Part shown: piece by piece, positions 1 to 42,645 of the stretch
Position numbering within the stretch: the stretch's first letter is position 1
Layout of the letters: each line of letters begins with the position of its first letter
Origin: Chloroflexota bacterium
GTDB taxonomy: Bacteria; Chloroflexota; Anaerolineae; Anaerolineales; VGOW01
Assembly: GCA_016197225.1 (NCBI GenBank)
Contig: JACPWC010000101.1
Location: 1-42,645 of the forward strand
Length of the DNA: 42,645 nt
Direction: 5' to 3'
Notes under the pieces: generated by a model
Databases searched by the model: none
Told to the model about the DNA's origin: nothing
The model's input: the letters and a program-made list of their open reading frames with translations, nothing else
Position numbers and translations under genes: made by a program

Positions 1-1389
1 ACCGCCCAGAACCACGTTCGAGAATTGCGTCGCCGTTGTCGCCAAAGTGTAATTGATGGCGTCACCACCAACCACTTGGCCTACCACCGTTGCGGTCAGC
101 GTCGGGTTCAGGTCGCCGTAGGTCTTGCTCTTGTTGTTGGCGGTGACAGTGGCGTTTGCTTTGTTCACCGTCTGTGTCACACTACCGTTACTCGAATTGA
201 AACCGGCGGCTCCACCATAACAAGCAGTAATGGTATGGGATGGAACAGTTAGTGTTGACGTCGAGAACGCCGCTTGTCCGCTGCCATTAAGCGCGGTTGG
301 CCCGGCGAGTGTGGTCGTGGGTGCTGCACACGTGCCACCTTCGATGAAAGTTACACTGCCGCTTGTCACAGCAGTAGTACCAACTTTCACTGAGGCTGTA
401 AACGTCACGTTATTTCCGTAAGTTGACGGATTTGACGAAGAAGCAACCGTTGTAGTCGTGTTTGCGTTGCTGTTGAATGTGACGGTCAGACTTCCATTCG
501 CGCCAAATATGCCACTGCATGGATTTGTCGTACCCGTGCAAGTCGAAGAACCGAGATTGCTAGGAGCGCTCCAGCCCCCGAATGTCGATCCGCCGCTGGC
601 GCTTGCATTGAATGTCACAGTCGCACCGTTATCCGAGGTTGTAATATTATTGGACCCCCCGCACGAGCTCGTAACAGTCACCGGACCTGGAACGGCTGTG
701 CCGGTGCCGCCGCATGCAACCGGTACATTAATGGTCCCCGAGCTTACGGAGAGCGTCACTGAACCTGTGCCGGTGCCCGCGAAGGGTAGCTTCCAGCTAC
801 GGGCATCCGTAAAGTCCGTCGTTGCAGCACCCGAAACCACACCGTAAGCGTATACATGATATTGAGCCACAAACCAATCTGGCAATTGGAATTGATAAGT
901 GAATCCACCGTTATCATCTGCCAGCACATCTACAGAGAGTCTCCAGCTATCACCGAGAACATCGTTGACGATGAGATGCACTGACTCGCCGGGCTGCCAG
1001 TTGCCGCTGGTAAGAATGACGGTTTCGCCTGCAAAGTAATCATCTTTATCGCTTTGAATGAAAGGGGGAGGAGGAGGGGTGATTTCGACGGTCGGCGTAG
1101 GCTCAAGGGTCGGCGCGTCGGTAGCCGCCGCCGTCTCCGTCACGACGGGCGCATCGGTCGGCGCCTCCGTCGCAGGGGGTGCGTCGGTCGGCGCCGCCTC
1201 GGTTGGCGCATCAGTCGAAACCGGCGCATCCACCGGCGTGGTCACCTCAGGTGGCGTGTCGGTATCGGGCGTCTGGGCAAACGTTGGGCCCCCGGCCAGG
1301 CCGGCCAACAGCAGGGCCGCGGCCACCAGGGCCGTCAGGCCGACTGAGTATATTCGCGTCCAGACATTGAGTCGTCGGGTCTTTTTCAT
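1..1389 (-). CDS. Secreted Ig-like repeat surface protein, N-terminal 463 codons (partial)
   Basis: The frame is open from an ATG at 1389 to the window edge, so the C-terminus is missing. Residues 1-39 form a signal peptide (KKTRR, a hydrophobic stretch, then a probable cut near TFAQ). A linker of repeated APTDAP-like units follows to about residue 95. Next comes a beta-rich domain (about 100-180), then a Cys-containing segment with a GGW motif like the divergent InlB B-repeat (about 190-290). A Big_3-type Ig repeat (TYGNNVTFTASV, about 300-385) and the start of an MBG-type repeat (YGDLNPTLTATV) complete the visible part. These families are known from large extracellular bacterial proteins, so an exported adhesive or structural role is inferred. 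A Shine-Dalgarno AGAGGGAG lies just upstream. The frame was translated by eye through all 463 codons without a stop. Ligand and total size are unknown. Confidence 0.85.
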   Translation of the reverse strand, partial: MKKTRRLNVWTRIYSVGLTALVAAALLLAGLAGGPTFAQTPDTDTPPEVTTPVDAPVSTDAPTEAAPTDAPPATEAPTDAPVVTETAAATDAPTLEPTPTVEITPPPPPFIQSDKDDYFAGETVILTSGNWQPGESVHLIVNDVLGDSWRLSVDVLADDNGGFTYQFQLPDWFVAQYHVYAYGVVSGAATTDFTDARSWKLPFAGTGTGSVTLSVSSGTINVPVACGGTGTAVPGPVTVTSSCGGSNNITTSDNGATVTFNASASGGSTFGGWSAPSNLGSSTCTGTTNPCSGIFGANGSLTVTFNSNANTTTTVASSSNPSTYGNNVTFTASVKVGTTAVTSGSVTFIEGGTCAAPTTTLAGPTALNGSGQAAFSTSTLTVPSHTITACYGGAAGFNSSNGSVTQTVNKANATVTANNKSKTYGDLNPTLTATVVGQVVGGDAINYTLATTATQFSNVVLGG

Positions 1390-1445
1390 GGTGATTTATC
1401 TCCCTCTTTAACAGATGATTACAGCGCAGGAGCGTTGTATGTAAC

Positions 1446-1478
1446 AAAAAAACCGGCGCGCATTATTACGGCCGGTTT
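1446..1478 (-). terminator. Intrinsic terminator in the 5' leader of the surface-protein gene
   Basis: On the minus strand AAACCGGC (1478-1471) pairs perfectly with GCCGGTTT (1457-1450) around a 13-nt loop, followed by a run of T. It lies about 60 bases upstream of the ATG at 1389, between any distal promoter and the gene. It could be an attenuator, or the end of a separate leader RNA. Confidence 0.65.
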
Positions 1479-1680
1479 CGCTATTAGCTCCCTGAAGGCT
1501 TAGCCAATCCTATTTTAGCGGACTGGTCAGCGACCAAATTAGGCCCTCAGATCAATGCCTCCATGCGACGAGATGCATCGATCAATTAAGGAAGGCCGTG
1601 CCAGCTACCTCAAAGAGGCGCCTGAAGGCTAGGTCTTGGTCGTCCTCTCGATGATCGAGTGAATGTCTATTTATTTGATG
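1479..1680 (-). promoter_or_regulatory. Structured leader with a duplicated motif upstream of the surface-protein gene
   Basis: Read on the minus strand, AGCCTTCAGG occurs twice, 130 bases apart (1630-1621 and 1500-1491). Several short helices can be drawn: GCCttcaGGC and CCTCtttGAGG near the first copy; CCTA-A-TTT with AAA-A-TAGG enclosing GGTCgctGACC before the second; and GGCtaaGCC and GCTaatAGC next to the terminator. The layout resembles a riboswitch or attenuator with an expression platform. I could not match it to a known class: the conserved cores of c-di-GMP-I, TPP, SAM-I, glycine, fluoride and ydaO elements were not seen. Confidence 0.35.
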
Positions 1681-1973
1681 AGCGCTTTAGAGTCTCCCCG
1701 CGAGTCTCTGGAAGAATTAGGCGTTTTCAACCTATGTTCAATTCGTGAACCGTCAAAATAAGAACGAGCCCGATTGTGCAAATTCGCAACTGCAGGATGT
1801 AATAGTACTTTTTCGAGAATGTATCAGTACATTTTTGAAAGGGGTTGACTTTGATTAAGTGGAGAACGCCCCACCTAATAAACCGTTAGCGTTTCTGAAT
1901 GGGTACGGCTATGTCAAAGGCGCGTCATAGGAAATAACTCCTATAACAGGTGCTCTCTGGTAAACTTACCCAC
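1681..1973. other. Gene-free spacer between divergent genes
   Basis: No convincing coding frame was seen. It is more AT-rich than the flanking genes. A perfect short palindrome, ATAGGA-aataac-TCCTAT, lies at 1927-1944, about 30 bases before the peptidase ATG, and could be an operator. A TTGATT at 1851 and TAATAA at 1876 are 19 bases apart, only a marginal promoter. Divergent promoters presumably lie here. Confidence 0.4.
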
Positions 1974-3767
1974 ATGAATTTCGACGCCTTCAAAACCTCC
2001 ACTGTTGATTTGTGGGATAACACCCGCGTTACCCTCCACAACCTGCGCGTCCGCCTGCGCCCGGCCTCGGTGGACTACGTGATCCTCGGCCTCGGCGGCT
2101 CACTGCCCGAATACATTCCGTCGCCGCCCAAGTGGCACAAGTGGATTCCGGTTGATCTCGGCTTGACGCCAGGCGGCCCGTCGCTCACCGGCCTGCGCTA
2201 CATCTTCGATCAGATCGTCGAAGACCCGCGCCCGCTCGGCGTGCTCGTCCAGAATTACGGGCTGGACGTTGGCTGGGCCACGGCCCAAAGTGTGCGCGAC
2301 CTCTTCAGCCGCTTCCGCGCGCGGGGCAAGAAGGTCGTGTTCTACTCGCCCTCCTTCGACATCCTCGACTACTACGTTGCCACCGCCGCCGACGCCATCA
2401 TCATTCCCCCGCCCGGGCTGTGGGCCGTGATCGGCTTGCGGAGCGAACTGACCTTCATCAAAGACACGCTCAACACTTACGGCATTCGGGCCGAAGTGGT
2501 CAACGTCTCGCCCTACAAAACCGCCTGGGACACTTACGCCCGATCCGACATCTCGCCCGAACACCGCGACATGCTCACCTGGCTCATGGATGGCCGGTAC
2601 GAAGCTGTGGTCGAAGCCATTGCCTCCGCCCGCAAGCTCGACCCGGCCCGCGTGCGAGAGCTGATCGACTCCGGGCCGCTCAACGCGCAGGCCGCCCGCG
2701 AGGCCGGGCTGGTGGATGCGGTTTTATACGAAGATGGCTTGGCCGAATATCTGGCGACGCCGGCGCAAAAAGTTGCTAAAGCAAAACCAAAGTGGCAACC
2801 GCCGTTTGCCAAAAAAACAGAGTCCGGCCCCCCACCCAAGCCGACGGCTAAACTCCAGCGCTGGGGCGCAGTGCGAGCCTCCCTTCGCCGTCCCATCCGT
2901 TGGCGCTCGGGCAAATACGTCGGCATCATCCCGCTCGAGGGCACGATTGTTTTGGGGCGCAGTCAATCCCTTCCGATCCAATTGCCCTTCCCCATCCCTT
3001 TCTTTAGCAATCAACTGGCCGGGTCGGAAACCATCGTCCAGCACTTTCGCGACGCCGAGAAGGACAATGAGATTGCGGCCATTGTGCTCTACGTGAACTC
3101 ACGCGGCGGCTCGGCTCTGGCCTCTGATTTGATCTGGCACGAAGTGGAGCGGGTGCGGCGCAAGAAGCCGGTGGTGGTGTACATGGGCGACTACGCCGCC
3201 TCGGGCGGCTACTTCGTGTCGGCGGGCGCACAGTGGATCATGGCTCAGCCACTGACCACCACCGGCTCCATCGGCGTGATTTCATTAAAGGTGGTGACTG
3301 CCGGCCTGTACGAAATGTTCAAAGCCAATCGCGTGATTCTGCAACGCGGCGCGCGAGCCAGCATGTTCGCCGACGACGCGCCCTTCTCGCCGGAAGATCG
3401 GGCGTCAGCTCAGGCGCAAATTGATCACTACTACGCCGACTTCAAAAATGTGGTGATGAACGGGCGCAAGATGGATGAGCCGACTCTGGAAGAAGTGGCC
3501 GGTGGCCGGGTGTGGCTGGGGCGGCAGGCGCTGGGCCACAAATTGGTGGATGCATTGGGCGATTTGAATGATGCGGTTGAAAAGGCAAAGGAGTTGGCGA
3601 AACTGCCGGCCAACCGCTTTACGCCCAACGCCTGGTACAGCGGCAGTGGCGGCAACCTGCTCCCGCCGCCTTTTCCCTCGCAGGTTGCCAGCTTCATAGC
3701 CGCCATCCAAACTGCCTTGCGCGAAACAGCGTGGATGATTGACCCGGTTGAGATCAAGATAAGATGA
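1974..3767 (+). CDS. sppA: SppA-type signal peptide peptidase (S49 family, double-domain form)
   Basis: This 597-residue protein has two tandem S49/crotonase-like domains, as in the long 67-kDa SppA family that degrades signal peptides in the membrane. The N-terminal domain has the lysine motif SPYKTAWD (K182) followed by DISPEHRDM. The C-terminal domain has the nucleophile motif ASGGYF (S410), then TTTGSIGVI. The Lys/Ser spacing is close to that of E. coli SppA (K209/S409, from memory), so the Ser-Lys dyad is intact. No clear N-terminal transmembrane segment is visible; aliphatic stretches occur within both domains. An in-frame GTG at 1950 would add eight residues; the ATG at 1974 is preferred, though neither has an obvious ribosome binding site. 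The phosphatase gene follows after a palindromic spacer. Confidence 0.88.
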   Translation: MNFDAFKTSTVDLWDNTRVTLHNLRVRLRPASVDYVILGLGGSLPEYIPSPPKWHKWIPVDLGLTPGGPSLTGLRYIFDQIVEDPRPLGVLVQNYGLDVGWATAQSVRDLFSRFRARGKKVVFYSPSFDILDYYVATAADAIIIPPPGLWAVIGLRSELTFIKDTLNTYGIRAEVVNVSPYKTAWDTYARSDISPEHRDMLTWLMDGRYEAVVEAIASARKLDPARVRELIDSGPLNAQAAREAGLVDAVLYEDGLAEYLATPAQKVAKAKPKWQPPFAKKTESGPPPKPTAKLQRWGAVRASLRRPIRWRSGKYVGIIPLEGTIVLGRSQSLPIQLPFPIPFFSNQLAGSETIVQHFRDAEKDNEIAAIVLYVNSRGGSALASDLIWHEVERVRRKKPVVVYMGDYAASGGYFVSAGAQWIMAQPLTTTGSIGVISLKVVTAGLYEMFKANRVILQRGARASMFADDAPFSPEDRASAQAQIDHYYADFKNVVMNGRKMDEPTLEEVAGGRVWLGRQALGHKLVDALGDLNDAVEKAKELAKLPANRFTPNAWYSGSGGNLLPPPFPSQVASFIAAIQTALRETAWMIDPVEIKIR

Positions 3768-3831
3768 CGACAGACGATGGACGAAAGCAGTCGTTGCCCG
3801 TCGTCTGTCGTCGTTCGTCCATCGTCGTCAC
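3768..3831. repeat. Intergenic imperfect palindrome, GACGA(C)AGACGATGGACGA family
   Basis: The unit GACGACAGACGATGGACGAA is followed by a degenerate inverted copy reading TTCGTCCATCGTCGTC. The two can fold into a long hairpin that fills the gap between the peptidase and phosphatase genes. Confidence 0.7.
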
Positions 3832-3837
3832 TCAAGC

Positions 3838-4326
3838 ATGACTACTAAAATCCTCTTCGTTTGCATGGGCAACATCTGCCGCAGTCCGGTGGCCGAAGGC
3901 GTGTTCAATCATCTTGTGGCGCAGGCAGGCCGCGCTGGCGAGTTCCAAGTGGACTCTGCCGGAACCGGCGACTGGCACGCCGGCCAACTGCCCGACCCGC
4001 GTTCGCGAGCCGTCGCTCACAAACACGGCCTGGCCCTGAGCCACCGCGCCCGCCAGATCGAACACGCCGACTTCAGCCGCTTCGATCTCATCATCGTCAT
4101 GGATCGAGACAATCTCTCTGACCTGCGCTCGTTCTCGTCGCTCACGCCTGAGCAACGCGCCAAAGTCAAACTCCTGCGCGAGTTCGACCCGCAAGCCAAC
4201 GGGAATCTTGAAGTGCCCGACCCGTACTACGGCGGCCCCGAAGGCTTCGAGCGCATGTATGAGATGATCGAGCGCTCGGCGCGTGAGTTGTTAAAATCCG
4301 TCCCGCCTGAAAACAGTAATCAGTGA
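3838..4326 (+). CDS. Low-molecular-weight protein tyrosine phosphatase family protein
   Basis: The 162-residue protein opens with the family P-loop CX5R, seen as CMGNICRS (nucleophile C9, R15). It carries the general-acid loop VPDPYYGG (D128) near the C-terminus. This matches LMW-PTP enzymes, which hydrolyse phosphotyrosine through a cysteinyl-phosphate intermediate in the cytoplasm. Length and motif order are typical. Some relatives act as arsenate reductases, but the DPYYG loop favours phosphatase. The substrate is unknown. It lies between SppA and an MFS exporter, separated on both sides by palindromic repeats, so co-transcription is possible but unproven. Confidence 0.92.
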   Translation: MTTKILFVCMGNICRSPVAEGVFNHLVAQAGRAGEFQVDSAGTGDWHAGQLPDPRSRAVAHKHGLALSHRARQIEHADFSRFDLIIVMDRDNLSDLRSFSSLTPEQRAKVKLLREFDPQANGNLEVPDPYYGGPEGFERMYEMIERSARELLKSVPPENSNQ

Positions 4327-4388
4327 ACAGCGGCCAGTGATCAGTGCCACTATCCACTGTTCACTGCCCACTGTTCACTACTCACTGC
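4318..4388. repeat. Intergenic repeat, CACTGTTCACTG / CAGTGAACAG family
   Basis: Short units CAGTGAACAG and CAGTGATCAG are followed by inverted units CACTATCCACTG, TTCACTGCCCACTG and TTCACTACTCACTG, giving a hairpin-forming spacer. The same word family recurs at 40474-40501. Confidence 0.7.
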
Positions 4389-4389
4389 C

Positions 4390-5628
4390 TTGCCCCGCTT
4401 CCCCGCCCTGGCCTCGCGTGACTTTCGCATCTTCTGGGTCGGCCAGTTCATCTCGCTCATCGGCACCTGGATGCAGAGCACGGTTCAACCGTATCTGGCT
4501 TACCGCCTCACCGGCCAGCCCATTTATCTGGGGCTGGTAGGGTTTGCCGCCACCCTGCCCACGCTCCTCTTCACTTTGCCCGGCGGCGTCTTTGTCGAGC
4601 GGATGGACAAACGCAAAGTCGTCATCATCATGCAAGCGGTGATGATGGTGCAGGCCTTCGTGATGGCCTACCTGGCTCTGAGCGGCGTGATCAACATCTG
4701 GCACATCATCGCCCTGGCCTTTGTCCTGGGTTCGGCCAACTCTATCGAAATCACCGCCCGCCAAGCCATGCTAATCGAGTTGGTAGGCAAGGAGGCGCTT
4801 CCTAACGCCATCGCCTTGCAGTCCACCATCTTCAACACGGCCCGCGTGCTGGGGCCGGCCTTTGCCGCGCCCTTCCTTCTGATTCTTGGCAATCAAGGCG
4901 AAGGCTGGGCGTTCTTCGCCAACGGCGTGAGTTACCTGTTCGTCATCGTCGGCCTGCTCATCGTGCGCACTCGCCCACAAGCCAAACCCGCCTCCGGTCG
5001 AAGCGCCCTGGGCGAATTCATGGATGGCCAGCGCTTCATCAGGGAAGCGCCAGTTGTGTTAGCGTTGATTCTCATGGCAACCGTGCTCGGCTTCTTCGCT
5101 TTTCCGTTCAGTCAGCAAATTCCGGTCATCGCCCGGGTGACGCTCGCCCAAGCTGCCGACACTCAAGCGGCAGTCGCGGCGCGGAATAGCGCCCTGGTCA
5201 CCGCCCAGGGAGTCGGCGCGTTGATCGCCGCTGTTGCCCTCACTGCCTTCAGCGCCATGCACCATCGCGGGCGTTTGCTCACCATTGCCCAAACAGTTTT
5301 CGGCGTCGCCTTCCTCAGCCTGGCCCTGACGAAAACTCTGCCGCTCGCTTTGTTCTTCATGGTATTCGTCGGCTGGGGAACCGTCACCCAACTGGCGACG
5401 ACCAACACCTTGATCCAACTCAGCGTGCCGGATCATTTGCGCGGGCGCGTCATCAGCACCTATCTCTGGTCACTGCAAGGCGTCGCCCCGTTCGGCAGTT
5501 TGTTCATCGGCTGGATGGTGCAGGCCTGGGGCGTGCAGGCGGCGCTGTTGGTGAGCGGCTCGGTGAGCTTGCTCTCTGTTGTCGCCTTGAATCTTTACAC
5601 GCCAACGCTGAGGCGGGTTGAGACTTAG
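4390..5628 (+). CDS. MFS transporter, MFS_3 / enterobactin-exporter-like
   Basis: The protein of 412 residues has about twelve hydrophobic segments. It starts with LASRDFRIFWVGQFISLIG, and the loop after TM2 reads GGVFVERMDKRKVVII, the major-facilitator loop 2-3 signature (G...D-R...R/K). The arrangement matches the MFS_3 family of drug or siderophore exporters driven by proton exchange. The start is a TTG at 4390 placed inside the upstream repeat. No better ATG precedes TM1, so the exact N-terminus is uncertain by a few residues. Substrate cannot be read from sequence. The following SulP gene has its own promoter just after this stop codon. Confidence 0.85.
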   Translation: MPRFPALASRDFRIFWVGQFISLIGTWMQSTVQPYLAYRLTGQPIYLGLVGFAATLPTLLFTLPGGVFVERMDKRKVVIIMQAVMMVQAFVMAYLALSGVINIWHIIALAFVLGSANSIEITARQAMLIELVGKEALPNAIALQSTIFNTARVLGPAFAAPFLLILGNQGEGWAFFANGVSYLFVIVGLLIVRTRPQAKPASGRSALGEFMDGQRFIREAPVVLALILMATVLGFFAFPFSQQIPVIARVTLAQAADTQAAVAARNSALVTAQGVGALIAAVALTAFSAMHHRGRLLTIAQTVFGVAFLSLALTKTLPLALFFMVFVGWGTVTQLATTNTLIQLSVPDHLRGRVISTYLWSLQGVAPFGSLFIGWMVQAWGVQAALLVSGSVSLLSVVALNLYTPTLRRVET

Positions 5629-5629
5629 C

Positions 5630-5657
5630 TTGATAAAAATCACCAGCCGCATATAAT
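5630..5657 (+). promoter_or_regulatory. Sigma-70-type promoter for the SulP gene
   Basis: TTGATA (5630-5635) and a perfect TATAAT (5652-5657) are 16 bases apart. They begin two bases after the MFS stop codon and lie about 110 bases before the SulP ATG. Confidence 0.65.
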
Positions 5658-5768
5658 TCGCTTCCAGCCAACTCAAACTTTAATTGAAATGCAACAAGCC
5701 CGCCTGGCCTCGTTGACCGACGACGGACTCAGGCATGTTTGCGTTAAACCACAGGAGAAAAAAGCCCC

Positions 5769-7427
5769 ATGCCTCGCCGTAGTTTGCCCCGCCTCTTGAA
5801 AGACGAATTCACCGGTTACACCGCCGACAAGTTTCGACAGGACACCCTCGCCGGTCTCACCGTCGCCGCCGTGGCCCTGCCGTTGGCCCTGGCCTTCGGC
5901 GTGGCCTCCGGGGCCACCGCCGCCGCCGGGCTGGTGACGGCCATCCTGGCCGGTCTCGTCATCGGCGGCCTGTCGGGCGCGCCTTATCAAATCTCCGGGC
6001 CGACCGGAGCGATGAGCGCGGTGCTGATCGTGCTGGCGCAGAAATATGGCCTGAGCGGAATTTGGATCGCGGGTGTTCTTTCTGGTATCTTGTTATTAGT
6101 AATTGGTCTATTGCGATTGGGCCGCTTCATCGCCTTCATTCCTGCGCCCGTCATCAGCGGCTTCACCTCCGGCATCGCTCTCATCATCGCCATCGGCCAG
6201 CTTGACAACCTGCTCGGCGCGCAAACGCCAAAAGCCGAGTCGGCGGCGCTCAAATTTATCGGCTACTTCAAGGGTGGCTACGTGCCCGACTGGCACACGC
6301 TGGTGCTTGGCGGCATCGTCATCGCCGCCATGATTCTGTGGCCCAAGAAGTGGAACGCGCGCTTCCCGGCCTCCCTGCTCGGCATCATCCTGGCCACTGG
6401 CTTCAACGCCGTGTTCAACTGGCCGGTGAAGATCATCGGCGACATTCCGCAAACATTACTACTCAGCGACCACCTCACGTTTGCCGCCATCCCGTGGACG
6501 AATTTACGAGACTTCATCGCACCCACGTTGACCATCACCGCTCTCGGCGCTGTTGAGAGTTTGCTCTGCGGGGCAGTCGCCAGCAACATGACCGGCATTC
6601 GCTTGCAGGCTAATCAGGAATTGATCGCCCAGGGCGTAGGCAACATCCTCATCCCCTTTTTTGGCGGCGTCCCGGCCACAGCGGCCATTGCCCGCACCAG
6701 TGTCGGCATCAAGTCCGGCGGGCAGACGCGCCTGGTCAGCATTATTCATGCCCTCGCCATCCTGGCTTCAATGTTCATCCTGGCCCCGGTCATGTCGCGC
6801 GTTCCGCTGGCGGCGCTGGCCGGGGTGTTGATCGTGACCGCCTGGCGGATGAACGAGTGGGAGTCGATCCACTACATCTTCAAGCACCGGCTCAAGACGG
6901 CGATGATCACCTTTAGCATCACCATGCTGGCGACGATTACGCTTGACCTGACGCAGGCGATCCTCATCGGCGCGTTTCTGTCGGGCGCGGTGTTCTTGAA
7001 CCAGAGCGCCAGCATTGATATTGAGGTGCAGGAAGTGGACGTGGAAAAACTGCGCGGGCGCGGCATTGAGAACGCCGGCAAATGCCGCCACGTGCGCGTG
7101 GCCTACCTCACCGGCCCGCTGTTCTTCGCCGCCACCGGCAACTTCAACGAAGCTTTTGCGAAACTCAACGAAACCCACGCTCTGATTCTTTCGATGCGCG
7201 GCGTGCCGCTGGTGGATACCTCAGGCTTGCAAGTGATGCTCGCCCTGCATGAGCGCCTCACGCACAGTGGAGGCACTTTGATGCTGGCCGGAGTCCACGA
7301 CGACGTGCGGCGCATGTTGGAGCGCGGCGGATTGGTTGAGGCGATTGGCGAGCAAAACTTCTTCTGGAGCGCCGACCAGGCGATTGTGGAAGCCGAGCGG
7401 CGCGGATGCGCGCATTGTGAAAAATGA
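5769..7427 (+). CDS. SulP-family anion transporter with STAS domain
   Basis: The 552-residue protein has the SulP layout. A short N-terminal tail is followed by TM1 (LAGLTVAAVALPLALAFGVA), then GAPYQISGPTGAMSAVLI, the TM3 signature of this family. About 10-14 hydrophobic segments reach residue ~420. A C-terminal STAS domain (about 443-540) includes LSMRGVPLVDTSGLQVM, the loop that in anti-sigma antagonists carries a phospho-acceptor. SulP proteins move sulfate, bicarbonate or other anions. Bicarbonate or sulfate is plausible here but not decidable. The C-terminus ends in RRGCAHCEK. A ribosome binding site CAGGAG lies upstream. It converges with the BtaA-like gene, with only eight bases between the stops. 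Confidence 0.92.
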   Translation: MPRRSLPRLLKDEFTGYTADKFRQDTLAGLTVAAVALPLALAFGVASGATAAAGLVTAILAGLVIGGLSGAPYQISGPTGAMSAVLIVLAQKYGLSGIWIAGVLSGILLLVIGLLRLGRFIAFIPAPVISGFTSGIALIIAIGQLDNLLGAQTPKAESAALKFIGYFKGGYVPDWHTLVLGGIVIAAMILWPKKWNARFPASLLGIILATGFNAVFNWPVKIIGDIPQTLLLSDHLTFAAIPWTNLRDFIAPTLTITALGAVESLLCGAVASNMTGIRLQANQELIAQGVGNILIPFFGGVPATAAIARTSVGIKSGGQTRLVSIIHALAILASMFILAPVMSRVPLAALAGVLIVTAWRMNEWESIHYIFKHRLKTAMITFSITMLATITLDLTQAILIGAFLSGAVFLNQSASIDIEVQEVDVEKLRGRGIENAGKCRHVRVAYLTGPLFFAATGNFNEAFAKLNETHALILSMRGVPLVDTSGLQVMLALHERLTHSGGTLMLAGVHDDVRRMLERGGLVEAIGEQNFFWSADQAIVEAERRGCAHCEK

Positions 7428-7435
7428 CGTTGCGA

Positions 7436-8572
7436 TCAACTTCTCCGGCAAAGCAAGTGCACGCCGGCGTACACGCCCGTTCGTTCCCGCGCCACCCAAT
7501 TCGGGTCAGAGATGTTTTGCCAGCGACTCAAAATAGAGTCGGGCAAACGATAGCCGGGATCAATGGAACGGAACAGAACCCTGGCCTCCGGGGCGGCGGC
7601 CTCTTGCAAAACATCCCACCACCTAATCGTCTCCTCTGCTGACAACCAGTCCGGCGCGTCGAGCAAATTGAAACGGGTGACGGACGACGGCGGAACGTCA
7701 CTAAGGAAAATTTCAGCCCGCCCGACGCGGGTCTCGATTCGAGTCACGGCCTCTTTTAATCGGGCGAAGTTCTCAGGCCGCAAGTAAGGCGGCGGTACAA
7801 GATAGCGGCCCAGCAAAACTTGTTGCCAGAGGAAGTTATCGCGGGCCGGAGAGGTGCTCATGGCCCGCCGAATCCCCGCCGCCAGAAAACTAGCGAACTG
7901 CCGGCCACGCACCCGCCGCGCTTGATGCGGATGAGCGCCAAACATGAGAAGGATCGGCAACTGCTCGGCGAACGGTTTGGCGAGCGGATTCCACCAGCGC
8001 GAGTGAACACGCTTGAAGTAGAAGTCGGCCTGCTCGGCCAGCGACTGGCACTCAAAGACTCGCGCCAGCGCGCGCGAGCCGCACACCACCCTCAAGTAAG
8101 TTCGCAGAAGCCACAGCGTCCGCCCGAACACGCCGGCCCGGTATAGCCCGGCGCGCACCAACCCAAGATTCGCGTCCCAGAAGCGGCGCGTCTCATCATC
8201 AACGTGAGAGCGCAAAAGTTGATGATAGATGCCGTGAGCGCGCGGCGCAGGCGCGAGCGAGAAGAGATGCCAGAAGTCGGCGTAACTCAACTGTTGGGCC
8301 GCCGCGATCTTCAAGTTGAGCAGATAAATCTGGGCCGGGTTGAGGTCAACGGCGTAAATCTTCTTCGGCCCGGCGAGGGCGCAGGCCAGCACATTGTCGC
8401 CCGCCGAGGCAATGGCAAATATCACGTCATCACCACCGAGAGCCAGCGCCTGTTTGTCCACGTCCGGGTCTTCCCAGGTCTGGTTGAACACCAGCCCGGA
8501 GCCGAACACGAGACGTTCAAGCAAGCCCTGTGTCAAAACCGGCTTGCTCGTCGCAGGTGTTTGGGATAGCAT
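7436..8572 (-). CDS. btaA: BtaA-like DUF3419 protein, probable SAM:diacylglycerol 3-amino-3-carboxypropyltransferase
   Basis: The 378-residue protein shows the DUF3419 pattern. It starts with FNQTWEDPDVD, followed by a Rossmann-type SAM site IFAIASAGDNVLACALAG and YAVDLNPAQIYLLNLK. Further conserved parts include FHLSDVPP-like FLSDVPPSS and a C-terminal ARVLFRSIDPGYRLP. In Rhodobacter, BtaA transfers the aminocarboxypropyl group of SAM to diacylglycerol, the first step of betaine lipid synthesis. The methyltransferase BtaB is not seen in this window. The gene starts six bases from the divergent membrane-protein gene. A GAGGTGG ribosome binding site lies within that neighbour's coding region. 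Family assignment is firm; the exact product lipid is inferred. Confidence 0.82.
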   Translation of the reverse strand: MLSQTPATSKPVLTQGLLERLVFGSGLVFNQTWEDPDVDKQALALGGDDVIFAIASAGDNVLACALAGPKKIYAVDLNPAQIYLLNLKIAAAQQLSYADFWHLFSLAPAPRAHGIYHQLLRSHVDDETRRFWDANLGLVRAGLYRAGVFGRTLWLLRTYLRVVCGSRALARVFECQSLAEQADFYFKRVHSRWWNPLAKPFAEQLPILLMFGAHPHQARRVRGRQFASFLAAGIRRAMSTSPARDNFLWQQVLLGRYLVPPPYLRPENFARLKEAVTRIETRVGRAEIFLSDVPPSSVTRFNLLDAPDWLSAEETIRWWDVLQEAAAPEARVLFRSIDPGYRLPDSILSRWQNISDPNWVARERTGVYAGVHLLCRRS

Positions 8573-8578
8573 GGAGCT

Positions 8579-9169
8579 ATGACCACCTCATCACTCTACA
8601 CTCGCCTCGAACGGCACAGCGCCTCAACACTTTCAATCGTCATCGCCTTTCTCTGGGGATTGGCCGAGGCGACTCTCTTCTTCCTCGTCCCGGACATTTA
8701 TCTCGGCCTCGTGGCCTTGTTCAACTGGCGGCGCGGGCTGTGGGGGACTGCCGCCACCGTGGCCGGGGCCATCGTCGGTGGCGGGGTCATGTACGCGCTG
8801 GCGGCCAGCAACGGCCCGGCCATGCTTCAACTGCTCGACCGAGTCCCGCTCATCAACGCCGGCATGATAAGCAACGTCGGCGAACAGATGCGAAGCAATG
8901 GACTGCTCGCAATGATCAGCGGCCCCTTGCAGGGCATCCCGTATAAAGTTTATGCCGTGCAGGCTGGAGCGGGACGCTTGCCTCTCATTTCGTTTCTGCT
9001 CCTCACCATCCCGGCGCGGCTGGAACGAATCCTGCCGGTCGCCGTCGCGGGCGCAGTCGTCGGCGTCGTCTTCAAAAAGTTCGTTCGGCGTTACACCGCA
9101 CTCGTCGTCGGCGCGTACGGTTTAATGTGGCTGGGCGTTTACGTGCTGTACTACTTCCGGTTTCGCTGA
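8579..9169 (+). CDS. VTT/DedA-like small integral membrane protein
   Basis: The 196-residue protein has roughly five hydrophobic segments, including LSIVIAFLWGLAEATLFFLV, a Gly/Ala-rich helix (TVAGAIVGGGVMYALA) and LISFLLLTIPARLERILPV. The segment SGPLQGIPYKVYAVQAGAG and the helix pattern resemble the YqaA/DedA (VTT) group, which are linked to lipid transport across membranes. The resemblance is structural rather than a clean motif match. It is transcribed divergently from the BtaA-like gene and overlaps the 3' end of the CapK-like gene by 19 bases in convergent orientation. A GGAG lies only two bases before the ATG, which is unusually close. Confidence 0.6.
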   Translation: MTTSSLYTRLERHSASTLSIVIAFLWGLAEATLFFLVPDIYLGLVALFNWRRGLWGTAATVAGAIVGGGVMYALAASNGPAMLQLLDRVPLINAGMISNVGEQMRSNGLLAMISGPLQGIPYKVYAVQAGAGRLPLISFLLLTIPARLERILPVAVAGAVVGVVFKKFVRRYTALVVGAYGLMWLGVYVLYYFRFR

Positions 9170-10479
9170 GTGACGTGCGACACAATGGGATGATGCTTGC
9201 CCCCGCCCGACCGTTTGATCTCCGGCACGACCGTCACCCGGACGTTGATCGGCTCCCCGACCAGTTCCAGGAATCTCATTCTCACCGCCTCTGACATGGG
9301 TTGCATGTAACCCGCCCCCGGCACGATCTCGATCCGCACCTCGTCAACCGCTTCCTGAATCATGGTGAAGGCGGCGATGTCGGCTCCGACTTCGAGCAGG
9401 AAGCTGTACGAAGCATCCAACAGCCAGCCGGACGTGAGCACCCGCCCACTGGGCAGGATGAACTGATCGAGCTTGCGCCCGCCGAGGTCGCGAATGGCGC
9501 GAAAGGTTCGGCCACACGAGCAAGCCGAGTCGTCGAGAACCGCAAAGTCTCCCTGCCGGTAACGAATGAACGGCATGGCATAGTTGTGGAGATAGGTGCC
9601 GACCACTTCCCCCTTCTGGCCGACGGCCAAAACCTGATCCGAGTCGGGCGAGAGGATCTCCAGATAGGCCACATCCTCAAAGATGTGATAAGTCTTGTCC
9701 CGGCACTGGGCGGCAACGTGAGTCAACTCTTCGGTCGAGTATTCGTCGTAAACGCCGCAGTTGAAGAGGGCGGCCAGATCGTCGCGCTCCTGCTGGGTGG
9801 AAAGTTCAGAGGAAACCGAAATGGCCTTGAGGCGAAGTTGACGGCATCCTTCCGGGCCAAGCTCGTTGGCGATGGCGCGCAGGTGGCTGGGATAGCAAGC
9901 CATCAGGTGCGGGCGCAGGTCGCGCAGGCGAGAGAGAATTTGCGGCGTGGGTGTCAGAGTCGGGATGAGCGTCATTGGATACAGGCCGAAGAGCGAGCGC
10001 GCCGGATACTCTGAGGTGTAGATGTAGACGAGGTGATGCCAGGGCAGGTACGAGCCGTAAAGCTCGAAGAGGCGGTTCATGGCCAGGCCTTGAATGCCAA
10101 GCCGGTCGGCTTGATGCACCACGTTGAGCACCTGGCCGGTGGAGCCGGAACTTTTGGAAACCAGACAGCGGCTCAGGTCGAGGCCGCGCGCCAGCGCCCC
10201 GTTTGGATAGGCGGCCAACACGTCGTTCTTGCTCACCGTTGGGAAGTGCTTGAGGTCATCAAGTGTTTGCAAATCGCCTGGCTTCACGCCTGCCCGATCA
10301 TATTTCTCGTGATACAAAGCGACGTTGTGATAAGCAAAGTCTACGAGGCGCCGCAGTTGCCGGAGTTGATAGGCCCGAATGGACTCGCGACTCTGGTAGG
10401 GCCGTTGGCGAAACGGGAGGAAGTTCCACGCGATGTTGAGGGTGTTGGCGATCATTTCGCAGGGGGTAAACGAGCGCAT
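9151..10479 (-). CDS. CapK/PaaK-like adenylate-forming enzyme (phenylacetate-CoA ligase family)
   Basis: The 442-residue protein contains the nucleotide loop SKSSGSTGQ, the middle motif DEYSTEELTHVAAQC, the acyl-adenylate region FIRYRQGDFAVLDDSACSCGRTF, and the C-terminal IKRSGGGKHH. The CxCGRTF segment is typical of the CapK / coenzyme F390 synthetase-like branch, which activates carboxylates as adenylates. The enzyme is cytoplasmic by composition, and its carboxylate substrate is unknown. It starts two bases after the stop of the CdsA-like gene, so it is the third gene of an operon running from 11988 to 9151. That context suggests it activates an acid used in lipid or surface-polymer head groups, an inference only. 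True phenylacetate catabolism genes are absent. Confidence 0.8.
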   Translation of the reverse strand: MRSFTPCEMIANTLNIAWNFLPFRQRPYQSRESIRAYQLRQLRRLVDFAYHNVALYHEKYDRAGVKPGDLQTLDDLKHFPTVSKNDVLAAYPNGALARGLDLSRCLVSKSSGSTGQVLNVVHQADRLGIQGLAMNRLFELYGSYLPWHHLVYIYTSEYPARSLFGLYPMTLIPTLTPTPQILSRLRDLRPHLMACYPSHLRAIANELGPEGCRQLRLKAISVSSELSTQQERDDLAALFNCGVYDEYSTEELTHVAAQCRDKTYHIFEDVAYLEILSPDSDQVLAVGQKGEVVGTYLHNYAMPFIRYRQGDFAVLDDSACSCGRTFRAIRDLGGRKLDQFILPSGRVLTSGWLLDASYSFLLEVGADIAAFTMIQEAVDEVRIEIVPGAGYMQPMSEAVRMRFLELVGEPINVRVTVVPEIKRSGGGKHHPIVSHVTQRNRK

Positions 10480-10481
10480 GG

Positions 10482-11405
10482 TTACGGCTTTCCGTATTCC
10501 AGAACCAGGTGAGTGAAGTAGTAGACGAGCGGGATGACGACGACCATGCTGTTGGCCCGGTCGAGCAGGCCGCCGTGGCCGGGGAGAAAGTCGCCCCAGT
10601 CTTTGCTTCCAGCCACCCGTTTGATAAGCGAGCTGATCAGGTCGCCCCAGGCCGCGCCGAGGCCGATGATGAAGGCCAGCGCAATCTTGTGCGCCAGGAC
10701 GAATTCAGGCGGCAGGGCAAAGTTGAACAGGGCCACCGCCACGCCCGCGCCGATGAAGTCGCCGAGCAGGCCTTCCCAGGCTTTGCGCGGATTCACTTCG
10801 GGCGAGATGATGCGCCGGCCAATGAGCTTGCCGACGGTGTATTGCATCACGTCGCTGAGGGCCACGCCCACGCCGACCAGTATGACCAGCCCCACGCCGC
10901 CCGCTTGCTTGAGCAGGATCAGGTGGCCGATGGACCACACCAAATACAAGTAGCCGCGCCCGGCGTACGAAAGCTGAAGGTAGAGGTCGGCCACGTCGCG
11001 GGTGAGGATCGGGACGAGGGTGAGGAGCAGGATCGAGGCGGCGGGGAGGGCGAAGTAGAGCGTCGGGAAGAACTGGGCGATGAGGAAGGTGGCGGGAATG
11101 AGGGTATAAAGGTAAATGGCGTAAGGCCGCTCCACGCCGACCACGCGCACGTATTCAACGGTCACTCGATAGAAAAAGAACAACAGGATGGCGGCGGCGG
11201 CCAGCCCGCCGACGAAGGTGGCGACGAGGAACAGCGGGGCGATGATCATCCAGCCGATGAAGCGTTTGCCCAGTTCGCCGGTCAGCCCGGCTTTCAGGTC
11301 CTTGCGGGCGAAGAACAGCACCAGCCCGAAGCCGAAGACGAGCAACACTCCGACAATCTTCAACGATGGAACGAAGAGCGGGTCAGCGAGAGGATTGCGC
11401 CACAT
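10482..11405 (-). CDS. CdsA-like phosphatidate cytidylyltransferase, YnbB-type
   Basis: The 307-residue polytopic protein carries the C-terminal CTP-transferase signature as SLIKRVAGSKDWGDFLPGHG, then GLLDRANS. The K-R, K-D, PGHGG and DR elements are present. The final acid of the usual DRxD is Asn here. From memory the same change occurs in the E. coli YnbB group, which fits the YnbA-like partner upstream. The family makes CDP-diacylglycerol from CTP and phosphatidate in the membrane. The ATG at 11405 is chosen because the longer frame to 11456 adds a polar tail coding inside the upstream gene; the chosen start still overlaps that gene by 23 bases, implying translational coupling. It may use a substrate other than ordinary phosphatidate. 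Confidence 0.85.
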   Translation of the reverse strand: MWRNPLADPLFVPSLKIVGVLLVFGFGLVLFFARKDLKAGLTGELGKRFIGWMIIAPLFLVATFVGGLAAAAILLFFFYRVTVEYVRVVGVERPYAIYLYTLIPATFLIAQFFPTLYFALPAASILLLTLVPILTRDVADLYLQLSYAGRGYLYLVWSIGHLILLKQAGGVGLVILVGVGVALSDVMQYTVGKLIGRRIISPEVNPRKAWEGLLGDFIGAGVAVALFNFALPPEFVLAHKIALAFIIGLGAAWGDLISSLIKRVAGSKDWGDFLPGHGGLLDRANSMVVVIPLVYYFTHLVLEYGKP

Positions 11406-11988
11406 AGATGATCCGTAAACGTTGGACGACGGTGATGGCCGCCGCCAGCGAGGCAAACGCCAGGTACCAGTTGTAGCCGGCCAGGTTGCCGCTGAAGAGA
11501 GGGTAGAGGGTGAAGAGGGCGAGTGAGATCATCCGGTCGCCTTTGCCGAAGAGGCCGCCATACACCCGCGCCCCACCCAGCGCCTTGCCGAGAATGCCGA
11601 GGTAGGAGACGCACAGGATGAGGGCCAGAGCCAGAGCCGCCCAGCGCGAGTCGGCGTAACCGCCGAAGGCCAGGCCCAGAAAGATGGCGCTGTCGGCGAG
11701 GCGGTCGCTAAATTCATTCTTCACCTCACCCCAGGCGTCGGCCAGGCCGATCTCGCGAGCCACGAGTCCATCCATCAAATTGAATAGCAGTCGCAACAAC
11801 AGGCAGGGCGGCGCGAGCCACAGCCAGAGCGTGGACGACCCGGCGCGCAAGAATGCAAAGGCCGCCACGAGCGAGAGGCCGAGCGCGCCGTAAGTGAAAA
11901 CGTCCGGGTGGACGCGGTTGCGGACGCAGAAGGCGACGACGGGCCGAAGCGCCTTTTGCCAGTTGGATTTGGTGGAGTAGATGCCCAT
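11383..11988 (-). CDS. CDP-alcohol phosphatidyltransferase family protein, YnbA-type
   Basis: The 201-residue protein has about six hydrophobic helices and the CDP-alcohol transferase motif in modified form: N-LM-DG-LV-AR-x8-G-x3-N-x3-D. In the standard motif the first and third of these N positions are Asp. The same two Asn changes are in E. coli YnbA as I remember it, and FGKGDRM matches YnbA FGKSDRA, so this is a distinct subfamily rather than a broken enzyme. The family transfers a phosphatidyl group from CDP-diacylglycerol to an alcohol at the membrane; the alcohol is unknown here. It is the first gene of a three-gene operon, with AAGG seven bases before its ATG. Confidence 0.83.
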   Translation of the reverse strand: MGIYSTKSNWQKALRPVVAFCVRNRVHPDVFTYGALGLSLVAAFAFLRAGSSTLWLWLAPPCLLLRLLFNLMDGLVAREIGLADAWGEVKNEFSDRLADSAIFLGLAFGGYADSRWAALALALILCVSYLGILGKALGGARVYGGLFGKGDRMISLALFTLYPLFSGNLAGYNWYLAFASLAAAITVVQRLRIIYVAQSSR

Positions 11989-12044
11989 TCTGCCTTCCAG
12001 TCTATGAGGCGGGTTTCAAACATTTAACGTAACTGCTCAGGCTA

Positions 12045-12290
12045 GTTTTTTAGGACGCAGATGAACGCGGATAAACGCAGATTTTCGTTGATATCTTTTT
12101 GGTGGTTTTATCTGCGCGCGAAGCGTCTGCGAAATCCGCGTCCTGATTTTTTGCCCTGAGCAGTGTGACTACTCAGGCATCCTGATTTATCCGCAGATTA
12201 CACAGATTTTCACAGAAAAAATCTGCGGTAATCTGCGAAATCTGCGGATTTCTTGAGTGATTTGCAAAGGTGCTTGAGCAGTGACTGAGC
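12045..12290. repeat. Intergenic palindromic repeats, GCAGAT / ATCTGCG family
   Basis: This fills most of the gene-free gap 11989-12366. GGACGCAGATGAACGCGGAT is mirrored by ATCTGCGCGCGAAGCG and AAATCCGCGTCC. A second hairpin pairs ATCCGCAGATTACACAGATT with AATCTGCGAAATCTGCGGAT. GAGCAGT/ACTGCTCA words flank both. A related copy is at 37661-37737. No coding frame was recognised. Confidence 0.7.
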
Positions 12291-12425
12291 AGTTACCATT
12301 TAACGACAAAAGGGTTGTCAATCACAGAGGCAAAGGTGTCAAAAACTGTCATCTTCATTGAGCAGGTCAGGCTTGGCCGGCCCAGGCCACGGCCCGCACC
12401 GGCGATCCATCCAGCCCGGCCAGCC

Positions 12426-12989
12426 TCAACGGCAAAACGAAAACTGATACGTCCTCCCCGGCTCAAGCTGATCCAGCCGGGCCAGGTTCTCGACGATGAG
12501 CACGTCACTGCCCAGCAAAATTTCGTGGGCGTGCGTCGTGCCTCGCGTCGTCGAGTCCACGTTCAGGGCATCAATCCCCACCAGCGTGACACCCGCCTCA
12601 ACCAGATAACGCGCCGCCTCAGGCGAGAGAAACGGGTGGCGCAAGTAGCGTTCCGTCTTCCAGAAACGATCCCAGCCGGCGCGAATGATGACCGCCCCGC
12701 CCTTCACGCCGCTAAAAGCTTCCGGGCCGATCTGTTCGTCGTCGCCCTGGGTCACGAGGACGACGCCTGACACAAGAAACCGCGTTAGCGGATACTCGTC
12801 AATCGGCTTGCCGCCCGGCACAAAGTGGGAGGCGGCATCTACGTGTGTCCCTGTGTGCGTGCCAATGTGCAGTTCTGTCACGCGCCAGGGCGGCGTCATC
12901 TCGGCTGGCACGAGTCGCGGCGCCGGGTCGCCGGGGTAAAAGGTCATGTCGTTTTCTAGGGGGTGGGTGAGGTCGTAGAGGGTTGGCAC
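12426..12989 (-). CDS. Cyclase-family (KynB-like) amidohydrolase, frameshifted at the C-terminus
   Basis: The readable frame of 187 residues has the family metal motif HIGTHTGTHVDAASHF (likely ligands H45, H49 and D51). It also has the opening YDLTHPLENDMTFYPGDP and a conserved GIDALNVDS. Members include kynurenine formamidase and other metal-dependent hydrolases; the substrate here is unknown. The frame ends at FSFCR followed by TGA. In the next frame the sequence continues as PLRLAGLDGSPVRAVAW, the usual family ending, up to a TGA at 12367-12369. Adding one T to the TTTT run at about 12436-12439 would restore a 12367-12989 gene. This is either a sequencing error in a homopolymer or a real mutation. 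The catalytic region is unaffected. Confidence 0.82.
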   Translation of the reverse strand: MPTLYDLTHPLENDMTFYPGDPAPRLVPAEMTPPWRVTELHIGTHTGTHVDAASHFVPGGKPIDEYPLTRFLVSGVVLVTQGDDEQIGPEAFSGVKGGAVIIRAGWDRFWKTERYLRHPFLSPEAARYLVEAGVTLVGIDALNVDSTTRGTTHAHEILLGSDVLIVENLARLDQLEPGRTYQFSFCR

Positions 12990-13050
12990 GGTAAAGAACG
13001 CGGATGGGTGGACGCGAAGCGAACGGATCGACTCTCGCCAGTCAGCAGCA

Positions 13051-13851
13051 TCAGGTTTTTAGAATGATTGGCTGGAGAGCGAGGCTGTGAAAGTTGGCCA
13101 GGATGCCGAGCGGGATTTGCTCTACCCGTTGCCAATCTTTGAGGTTGTTGAACCTGATCATGTCAACATTCGTCACAGCCACCGGGAACACCAGCGCTTC
13201 ATCGCCGATTCGAAGATGAGCAAACTTGATGTCGGCGACAGGCTCGCCCCGATAGACAACTTTCATTTCCTTCTGCGGGCGAACGGGCAACCCCTGCAGT
13301 TTTAGTTCGTGGCAACAAGCATTCGCATAAATGCGGTGGATGAAGCCTGCCCCCAGAGTGGTGTGAACCGAATACAATCCGCCCACCACTTCGCGGATGA
13401 GTTCCGGCGCGACCAGGCCGGGCGGCGCTTCGGATACAGCTTGCTCAATCACCCCGGCTGACGTTTCGACCGGGCGCGGCTCAAAGTAAATCCGTTCAAA
13501 TTCCGGCTGTAGCCCGCCGAAATTGAACAGCAACGCGACTCGTTTGTCGAAGGCTTTGAGGTAAGAGAACGTCTGAGCCTTATGCAAACGGGTCAGGCTT
13601 GGAGCTACTTTGATTTCGACAATGACCTCTCCTGCCGTAAACAAGTCTAGCCGCTGAAGGCCAACAAGCTGGCCTTTATAAAAGACCTGATACTCATCCT
13701 GCCGATTGCACACAACCCCTTCCCGCCGAATGTCATGCATCATCGCCTTCTCGTAGACGAACTCGGGATACGTGTGACTCGTGCCGTTATAAACGTCGTA
13801 GTAAACGCCGATGATTTTCCCGGTGAGTTCTTTGTAGAGAAGGTCGGCCAT
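13051..13851 (-). CDS. GxxExxY / PDDEXK_3 family protein with two fused copies
   Basis: GxxExxY proteins are usually about 125 residues; this one has 266 and reads as two tandem copies. Copy 1 (about 5-110) has YPEFVYEKA, the QVFYKGQLVGL strand, RLDL and IVEIKVAP with the D...ExK nuclease-like triad, then AQTFSYLKAF and LLFNFG. Copy 2 (about 140-262) aligns throughout (VVGGLYSVHTTLGAGFIHRIY, VVYRGEPVADIKF, PLGILANFH) but has lost the ExK (ALVFPVAV). Copy 2 may therefore be structural or regulatory. The family's biochemical function is not established. It lies between the cyclase-like gene and the STAND NTPase gene, separated from the latter by palindromic repeats. Confidence 0.78.
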   Translation of the reverse strand: MADLLYKELTGKIIGVYYDVYNGTSHTYPEFVYEKAMMHDIRREGVVCNRQDEYQVFYKGQLVGLQRLDLFTAGEVIVEIKVAPSLTRLHKAQTFSYLKAFDKRVALLFNFGGLQPEFERIYFEPRPVETSAGVIEQAVSEAPPGLVAPELIREVVGGLYSVHTTLGAGFIHRIYANACCHELKLQGLPVRPQKEMKVVYRGEPVADIKFAHLRIGDEALVFPVAVTNVDMIRFNNLKDWQRVEQIPLGILANFHSLALQPIILKT

Positions 13852-13861
13852 GATAACTCCG

Positions 13862-14092
13862 ATTGGTGGAATTTAACGGATCGGCCTCGCAGAGAAGAAA
13901 TCCGTTCGCTTCGCGTCCACGCATCCGTCGTTCTTGCCCTAAAACACGGATTGGCGGAATTTAACGGATCGCGTCCGGCAGGCAGGAATCCGTTCGCTTC
14001 GCGTCCACGCATCCGCCGTTCTTTCCTTAGAACACGGATCAGTAGAATTTAACGGATCGATCCGTTAAATTCCACGCATCCGTCGTTCTTCC
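13862..14092. repeat. Array of GATCCGTTAAATTCC / ACGCATCCGTCGTTCTT repeats
   Basis: Three direct copies of GGAATTTAACGGATC-like words occur, each followed by ATCCGTTCGCTTCGCGTCCA and CGCATCCG(T/C)CGTTCTT words. The last copy contains the self-complementary core AACGGATCGATCCGTT. The array fills the gap upstream of the GxxExxY gene and runs into the 3' end of the STAND gene, whose TAA stop is part of the repeat. Related words lie at 13003-13031 and 17073-17122. Confidence 0.75.
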
Positions 14093-16914
14093 ATCTCCCG
14101 CCTCAACTCCTCCAGCCGCGGATGCTGCGGCTCCAGTTCGGTTGCACGGGCCAGGCCGGCCTCGGCGGCGGCGAAGTTGCCCACGTCAATGTTGGCGCTG
14201 GCATAGTTGCGATGCCACATTGCTTTGTTTGGCTGTAACTTGATGGCTTCACCAAAGGCGGCGAGGGCCTCGATGTGTTTCTCTTGTTCACTCAAAACGT
14301 TTCCCAACATATTCCAACAACTGGCAACCTCAGCCCGCAGTTGCTCAGCTTCAAATGGAAGCTGACTCGCGTCAGGGTGGTCAAGCAGGCTTTGCCCGGC
14401 CAGCGCCGCCGCCTGCCATGCTTCGGCGGACTTCGCTTCTTCGGCGCGTTGACGCGCCTCAACAAACGTCCCCAGCGCGCGGCGCAAATCTTCCGGCAAA
14501 GCGGCGAATGCCCGACTTTGCGCCAACACACCAGCCAACCACTCCGGCGGTTCGCCGGCATTCAACTCAGCCCACAATTCTGAGAACAGTTCGCCCGCCT
14601 CTTCGCTGACTCGACGCAGAGTAGTAGTTGCCGCTTGAGAATACGGGGCATGCCCGATCTGATCAAAAAGCGACAAGGCAATATGAGCACAACGCAACGC
14701 TTCCACCAACCGCCCCCGCCGGTCTTCCCCCGGCAAACTCGCCAACTCGCTCAACAGCGTGGCGCGATTGTTCTGCGTCATCGCATAGTCCAGCGGCGCG
14801 GTGTCCGGGCGATAGTGCTTCAACGCTTCGTCGTAGGCCGCCAAACTTTCCACCAACCGCCCCCGCCGGTCTTCCCCCGGCAAACTCGCCAACTCGCTCA
14901 ACCGATTGGCGCGATTGTTCTGCGTCATGGCGCGATTGTTCTGCGTCATCGCATAGGCCAGCGGCGCGGTGTCCGGGCGGCGATACTTCAAGGCGTCGTC
15001 GTAAGCGGCTAAGGCTTCCAACAAGCGCCTCACGCGGCCCTCGTTAGGCAAGGTTGCTAAGCGGCTGAGGGCATTGCCCAGGGTGACCAGCGCGGCGGCT
15101 TTCGCCGCAGGCGCGTCCTCCGCTGTTTGAGTCGCGGCCACCAGGCGGGTCGCCCAGTCGTAGCTGTCTCGAATGAAACCCCAGGCCGCTTGCAGGTTGG
15201 CGGCGTTCCCGGCCAGCGCCTGCGCCAGGCCCGCCTGATGAACGATTGCCCACTCGAAGGCATGGCGCAGTTGGACGTAATCGGGGAGCATGAGGTAGAA
15301 AATCTGGCGGTCGTCGGCGTCGCCCATCAACGCATTGTGAACGGTTGCGTGGCGCTCACGGGCAGCATCTTCTTCACTGGCCCGGCGCAGGAGGGCGAGG
15401 GCGTAGGCGCGGAGGAGGCTGTGTTGTTGGAAGCGGGCCTCACCCCCCGTCCGCTGGCGCGTCTCCTGACCGCCCCTTCGACTGCGCTCCGCTTCGCTCA
15501 GGGTGCGGTCAGGAGAGGGGAGAGACTCAATGCGAGTGAGGAGGCCGCGCTCGACGAGGACGGCCAGTTGGCCTTCGGCTTCTTCGAGGGGGCAGTCCCA
15601 CAACCCGGCGGCGGCCTCAACGCGGAAACTGGCGTCGGGGGCAAACGCGCCCAGCTTGCGGAAGCGCTCGCGGGCAACGTCGGTCAGATCATCGTAGCTG
15701 AACTTCAAGGCAACTTCGACGGCGCTCACCTGCACTTCATCGCCGGGCAGGGTCAGTTCGCCAAAGCCACTGCCCTCGCGCACCTGCCGCGTCATCGCCT
15801 CCACCGCTTTGGGCCAGCCAGCCCGGCCCAGCCGGTCCAAACTACGCCCGGCAATGTCGAGGGCCATGGCGTGGCGGCCCAGGGCCTTCGCCAGTTCAGT
15901 CAACAACTCATCATCGGCATCCGTTGCCTGGTGAGCGCGGGCGCGCAACAGTTTGAGCGCGTCGTCTATGTTCAGCACGTCGAGTGGATAGACTTCGCCG
16001 CGCAGGTCGCGGGCCAGCCGTTCACTGCGGGTGGTGATGAGCACGCAGGCGTCGTTGGGCAGGGCGGCCAGCAACGGGGCAACCGCCTTCAAGTCCCAAA
16101 CGTCATCCAGCACAACCAGCAGTGAGCCGTGCCCGGCCAGCAGGGCCCGCACGGCGTCGGGCGTGAAGTGCTTGCCCTCGGGCAGTGGCCGGTTGCCAAA
16201 GGCGTGTCCGCCCCAGCGATCCAGAATCGGCGCGCTCAGGTCCGGATCGCGAAAGCCCGCGCCCAGCCGCTCGAACAGGACGCCGCCCGCAAACTGCGAC
16301 TCAAGCCCCGCCGCCAGATGCTCGGCCAGCAGAGTCTTGCCCACGCCCGGCGTGCCTTGCACGGCGGCGGCCAGGCCGGTAATAGCCGCTTTTGCGCCAG
16401 GGGCTAGCAGATTGCTCACGGCTTTACGTTCTTCGTCGCGGCCCACCAGCCGGGCGGTGGGGCGCGGCGCGGTCGGGGGCAACCAGTCGCGCGGGCCAAG
16501 CTGGGCCAGGCTGGCGGCGTCAATGAGGAGCGATTTGATCTCCCGAAGCTCGCGGGTTGCTGAGGAGCTCTCACCTTGAACGACTACTTGATCGGCATGT
16601 TCAATGCGCGTGCCGCCGATTTGTTGAGCCTGAACTTTCGCTGCTACTACATTCGTCTGGCCCTCTTGCTCCAAATTTCCTTCAATGTTCAACGTCGGTT
16701 GCGGAGTCGGATTCTTCTCCTTCTTGCCCGTCAGCAGGTCGTAAGCATCCTTGAAACCACTAAAGAACATGAGCACGCCCAACAGGGCAGCCACTGATAA
16801 CTGCAATACGCCGTTAGATGTGTTGCGCCACTCTGGAAAGACAAGCCAACTGACACTGGCGACGATCAACACCAGCACACCGATGGCACTCAGAACGACA
16901 AGATAACGGCGCAT
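14065..16914 (-). CDS. Membrane-anchored STAND (NB-ARC) NTPase with C-terminal TPR repeats
   Basis: The 949-residue protein starts at an ATG (16914) with AGAGGGA upstream; a longer frame to 17010 looks untranslated. Two hydrophobic segments lie at about 4-26 and 36-57, then a polar linker to about 155. The NB-ARC core has a P-loop GTPGVGKT (about 188-195), Walker B LLVVLDDVWD (about 261-270), the arginine-sensor-like VLITTRSERLA and a GLPL-like GRHAMALDIAG. A winged-helix-like region and TPR/helical repeats follow, with near-identical units at about 605-755 and standard TPRs at the C-terminus. STAND proteins are ATP/GTP-driven switches used in signalling, cell death and phage defence. The C-terminal repeats would sense and the N-terminal part would act at the membrane; that role is inferred. 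A palindromic repeat is inserted in frame at 15441-15526. Confidence 0.85.
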   Translation of the reverse strand: MRRYLVVLSAIGVLVLIVASVSWLVFPEWRNTSNGVLQLSVAALLGVLMFFSGFKDAYDLLTGKKEKNPTPQPTLNIEGNLEQEGQTNVVAAKVQAQQIGGTRIEHADQVVVQGESSSATRELREIKSLLIDAASLAQLGPRDWLPPTAPRPTARLVGRDEERKAVSNLLAPGAKAAITGLAAAVQGTPGVGKTLLAEHLAAGLESQFAGGVLFERLGAGFRDPDLSAPILDRWGGHAFGNRPLPEGKHFTPDAVRALLAGHGSLLVVLDDVWDLKAVAPLLAALPNDACVLITTRSERLARDLRGEVYPLDVLNIDDALKLLRARAHQATDADDELLTELAKALGRHAMALDIAGRSLDRLGRAGWPKAVEAMTRQVREGSGFGELTLPGDEVQVSAVEVALKFSYDDLTDVARERFRKLGAFAPDASFRVEAAAGLWDCPLEEAEGQLAVLVERGLLTRIESLPSPDRTLSEAERSRRGGQETRQRTGGEARFQQHSLLRAYALALLRRASEEDAARERHATVHNALMGDADDRQIFYLMLPDYVQLRHAFEWAIVHQAGLAQALAGNAANLQAAWGFIRDSYDWATRLVAATQTAEDAPAAKAAALVTLGNALSRLATLPNEGRVRRLLEALAAYDDALKYRRPDTAPLAYAMTQNNRAMTQNNRANRLSELASLPGEDRRGRLVESLAAYDEALKHYRPDTAPLDYAMTQNNRATLLSELASLPGEDRRGRLVEALRCAHIALSLFDQIGHAPYSQAATTTLRRVSEEAGELFSELWAELNAGEPPEWLAGVLAQSRAFAALPEDLRRALGTFVEARQRAEEAKSAEAWQAAALAGQSLLDHPDASQLPFEAEQLRAEVASCWNMLGNVLSEQEKHIEALAAFGEAIKLQPNKAMWHRNYASANIDVGNFAAAEAGLARATELEPQHPRLEELRREMEERRMRGI
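14701..15000 (-). repeat. Near-identical 147-bp direct repeats encoding TPR units
   Basis: The block starting at 14701 recurs at 14848 with very few changes over its first 50 bases (both encode SELASLPGEDRRGRLVE). A third, more diverged unit follows. A 24-bp internal duplication doubles AMTQNNR. The high DNA identity points to recent expansion within the repeat domain. Confidence 0.75.
15441..15526. repeat. Palindromic repeat inserted in frame in the STAND gene
   Basis: CCTGACCG (15465-15472) and CGGTCAGG (15506-15513) flank a GCCCCTTCGACTGCGCTCCG...CTCAGGG core. Similar cores are, from memory, common intergenic repeats in related genomes. The insertion encodes a low-complexity patch of about 27 residues (SPDRTLSEAERSRRGGQ and onward) between RIES and EARFQQHSLLRAYAL, without breaking the frame. 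Confidence 0.65.
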
Positions 16915-17072
16915 GAGCACGTCCCTCTTAACCCGAATATTTGGCGGCAAGTTTGACCAGAGTTTTGGGACAGGTCGGGCATGAAGGGATTGTATGCTAA
17001 GTGCCAGCAAAAGGAAACTGAACCGTTAGCGTTACTGCTCGAGCCGGGCAGGCGGGCGTGGGTAAGAACAAC

Positions 17073-17122
17073 GGATAGGTAGAATTTAACGGATCGATCC
17101 GTTAAATTCCGCCCATCCGTGT
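17073..17122. repeat. Repeat of the GATCCGTTAAATTCC family upstream of the STAND gene
   Basis: ACGGATAGGTAGAATTTAAC followed by GGATCGATCCGTTAAATTCC and CCATCCGTGTT forms a near-perfect palindrome. It is the same family as the array at 13862-14092, so the STAND gene is flanked on both sides. Confidence 0.75.
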
Positions 17123-17154
17123 TCTCCCCTTTTCGCGTATGATCACCCTCACCC

Positions 17155-18006
17155 ATGAACCTCCCTCCCTCCGTCCTCGACTTCTGCCATCACAACGGCT
17201 ACGGCGGGATCCGCCGCGCGGCGCCGGTCGGCGGCGGGTGCGTGAGCAATGCAACCCGGCTCGATACTGACGGCGGCCCGCTCTTTCTCAAGGTCAACGA
17301 CACAACCCCGTCCGACATGTTCGAGCGCGAAGCCGAAGGGCTGGTTGCCCTCGCCGCTCCGAACGCGATTCGCGTCCCCAAAGTTTTGGGCGTTGGCCCG
17401 AACTTCATCTTACAAGAGTTTGTGGAGCCCGGCCCGCGCCGCGCCAATTTTTGGGAAACGCTCGGTCTGCAAATGGCCGCCCTGCACAACCACACTTCGC
17501 CCCGCTTCGGCTTCCCGCACGACAACTACATCGGCCCGACGACGCAAATCAACACCTGGGAAGACGACGGCCACACCTTCTTCGCCGAACACCGCCTGCG
17601 CTTTCAAGCAGACCTCGCCCGCCGCAACCGCTACCGCAATTCAACTGATCTTCGCCAAATGGATTCGCTCGTCTCTCTTCTCTCCTCTCTCATCCCTCCC
17701 CAGCCCGCCAGCCTCCTCCACGGCGACCTCTGGAGCGGCAACCTGCACACCGGGCCGAACGGCGAGCCGGTGCTGATTGACCCTGCCGCTCACTACGGTT
17801 GGGCCGAGGCCGACCTGGCGATGATGACCCTCTTCGGCTCGCCGCCCGTTTCATTTTTCAAAGCTTACGAGTCAGCCCGGCCCCTCGAACCCGGCTACCG
17901 CGACCGATTTGACCTGTATAATCTCTACCACCTGCTCAATCATCTCAACCTGTTCGGCGAAAGTTATCTTGGCCCCGTGCAAACGATAATCAGGCGTTAC
18001 GGTTGA
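17155..18006 (+). CDS. Fructosamine/ketosamine-3-kinase family protein
   Basis: This 283-residue protein belongs to the aminoglycoside-phosphotransferase-like fructosamine kinase family (PF03881). Visible elements are the Gly-rich start VGGGCVSNATRL, the lysine strand PLFLKVN, the catalytic loop LLHGDLWSGNL and the metal motif LIDPAAHYGWAEADLAM. LGLQMAALHNHTSPRFGFPHDNYIGP is also typical of the family. Members phosphorylate sugar-derived amine adducts on proteins or small molecules, allowing their removal; bacterial members can have other small-molecule substrates. Length is normal. A poor ribosome binding site precedes the ATG, and the STAND gene is transcribed divergently. Confidence 0.9.
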   Translation: MNLPPSVLDFCHHNGYGGIRRAAPVGGGCVSNATRLDTDGGPLFLKVNDTTPSDMFEREAEGLVALAAPNAIRVPKVLGVGPNFILQEFVEPGPRRANFWETLGLQMAALHNHTSPRFGFPHDNYIGPTTQINTWEDDGHTFFAEHRLRFQADLARRNRYRNSTDLRQMDSLVSLLSSLIPPQPASLLHGDLWSGNLHTGPNGEPVLIDPAAHYGWAEADLAMMTLFGSPPVSFFKAYESARPLEPGYRDRFDLYNLYHLLNHLNLFGESYLGPVQTIIRRYG

Positions 18007-18014
18007 AAAGATTC

Positions 18015-18093
18015 ACCGCAAAGACTCAAAGGACGCAAAGATTTCCTTCATTTCCTTTAATTTCCTTAGCGTGCTTCGCGCCTTCGCGGTTCA
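18015..18093. repeat. Intergenic repeat, CCGCAAAGACTCAAAGGACGC family
   Basis: CCGCAAAGACTCAAAGGACG and an inverted partner GCGTGCTTCGCGCCTTCGCGG surround a TTTCCTT-rich loop. The repeat supplies the sequence right up to the next gene's ATG. A sister copy lies at 39333-39413. Confidence 0.7.
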
Positions 18094-18100
18094 ATTTCCC

Positions 18101-18415
18101 ATGCCTATCGTCTACTCCACCGACCCCGATCCTGAACCCAAACCCAAGCCTGCCGTCAAAGAGTCGCCGACCAAAGGGCAAGTGGCCCGCATCTGGCGTG
18201 ACAGCAAACGCCGCAAAGGCAAGACCGTCACCGTCGTCGGCAACCTTCATCACGACCCGGCCACGTTCGAGAAGCTCTGCACCGACCTCAAGAAGCACTG
18301 CGGCGCGGGCGGCACGGTGAGAGACGGCGAGATCGAAATCCAGGGCGACCACCGCGAGAAGATCGCCGCCCGGTTGCAGGCGTTGGGTTATAAGACAAAA
18401 TTCGTCGGCGGCTAA
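18101..18415 (+). CDS. SUI1/eIF1-like translation factor (YciH family)
   Basis: The 104-residue protein matches bacterial YciH/SUI1. A variable tail rich in Pro/Lys is followed by the core KGKTVTVVGNLHHDPATFEK, LKKHCGAGGTVRDGEIEIQG and DHREKIAARLQALGYKTKFVGG. Bacterial members are thought to influence initiation fidelity on the small ribosomal subunit, by similarity to eIF1, but their cellular role is less settled. The ATG at 18101 is chosen because the frame upstream to 18071 is repeat DNA. No clear ribosome binding site is visible. Confidence 0.9.
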   Translation: MPIVYSTDPDPEPKPKPAVKESPTKGQVARIWRDSKRRKGKTVTVVGNLHHDPATFEKLCTDLKKHCGAGGTVRDGEIEIQGDHREKIAARLQALGYKTKFVGG

Positions 18416-18420
18416 CATCT

Positions 18421-18590
18421 GACAAGATGAAAGGGTGAAGGGATGACAAGGTGACTTGTAAGGGACGCTTCACCTTGTCACCCTGTCATCTTGTCACCCC
18501 GTCATCTTGTCACCCTGTCATCTTGTCACCCTGTCACCTTGTCACCCTGTCATCTTGTCACCCTGTCACCTTGTCACTCTTTCTCCCCTT
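18421..18590. repeat. CACCTTGTCACCCTGTCATCTTGT tandem array with an inverted partner
   Basis: From about 18468 to 18580 there is a run of 8-base words alternating between CACC(C/T)TGT and CATCTTGT. An inverted copy (GACAAGATGAAAGGGTGAAG, then GATGACAAGGTGAC) lies at 18421-18454. The array ends inside the promoter of the P-type ATPase. It has no regular unique spacers, so it is not a CRISPR. Confidence 0.85.
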
Positions 18591-18599
18591 CTATATAAT
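18571..18599 (+). promoter_or_regulatory. Sigma-70-type promoter for the P-type ATPase
   Basis: TTGTCA (18571-18576) and TATAAT (18594-18599) are exactly 17 bases apart. The -35 box is the last word of the upstream tandem array. The ATPase ATG is 30 bases downstream. Confidence 0.7.
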
Positions 18600-18628
18600 G
18601 CCCGCATCTTTTCAACTCGGAGCCGCGC

Positions 18629-21538
18629 ATGGTAGAAAACAACGTAAACGCCGAAGGACAAGCCTGGCACGCCGAAACCGTACAGGATGTGCTTGAGAAG
18701 CTGGCTACTCAACGTGAACACGGCCTTTCATCTGAAGAAGCAAAGAAGCGGCTCGAACAATACGGCCACAACGAACTCCGCGAAAAGCCCCCCACCCCGT
18801 TCTGGAAACTCGTCCTCGATCAACTCAAAGAATTTGTCGTCATCCTGCTCATCGTCGCCAGCATTGTCTCGTTTCTCCTCGGCGACGAAATTGAAGCGGC
18901 GGCCATCATCGCCATCGTCGTCCTCAACGCCGTCATCGGCGTCGTCCAGGAGTCGCGGGCCGAGGCCTCGCTGGCCGCCCTCAAAAAGCTGGCCGCGCCC
19001 GACGCCCGCGTCATCCGCGACGGCTCACGGATCAACGTCCCCACCCGCGAACTGGTGCCCGGTGACGTGGTGCTGTTGGAAGCCGGCAACTTCATCCCCG
19101 CCGATGTCCGGCTGGTAGAAAGCGTCAACCTGCGAGTGGAAGAGGCGGCCCTCACCGGCGAGTCGGTGCCGGTGGAGAAACGGGCCACCCTGACTCTTGA
19201 GCGCGAGATACCGCTAGGCGATCGCAAGAACACAGCCTTCATGGGCACCATCGTCTCCTACGGGCGCGGCACCGGGGTGGTAGTCGCCACCGGCCTCAAC
19301 ACCCAGATCGGCCTCATCGCCCAAATGCTGTCGGCGGTTGAGGAGGAAGAGACGCCCCTGCAGTTGCGGCTGGACGAACTGGGCAAGCAGTTGAGCATCG
19401 GCTCGCTCATCATCGTCGCCATCGTCTTCATCGTCGCTTTAGTGAATCAAACCGAACTGGGCCAACTCTTTCAAGCGCCACTGGCTTACTTCGACGCCTT
19501 CAAAGAACGAATCACCGAAGTCTTCATCATCGCCGTCAGCCTGGCGATTGCGGCGGTGCCCGAAGGGCTGCCGGCCGTGGTCACCATCACCCTGGCTCTG
19601 GGCATGCGCGAGATGGTCAAGCGCCACGCCCTCATCCGCCGCCTGTCGTCGGTGGAGACGCTTGGCTCGGCCTCGGTGATCTGCTCCGACAAGACCGGCA
19701 CGCTCACCCAAAACGAGATGACGGCAGTGCAGTTGTGGTGCGACGATCAGTCGTTTGAGATCACCGGCGACGGCTACAAGCCGCAGGGCAACTTCATCCA
19801 CGAAGGCGACCATCTCAACTTCTCCGATCATCCGGCCATCACCACGTTGCTTTGGGCGGGTTTGCTTGCCAGTGACGCGATTTTAGAGGCGTCGGGCGAA
19901 AACGAGCGCCAGCCCACCTATCGCATGGTCGGTGACCCCACCGAGGGGGCGCTGGTGGTGGCGGCGGCCAAAGCCGGAATCTGGCGCAAGGAAGTAGAAG
20001 CTGTCTTCCCGCGCATCGCCGAGAATCCGTTCGACTCGGCGCGCAAGATCATGAGCACCTTCCACAACGTCAAAGAGGCCATGCCGGAAGTCAGCCCGTT
20101 CAACGAACCGGCGGGAACCCCTGAGTTTGTGGTGTGCGCCAAAGGCGCGCCGGACGTGATTCTGAAAACGTGCAGTCACTATCAAAAACTCAACGACGAG
20201 GCCGCGCCGATCACGCCGGAGTTTCTCGAAAAGGTGCTGGCCGCCAACGCCGAGCTTTCGAGTCAGGCATTGCGGGTGCTGGCCGTCGCTTACCGCATCT
20301 CCGATCACCACCCCGATCCGATGACGCCCGAAACCGTCGAACACGACCTGACCTTCGTCGGCCTGATCGGCATGATTGACCCGGCCCGGCCCGAAGTGAA
20401 GCCGGCCATTCAACACGCGCGCGAGGCCGGCATTCGCACGGTGATGATCACCGGCGACTTTGTGGACACGGCGCGAGCCATTGCCAACAACATTGGCCTC
20501 TTGCGGAAGGATGGCAAAGTGTTGCCCGGCGCGGCGCTCGACAAGATGAGCGACGCCGAAGTGTTGCAGGCCGTGAAGGAAACAGATGTGTTCGCCCGCG
20601 TATCGCCGCAACACAAGGTGATGATTGTGGACGCCGTGCGCCGGACGGGCGCGGTGGCGGCCATGACCGGCGACGGGGTGAACGATGCCCCCGCCCTCAA
20701 GAAGTCGGACATCGGCGTGGCCATGGGCATCACCGGCACCGACGTTGCTAAAGAAGCCGCCGACATGGTCCTCACCGACGACAACTACGCCAGCATCGTG
20801 GCCGCCGTCGAGCAGGGGCGCATCATCTACGCCAACATCCGCAAGTTTGTGTTCTTCCTGCTCTCGTCCAACGTGGCCGAGATCATGATCATCTTCTTAG
20901 CCACTTTGGCCGGCCTGCCCACGCCGCTCACTGCCATTCAACTGTTGTGGCTCAACCTGATCACCGACGGCGCGCCCGCCCTGGCGCTGGCCATGGAAAA
21001 GGGCGACCCGGACGTGATGCAATATCCGCCCCGCCCCAAGAACGAGTCCATTGTGAATCGTTCGATGCAATTGGGCATCGTCATTCAAACCATCACCCAG
21101 ACCGGCGCGGTGCTGGGGGCGTTTGCTCTCGGCTTGTTGTGGCATCTCAAAGCCGGCGACGCCATGCCGGCAGGCGCGAACCCCATCTTGTTCCTCATCC
21201 AGCACGACTGGACGAGCATTGACGTGCAGACCGCCGAGACGATGGCCTTTGTGACGCTCTCGCTGTGTGAGTTGTTCCGCGCTTACACCGTTCGCTCCGA
21301 GCGCGTCTCGTTGTTCCGCTTGGGCGTGTTCTCAAATCCGTACATGCAGTACGCCGTCGGCCTGTCGCTTGCCCTGTTGCTCCTCGTCGTCAACGTGCCG
21401 TTCCTGCAACCGATCTTCAACACCCACTTCCTGAGCCTGGCCGAGTGGGCCGTCGTCGTCGGCCTGGCCCTCATCCCGGCAGTTTCGGAAGAGATGACGA
21501 AGGCGTATTTGAGGTGGAGTGAGGCCAAAGCAAAGTAA
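18629..21538 (+). CDS. P2A-type cation-transporting ATPase (calcium-pump-like)
   Basis: The 969-residue protein has the full P-type layout. An N-terminal cation-ATPase domain is followed by TM1-2, the actuator TGES loop (about 175), and TM4 with VPEGLP (E312). The phosphorylation site is CSDKTGTLTQN (D354), and the nucleotide domain contains VVCAKGAPDVIL. The hinge is MTGDGVNDAPALKKSDIGVA, and the C-terminal TM bundle follows. TM5 SSNVAEI and TM6 LWLNLITDGAPALAL match the calcium-coordinating positions of SERCA/LMCA1-type pumps, so Ca2+ export is the best guess. The family would use ATP to pump cations out across the plasma membrane. GGAG lies upstream of the ATG, a dedicated promoter precedes it, and a terminator follows. 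Confidence 0.93.
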   Translation: MVENNVNAEGQAWHAETVQDVLEKLATQREHGLSSEEAKKRLEQYGHNELREKPPTPFWKLVLDQLKEFVVILLIVASIVSFLLGDEIEAAAIIAIVVLNAVIGVVQESRAEASLAALKKLAAPDARVIRDGSRINVPTRELVPGDVVLLEAGNFIPADVRLVESVNLRVEEAALTGESVPVEKRATLTLEREIPLGDRKNTAFMGTIVSYGRGTGVVVATGLNTQIGLIAQMLSAVEEEETPLQLRLDELGKQLSIGSLIIVAIVFIVALVNQTELGQLFQAPLAYFDAFKERITEVFIIAVSLAIAAVPEGLPAVVTITLALGMREMVKRHALIRRLSSVETLGSASVICSDKTGTLTQNEMTAVQLWCDDQSFEITGDGYKPQGNFIHEGDHLNFSDHPAITTLLWAGLLASDAILEASGENERQPTYRMVGDPTEGALVVAAAKAGIWRKEVEAVFPRIAENPFDSARKIMSTFHNVKEAMPEVSPFNEPAGTPEFVVCAKGAPDVILKTCSHYQKLNDEAAPITPEFLEKVLAANAELSSQALRVLAVAYRISDHHPDPMTPETVEHDLTFVGLIGMIDPARPEVKPAIQHAREAGIRTVMITGDFVDTARAIANNIGLLRKDGKVLPGAALDKMSDAEVLQAVKETDVFARVSPQHKVMIVDAVRRTGAVAAMTGDGVNDAPALKKSDIGVAMGITGTDVAKEAADMVLTDDNYASIVAAVEQGRIIYANIRKFVFFLLSSNVAEIMIIFLATLAGLPTPLTAIQLLWLNLITDGAPALALAMEKGDPDVMQYPPRPKNESIVNRSMQLGIVIQTITQTGAVLGAFALGLLWHLKAGDAMPAGANPILFLIQHDWTSIDVQTAETMAFVTLSLCELFRAYTVRSERVSLFRLGVFSNPYMQYAVGLSLALLLLVVNVPFLQPIFNTHFLSLAEWAVVVGLALIPAVSEEMTKAYLRWSEAKAK

Positions 21539-21566
21539 ATCGCCAATCTTCCCATCGCTTTCAAAG

Positions 21567-21604
21567 CCCGTTTCCTGCCAAAATAACAGGAAGCGGGTTT
21601 TTGT
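21567..21604 (+). terminator. Intrinsic terminator after the P-type ATPase
   Basis: CCCGTTTCCTG pairs with CAGGAAGCGGG across a short A-rich loop with one wobble pair, followed by TTTTTG. Confidence 0.85.
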
Positions 21605-21674
21605 TTGCGCCATCGTCCAATGACTTTGAATCCTTTCCCCACCCTCTCCGTTAATACTTACAGAATGAGCGGTC

Positions 21675-22247
21675 ATGCCCGACGGAGACGCACCCATGCC
21701 TGATCCCTCTGGCTCTGGCCTGATTACACTTGCCCAGCGAGGTGACGTGGACGCGATTGGCACACTGTACGACCAGCATCATCAAGCTCTGTTCAGGTAC
21801 ATCTGGCTCAGAGTGGGAGAGCACGCTCTCGCCGAAGACCTGACCGGCGATGTTTTCGTGCGGATGCTGGCCGCCCTGCCGCGTTACCGTCCCACGCAAG
21901 CCACGTTCCGGGCCTGGCTCTACCGCATTGCCCGCAACTTGCTGATTGATCACTATCGCAAAGAAGGCAACCGGGCTTCGTCGCCGCTCCAGCAGGCCGA
22001 GAACAAAAGCGCCGAAGATGACACGCCGCTGACGCTCTTCGAGCAAAAGCTGACCGTCGAGCGTCTACGCCACGCTCTTTCCACTTTGGAGCAATCTCAG
22101 CGTGAAGTGGTAACGCTGAGATTCTTGAGCGGCCTGTCTTTGCAGGAAACGGCGGTCGTGCTCGGCAAAACCGAAGCCGCCATCAAAGCTCTGCAACATC
22201 GCGGCCTGGCGGCGTTACGCTCGGCCTTAATCCAGGAACACATCTGA
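21675..22247 (+). CDS. ECF-type RNA polymerase sigma factor
   Basis: The 190-residue protein has sigma region 2 (YDQHHQALFRYIWLRVGEHA, EDLTGDVFVRML, FRAWLYRIARNLLIDHYRK; about 32-97) and region 4 (LEQSQREVVTLRFLSGLSLQ, VLGKTEAAIKALQHRGLAAL; about 138-183). It directs RNA polymerase to a small regulon, possibly including its own operon. The ATG at 21675 is used; MPDPS at 21696 is an alternative. The stop overlaps the ATG of the next gene by one base, so the two are coupled in the usual sigma/anti-sigma arrangement. Confidence 0.93.
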   Translation: MPDGDAPMPDPSGSGLITLAQRGDVDAIGTLYDQHHQALFRYIWLRVGEHALAEDLTGDVFVRMLAALPRYRPTQATFRAWLYRIARNLLIDHYRKEGNRASSPLQQAENKSAEDDTPLTLFEQKLTVERLRHALSTLEQSQREVVTLRFLSGLSLQETAVVLGKTEAAIKALQHRGLAALRSALIQEHI

Positions 22248-24514
22248 TGGACGAGTTACACGATCTCTTTCAAGAACGATTGGCCCGACTCGAACAGGGC
22301 GAGCCGCTGGAGGCCTGCCTGGCCGGCCTGCCGGAAGAAGAAGCCTCTTTATTGAAAATGGCCGCCCAACTTTCGACAGTGAACTACCCAGAGCAGGCCA
22401 GTGACAGCGCCCTCGCCCAACGCACAAAGCTGTTGCAGGCGGCGCGGGTGGCAAAGGAGAAAAACGCGATGACAACCAAACCTCGTTGGGTTTTGCCGGC
22501 GGCGCTTAGCGGCGTTGCGGCGTTTGCCTTTATTTGCGTGATCGCTGTGGCCGCAATGGCCGGGTTTGCCTCGTTGAGGCGTTCACCTGCCGCCCCTCGG
22601 CAAGTCGTCATCGTCACCCCTTCGCAAAACGGCGGCCCGACTCAAATCATCCCCATTGCAAATCCACAAAGCGGCACGATGGCAAATGTGCGCGGCAACG
22701 TAAGAGTTCAAGGCGACGATGGCTCGTGGGCGACAATGAGGAACGGGCAAACCGTCACTGCCGGGAAGCGCATTCGCACCGGCCCGCTGTCGAGCGCAAC
22801 GCTGGTCTTCTACGACGGGAGCCAGGCGCGGCTGGGGCCAAACACCGAACTCTGGATCGATTCTCTCAACGCCCAGACGAGCGGCCCGCGCATCATTCAA
22901 CTCACCCAATGGGTCGGCGACACGAAGCACGATGTAGCCCACTCCGCCGACCCGGCCTCTGTCTACGAAGTCCGCACGCCTTCCGGCGTCGGCACGGCCA
23001 AAGGCACATCATTCCAGGTGCTGGTCACTGCCCTCTTCGTCCGCTTCGACGTTGACAAGGGAGCAGTGGCTGTCGCCAACCTGAACATCATCGTGGTCGT
23101 CGTCGCCGGGCAATCCACCACCATTCCTTCGGGTCAACCGCCGGGCGATCCGGTCTTCCGTGTCAGCGGCGAAGGCGAAGTTCTGCAAACCGGCAGTGTC
23201 TGGAACATCGGCGGCCAAACCTTTCTCACCGACGGCAACACCGTCATCGTCGGCAACCCGCAAGTGGGCGACCGCGTCGCCGTCGAAGGCCGCCTTCTGC
23301 CAAATGGCAGTCGCCTCGCCGACCTCATCACCCTCCTGCATCGCGCCTCGAAAAACACTTTCTCGTTTAGCGGCGTCGTAGAGTCCATCGGCGGCGACTC
23401 GTGGACGATCTCTGGCCGGGAAGTTCGGGTTGATGAGCTGACGACTATTGAGGACGGGATCGTGGTCGGGGACGCCGTCGAGGTCAGGGGCGGCATTGCT
23501 CAGGACGGAACCTTCTGGGCCGGCGAAATTCGCAAACGAGCCGAGGCCGAACAGCCGTTTGAATTTACTGGCGTGATTGACGCCATCGCCGACTCGGGCT
23601 GGACGATCTCCGGCGTCACTATCAAGGTGGACGGCAACACCGAAATTGATGAGGGACTCGAAACCGGCGACGTGGTCAAAGTCGAGGGCCACATTCAGGC
23701 CGACGGTTCGTGGCTGGCAGAATCAATCACGCTTGCCGATGAGGACGAGCACAAGTTTGAGATCACCGGGCCGGTGGAGAGCATGGATCCGTGGAAGGTG
23801 GCCGGAGTGGAATTCGAGACGGCGGCCTGGACAGAGATTGACGAAAACATCAAGGTTGGTGACCGGGTGAAAGTGGAGGGCCGGATTCAGGAAGATGGAA
23901 CTTGGGTAGCCGATGAAATCAAACTGATTGAAGCCAGCCAGGCCTTGCGATTTGAGTTTGTAGGTAAAGTGACCAGCACCGACCCGTGGGTGATCGGCGG
24001 CGTCACGCTCGCCACCGACGAGAACACCGAGATTGCGAATGATATTGAGGTCGGCGATTTTGTGAGGGTCAAGGGACATATTCTGCCCGATGGCGCTCTG
24101 CTGGCCGATGACATCAGCCCGCTTGAAGACCCTGCTGACTGCTTTGACACGGTCGTCGTCGTCAGCAATGTCACCGCCGAGAAAATTATCCTGCTCAACG
24201 GGCAAACCATCAAGCTAAAGGACATTGACCTCGAAGGCGATGTCAAAGTCGCCAGCATAATAATCGTCCATGCCTGCGTCGGCAAAGACGGCAAGATCGT
24301 CATCGTGAGCGTCATCGTCATCTTCCAACTGGATAAGCTTCCTGATGTGATTGTGATTCGACCGCCGGATGATCCTCGCGACAACAACAATAACAACAAC
24401 GACAACAATGGCGGCAACAACGACAACAATAATTGTCAGGATGGTGATGATCACGATCATGGCAAGGGAAACGACTGCCACAAGCACGGAGGCGATGATG
24501 GCGATGATGACTAA
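22247..24514 (+). CDS. Membrane FecR-domain protein with five DUF5666-like repeats, probable anti-sigma partner
   Basis: The 755-residue protein has a cytosolic helical N-terminus (1-75, DELHDLFQERLARLEQGE) without the zinc anti-sigma motif, and one TM helix (about 82-104). A FecR domain follows (about 144-260, MANVRGNVRV to GTAKGTSFQV). Five repeats of about 65 residues then occur (305-630), each with the pattern W-x-(I/V)-x-G...(V)GD-x-V-x-V-x-G...DG...A-x-x-I, as in DUF5666. A last beta-rich segment and a tail of Asn/Asp with His and two Cys end the protein. Overlap with the sigma gene supports an anti-sigma role, with the outside part as sensor. The ligand is unknown; the acidic/His tail might bind metal. 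Both points are inference. Confidence 0.8.
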   Translation: MDELHDLFQERLARLEQGEPLEACLAGLPEEEASLLKMAAQLSTVNYPEQASDSALAQRTKLLQAARVAKEKNAMTTKPRWVLPAALSGVAAFAFICVIAVAAMAGFASLRRSPAAPRQVVIVTPSQNGGPTQIIPIANPQSGTMANVRGNVRVQGDDGSWATMRNGQTVTAGKRIRTGPLSSATLVFYDGSQARLGPNTELWIDSLNAQTSGPRIIQLTQWVGDTKHDVAHSADPASVYEVRTPSGVGTAKGTSFQVLVTALFVRFDVDKGAVAVANLNIIVVVVAGQSTTIPSGQPPGDPVFRVSGEGEVLQTGSVWNIGGQTFLTDGNTVIVGNPQVGDRVAVEGRLLPNGSRLADLITLLHRASKNTFSFSGVVESIGGDSWTISGREVRVDELTTIEDGIVVGDAVEVRGGIAQDGTFWAGEIRKRAEAEQPFEFTGVIDAIADSGWTISGVTIKVDGNTEIDEGLETGDVVKVEGHIQADGSWLAESITLADEDEHKFEITGPVESMDPWKVAGVEFETAAWTEIDENIKVGDRVKVEGRIQEDGTWVADEIKLIEASQALRFEFVGKVTSTDPWVIGGVTLATDENTEIANDIEVGDFVRVKGHILPDGALLADDISPLEDPADCFDTVVVVSNVTAEKIILLNGQTIKLKDIDLEGDVKVASIIIVHACVGKDGKIVIVSVIVIFQLDKLPDVIVIRPPDDPRDNNNNNNDNNGGNNDNNNCQDGDDHDHGKGNDCHKHGGDDGDDD

Positions 24515-24536
24515 GCCTCGCTAACGATTCTGCCTG

Positions 24537-24573
24537 AAGCCGCCGCTTTTTAGAAAAAAACGGCGGCTTTTTT
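24537..24573 (+). terminator. Intrinsic terminator of the sigma/anti-sigma operon
   Basis: AAGCCGCCG (24537-24545) and CGGCGGCTT (24561-24569) form a perfect 9-bp stem, followed by TTTTT. Confidence 0.9.
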
Positions 24574-24601
24574 ATTGCCTCAACAGTGATATGATTCCCG
24601 C

Positions 24602-26227
24602 GTGCTCCTCAACCGCCGCTACCTTAGCATCGTCCTCTTTTTTGGCCGCATCGTCCTCAATTTCATCTTTTGGGAAATCATCCTTCGCCGACTCGGCTTT
24701 CGCGCGCTCGCCAACCGAACCGCCCAGGCCCGCTACACCGCCGCCGCCCGCCGCTTCCGGGCCGTTGCCATTCGCATGGGCGGCGTGCTCATCAAAGTCG
24801 GCCAGTTCCTCTCGTCCCGTGTGGACGTTCTGCCCGACTACATCACCGAAGAACTGAGCGGCCTGCAAGACGAAGTTCCCGCCGAAACTTTCTCGCGCAT
24901 CAGGACCGTCGCCGAAGCTGAACTGAAAGGGACATTAACCGAAAAGTTTGCCTCATTCGACGAAACGCCGCTGGCCGCCGCCTCGCTGGGGCAGGCTCAC
25001 CGGGCCACACTCTCCAGCGGCGAAAAAGTCGTGATCAAAATTCAACGGCCCAACATTGAGCATGTTGTCGAGATCGATCTCGCCGCCCTGCGTACCGTCG
25101 TCAGTTGGCTTAAGCATTATCGGCCCATCAGTAAACGCGCCAACGTCGAGGCCCTGCTGGCCGAATTCAGCGCCACCCTGCGCGACGAACTCAATTACGT
25201 GGCCGAAGCGCAAAACGCCGTCCGCTTCGCCGACATGTTCAACGGCAACCCCGGCGTGCGCATCCCCAAACTCTATCCCGGCCATTCAACGCTCCGCGTC
25301 CTGGCCCTCGAAGACGTCTACTTCATCAAAATCACCGACTACGCCGCCATCACCGCCGCCGGCATTAATCGCGCCGACGTGGCCGAGCGCCTCTTCCAAA
25401 CTTACCTCTATCAAATCTTCAACGTCGGCTTCTTCCACGCCGACCCTCACCCCGGCAACTTATTCGTCGAACCGGCCAATGGTGAGCACGATTGGCGACT
25501 CATCTTTGTAGACTTTGGCATGGTGGGCCAGATCACGCCCGCCATCCGCGCCGCCTTGCGTGAAGCCGCCGTGGCCGTTGGAACCCGCGACCCGGCCCGG
25601 CTCGTCCACTCCTTCGTGGCCGCCAACGCCCTCCTGCCCGGCGCCGACGTTGACCGCATCATCGAAGCCGAGACGGCCGTCTTTGATCGTTTCTGGGGCA
25701 AGTCCATGAAAGAATTGCGGCAGACGGATCCGCGTGAGATGAGAAAGTTCATGCGCCAGTTTCGCGATTTGATGTTTGAGCTTCCGTTTCAAGTGCCGGA
25801 GAATCTGATCTATCTCGGTCGCACCGTCGCCATCCTGTCGGGCATGTGCACCGGCCTCAACCCCGACTTCAACCTGTTCCTCAGCATCACCCCGTTTGCC
25901 CAAACATTGCTGGCCGAAGAGACAGGCGACGGCGGCCTGGATTTTTGGCTCAACGAAATTCTGGAGTGGGGCCGAAAACTGGTTGCCCTGCCAGCCCGGC
26001 TGGACTCAGCTCTGACTCGAATCGAGCGCGGCGAAATCACCGTCATCAGCCGCCCCTCGCCCGAACAAAAACTGCAAGCCGACCGGCTCAGCGCCGCCCT
26101 TAACCGCCTGACGGGCGGATTAGTGTTCACCGCTTTACTGGCCGTAGGCGCAATGCTTTATCTCAACGAGCAACCGGCTCTAGGAGCGTTTCCATGCCCT
26201 TGCACATTTCCTCTCGCGCCGCTTTGA
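24602..26227 (+). CDS. ABC1/UbiB-family atypical kinase
   Basis: The 541-residue protein shows the ABC1 (AarF/UbiB) hallmarks. These are the KxGQ motif (IKVGQFLSSR, about 62-71), the Ala-rich loop AAASLGQAHRA replacing a Gly-rich loop, the catalytic-loop equivalent FFHADPHPGNLF (about 277-288) and the metal motif FVDFGMVG (D304). One hydrophobic helix near the C-terminus (LVFTALLAVGAMLYL) may anchor it. The family has ATPase activity and supports isoprenoid-quinone or lipid handling at the membrane. The start is a GTG at 24602, 28 bases after the upstream terminator. The last 15 residues (PCPCTFPLAPL) look non-conserved and overlap an opposite-strand small gene, so the native end may have been altered. 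Confidence 0.88.
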   Translation: MLLNRRYLSIVLFFGRIVLNFIFWEIILRRLGFRALANRTAQARYTAAARRFRAVAIRMGGVLIKVGQFLSSRVDVLPDYITEELSGLQDEVPAETFSRIRTVAEAELKGTLTEKFASFDETPLAAASLGQAHRATLSSGEKVVIKIQRPNIEHVVEIDLAALRTVVSWLKHYRPISKRANVEALLAEFSATLRDELNYVAEAQNAVRFADMFNGNPGVRIPKLYPGHSTLRVLALEDVYFIKITDYAAITAAGINRADVAERLFQTYLYQIFNVGFFHADPHPGNLFVEPANGEHDWRLIFVDFGMVGQITPAIRAALREAAVAVGTRDPARLVHSFVAANALLPGADVDRIIEAETAVFDRFWGKSMKELRQTDPREMRKFMRQFRDLMFELPFQVPENLIYLGRTVAILSGMCTGLNPDFNLFLSITPFAQTLLAEETGDGGLDFWLNEILEWGRKLVALPARLDSALTRIERGEITVISRPSPEQKLQADRLSAALNRLTGGLVFTALLAVGAMLYLNEQPALGAFPCPCTFPLAPL

Positions 26228-26294
26228 GATGCTCGCGTGTCTCTTCAGGGATAAAATCGTGCAGATGTTTGTGTTCAGTCTTTTCTTCAGCCAT
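26163..26294 (-). CDS. Small helical protein, 43 residues
   Basis: A near-perfect Shine-Dalgarno GGAGGTGACC sits three bases from this ATG (26292-26294), the strongest ribosome binding site noticed in the window. The product is charged and helix-forming: MAEEKTEHKHLHDFIPEE, TREHLKAAREEMCKGMETLL, then EPVAR and a stop. The pattern PEExREHLKAAREEM resembles small proteins I remember from Chloroflexota contigs, where they are longer, so this may be a shortened version. No function is known. It overlaps the 3' end of the UbiB gene on the other strand by 65 bases. Confidence 0.6.
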   Translation of the reverse strand: MAEEKTEHKHLHDFIPEETREHLKAAREEMCKGMETLLEPVAR

Positions 26295-26401
26295 AGGTCA
26301 CCTCCATTGAGACAAGTATAGCGCCAAAGAACAGGCCGCGTCAATCATGGTTTTGCCAATTGGTGTAAAATCAGGCTAACAAACTGAGACGACAACTAAC
26401 T

Positions 26402-26701
26402 ATGCCACCCAAGCCTAAAAAAACCGCCAGCATCAAATATCCCACCCGCCGCGCGCGCCGGTCAAAAACTTACGAGTGGGACGCCGAAAAAGTCAAGGCT
26501 TTGCGCGAGTTTCTGGGCCTGACACAAGCCCGATTCGCCGAAGAGCTGGGCATCCTCCAGCAAACCGTGAGCCAGTGGGAGTGCGGCTATCACTATCCCA
26601 AAGGCGCATCAGTAAAAGTGCTGAATATCGTGGCCGAGAAGGCCAGGTTCGATTATGGCGAAGAGCCGCCCACCGAGAAGACGGCGAAAACCGGGTCTTG
26701 A
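26402..26701 (+). CDS. XRE-type helix-turn-helix regulator
   Basis: The 99-residue protein has a basic N-terminal tail (PPKPKKTASIKYPTRRARRS). A helix-turn-helix follows at about 30-80: KVKALREFLGLTQARFAEEL, GILQQTVSQWECG, YHYPKGASVKVLNIVAEKA. The LTQxxFAxxLGxxxxTVSxWE pattern is typical of the XRE/MqsA-antitoxin-like group. It probably binds DNA as a dimer. Its target is unknown. No toxin-like partner is adjacent; the next gene is a 60-residue protein with its own promoter. Confidence 0.85.
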   Translation: MPPKPKKTASIKYPTRRARRSKTYEWDAEKVKALREFLGLTQARFAEELGILQQTVSQWECGYHYPKGASVKVLNIVAEKARFDYGEEPPTEKTAKTGS

Positions 26702-26726
26702 CTCTCGATACGAATTCATGTAAACT
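26698..26726 (+). promoter_or_regulatory. Sigma-70-type promoter of the 60-residue protein gene
   Basis: TTGACT (26698-26703) and TAAACT (26721-26726) are 17 bases apart and overlap the end of the XRE gene. The bactofilin promoter has the same -10 hexamer. Confidence 0.65.
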
Positions 26727-26737
26727 ATGGGCACGTG

Positions 26738-26758
26738 TCGGGGAGTTCACCTCCCCGA
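26738..26758 (+). promoter_or_regulatory. 5'-UTR hairpin before the 60-residue protein gene
   Basis: TCGGGGAG and CTCCCCGA form a perfect 8-bp stem with a five-base loop, starting a few bases after the expected transcription start. It is followed by AAAAAA, not T, so it is not a terminator for this strand. It may protect the 5' end or act in regulation. Confidence 0.45.
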
Positions 26759-26801
26759 AAAAATTATCAACATTACATGAATTTGAATACAGGAGGCAAT
26801 C

Positions 26802-26984
26802 ATGGGCACTTATGGGCTGGACGGCGTTTTGCTGGCATGGAAGAGCGGAGCCATCACCACCGAGCAGGCGGTTGGGCAAATCCTGCAACTGCTGAAGGGG
26901 TTGGAGGAACGTCTGGTTGAGTTGGAGCGGCTGGCGAAACCGACGCCTCAAACTACAAAGAAGGACGCGCCAAAGAAGAATTAA
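26802..26984 (+). CDS. Small hypothetical protein, 60 residues
   Basis: A clear ribosome binding site AGGAGG lies before the ATG. The protein starts MGTYGLDGVLLAWKSGAI, followed by a helical part TTEQAVGQILQLLKGLEERL and VELERLAK with a coiled-coil-like heptad pattern. It ends in a Lys-rich tail. It has its own promoter and 5' hairpin, which supports expression. No family is recognised. It overlaps the end of the convergent SH3b gene by four bases. Confidence 0.65.
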   Translation: MGTYGLDGVLLAWKSGAITTEQAVGQILQLLKGLEERLVELERLAKPTPQTTKKDAPKKN

Positions 26985-28180
26985 GGCAAAGTGTCCACCT
27001 GCCAGGCCGGGTGAATTTCATTCCAGCCATGCACCGTGTCGGTGACGTAAGCGCCGGTGACGGCCACCCGGTCGCCAATGGTGGGTGTGGCAACGCTGTC
27101 TTGATCGGCGGGGATGATTTCTATTTGCAGGTAGCCGCGCAGGCGTGTCCGGTTCACATCGTTGAGCGTCCAGGTGTAAGCCGAGTCGAGGCGCAAGCGG
27201 AAGGTGACGTCGCCATCGTCGGCGGTTGTGATTTCGGCGACAACGCCGGTGACGGTAAGGCAGGTTCGGAGCACTTGAAGGCGATCTGGATCGTGGACTC
27301 CGGCCAACACGTTGCCCTGACGGCAGAAGGCGTTGCTGGCTGGCGTGGTGGCTGTGGGTGTTGGCGTGAGCGATGAAGACGGTTTGGTGGGTGAAAGCGT
27401 TGGCGGCGAAGAAATGATAGGCGCTGTGCCGGACAGTTTGAGAACTGCCGAACTCGCCCAGCCTTCCTGGCCGTTGCTTCGCCGGGTGTTGATCCAGGCC
27501 CCAGAACGGCCCACGACCACGAGCGTTTCGCCGAACGGTATTTCAGCCAATACATCGAACTCAAAGCCTGGGCCGGCCCGCAGGTTAACAAAGGCAGAGT
27601 TGACAACAGCAAACGAGCCGCTTGAGGAGGAAGGGGATGAGGGTTGGGCCGTCGCCGCCGGTTGAGGCGCAGAGGCGGTCACCCCGACCGGTCGCGTGTA
27701 AGTCTTGTTCACCCAGCCTGTCATACCGTTCGTCCGTTGCACGTTGATCCAGAGTCCGGAGCGAGCAATGACGTTTAGCGTTTCTCCTTCAGGGATTTCG
27801 GCAATGGATGAATATTTGAGGCCGGGGCCGGAACGAAGGTTGAGCTTGCCGGTGTCTACGATGACGGTTTTATATTGAACGATGGCCGAGTTGGGCAAGG
27901 TGGAGCCGACGTAGAAACCGTTGACCCACCCACTCTGCCCGCCGGCGCGTTTGACGTTGAGCCACAGGCCGTCTTTGATGATGACGGCGAGAGGCTCGCC
28001 GGGATACAGTTCGGCAATGGATGTGAAGTTGAGGCCGGGGCCGGCGCGCAGGTTGAGGGTTCGGTCGCCGACGTAGACGATGTTGCCGTTGGCGTTGACG
28101 GGGAGCGCCAGAGTCAGAAGAATAAGAATCAGAAGGAAGAGGCTGGTGAATTTAGAGCGGGCGTTGTCAGGCTTGAGCAT
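26981..28180 (-). CDS. Secreted protein with three SH3b domains and a C-terminal OB-like domain
   Basis: The 399-residue protein begins with a hydrophobic signal or anchor (FTSLFLLILILLTLALPVNA). Three bacterial SH3 domains follow, each with the LNLRAGPGLNFTSIAELYPG-type motif (about 33-95, 105-160 and 190-250). A Ser/Thr/Pro linker then leads to a beta-rich domain ending in HGWNEIHPAWQV, which resembles a nuclease-associated OB fold. SH3b domains often bind cell-wall or surface polymers. No catalytic residues were seen. The ATG at 28180 is preferred to a TTG at 28198, which lacks a ribosome binding site. Confidence 0.8.
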   Translation of the reverse strand: MLKPDNARSKFTSLFLLILILLTLALPVNANGNIVYVGDRTLNLRAGPGLNFTSIAELYPGEPLAVIIKDGLWLNVKRAGGQSGWVNGFYVGSTLPNSAIVQYKTVIVDTGKLNLRSGPGLKYSSIAEIPEGETLNVIARSGLWINVQRTNGMTGWVNKTYTRPVGVTASAPQPAATAQPSSPSSSSGSFAVVNSAFVNLRAGPGFEFDVLAEIPFGETLVVVGRSGAWINTRRSNGQEGWASSAVLKLSGTAPIISSPPTLSPTKPSSSLTPTPTATTPASNAFCRQGNVLAGVHDPDRLQVLRTCLTVTGVVAEITTADDGDVTFRLRLDSAYTWTLNDVNRTRLRGYLQIEIIPADQDSVATPTIGDRVAVTGAYVTDTVHGWNEIHPAWQVDTLP

Positions 28181-28296
28181 GAACTGATTCTGCTTCAAAA
28201 GAAAAATCGGCCATAAAACAGGAGCATTTCAGAATAGGCTCAAGTTGTCTGGCGACTGCAAGTTGAGCCGCAAAATGCGCGAAAAGCGCCAAACCC

Positions 28297-28354
28297 TAGA
28301 CGGTCGGCGGTCGCTATGGTAAAATTTCGTTCCGCCGCCCGAAATTTGGGCGGC
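28297..28354 (+). promoter_or_regulatory. Promoter and leader hairpin of rplS
   Basis: TAGACG (28297-28302) and TAAAAT (28320-28325) are 17 bases apart. A hairpin GCCGCCC-gaaattt-GGGCGGC (28334-28354) sits at the start of the expected transcript, in a leader of about 60 bases. It could be an autoregulatory leader such as many ribosomal protein genes have, but no class was recognised. Confidence 0.5.
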
Positions 28355-28390
28355 AAAACTTTGTCTGTTGAAAGCGCAAGGAAATCCATC

Positions 28391-28747
28391 ATGGCTGACT
28401 TAATCAAAGCCGTCGAAGGCAAACCCAACTCACACATTCCGGAATTAAATTCCGGCGACTCGGTCAGCGTTCACGTTCGCATCAAGGAAGGCGACAAGGA
28501 ACGCATTCAGGAATTCAAAGGCACCATCATCCGCCTGCGCAAGAGCGGCAACAACGCCAACTTCACCGTCCGCCGCACAGCTTCGCACGGCATCGGCGTG
28601 GAGCGCACCTTCCTGCTCCGCTCGCCGCGCATCGAAAAAGTGGAAGTCACCCGCCACGCTTCGGTCCGCCGCGCCCAGCTTTACTACCTGCGAAACCTGA
28701 CCGGCAAGAAAGCTCGCCTGCGCGAAAAACGCGAAGCCAAAGCCTGA
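28391..28747 (+). CDS. rplS: 50S ribosomal protein L19
   Basis: The 118-residue protein matches L19 end to end. Visible elements are [36 protein letters not shown], the basic [18 protein letters not shown] strand, [20 protein letters not shown] and a Lys/Arg-rich tail. It sits at the interface of the ribosomal subunits. The ATG at 28391 follows AAGGAAA, and the longer frame from 28316 is leader. The usual E. coli partners (rpsP, rimM, trmD) are not adjacent here. Confidence 0.97.
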
Positions 28748-28765
28748 TCCAACCAGTATGCAAAT

Positions 28766-28824
28766 GACAGTAGGCAGAAAGCAGTAGAGTTATCCTGCTT
28801 TCTGCTTTTTGCTTTCTGCCTACC
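28766..28824. repeat. Intergenic palindrome, GTAGGCAGAAAGCAG family
   Basis: GTAGGCAGAAAGCAG is mirrored by CTGCTTTCTGCTTTTTG and CTTTCTGCCTAC. The hairpin sits between rplS and the amidotransferase gene and could act as a terminator because of its TTTTTG segment. Confidence 0.7.
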
Positions 28825-28831
28825 AACGTTT

Positions 28832-29551
28832 ATGCCTCGACCTTTAATTGGCATCACCACTCACCGCCGCGACTCCGACGAAGGCAAGAAAGATATGTTC
28901 GCCATCATGGCCGCCTATGTTGATTCGGTTCGCAACAACGGCGGCGCGCCCGTGCTTCTGCCGCTTGGCCAGACCGAGCCGGAGTTGCGCGACTTATTCG
29001 AGCGGCTCGACGGCATCATCCTTTCGGGCGGCGGCGATATTGACCCGGAACGGTTGAGCGTTCCGACCCACGAAACCGTTTATGGCATTGATCAGGATCG
29101 TGATCGAGTGGAATACAACCTGGTGCGGTGGGCGGTGAAGGAAGAAAAGCCGTTTCTGGGAATTTGCCGGGGCGCTCAGGTGATGAATGCCGCGCTCGGG
29201 GGAAGTTTGGTCATTGACATTGCCAGCCACATTGAAGGGGCGGCCAAACACAACTACTTCCCCGGCTACCCCCGAAACAAAATTGTCCACCCTGTTTCCA
29301 TCGGCGAAGAAACACGGCTGGCCGAAATTCTGGGTAAGCCTATCGTCCAGGTCAACAGCCTGCATCATCAGGCAGTGGCGAGCGCCGCCCCTAGCCTGGA
29401 AGTGGTGGCCAGCGCCCCTGACGGCGTCATCGAAGGCATTGAAGTGCCGGGGCATCGTTTCGCGCTCGGCGTGCAGTGGCACCCAGAATGGTTGCAGGAT
29501 CAGCCGGAGATGCGCGGCTTGTTTCAGGCGTTGGTGAAAGCCGCCAGTTAA
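28832..29551 (+). CDS. Class I glutamine amidotransferase-like hydrolase (PuuD / peptidase C26 family)
   Basis: The 239-residue protein has DGIILSGGGDIDPE, the nucleophile elbow FLGICRGAQVMNAALGG (C112) and the His-Glu pair VQWHPEWL (H217, E219), all typical of PuuD-type gamma-glutamyl hydrolases. HHQAV near residue 173 is also characteristic. Known members cleave gamma-glutamyl-GABA in putrescine use or gamma-glutamyl chains; no polyamine genes are nearby, so the substrate is open. The stop is four bases before murI, so the two are probably co-transcribed. Confidence 0.92.
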   Translation: MPRPLIGITTHRRDSDEGKKDMFAIMAAYVDSVRNNGGAPVLLPLGQTEPELRDLFERLDGIILSGGGDIDPERLSVPTHETVYGIDQDRDRVEYNLVRWAVKEEKPFLGICRGAQVMNAALGGSLVIDIASHIEGAAKHNYFPGYPRNKIVHPVSIGEETRLAEILGKPIVQVNSLHHQAVASAAPSLEVVASAPDGVIEGIEVPGHRFALGVQWHPEWLQDQPEMRGLFQALVKAAS

Positions 29552-29555
29552 CCCC

Positions 29556-30371
29556 ATGAGCGACTCTCGGCCCATCGGCATCTTCGACTCGGGGCTGGGC
29601 GGGCTTTCCATTCTCAAAGAAGTCCGGCGGCAATTGCCACGCGAGTCCATCCTCTACTTTGCCGATCAGGGCCGCCTGCCCTACGGCCCCCGCCCCGTCT
29701 CGGAAATCCGCCAGTTCTCAGATCAAATTACTCGCTTCCTGCTTGAGCGTGGGGCAAAAGTGATTGTTGTGGCCTGCAATACGGCCTCGGCCGCCGCGCT
29801 GGCCCACTTGCGGCAAACATTTCCTCACGCGCCGTTTGTGGGCATGGAACCGGCTGTCAAGCCGGCCGCCGAGCAAACCAAAAGCCGCGTCGTTGGCGTG
29901 ATCGCCACCCAGGCCACTTGTCAGAGCGAATTGTTTGCCAGCGTGGTTGACCGCTTTGCTCAGGGCGTGGCCGTTCTCACCAAAGCCTGCCCCGGCCTGG
30001 TGATGCAAGTGGAGGCCGGAGAGTTTGAATCGCCGCGCACGCACAAACTTTTGCACGAGTATCTTGATCCGTTGATTGCGGACGGCATCGACTCGCTGGT
30101 GCTGGCCTGCACCCATTACTCGTTTCTCATCCCGGCCATCCAGCACATCGTCGGCCCAACCGTCGCCATCGTCGATCCGGCTCCGGCTGTTGCCCGGCAG
30201 GTGGGGCGCATCCTTGATCAGCGTCAGTTATTAAATACCGAGTCTCACTCAAGCATTCTCGCCGCTTTTACCAGCGGCGCTCCGTCGAATCAATTGGCGG
30301 CGCTCATGCTCGGCGAGCAAATTGATTTTGAGGCTGTGGCCGCCGAAACATTGCCAAACCCGATATTCTGA
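29556..30371 (+). CDS. murI: Glutamate racemase
   Basis: The 271-residue protein has the complete set of MurI motifs: GIFDSGLGGLSIL, FADQGRLPYGPRP, the first catalytic cysteine VVACNTASA (C74) and the second LACTHYSFL (C185). The enzyme interconverts L- and D-glutamate in the cytoplasm to supply D-Glu for peptidoglycan. Its presence implies a peptidoglycan-containing or D-Glu-using wall, of interest because wall type varies among Chloroflexota. It closely follows the amidotransferase gene. Confidence 0.96.
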   Translation: MSDSRPIGIFDSGLGGLSILKEVRRQLPRESILYFADQGRLPYGPRPVSEIRQFSDQITRFLLERGAKVIVVACNTASAAALAHLRQTFPHAPFVGMEPAVKPAAEQTKSRVVGVIATQATCQSELFASVVDRFAQGVAVLTKACPGLVMQVEAGEFESPRTHKLLHEYLDPLIADGIDSLVLACTHYSFLIPAIQHIVGPTVAIVDPAPAVARQVGRILDQRQLLNTESHSSILAAFTSGAPSNQLAALMLGEQIDFEAVAAETLPNPIF

Positions 30372-30502
30372 AACGTTATGTTCAACAACCGCATTGCAAT
30401 GTACTGTGACACCAAAACTGCAATGTTTCTTATTTTGGCTTGAAACTAAGGATTGCACCCATTTTATAGAACATACGCTCGAATAAGAAGGGCAAGCGAC
30501 GG

Positions 30503-30531
30503 TTGACAGACAAATGCCGGGTGACTAAACT
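30503..30531 (+). promoter_or_regulatory. Sigma-70-type promoter of the bactofilin gene
   Basis: A perfect TTGACA (30503-30508) and TAAACT (30526-30531) are 17 bases apart, 45 bases upstream of the ATG. Confidence 0.75.
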
Positions 30532-30576
30532 CTTGGACACAACTTGGACAATCGTCCCAAACTTGAGGAGAAGCAC

Positions 30577-31023
30577 ATGTTTCGACGTCCCGGGGGAAAA
30601 GACTCTTCACAATCGGACTCTTCGCTAATTCCAGCTTTTTCCAATAGCCACAAGATTCAAACTGTTATTGGCCCTGGCTCGACTCTCAACGGCACTATCG
30701 TGGCCGAGGGCGGTGCGCGCATTGACGGCTCATTCGACGGCAATCTTTCGGTCAAAGGGCCGCTGGTGATCGGCGAAGGCGCTCGAGTGGTGGCCGACAT
30801 TTCTGCCGAGAGCGTTTCGGTGGCCGGCTCGGTCAAAGGCAATATCACTGCCAAACGTGTAGACATCATGCGCACGGGCCGAATCTACGGCGACTTGATC
30901 ACCGGCGCATTCACGACTGAAGAAGGCGGCTTCCTGCGCGGGCAAGTGCGTATGACGGACGGCACAACGCCCGAAGAAGAAACGCCTATCTTTGGCGCCC
31001 GCCCCCTGGCTACCGCATCTTAG
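30577..31023 (+). CDS. Bactofilin-type polymer-forming cytoskeletal protein
   Basis: The 148-residue protein has flexible polar ends around the bactofilin beta-helix core. The core shows GPGSTLNGTIVAEGGARIDG, FDGNLSVKGPLVIGEGARV, ADISAESVSVAGSVKGNI and AKRVDIMRTGRIYGDLITGA. Bactofilins self-assemble into filaments without nucleotides and organise cell shape or surface machinery at the membrane. The ATG at 30577 follows a good GAGGAG ribosome binding site; the frame upstream to a TTG at 30544 lies in the leader. It has its own promoter and terminator. Confidence 0.93.
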   Translation: MFRRPGGKDSSQSDSSLIPAFSNSHKIQTVIGPGSTLNGTIVAEGGARIDGSFDGNLSVKGPLVIGEGARVVADISAESVSVAGSVKGNITAKRVDIMRTGRIYGDLITGAFTTEEGGFLRGQVRMTDGTTPEEETPIFGARPLATAS

Positions 31024-31046
31024 CCAGGTTTTCTCTCCCGCTTTTC

Positions 31047-31077
31047 AAAACGTGTCTGCAACCGCAGGCACGTTTTT
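31047..31077 (+). terminator. Intrinsic terminator after the bactofilin gene
   Basis: AACGTGTCTGC and GCAGGCACGTT pair around AACC with one mismatch, followed by TTTTT. Confidence 0.85.
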
Positions 31078-31206
31078 TATTTGTGGGCCGTTGACACAAA
31101 GTCTTATCCGGGTCAAAGAGTGCTTGCCGCAACCTTGCAAACCGCAATCTTGTCGGCGCTTCGGGTGTAGCATGAAGGTGGCACCTCTTGCCAGGCCTCC
31201 GGCGAG

Positions 31207-31235
31207 TTGCCCTATTTTTCAATCTATCCTATACT
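31207..31235 (+). promoter_or_regulatory. Promoter of the FecR/Calx-beta protein gene
   Basis: TTGCCC (31207-31212) and TATACT (31230-31235) are 17 bases apart, 47 bases before the ATG. Confidence 0.5.
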
Positions 31236-31282
31236 TTCGGCCATCACCACACTTTTTGTGGAATCTTGTTCGGAGAGTTTCA

Positions 31283-34096
31283 ATGTCTTACACCGACGAA
31301 ATTCAAACGCCTGAGGAAGCCCAGCGACAGCGCCAAACTTTGATTATTGTCGCCATCATCGTAGCAATCGTGCTGATTGGCGGCTGTGCTGGCATCTTCT
31401 TTCTGCTTGGCAATCGGCCAGCGCCCACCCAAGGGCAGACGATAGTGGCCGTCACCAGCCTGCCTACGTTGACGCCGTCGCTCACACCCATTCCGTCCGA
31501 CACTCTCGAACCGACGCCTGGAGATGGCATCGGCGGCGGCGGTGACGGGGCCACTGAAACCCCCTCCGCCACCAACACCGACGTTCCCTCCATCCGCTTT
31601 GCCACTCTATCCGAAATTCGTGGCTCGGTTCTGATCAAAACTCCGGCCAACAGCGACTGGGTCACCGTCACCAGCGAATTAACCATCCCTGAAGGCACGA
31701 CCATCCTCACCAGCGAAGGCAGTAGCGTCAAGCTGACCACAACCGAAGGCACAACCATCCGGGTCAGTTCGCAGACTCAAATTGTTCTGGCCGAACTGCG
31801 CGGCACCACCCTTGATCCGCTCACCAAACTGAAGATTGACTTTGGCAAAGTGTGGGCGATTGTGGGCAACGACCTGGGGTTGGGGAAGTTTGAAGTGGAG
31901 ACGCCGATTGGCCTGGCCTCTCTGCTGGAAGGCTCGTCGTTCATGGGGGTTGAGCATAACTCCACCCAGATTCTGGACATTATCACCTGTCTCGACGGCA
32001 AATGCCGTTACGCCAACAGTGTCGGCGTCATTGACCTGGCTACCCTCCAACAGGTGATCTCCGACGGCGGCGGCGTGCCCGGCCCGGTAGACCCGATGGA
32101 CCCCAACCAGGTGGATAGCTGGTCGCCGACCCGCGTGCCGGAAGTGGTCACTTTGACTCCGACCATTACCCCGACTTTCACGCCCTCGGTGACGCGCACG
32201 CCCACCAACACTCGCACGCCGGTTAACACGCCAAACTTCACGGCCACGCAAGGCGCGGCCGGCACCAACAGCGCGCAAACTTCCACTGCCGCCAGCAACC
32301 AACTAACCCAAACCGTTTCCGCTATCAACCTGACGGCCACAGCCGGGGCCGGTTCGACGAGCGGGGCAAAAACGGCAACAGCGGCTGTCGCCACGGCGAA
32401 TCAAAATGCCACCAATATTTCTGGAACGGCTAATGCTAATGCTACTAATCAGTTCTTTACGGCCACAGCTTTTGCAGTAAATATAAGACTGACTAACGAG
32501 GCCGCCACTGCACGCGCCGCCGCCAGCCAGTTCGCCCTCCAAACGGCTTTTGCCCAGCAAACCGAAACCGCCTTCGCCAGCGCCAATCCCTCAAACACGC
32601 CAATTTCCACGCCAACAAAGACCGCCACTCCCTTGCCTGCTTTCTCATTTAGCACCGCGACCTACTCGGCGGGCGAGAGCGCAGGCAAGGTAACGATCAC
32701 TATTAATCTCAACGCCACACTTTCCACCTTTGTCTCAGTGCAACTAGACACGGCTATCACCGGTAGCAGCTCGCTCGACGCCACCTCTGGTGCGGACTTC
32801 ACGCCCATTGTCAGCCAGATCATCACCTTCAATCCCAACCAGACAAGCAGAAACATCGACATCACCCTCATTGACGACGGCCTCACCGAGTCGAACGAGA
32901 CGTTCCAAGTTCTTCTTACAAACCCTGGTCCTCAAACTGCCCTCGGCACTCCGTCCGGCGCCAACGTCACCATCAACGACAGCCCGCCGCCAGTACTCGC
33001 CTTCTCCACTCCTGCCTACACCGCGCCAGAAGGCAACGCCGGAACGACCAATGCGGCCATCATCGTCAATCTGAGCCGCGCTTACGCCAACACCACCACA
33101 GTGACAGTAGACTACAGCTCATTTGCGGGCGGCACAGCCACTGGCGGCGGGGCCTGCGGCGGTGGTGTGGATTACGTGACGCCGGCCGGAACCCTGACCT
33201 TTGTGCCCGGAGTCCTCACCCAAACCTTCAATCTGGCTGTCTGCGGCGACACACTCAACGAACAGGACGAGACCGTCTTCCTCCAACTCACTAACGAGAC
33301 CAACACTGCAGCAGGTGGTGTGGATACTGCTACGCTCACGATCACCAATGACGACCTGCAGCCCACTGTCAACATCACGCCCGGCACCGTTGCCGTGGTT
33401 GAACCGGGCGGCCTGGGGGCAACGTCCATTCTGACCTTTGATGTCACTCTGTCTACCGCCTCCGGCCAAACGATTACGGTGGATTACGCTACCGTTGAAG
33501 GCTCTGGCGACGGCTTTGCCAAAGACGGCGCTGACTATGTCGGCAAGACGACCACCACTCTCACTTTCCCGCCAAACACTGTCGGCCCACAGACCATTTC
33601 CATCACCATCAAGGGCGATGTGCTGAACGAAATGAACGAAAGCTTCGACCTGGTGCTCTCAAATGCAATCAAGGCCACTCTGCTGGCCACGCCCAATGAC
33701 CGGTCAACCGCCACCATCACCGACGACGGCGACCCGGCGCCGGTGGCCAGCTTCAGCCTCTCACCCTACACCAAATCCGAAGGCAACAGCGGCACTTCAA
33801 CAGCGACGATCTCCGTCAACCTTTCGCGCCAGTCCGGGCAGACTATTATCCTGGGTTACTCGACGACACCGGGTGGCAGTTGCGGCGCGAACGTGGCCTC
33901 CGCCGGAAGCGATTACGTGACGGCCAACGGCCAACTTACTTACAACCCGGGTGATCTGTCCGCGAGCTTCGCTATCACTATTAATGGTGACGCAGTCGTG
34001 GAACCAGACGAGTGTTTGACCTTGAACCTGAGCGCGGTGGCCGGAACCGTCACCATCACCGGGCCGTCGGAACTGTGGATCATGAACGACGATTGA
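31283..34096 (+). CDS. Membrane-anchored surface protein with FecR domain and Calx-beta repeats
   Basis: The 937-residue protein has a cytosolic tail, one TM helix (about 18-42, LIIVAIIVAIVLIGGCAGIF) and a Thr/Pro linker. A FecR-like domain follows (about 105-260, SEIRGSVLIKTPANSDW to SFMGVEHNSTQILDI). Next is a long Thr/Ala/Asn-rich region (about 300-450) and four Calx-beta-type domains of roughly 110 residues. These show the pattern GxxxxTATI-x-VNLSR...V-x-YST...DY...G-x-LTF-x-PG, then I-x-GD-x-x-x-E-x-x-E-x-x-x-L-x-L. Such acidic loops often bind Ca2+. A structural or adhesive role outside the cell is inferred. The ATG at 31283 follows CGGAGAG; upstream codons are intergenic. The next gene is a paralogue. 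Confidence 0.85.
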   Translation: MSYTDEIQTPEEAQRQRQTLIIVAIIVAIVLIGGCAGIFFLLGNRPAPTQGQTIVAVTSLPTLTPSLTPIPSDTLEPTPGDGIGGGGDGATETPSATNTDVPSIRFATLSEIRGSVLIKTPANSDWVTVTSELTIPEGTTILTSEGSSVKLTTTEGTTIRVSSQTQIVLAELRGTTLDPLTKLKIDFGKVWAIVGNDLGLGKFEVETPIGLASLLEGSSFMGVEHNSTQILDIITCLDGKCRYANSVGVIDLATLQQVISDGGGVPGPVDPMDPNQVDSWSPTRVPEVVTLTPTITPTFTPSVTRTPTNTRTPVNTPNFTATQGAAGTNSAQTSTAASNQLTQTVSAINLTATAGAGSTSGAKTATAAVATANQNATNISGTANANATNQFFTATAFAVNIRLTNEAATARAAASQFALQTAFAQQTETAFASANPSNTPISTPTKTATPLPAFSFSTATYSAGESAGKVTITINLNATLSTFVSVQLDTAITGSSSLDATSGADFTPIVSQIITFNPNQTSRNIDITLIDDGLTESNETFQVLLTNPGPQTALGTPSGANVTINDSPPPVLAFSTPAYTAPEGNAGTTNAAIIVNLSRAYANTTTVTVDYSSFAGGTATGGGACGGGVDYVTPAGTLTFVPGVLTQTFNLAVCGDTLNEQDETVFLQLTNETNTAAGGVDTATLTITNDDLQPTVNITPGTVAVVEPGGLGATSILTFDVTLSTASGQTITVDYATVEGSGDGFAKDGADYVGKTTTTLTFPPNTVGPQTISITIKGDVLNEMNESFDLVLSNAIKATLLATPNDRSTATITDDGDPAPVASFSLSPYTKSEGNSGTSTATISVNLSRQSGQTIILGYSTTPGGSCGANVASAGSDYVTANGQLTYNPGDLSASFAITINGDAVVEPDECLTLNLSAVAGTVTITGPSELWIMNDD

Positions 34097-34203
34097 GATA
34101 AGCCAGTGACTATTCAAACGTTCGGGCGGCAGTACAACTGCGGGCGAACCTGAAGCAACCACCGAGACGGCAGTTTCCCAGAGTCGTCTCTTGTGCTAGA
34201 CTA

Positions 34204-34245
34204 GACGCCGGGCCTTTGCGGAATCAAACGCAAAAGCCCGGCGTC
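34204..34245 (+). promoter_or_regulatory. Long hairpin just upstream of the second FecR gene
   Basis: GACGCCGGGCCTTTGCG (34204-34220) pairs with CGCAAAAGCCCGGCGTC (34229-34245), 17 bp with one mismatch and an 8-base loop. It ends 22 bases before the ATG. There is no T-run, so it looks more like a leader or mRNA-processing hairpin than a terminator. Confidence 0.55.
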
Positions 34246-34267
34246 CCCGATTAATCAAGGGTTTCGT

Positions 34268-36124
34268 ATGGCCAACAAAGACGACGACTTCCTGTCCAAA
34301 CTGCGCGGCTCGGGCGACGAACCTGAGCCGGAAGAAGAAGGCCCGAAGCGTGGCTCCTTCGATCCCTTCAATTTAGATCCGCGTTTGATGATCGGCGTGG
34401 CCATCGCGGCCATGACGCTGGTGATGCTCGTCGGGTGTGGCGTCATTTATTTCGTCGCCGTCCGCAACCAGACTCCGCAACCGACTCAGGCGACGTTGAT
34501 CGTGGATGTCACCAGCCTGCCGACGGCGACCCCGTCGGCGACCCCGCCTCTCACCGAGACGCCGTCTCCCACCGTCACCCTCGTTCCCACCGAAACCGCC
34601 ACCGAACCGCCGCCGGTTCGTTATGCCTCGCTCTCAGAAATCAAGGGCAATGTTCAGGTCAAAGCGCCGGGCGCCGAGTCGTGGTCTCAAGTCCAGACCG
34701 ATCTCACCATCGGCCCCGGAACCACCGTGCTCACCAGCGAAAACAGTTCGGTGAAGATCACGTTGAGCGAGGGCGGCATCGTCCGCCTGAGTTCGCAGAC
34801 GCAATTGACGCTCGCCGACTTGAGCGGCCAGGCGAATGCGCCGGTCACCAAATTGGCGCTCGATTTCGGCAAGCTGTGGGCGATGATTTCAAACCTGGGC
34901 AGTGGCACGTTTGAAGTGCAAATGCCGATCGGCGTGGGCGCAGTGCGCGGCTCATTCATGAGCGCCGAGCATAACTCGACGAACAAGCTGGAGATCGTCA
35001 CCTGTCTCGAAGGCCGTTGCAGTTATCGCAACGCCAACGGTTCGCAAGACCTGACGACCGGCCAGCAAACCGAGTCGCAAAATGGAAATGCGCCCAGCCC
35101 GGCCCACCCGATTGATACCATCCAACTGGCCGACTGGTCGCTGACCAAGATTCCGGAAGTGATCACCCTGACGCCGACGATCACGCCGACGTTCACCCGC
35201 ACCGCCACTTTCACGCGCACGGCCACGTTCACTCCGTCCAACACCCGCACGCCCGGCCCGACCTTCACGCCTTCCAAGACGGCAACCCGGACGGCGACGG
35301 CGACCGCCACCGGCACAGCCACTGCAACTGCCACTGCTACCCAAACATTCACGCCGTCCAGCACGGCCACGCGCACGAATACACCGACGGCTTCCAGCAC
35401 GCCGACTCGCACCGCCACCGGCACGGCGACAAACACAGCTACAGCCACTGCCACAGCAACGAATACGCCTACAGCCACGCCCACCGCTACTGCCACACCG
35501 CTCGTTGTCAGCTTTGATGTGACTGGCATTGCGAATCCGACCTTTGCCGGCGCGCCCCACAGTGTCACCGTCACCGCCAAAGATGTGTCGGGCGCCCCCC
35601 TCACCACCTATGCTGGAACTATCCACTTTACTTCCACTGACTCGCAAGCCATCCTGCCGCTCGATTACATCTTTGTCGCGGCAGACAACGGCGTTCACAC
35701 GTTTACCGGCATCGAATTGAGGACGCCCGGCCTGGCCCACGAGGTGAAGGTTAACGACACACTTTATGTCGCTATCACCGGCGCTCAGACCGGCATCGTC
35801 GTCAACCCCGGCCCGGCGGTGAGGCTTGAGATCACCGGATTGCCCATCTCGACGAATCGCAACATTCCCAACAGTTTCACCGTCACTGCTAAAGACACGT
35901 TTGGTAATACGGATGTGAATTACACCGGCACGGTTCGCTTCACGACGACTGATCTCGACCCGGGCGTAGTGCTCCCACCTGATTACACGTTCATCGCCAG
36001 CGATGCCGGCGTCCATCTCTTCACGCCCGGCGTCACCTTCCAAACGTCAGGCTTACAAACCATCACCGCCACCGACACCGTCACTCCGGCTGTTAACGGC
36101 AGTAAACAAGTGAACGTAGTGTAG
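34268..36124 (+). CDS. Membrane-anchored FecR-domain surface protein, paralogue of the preceding gene
   Basis: The 618-residue protein repeats the upstream architecture: an acidic cytosolic tail, a TM helix (about 40-62), a Thr/Pro linker and a FecR-like domain (about 118-260, [20 protein letters not shown] to [20 protein letters not shown]). A long TATATAT-rich stalk follows (about 300-415), and then two filamin/Ig-like domains ([20 protein letters not shown] and [20 protein letters not shown]). The FecR part is clearly homologous to that of the preceding protein. The stalk would carry the Ig pair away from the membrane. A ribosome binding site AAGGG precedes the ATG. Ligand is unknown. Confidence 0.85.
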
Positions 36125-36279
36125 GGGCGGGTTACCCCGCCTCTACTACAAATAAAATCGGGTGATCGCCTGTAAGGGCAATTCATGAATTGCCCCTACC
36201 AATTGACGATTCGTGAATTGCCCCTACCAATTGACGATTCGTGAATTGCCCCTACCAATTGACGATTCGTGAATCGCCC
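36125..36279. repeat. 28-bp tandem repeats and GGGCGGGTTACCCCGCC palindrome
   Basis: A palindrome at 36123-36146 is followed by GGGCAATTCATGAATTGCCC and then by three exact 28-base direct units. These start at 36187, 36215 and 36243 (GAATTGCCCCTACCAATTGA plus CGATTCGT). A fourth, altered start at 36271 runs into the glycosidase stop codon. Confidence 0.88.
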
Positions 36280-37632
36280 CTACCGATTCATCACCCCGCG
36301 CAACGTCTCGCACGCCGGGCAACCGTTGCCGGGGCGGATGATGGCGTAACCGCCCTGCGGGTCTTGGCCCCACGCTGTAAAATCAATATTGAAGACGATC
36401 ATCAGGCGCACCTTGCCGCTCTGGCGCGAGAGGCTGGCGGCCTCGGCCAGCCATAGCGCCTGCTCGTCGGCAGAGGTGTCGGTTGCCCAGGCAAAGCCGG
36501 GCGCGGCCTCGGCCAGCGGCGGGCTGTAGCCGTCGCCGCTCAGGTAACCCAACTCGGTGAAACACAATTTGCGTTTGCCGCCGCCGGCGTTGTAGTAAGT
36601 GTCCACCATCGTTTGATAATAACGGGTGTAGTGGTTGGGGTTGCCGCGCGGGTCGCCGCTCGTCTGCGTGGGCGAGAGCACGCCTTCGTTGTAATGAATG
36701 CCGAGGCAGTCAACGTAGTTCAGAGCGCCCGCGTTCACCAGGCCTTGAATGTAGAAGCCGTCGTCACAGCCCGCGCCCGAACAGCCGCCGAAGAATCCCG
36801 TAGGGGCCGGCGCGCCGGAGATCACCAGCGTGGCCGGGTTGCGGGTTTTGATGGCGTTGTACGCGCCCTTGAGCAATTCGGTGTAAGTGGCCGGGTTGAT
36901 CTCCCCCGCGGGCCACTCGCGATCAATATTCATCTCGTTCCACACTTCAATCGCATCTGCGCCGAGCGCCGCCACTTCGCCCACATAAGTGGCAAACTCG
37001 GCGTAGTTCGCCCCGCCCCGCAAAGTTTCGGGGTCGCCCAGAACGGTGAGCAGAATTTTGAATCCTTTGCCGTGCGCGTCGTTGATGTAGCCGGCGGCTT
37101 CGGCGGGGTTTGAGCCCGGCCCCCACCGTTGCTGGCGCTTGACCCACGTCATGCCAGCCTGTTTCATTTGATCCGGGTAGTTGAAGCTGGACACTTGCCC
37201 GCCCAGTTCAAAGTCGCCTGCGAGAACCGGCGGCGCCTGGGCGGCGGTGTTGGTGGAGCGGACGATTGTGGGTGGCGGCGGAGGCGGTTGGGTGGCCGTC
37301 ACGGCGACTGTGGGCAGGGGCGGCGTGTTCGTGCTGGTGGGCGGGATGACGGGTGTGACCGTCGGTGTCGGGGTCGGCGTTTCTGTAGGCGTGAATGTGC
37401 TGGTGGGGGTGAAGGTGGCAGTGTGCATCGAGGTAGATGTTGGGGTGAGTGTGGGCGCGGCAGTGACCAGAAGCGGCGGCAAGACACGAGCGGCCACAGC
37501 AGTGGGCGGCGGAAACGGGTTGAGGCGCGACCGAGGGTTGGCGACGACGACGGCGGCCCAAACGACGAAGACCAGAGTCAGGCTGGCGATGAGGCCGGTG
37601 AGGAGGTTGTAGAGGCGGGAGCGATCAGGCAT
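36280..37632 (-). CDS. Membrane-anchored glycoside-hydrolase-like protein (clan GH-A type)
   Basis: The 450-residue protein has an N-terminal TM helix (about 10-31) and a Thr/Pro stalk (to about 135). A TIM-barrel domain follows. The acid/base motif DAIEVWNEMNIDREW (E233) and a second conserved glutamate in CFTELGYLSGDG (E360) fit the two-glutamate retaining mechanism of GH5/GH39-like enzymes. FKILLTVLGDPE and YVDCLGIHYNEG fit core strands. It would act outside the cell on polysaccharide; the substrate is unknown. A non-catalytic role is possible, but both acids are present. It is convergent with the FecR paralogue, separated by tandem repeats. Confidence 0.82.
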   Translation of the reverse strand: MPDRSRLYNLLTGLIASLTLVFVVWAAVVVANPRSRLNPFPPPTAVAARVLPPLLVTAAPTLTPTSTSMHTATFTPTSTFTPTETPTPTPTVTPVIPPTSTNTPPLPTVAVTATQPPPPPPTIVRSTNTAAQAPPVLAGDFELGGQVSSFNYPDQMKQAGMTWVKRQQRWGPGSNPAEAAGYINDAHGKGFKILLTVLGDPETLRGGANYAEFATYVGEVAALGADAIEVWNEMNIDREWPAGEINPATYTELLKGAYNAIKTRNPATLVISGAPAPTGFFGGCSGAGCDDGFYIQGLVNAGALNYVDCLGIHYNEGVLSPTQTSGDPRGNPNHYTRYYQTMVDTYYNAGGGKRKLCFTELGYLSGDGYSPPLAEAAPGFAWATDTSADEQALWLAEAASLSRQSGKVRLMIVFNIDFTAWGQDPQGGYAIIRPGNGCPACETLRGVMNR

Positions 37633-37660
37633 GGCGGCTGATTATAGTGGCCTTATGCCT

Positions 37661-37737
37661 GGACGCAAATTTGGACGCAGATTCACGCGGATGAGCGCAG
37701 ATAAAACACAAATCCGCTAAATCTGTTCAATCCGTTG
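37661..37737. repeat. Intergenic repeat, GGACGCAGATTCACGCGGAT family
   Basis: GGACGCAAATTTGGACGCAG, CGCGGATGAGCGCAGAT and AATCCGCTAAATCTG words match the family at 12045-12290 and lie in the divergent gap before the AAA gene. Confidence 0.6.
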
Positions 37738-37781
37738 ACCCAGATGCGTAAAACCTCACTCTATACTACAATACCCGCCCA

Positions 37782-39326
37782 ATGATGACCGAAGATAAAG
37801 AACAGGCGCTGGAACTGCTCATCCGGGCCAAGTATCCCATCATCTACATCGTCTCTGCCGAAGAGCGGCGAGTGGAGGAACTTTTGCGGAGCGTGGCCGC
37901 CCGGCGGCACAAGCAGTTGTTCGGCTGGACGCTCACCGAAGGTGTGGCCGACATCTCCACCCTCAAGCCCATCGTCGTGGACGGCGGCGCGCGCGAGCCT
38001 TTGCAGGTGCTGGACGTGATCGCCAGTTCGCGCGAGTCGGCCATCTTCGTCCTCAAAGACTTTCACCCCTTTCTCGACAACGCCCGCCTGCCGCTCGAAA
38101 ACGCCGTCGTCGTCCGCAAACTACGTGACCTGATCGGCCACCTCAAGGAGAGTCCCAAGACCCTCGTCCTGCTCTCGCCGGTGCTGGCCTACCCGCCCGA
38201 ACTGGAGAAGGACATCACCGTCCTTGACTACTCACTGCCCGCCGCCGACGAACTGGCCGGCGCGCTGGATCGTGTTCTGCGTTCGGCGCGATTCCTGGGC
38301 GAGCAGGGGCTGGAGTTGGACGAAGAACAGCGAGCGCAGATCGTTCGCGCCGCGCAGGGCCTCACCTGCACCGAAGCCGAAAACGTCTTCGCCAAGTCGC
38401 TCGTCATGCACCGGCGGCTCGACCTGGACGTGATCATCGCCGAGAAACAGCACCTCATCCAAAAATCCAAAGTCATGGAGTTCTTCGCCGCGCCGGAAGA
38501 TTTTGAAGACGTGGGCGGCATGAGCGATCTCAAAGAGTGGCTTCGCAAGCGCGGCAACGCCTTCAGCGAACGGGCGCGGCGCTTTGGCCTGCCCGAGCCG
38601 CGCGGCCTGCTCCTGCTCGGCGTGTCGGGCAGTGGCAAGAGCCTCATCGCCAAAGCCATCGCCAACCAGTGGCACCTGCCGCTCCTGCGGCTCGACATGG
38701 GCCGCGTCTTCGGCGAACTGGTGGGCGCTTCGGAACACAATATGCGTCAGGCGTTGCGACTGGCCGAGAATGTTTCGCCGGCAGTGGTTTGGTTGGACGA
38801 AATTGATAAGGGGTTGGCCGGCACGGCTTCGTCGGGCCGCTCGGACGCCGGAACCGCCGCCCGCGTGTTTGGCACATTCCTTACCTGGATGCAGGAGAAG
38901 AAGTCGCCCGTGTTCACCGTGGCCACCGCCAACGACATCTCGGCTCTGCCGCCGGAGACTCTGCGGCGCGGGCGCTTCGACGAAATCTTTTTTGTGGACT
39001 TGCCGACTCTGCCTGAGCGCCAAGAGATTTGGGCCATTCATTTTCGCAAGCGCAACCGCCAGCCTGAGAACTTCGATCTACGCCAACTGGCCGCCGAGAG
39101 CGACGGCTTCAGCGGAGCCGAGATCGAGCAGGTCATCATCGCCGCCATGTACGACGCTTTCGACGAAGGCCATGATCTTGAAATGGGCGGCCTGCTGAAT
39201 AACATCAGCCAGACCGTGCCGCTCTCGCAAACCATGCGCGACCAAGTGGAAGCCTTACGCAGCTGGGGCCGCCGCCACGCCCGGCCTGCCGGTGGCGCTG
39301 TCACTGCCGCCGTGCCTGAACGGTAA
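37782..39326 (+). CDS. Ycf46-like AAA ATPase
   Basis: The 514-residue protein has an N-terminal alpha/beta domain (about 1-240, starting with [20 protein letters not shown]) typical of Ycf46-type proteins. A single AAA module follows: Walker A GVSGSGKS (about 279-286), Walker B VVWLDEID (about 335-342), sensor 1 TVATAND, the arginine-finger region [11 protein letters not shown], and a lid with [20 protein letters not shown]. FtsH-type protease motifs are absent. Ycf46 proteins of cyanobacteria and plastids are soluble ATPases of poorly known role. It starts a plus-strand run with a membrane protein and a two-TM Ig protein, so a membrane-remodelling function is possible but unproven. The adjacent second ATG (37785) is an alternative start. 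Confidence 0.88.
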
Positions 39327-39332
39327 GAGAAT

Positions 39333-39413
39333 TGAACCGCAAAGGCGCAAAGAACGCGAAGAAATTAGAAAACAACTTTGCGCCCTTCGCGTCTTCGCGG
39401 TGAATTTGTTGAC
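39333..39413. repeat. Intergenic palindrome, CCGCAAAGGCGCAAAGAACGC family
   Basis: CCGCAAAGGCGCAAAGAACG is mirrored by TTTGCGCCCTTCGCGTCTTC and GCGG. It is the sister of the copy at 18015-18093 and fills the gap between the AAA gene and the next gene. Confidence 0.72.
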
Positions 39414-39421
39414 GTGTAACT

Positions 39422-40474
39422 ATGAGACTCTTCTTCCGCCGCCTGTGGGCGCGCATTGTTTTTCAATATCAGACTCGCCGCGACGTGGTCGAGCGCGGCG
39501 TGTCGGCTGTTGGGCTGGCTGCCCTGTCGCAAGTTCTCTATCAGGCCCGGCCCGCCTACCCTTCCGACTGGTTGCCTTTTATCCTCATCGCCCTCTTCTG
39601 CGCCGCGCTCTACAACACAACGCTTGGCTACTTTTTAGCCGTGGCCCTGGCCATGTGGCCGCTGTGGACTCTCTCGCCCTACCTGGCCAGCCTCTTTCTC
39701 GCCGTCGCCGTCCTGGCCCAGTCGCCCATTCTGCGCCGCCTGCCCTGGACTCTGCTGATCACCGCCACGCCCATGCTGGCCTGGAATCTCATCTCCGGCA
39801 TTGGCCCGCTGATGGCCGGGATGACGCTGGGGCCGGGCGGCGGCTTCTGGGTGGGCGCGCTGTCGGCCCTGTGGCTCAAAGTGGCGGGCGGCATGGCCGG
39901 CCATTCCACCGGCCTGCTGGCCCTGCATCAACAGCCCATCTTCTTCAACGCTATCAGCGCCCGCTACACCGGCCAGAACTCGCTCGACACCCTAAAGCTC
40001 ATCGTCGAGCCGTTCAACACCGGGCGTTCCAGCCTGTTGCTTTTAGATGTGCTTCAAGTATTATTGTGGGGGCTGGCCGGGGCGCTCGTCGGCTGGCTCA
40101 GGCGACAATTGTGGGCCGAGCGCCGCCCGTGGTTGAACCTGATCGTCTCCCTGCTCGCCGGCGCGCTCCTCATCTGGTTCAGCATCTTCGCTCTCCCCAT
40201 CTGGTTACAATTGGGGCCGCTCGCGCTTTTGTGGAGTGACCCCTGGTTGTCATTAGGGATTCTGGCGGCGGCGCTAATCGCCGGAGCGACGTATGCGGCG
40301 CGCTACATTTTGAATCGACCGGCGCGACGATCCAAAATGCGAATCCTGCCGGTGAAGTTTCAGCCGTCATCGGTTGGGGGAGCGGAGTCCGATCCCGCCT
40401 CTCAAACAGTGACGGCCAACCCGTCAATCTCAAACGACAAAGACGACGACGTCATCATGCTCGAACTCGACTGA
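39422..40474 (+). CDS. Polytopic membrane protein of unknown function
   Basis: The 350-residue protein has a basic N-terminus (RLFFRRLWARIVFQYQTRRD) and about eight hydrophobic segments between 25 and 295. It ends in a soluble C-terminal tail with an acidic end (SNDKDDDVIMLELD). Gly-rich loops such as LMAGMTLGPGGGFWVGAL and AGGMAGHSTGLLALHQQ occur mid-protein. I do not recognise the family. Its position between the Ycf46-like ATPase and the Ig/FlgD-like protein (28-base gap) suggests the three act together at the membrane. The acidic tail could be a docking site for the ATPase, which is speculation. Confidence 0.8.
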   Translation: MRLFFRRLWARIVFQYQTRRDVVERGVSAVGLAALSQVLYQARPAYPSDWLPFILIALFCAALYNTTLGYFLAVALAMWPLWTLSPYLASLFLAVAVLAQSPILRRLPWTLLITATPMLAWNLISGIGPLMAGMTLGPGGGFWVGALSALWLKVAGGMAGHSTGLLALHQQPIFFNAISARYTGQNSLDTLKLIVEPFNTGRSSLLLLDVLQVLLWGLAGALVGWLRRQLWAERRPWLNLIVSLLAGALLIWFSIFALPIWLQLGPLALLWSDPWLSLGILAAALIAGATYAARYILNRPARRSKMRILPVKFQPSSVGGAESDPASQTVTANPSISNDKDDDVIMLELD

Positions 40475-40501
40475 TCACTATTCACTGTTCACTCTTCACT
40501 G
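40474..40501. repeat. CACTATTCACTGTTCACTCTTCACTG repeat
   Basis: Same word family as 4318-4388. It fills the 28-base gap between two genes and ends one base before the next ATG, leaving no ribosome binding site. Confidence 0.65.
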
Positions 40502-40502
40502 A

Positions 40503-42257
40503 ATGTCCGACCTGTACACCCGCCCCGAATCGGGCCGAAGCCGCCAGCGTCGGCGGCCACGAACAACTCTCAGCCTGCCCCCGGCACTCTACGTCGTCGC
40601 CGCTGTGGGCGTGTTGGCGTTGCTGTTCGTCATGTTCCCTCTCGACTGGCTGCGCAAACCCAAGCTCACGCTCACAACCGATCAGACTCTCTTCTCGCCC
40701 AACCGTGACGGCACGCTCGACGAGATCGCCATCTTCTACAATTTGTCCGAGAAGGCGACGGTGAGCGCCGAGGTGTTGAACGGGGCCGGGCAGACCGTGC
40801 GCACCCTGATGAAAGAACTGCCGCAGACGGCCGGTCAACATTCGGCGGCCTGGGACGGGCGCGACCAGGGCGGCAACACCGTGGCCGACGGCAACTACAC
40901 AATCAAAGTGGCGGCGGCTGGCACGCTACAAAGTGTGGATCAAACAACGTCGGTGGCGGTGGACAACACGCCGCCCTCGCTCGTCATTGCCAACTTCCCG
41001 CCCACGCAAACCACGCGCACTTCTACATTCCAAATTGAAGGCTCCACATCCTCGGATGCGACGGTGTTCGTCAACAACGATCCGGCGCCGGTGCTGGTGG
41101 ACGCCACCGGCACGTTCCGCGTCACCCGCCAACTCGTCGAAGGCTCGAACATCGTCTCCGTGCGCGCCTCGGACTCGGCCGGCAACACCAATCAGGTTGA
41201 GTCGGACGTGGTTCTGCGAACCGCGCCGCCGGGCATTGTGCTGGCCGCGCCCGCCGCCGACACCTGGTTCAACACCAACATTGTGGCCGTGAACGGCCAG
41301 GTTCCCGCCGACGTGGCTGTAACGGTGAACGGCAAACCGGCAGAGGTGGATGCCAGCGGCAACTTCTCACTCGACCTGCTTCTGCAAGAAGGCGACAACG
41401 TCATTCGCGTGGTCGCCACCGACCCGGTGGGCAACGCGGCCACCGAGGAGCGCGTGATTCACGTCCGCACGCAAGGCCCGACGATCACCGTTGCCAACGT
41501 GCCCGACGGCCTGATTGTAGACACGCCCACCCTGCGCGTGAGCGGCAAGGTGGAGCCGGGGTCGGTGTTGTCGCTCAACGGCGGTAGTATCCCAACCGAC
41601 AATCAAGGCGCGTTCAGCACCGTCCTCACTTTGCAGGAAGGCAACAACCTGCTCACCCTCAACGCCACCGACCGCGCCGGAAACACAACCTCGCTTCAGC
41701 GCGTGGTGGTGTTCGAAGCCGCCCCGCCCCCGACGGTGCTCCCGGGCCTGCCGGAAATTCCGTTGGCCGATTGGGCGCTCCCGGCTGGCATTGCCGGCGC
41801 GGCGGCGCTGGCGATTGCCGGTTGGTTCCTGGTCGGCGCGTTCCGGCGGCCCATTCGGCTGGGCCTGGCGGTGGATCGTCCCACCTTCTACCCCAACCAT
41901 CCCGACGACGCCAGCCTGCTCACCATCCGCCTTGACGTGTCGCGCAACGCCCGCGTTGCCATCTACGTCAACGACGAGATGGGGCGGCCCGTGACCACGC
42001 TGGTGGAGAACCGCCGCTACAGCGCCGGAATCCACACCCGGCTGTGGGATGGCCGCAACAGCTTCCGCCACCTTCTCCCCGCCGGCCTCTACCAAATAGA
42101 GGCCACCGCCCACTCCACATTAAGTTCGGTGAGCAGTGCCGTGTGGGTGACGATGGACACCACGCCGGTCACGCTCGGCGTACCTGCCGCCCGCCCCGAA
42201 ACCGAAACCCGCCGCCGCTATTTTGACGATGACGAGCATGTGGCGGATGCGGGGTGA
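40503..42257 (+). CDS. Two-TM protein with Ig-like and FlgD-like domains
   Basis: The 584-residue protein has a basic cytosolic start and TM1 (about 26-48). A FlgD-like domain follows (about 53-155, FSPNRDGTLDEIAIFYNLSE, HSAAWDGRDQGGNTVADGNY). Next are three Big/glucodextranase-B-like Ig repeats (about 157-405), each with the pattern DxxGNFSxxLxLxEGxNxIxVxAxDxxGN. TM2 (about 423-446) is followed by a second FlgD-like domain (about 450-560, TRLWDGRNSFRHLLPAGLYQ). With two TM helices, the Ig part would be outside and the second FlgD-like domain inside, unless TM2 is not a true span. Flagellar genes are absent, so the fold is borrowed. The role is unknown; the operon context is the AAA ATPase. 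Confidence 0.8.
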   Translation: MSDLYTRPESGRSRQRRRPRTTLSLPPALYVVAAVGVLALLFVMFPLDWLRKPKLTLTTDQTLFSPNRDGTLDEIAIFYNLSEKATVSAEVLNGAGQTVRTLMKELPQTAGQHSAAWDGRDQGGNTVADGNYTIKVAAAGTLQSVDQTTSVAVDNTPPSLVIANFPPTQTTRTSTFQIEGSTSSDATVFVNNDPAPVLVDATGTFRVTRQLVEGSNIVSVRASDSAGNTNQVESDVVLRTAPPGIVLAAPAADTWFNTNIVAVNGQVPADVAVTVNGKPAEVDASGNFSLDLLLQEGDNVIRVVATDPVGNAATEERVIHVRTQGPTITVANVPDGLIVDTPTLRVSGKVEPGSVLSLNGGSIPTDNQGAFSTVLTLQEGNNLLTLNATDRAGNTTSLQRVVVFEAAPPPTVLPGLPEIPLADWALPAGIAGAAALAIAGWFLVGAFRRPIRLGLAVDRPTFYPNHPDDASLLTIRLDVSRNARVAIYVNDEMGRPVTTLVENRRYSAGIHTRLWDGRNSFRHLLPAGLYQIEATAHSTLSSVSSAVWVTMDTTPVTLGVPAARPETETRRRYFDDDEHVADAG

Positions 42258-42516
42258 GAGGCTCCAACGGCAAATTTATGCTTGCCATTCCTCACACTTA
42301 GAAGTAAAGTTGCTTTGCGTCTGGGATGAGTCGCCACGCGTCTCATCTTAGGGCTTATAGCCCTAAACCCAGTCGCTTTTTTATTTAGACTTGGTTTTCA
42401 AACGCGCAGACCGCAAGGGCACTATCGTTGTTGGTGTTAGACACTTCACAAGTTCATCCTGTGCCTGCAAGATATGCAACGCACATAGAAAGGTGCCTTG
42501 ATATCATTAGACATTA
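42258..42516. other. Gene-free stretch with two adjacent hairpins
   Basis: GATGAG (42325-42330) pairs with CTCATC (42342-42347). Directly after it, TTAGGGC (42348-42354) pairs with GCCCTAA (42360-42366). A TTTTTT run lies 12 bases further on, so this may end the preceding transcript. The rest is AT-richer and shows no convincing gene. Confidence 0.45.
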
Positions 42517-42645
42517 TTGGAAATAATTTTTAAGTTGATAGGAGAAGGATCGCAGATAGCGAAAGTCAGTACGAAGGTTGTGCAAAGCGCAAGCGACTTG
42601 CATCACCAAATCGGAGAATCCTTTCGCGGTATTGCGAAACACGTC
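42517..42645 (+). CDS. Possible start of an unidentified gene (partial)
   Basis: A frame open to the window end begins after a TAG. A TTG at 42517 or 42535 could start it. It reads LEIIFKLIGEGSQIAKVST, then KVVQSASDLHHQIGESFRG and IAKHV, which looks like a soluble protein. No ATG and no good ribosome binding site are seen, and only 43 codons are visible. It may equally be a degenerate fragment. Confidence 0.22.
   Translation, partial: MEIIFKLIGEGSQIAKVSTKVVQSASDLHHQIGESFRGIAKHV

Follow-up and report, generated by a model that had tools for sequence, protein, structure and literature searches.

Three adjacent genes of a Chloroflexota bacterium, here termed A, B and C and together referred to as the cassette, are co-inherited across one class of this phylum and probably encode an undescribed machine, consisting of an ATP-driven protein-pulling ring, a membrane protein and a second protein that reaches outside the cell. 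The cassette is located in the 42,645-nucleotide stretch of DNA that was analysed as a whole (the window). As described in the first-pass annotation, the genes form a same-strand run in which 95 and 28 bases separate neighbours, in agreement with the open reading frame coordinates (Table 1). A 30-base part of the spacer between A and B occurs as one copy in the window.

Table 1. Positions of the genes, domains and motifs of the cassette in the window
Feature	Position	Strand	Length	Description	Basis
Gene A	37782..39326	+	514 aa	p97/Ycf46-like AAA+ ATPase	
A, residues 1-228	37782..38465	+		Degenerate first AAA-like domain without P-loop	Model of a relative, homologues
A, residues 232-496	38475..39269	+		Active-type AAA+ domain	Pfam, model of a relative, aligned residues
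A-B gap	39334..39400	.		Repeat-like spacer	Read from sequence
Gene B	39422..40474	+	350 aa	Polytopic membrane protein, no known family	
B, residues 98-300	39713..40321	+		S-component-like domain (predicted)	VIA-align
B, residues 301-350	40322..40471	+		Disordered, presumably cytosolic linker and tail	pLDDT, entropy
B, residues 343-350	40448..40471	+		DVIMLELD, C-terminal motif, putative docking peptide	Alignment
Gene C	40503..42257	+	584 aa	Two-TM protein with Ig and FlgD-like domains	
C, residues 29-47	40587..40643	+		Transmembrane span 1	Hydrophobicity
C, residues 73-408	40719..41726	+		Presumed outside part, FlgD_ig followed by three Glucodextran_B/Ig-like repeats	Pfam
C, residues 429-447	41787..41843	+		Transmembrane span 2	Hydrophobicity
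C, residues 471-538	41913..42116	+		Second FlgD_ig-like domain, presumably cytosolic	PF13860

The first-pass annotation had proposed a single system and had named an unconserved gene order in relatives as its refutation. The order and strand A-B-C are kept in 28 of the 37 named loci of the cassette clade, and in the remaining nine at most 1195 bases are left after A; because this refutation failed, the reading as one system is well supported. The cassette ATPases form one clade in a quick tree (SH-aLRT 99), and B or C was found at none of the 43 non-cassette ATPase loci, 37 of which have at least 2 kb of downstream sequence. Regarding the 400 genomes of the order, strong matches to B and cassette-type ATPases (>900 bits) occur in the same 13 genomes, 387 genomes are without a strong B match, and 35 other genomes have ATPases scoring 242-549 bits (at a limit of E <= 1e-60). 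Given the conserved gene order and this co-occurrence in 13 of 400 genomes, the association is not due to chance. A weak match to B in one further genome (E 2.7e-4) had no cassette around it and was kept outside the count of 13. By record title, the hosts are mainly MAGs of Anaerolineae, Ardenticatenia and Thermoflexia. Among 15 stretches compared, further neighbours are common only within two same-genus pairs, and one locus has a 257-aa open reading frame between A and B. The cassette is missing from four same-genus genomes, of which two reach a completeness of at least 92%, so that it is dispensable. A single-sequence search of genome contigs with B and a plasmid search with B each yielded no match. 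The statement that no known system has such a composition agrees with the searches, as PADLOC returned no match for B or C and the matches of A were to generic AAA profiles only; term searches of the open-licence literature found no paper on such a three-gene system.

The product of gene A matches the AAA family PF00004 with an E-value of 1.6e-27, and no hydrophobic span was found in it. The Walker A segment G280-S287, D339-E340, R395 and R398 were located, and the counted positions are kept in 13 of 13 aligned rows. A P-loop (Walker A) is found in none of 101 homologues within the first 230 residues and in all 101 further on. The model of the A protein of a relative aligns from its first residues with the D1-D2 part of Rix7, p97 and NVL: the rows for Rix7, p97, NVL and CDC48 extend from residues 1-5 to 399-494, the comparison with Rix7 (7t0v_F) gave a Z of 17.1 and an rmsd of 4.6 over 372 aligned residues, and residue 1 of the model corresponds to about residue 205-210 of p97, with no N-domain ahead of D1. 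By the model of this relative, A resembles p97/Cdc48 D1-D2 with a first half that lacks the P-loop. The name 'Ycf46-like' is a label given by architecture and context and not by comparison with a named Ycf46 protein; a curated Ycf46 model is absent from the Pfam and NCBIfam output for A. The protease motif HExxH is absent from A of the window; a stray HExxH string occurs in one of the 13 aligned rows and in two of the 101 homologues. Half of the cassette ATPases (19 of 38, at least two of the 38 being cut by contig ends) terminate in [RK]x[LIMV][EQ][LIFMV], one of them as a poor match; A of the window does not.

Regarding B, no family was found in Pfam, a PDB sequence search gave no match, and NCBIfam returned only a sub-threshold match (14.1 bits against a cut-off of 24). 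The AlphaFold2 model of B has a pLDDT of 87.9. With Foldseek alone nothing was obtained with an E-value below 0.001, whereas nine ECF S-component chains occupied ranks 1-9 in VIA-align (Z 8.3-12.9, 144-171 aligned residues; next row Z 7.6), a range to be read in view of helical bundles, which can score up to about 13 through common arrangement. The S-component reading of B therefore comes from the second-look aligner and a predicted model, not from Foldseek. Residues 98-300 are predicted to adopt a six-helix S-component-like fold, which in the model is preceded by extra N-terminal helices. Helix 133-149 has the pattern G-x3-G-x3-G-x3-G-x3-A, with the glycines present in 28, 28, 28 and 27 of 28 rows and A149 in 26.

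The C-terminal part of B is of low model confidence (pLDDT block means 47-68 over residues 301-350) and consists of a variable linker and a conserved end, with an entropy of 2.53 bits at residues 301-340 versus 1.05 bits at 341-350. The motif [LIV]Ix[LI][ED][LIM]D ends B in 28 of 28 aligned proteins, namely that of the window and those of 27 of the 33 loci with a B match, in rows that are 27-42% identical to B of the window. Five loci cut by contig ends were excluded, as was one locus with a broken B frame, which breaks off without the motif; immediately ahead of C, this locus has the motif string in a different frame. That the tail is so strongly conserved makes the contact between the ATPase and the acidic tail of B, suggested in the first-pass annotation, more likely. 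An AlphaFold2 model of the A+B read-through chain of a relative (1:1) did not show tail docking (B tail pLDDT 31-44, own tail of A below 50, pTM 0.49), although such a single-protomer model cannot reveal an inter-subunit site. Docking of A by the tail is putative.

The product of gene C matches Glucodextran_B (three stretches), FlgD_ig and Big_13 in Pfam, the first FlgD_ig copy with an E-value of 2.5e-14. All 12 aligned C proteins have two hydrophobic spans, the first being split in one row. Judging from the positive charges, residues 73-408 would lie outside. A second FlgD_ig (E 2e-5, 24.9 bits) falls just below the Pfam cut-off of 27; it follows span 2 and is probably inside the cell. When eight stretches of C were compared, the surrounding one, 448-560, had the lowest mean entropy (1.35 bits). 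Of the earlier description of C, the two spans and the Ig repeats were thus recovered, and the inside FlgD-like domain is probable at a score below the family cut-off. C falls short of the cut-offs of the flagellar FlgD equivalogs in NCBIfam, and FlgD_ig is a shared domain only. The p97-like tandem AAA arrangement of A, the S-component-like fold of B and its conserved C-terminal motif are additions to the first-pass annotation.

We tentatively favour, at somewhat less than even chances, a reading in which A, B and C form one envelope machine, a membrane-anchored AAA+ unfoldase held by the tail of B. For the membrane-spanning machine suggested earlier, the analysis shows linkage, gene order, a single clade, conservation of the tail of B and predicted folds; the complex itself, with its ring, topology, tail docking and clients, is inferred. 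A would form a ring at the inner membrane face, a ring or hexamer being expected from its family, and the ATP used by the second AAA domain of A would drive the pulling or unfolding of a protein. B would sit in the membrane with its S-component-like helical domain and hold A through a cytosolic tail that is long and flexible, the conserved hydrophobic-acidic peptide at the end serving as putative dock. C would cross the membrane twice, exposing its FlgD/Ig domains to the exterior and keeping its FlgD-like sandwich in the cell interior, and could link the exterior with the ATPase or relay information between them. The likeliest work of such a machine would be the remodelling or extraction of membrane or envelope proteins, comparable to p97 with Derlin and FtsH with its membrane partners.

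A transceptor-type sensor is rather unlikely. Here B or C would sense a ligand or envelope stress and signal through the tail of B to A, which would act on cytosolic targets. The layout of B, an S-like fold with N-terminal helices and a C-terminal extension, is that of the 5TMR sensor kinases, which according to an excerpt of PMC11109136 have this fold, an additional N-terminal helix and an output on the cytosolic side, and the Ig ectodomain of C would suit such a role; the Pfam search of A, B and C, however, found no signalling domain, and a ligand site in B or C is purely hypothetical.

It is improbable that B is an S component for small-molecule uptake through a general ECF module, with A and C as regulators or merely co-inherited. 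Besides the nine S-component chains matched by the fold, EcfT/CbiQ genes are present in 13 of 13 cassette genomes, all on contigs other than that of the cassette. The EcfT-docking AXXXA of helix 1, however, is not conserved in B (best aligned A-x3-A in 3 of 28 rows; anywhere in residues 99-124, in 8 of 28), PF12822 gave no match and hhalign with an S-component alignment a probability of 0.3, although true S-fold families fail mutually as well, as the control comparison of S component and MreD profiles showed. B also differs in its extra N-terminal helices, its conserved tail and the AAA+ gene adjoining it in the examined loci.

Similarly improbable is a role in morphogenesis or surface-structure assembly in the manner of MreCD, in which B would be the MreD-like scaffold, A the motor and C the bitopic partner. 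Anaerolineae, Ardenticatenia and Thermoflexia, to which the hosts mainly belong, are groups with filamentous members, a point in its favour. MreD has the S-component fold, as stated in the same excerpt (PMC11109136). Against this, B had no Pfam match to MreD and only a probability of 1.5 in hhalign with MreD of relatives, the genome of the window carries a separate MreD on another contig, and the strong B match is missing in most genomes of the order, as given above. Since AXXXA is not conserved and the profiles fail to match, B cannot be called an established ECF subunit or MreD.

A system for phage defence or another conflict, centred on an AAA+ protein like IetAS or the ternary systems, is very improbable: the patchy distribution, the match of A to IetA profiles (E 4.7e-23) and the inactive first AAA domain likewise described for FtsH ternary systems in an excerpt of PMC7159879 would fit, but no protease, nuclease, MoxR or vWA domains were found in A, B and C by Pfam, PADLOC has no model that matches B or C, and in A the IetA profiles are confined to the AAA domain.

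Relatives of A on three cyanobacterial plasmids are annotated just as 'AAA family ATPase' and lie near DUF1257 and DUF2997 genes; related ATPases elsewhere are often found beside DUF1257 and Hsp70-like genes, and on one plasmid also beside GrpE. These neighbours (DUF1257, Hsp70-like, GrpE) are protein-handling partners. DUF1257 was found in none of the 13 cassette genomes (it was detected in the control, Synechococcus elongatus), as if B and C had taken over the partner role. An N-terminal motif was first noticed among the neighbours in related Ycf46-like modules at 44 loci; two terminal patterns were then fixed in advance, and among the neighbours displayed for 20 further loci not one had a match to either. 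Four patterns, all picked after seeing at least one set, were later counted in both. N-terminal R[FW]xx[LV]E was found in 17 of 155 neighbours versus 0 of 152 controls at the 44 loci, and in 0 of 89 versus 0 of 66 at the 20 loci. C-terminal I-x-[LIV]-[DE], a pattern picked after inspecting the 20 loci and representing the core of the tail of B, was found in 0/155 versus 2/152 and 13/89 versus 1/66, respectively; the same preceded by an acidic residue in 0/155 versus 0/152 and 9/89 versus 0/66; and [LIM]E[FLI] within the last six residues in 3/155 versus 0/152 and 6/89 versus 0/66. The 13 proteins with I-x-[LIV]-[DE] comprise eight large ones (715-885 aa) of a WD40-matching kind, three Hsp70-like proteins and two others; all five tested large proteins of this kind match WD40 models. 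As these carriers are not independent, p-values would overstate the result. One cyanobacterial plasmid neighbour ends in FDIDIEDS. For Ycf46-like modules other than the cassette, the resemblance of terminal motifs is thus a post hoc observation, and the pre-stated test failed.

A bolder version of the favoured machine is unlikely as a whole: a bacterial counterpart of p97-Derlin, in which the S-component-fold protein B would recruit the p97-like ring of A through its C-terminal peptide to extract proteins from the membrane or move them across it, and the Ig protein C would act as outside arm; the cassette would then be a branch of a wider Ycf46-type family with exchangeable adaptors. If true, these adaptors would be WD40/NHL propellers, TPR and zinc-ribbon-TM proteins and, here, a membrane domain, and would share one type of terminal docking peptide.

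To our knowledge, no mechanism is known for Ycf46, which was reportedly tied to CO2 utilisation, going by the title of Jiang et al. 2015. As a Ycf46-type case the cassette is compact, its membrane partner is defined, and its peptide is open to direct tests. Ycf46 genes are present in cyanobacteria and red-algal plastids (excerpt of PMC5940233). The S-component fold was linked to transport, sensor kinases and MreD in a 2024 survey, as excerpted (PMC11109136), and the cassette, if borne out, would give this fold an AAA+ partner. If terminal peptides dock Ycf46-type ATPases, a testable rule would follow for unknown operons in several phyla.

Among known systems, IetAS differs by its serine protease partner, which was not found here, and by the missing PADLOC matches of B and C. 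The FtsH ternary (MoxR-vWA) systems likewise combine two AAA domains in a single protein, the first inactive and the second active, whereas MoxR and vWA domains are absent from A, B and C; the FtsH protease differs from A of the window by its C-terminal HExxH protease domain. MreC-MreD likewise combines a polytopic S-component-like protein with a protein that has a large outside part, but B has no profile match, and C is distinguished by a second TM span and by its Ig/FlgD domains. The ECF S components and the 5TMR sensor kinases share the predicted fold of B residues 98-300, from which B is set apart by lacking a conserved AXXXA or a profile match and by its extra N-terminal helices, conserved tail and AAA+ neighbour. 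Regarding p97/Cdc48-Derlin, A is similar in its D1-D2 AAA arrangement and differs in lacking the N-domain ahead of D1 and the P-loop in D1; Derlin-1 is, as proposed for B, a polytopic partner with a short cytosolic C-terminal motif (the SHP box; excerpt of PMC4177747), whereas B matches S components and not rhomboids in VIA-align. The Ycf46-type ATPases with DUF1257 (Ycf35-type) have the same ATPase architecture as A, with 49-56% identity to A of the window in other phyla and 38-45% on cyanobacterial plasmids; in place of DUF1257, the cassette genomes have an S-component-like membrane protein and a two-TM Ig protein.

Open reading frames confirmed the positions, the shared strand and the gaps of 95 and 28 bases given in the first-pass annotation for the three genes, which encode a Ycf46/p97-like AAA+ ATPase (A, 514 aa), a polytopic membrane protein (B, 350 aa) and a two-span Ig/FlgD protein (C, 584 aa). 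Contig C101, which is the window, belongs to a genome of 126 contigs and 4.8 Mb; its upstream genes had no match in the stretches compared from 14 relatives. A GLRxxEL-type tail, present in about half of the relatives of A, is missing from the A of the window, and a repeat-like stretch lies in the A-B gap; an insertion there may have cut the tail off. Three FecR-domain proteins are encoded within 21675-24514 and 30992-36124, the first preceded by an ECF-type sigma factor.

Features of the window with their coordinates and annotation
Feature	Position	Strand	Annotation
NB-ARC protein	14065-17010	-	NB-ARC + TPR, 981 aa
FecR-domain protein	22247-24514		DUF5666 repeats
FecR-domain protein	30992-34096		Calx-beta
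FecR-domain protein	34268-36124
A	37782-39326	+	AAA ATPase (Pfam)
Repeat-like stretch	39334-39400		A-B gap
B	39422-40474	+	no Pfam family
C	40503-42257	+	Glucodextran_B, FlgD_ig, Big_13 repeats (Pfam)

The module is real, compact and widespread. In a search of 101 genomes, its own included, B had matches in three others (34-36% identity), each with A upstream and C downstream. When 400 genomes of the order were searched with a profile, B was found at E <= 0.001 in 14; one of these, G215, was a marginal hit (E 2.7e-4) without the gene trio and was rejected, leaving 13. Among the 12 relatives in this set, A, B and C are complete on a single contig in ten, C is truncated by the contig end in one (L009) and the trio is divided between two contigs in another (G340). 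The corresponding search with A (limit E <= 1e-60) yielded 13 ATPases above 900 bits, in exactly the 13 B genomes, and 35 more at 242-549 bits. Neither B nor the cassette ATPase, i.e. the A type accompanying the trio, was found in four genomes of the same genus in these searches. Of 346 genomes of the class 30 had B, as did two of the 301 in a phylum sample, both from the class of the window.

Public genomes were scanned with the ATPase alignment and the best 80 of 323 loci were kept, some of them on contigs also counted among the 400 genomes. Gene order across Chloroflexota had been proposed as a check, and the order A-B-C on one strand was kept in 28 of the 37 loci grouping with the cassette ATPases; the other nine have at most 1195 bases left past A, with B still visible in five. 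Neither B nor C was found in the 43 non-cassette loci, 37 of them with at least 2 kb downstream. The A-B gap ranges from an overlap up to 285 bases, except in L072 (839 bases), where a 257-aa ORF lies between the genes; B has a broken frame in L039. The 38 cassette ATPases, including that of the window, form one clade (SH-aLRT 99) in a quickly built tree of 101 sequences. One of them (L063) lies on a contig labelled Candidatus Bathyarchaeota but nests among Chloroflexota, probably a binning error.

Residues 232-496 of A form the AAA+ domain, with the counted Walker and arginine positions invariant in all 13 aligned sequences. In L066, a relative modelled with its A and B joined into one chain, the strands and helices of residues 1-228 follow an AAA-like order; FtsH and Vps4 single AAA domains head the list of structural matches for this model, the first half of A aligns with D1 of Rix7, p97, NVL and CDC48 and the second half with D2. 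No P-loop was found in the first 230 residues in any of 101 homologues. Because of this alignment and the missing P-loop, A resembles, in the model, a p97-type double ring whose first tier is dead and which lacks the N-domain; from its family it would be a hexamer.

The AlphaFold2 model of B (28 sequences, pLDDT 87.9) gave no significant Foldseek match. With a structural aligner, nine chains of ECF transporter S components took ranks 1-9 (Z 12.9 to 8.3, next row 7.6; 144-171 residues, rmsd 3.6-5.4), although a Z near 13 can be reached by helical bundles through common arrangement. Since the list is unbroken for one family and the alignment covers most of the chain, the modelled B probably has the S-component fold. 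Its core carries a glycine ladder, G133-G137-G141-G145-A149, with the glycines kept in 28, 28, 28 and 27 of 28 rows.

Of four stretches of B compared, variability was highest in residues 301-340 (mean entropy 2.53 bits) and lowest in 341-350 (1.05 bits). The last 12 residues contain the motif [LIV]Ix[LI][ED][LIM]D in all 28 rows, I345 and D350 never varying; these rows are the window and 27 of the 33 loci with a B match, five ended by the contig and L039 being left out. In L039 the motif string is present in a different frame from the broken B. Judged by sequence, a fixed peptide ending a free linker would be expected to bind another protein. The obvious candidate is A, as the most conserved partner; identity of the window protein to 12 others is 59-63% for A versus 31-38% for C. 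When A and B of one relative were folded as a single chain by reading through the stop between them (23 aligned rows), both proteins folded and no docking was seen (B tail pLDDT 31-44, pTM 0.49). This model counts weakly against docking, because it holds one protomer without inter-subunit sites. The contact of the ATPase with the tail of B proposed in the first-pass annotation gains in probability from the conservation of the tail end, but was not seen in the model.

Each of 12 C sequences has two hydrophobic spans (the first split in one row) and a positively charged N-terminus (+4 to +10); past the second span residues are mostly polar or basic. These features suggest that both ends lie inside, which would place the first FlgD_ig domain and three Ig-like repeats outside. 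The second FlgD-like domain scores under the Pfam cut-off; inside on this topology, it varies less than any other stretch compared.

Related ATPases occur in other settings. At several loci in other phyla the ATPase adjoins a DUF1257 gene (5/5 neighbours tested match), a domain contained in Ycf35 according to a preprint (PMC13131479). On a cyanobacterial plasmid GrpE, Hsp70, DUF1257, DUF2997 and the ATPase stand in a single run with two other genes. Among 20 further loci of the order (L147-L166), simple sequence marks identified a DUF1257-like gene in 11 and an Hsp70-like gene in 13, with WD40, HEAT and radical-SAM proteins also nearby; these ATPases and their partners constitute a second modular system. 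DUF1257 was absent from all 13 cassette genomes. Given this and the varied partners elsewhere, we read the family as modular, a chaperone-like ATPase whose partners can be exchanged. Eight large WD40/HEAT proteins of L147-L166 have DIEIE/DILLD-like ends.

None of the terminal-motif patterns fixed in advance was flagged in the second set (20 loci). Of the later, post hoc patterns, the N-terminal R[FW]xx[LV]E was found in 17 of 155 ATPase neighbours versus 0 of 152 controls in the first set and was not seen in the second, and the C-terminal motif as in B in 13 of 89 neighbours versus 1 of 66 controls in the second set and in 0 of 155 versus 2 of 152 in the first. The N-terminal pattern occurs at L079, L088, L090, L092, L094, L099, L101, L103, L105, L106, L107, L108, L109, L112, L114, L116 and L117, in NHL, zinc-ribbon-TM and TPR proteins among others. 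On Treponema succinifaciens plasmid pTRESU01 (L167, 5001-8596) a 48% identical ATPase lies directly upstream of a 'phage baseplate assembly protein V' gene and is perhaps linked to a contractile injection system.

We tentatively prefer, at slightly less than an even chance, a machine in which the B tail would anchor A at the membrane, C would link it to the outside and A would thread or remodel a protein client. A sensor reading, the next in rank, is doubtful. ECF-type uptake by B, for which its fold might speak, is unlikely because AXXXA, described in PMC11109136 as the motif joining S components to EcfT, is not conserved in the 28-row alignment. The module combines recognisable folds in a new way. 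In the open-licence literature, as listed for Ycf46, DUF1257/Ycf35 and the gene combination, no paper on the module was found, in agreement with the first-pass annotation, which recognised no known system of this composition; the module is apparently undescribed. The closest known working analogue is p97 with Derlin-1, where, according to PMC4177747, an SHP box in the cytosolic tail of Derlin-1 binds the p97 homologue.
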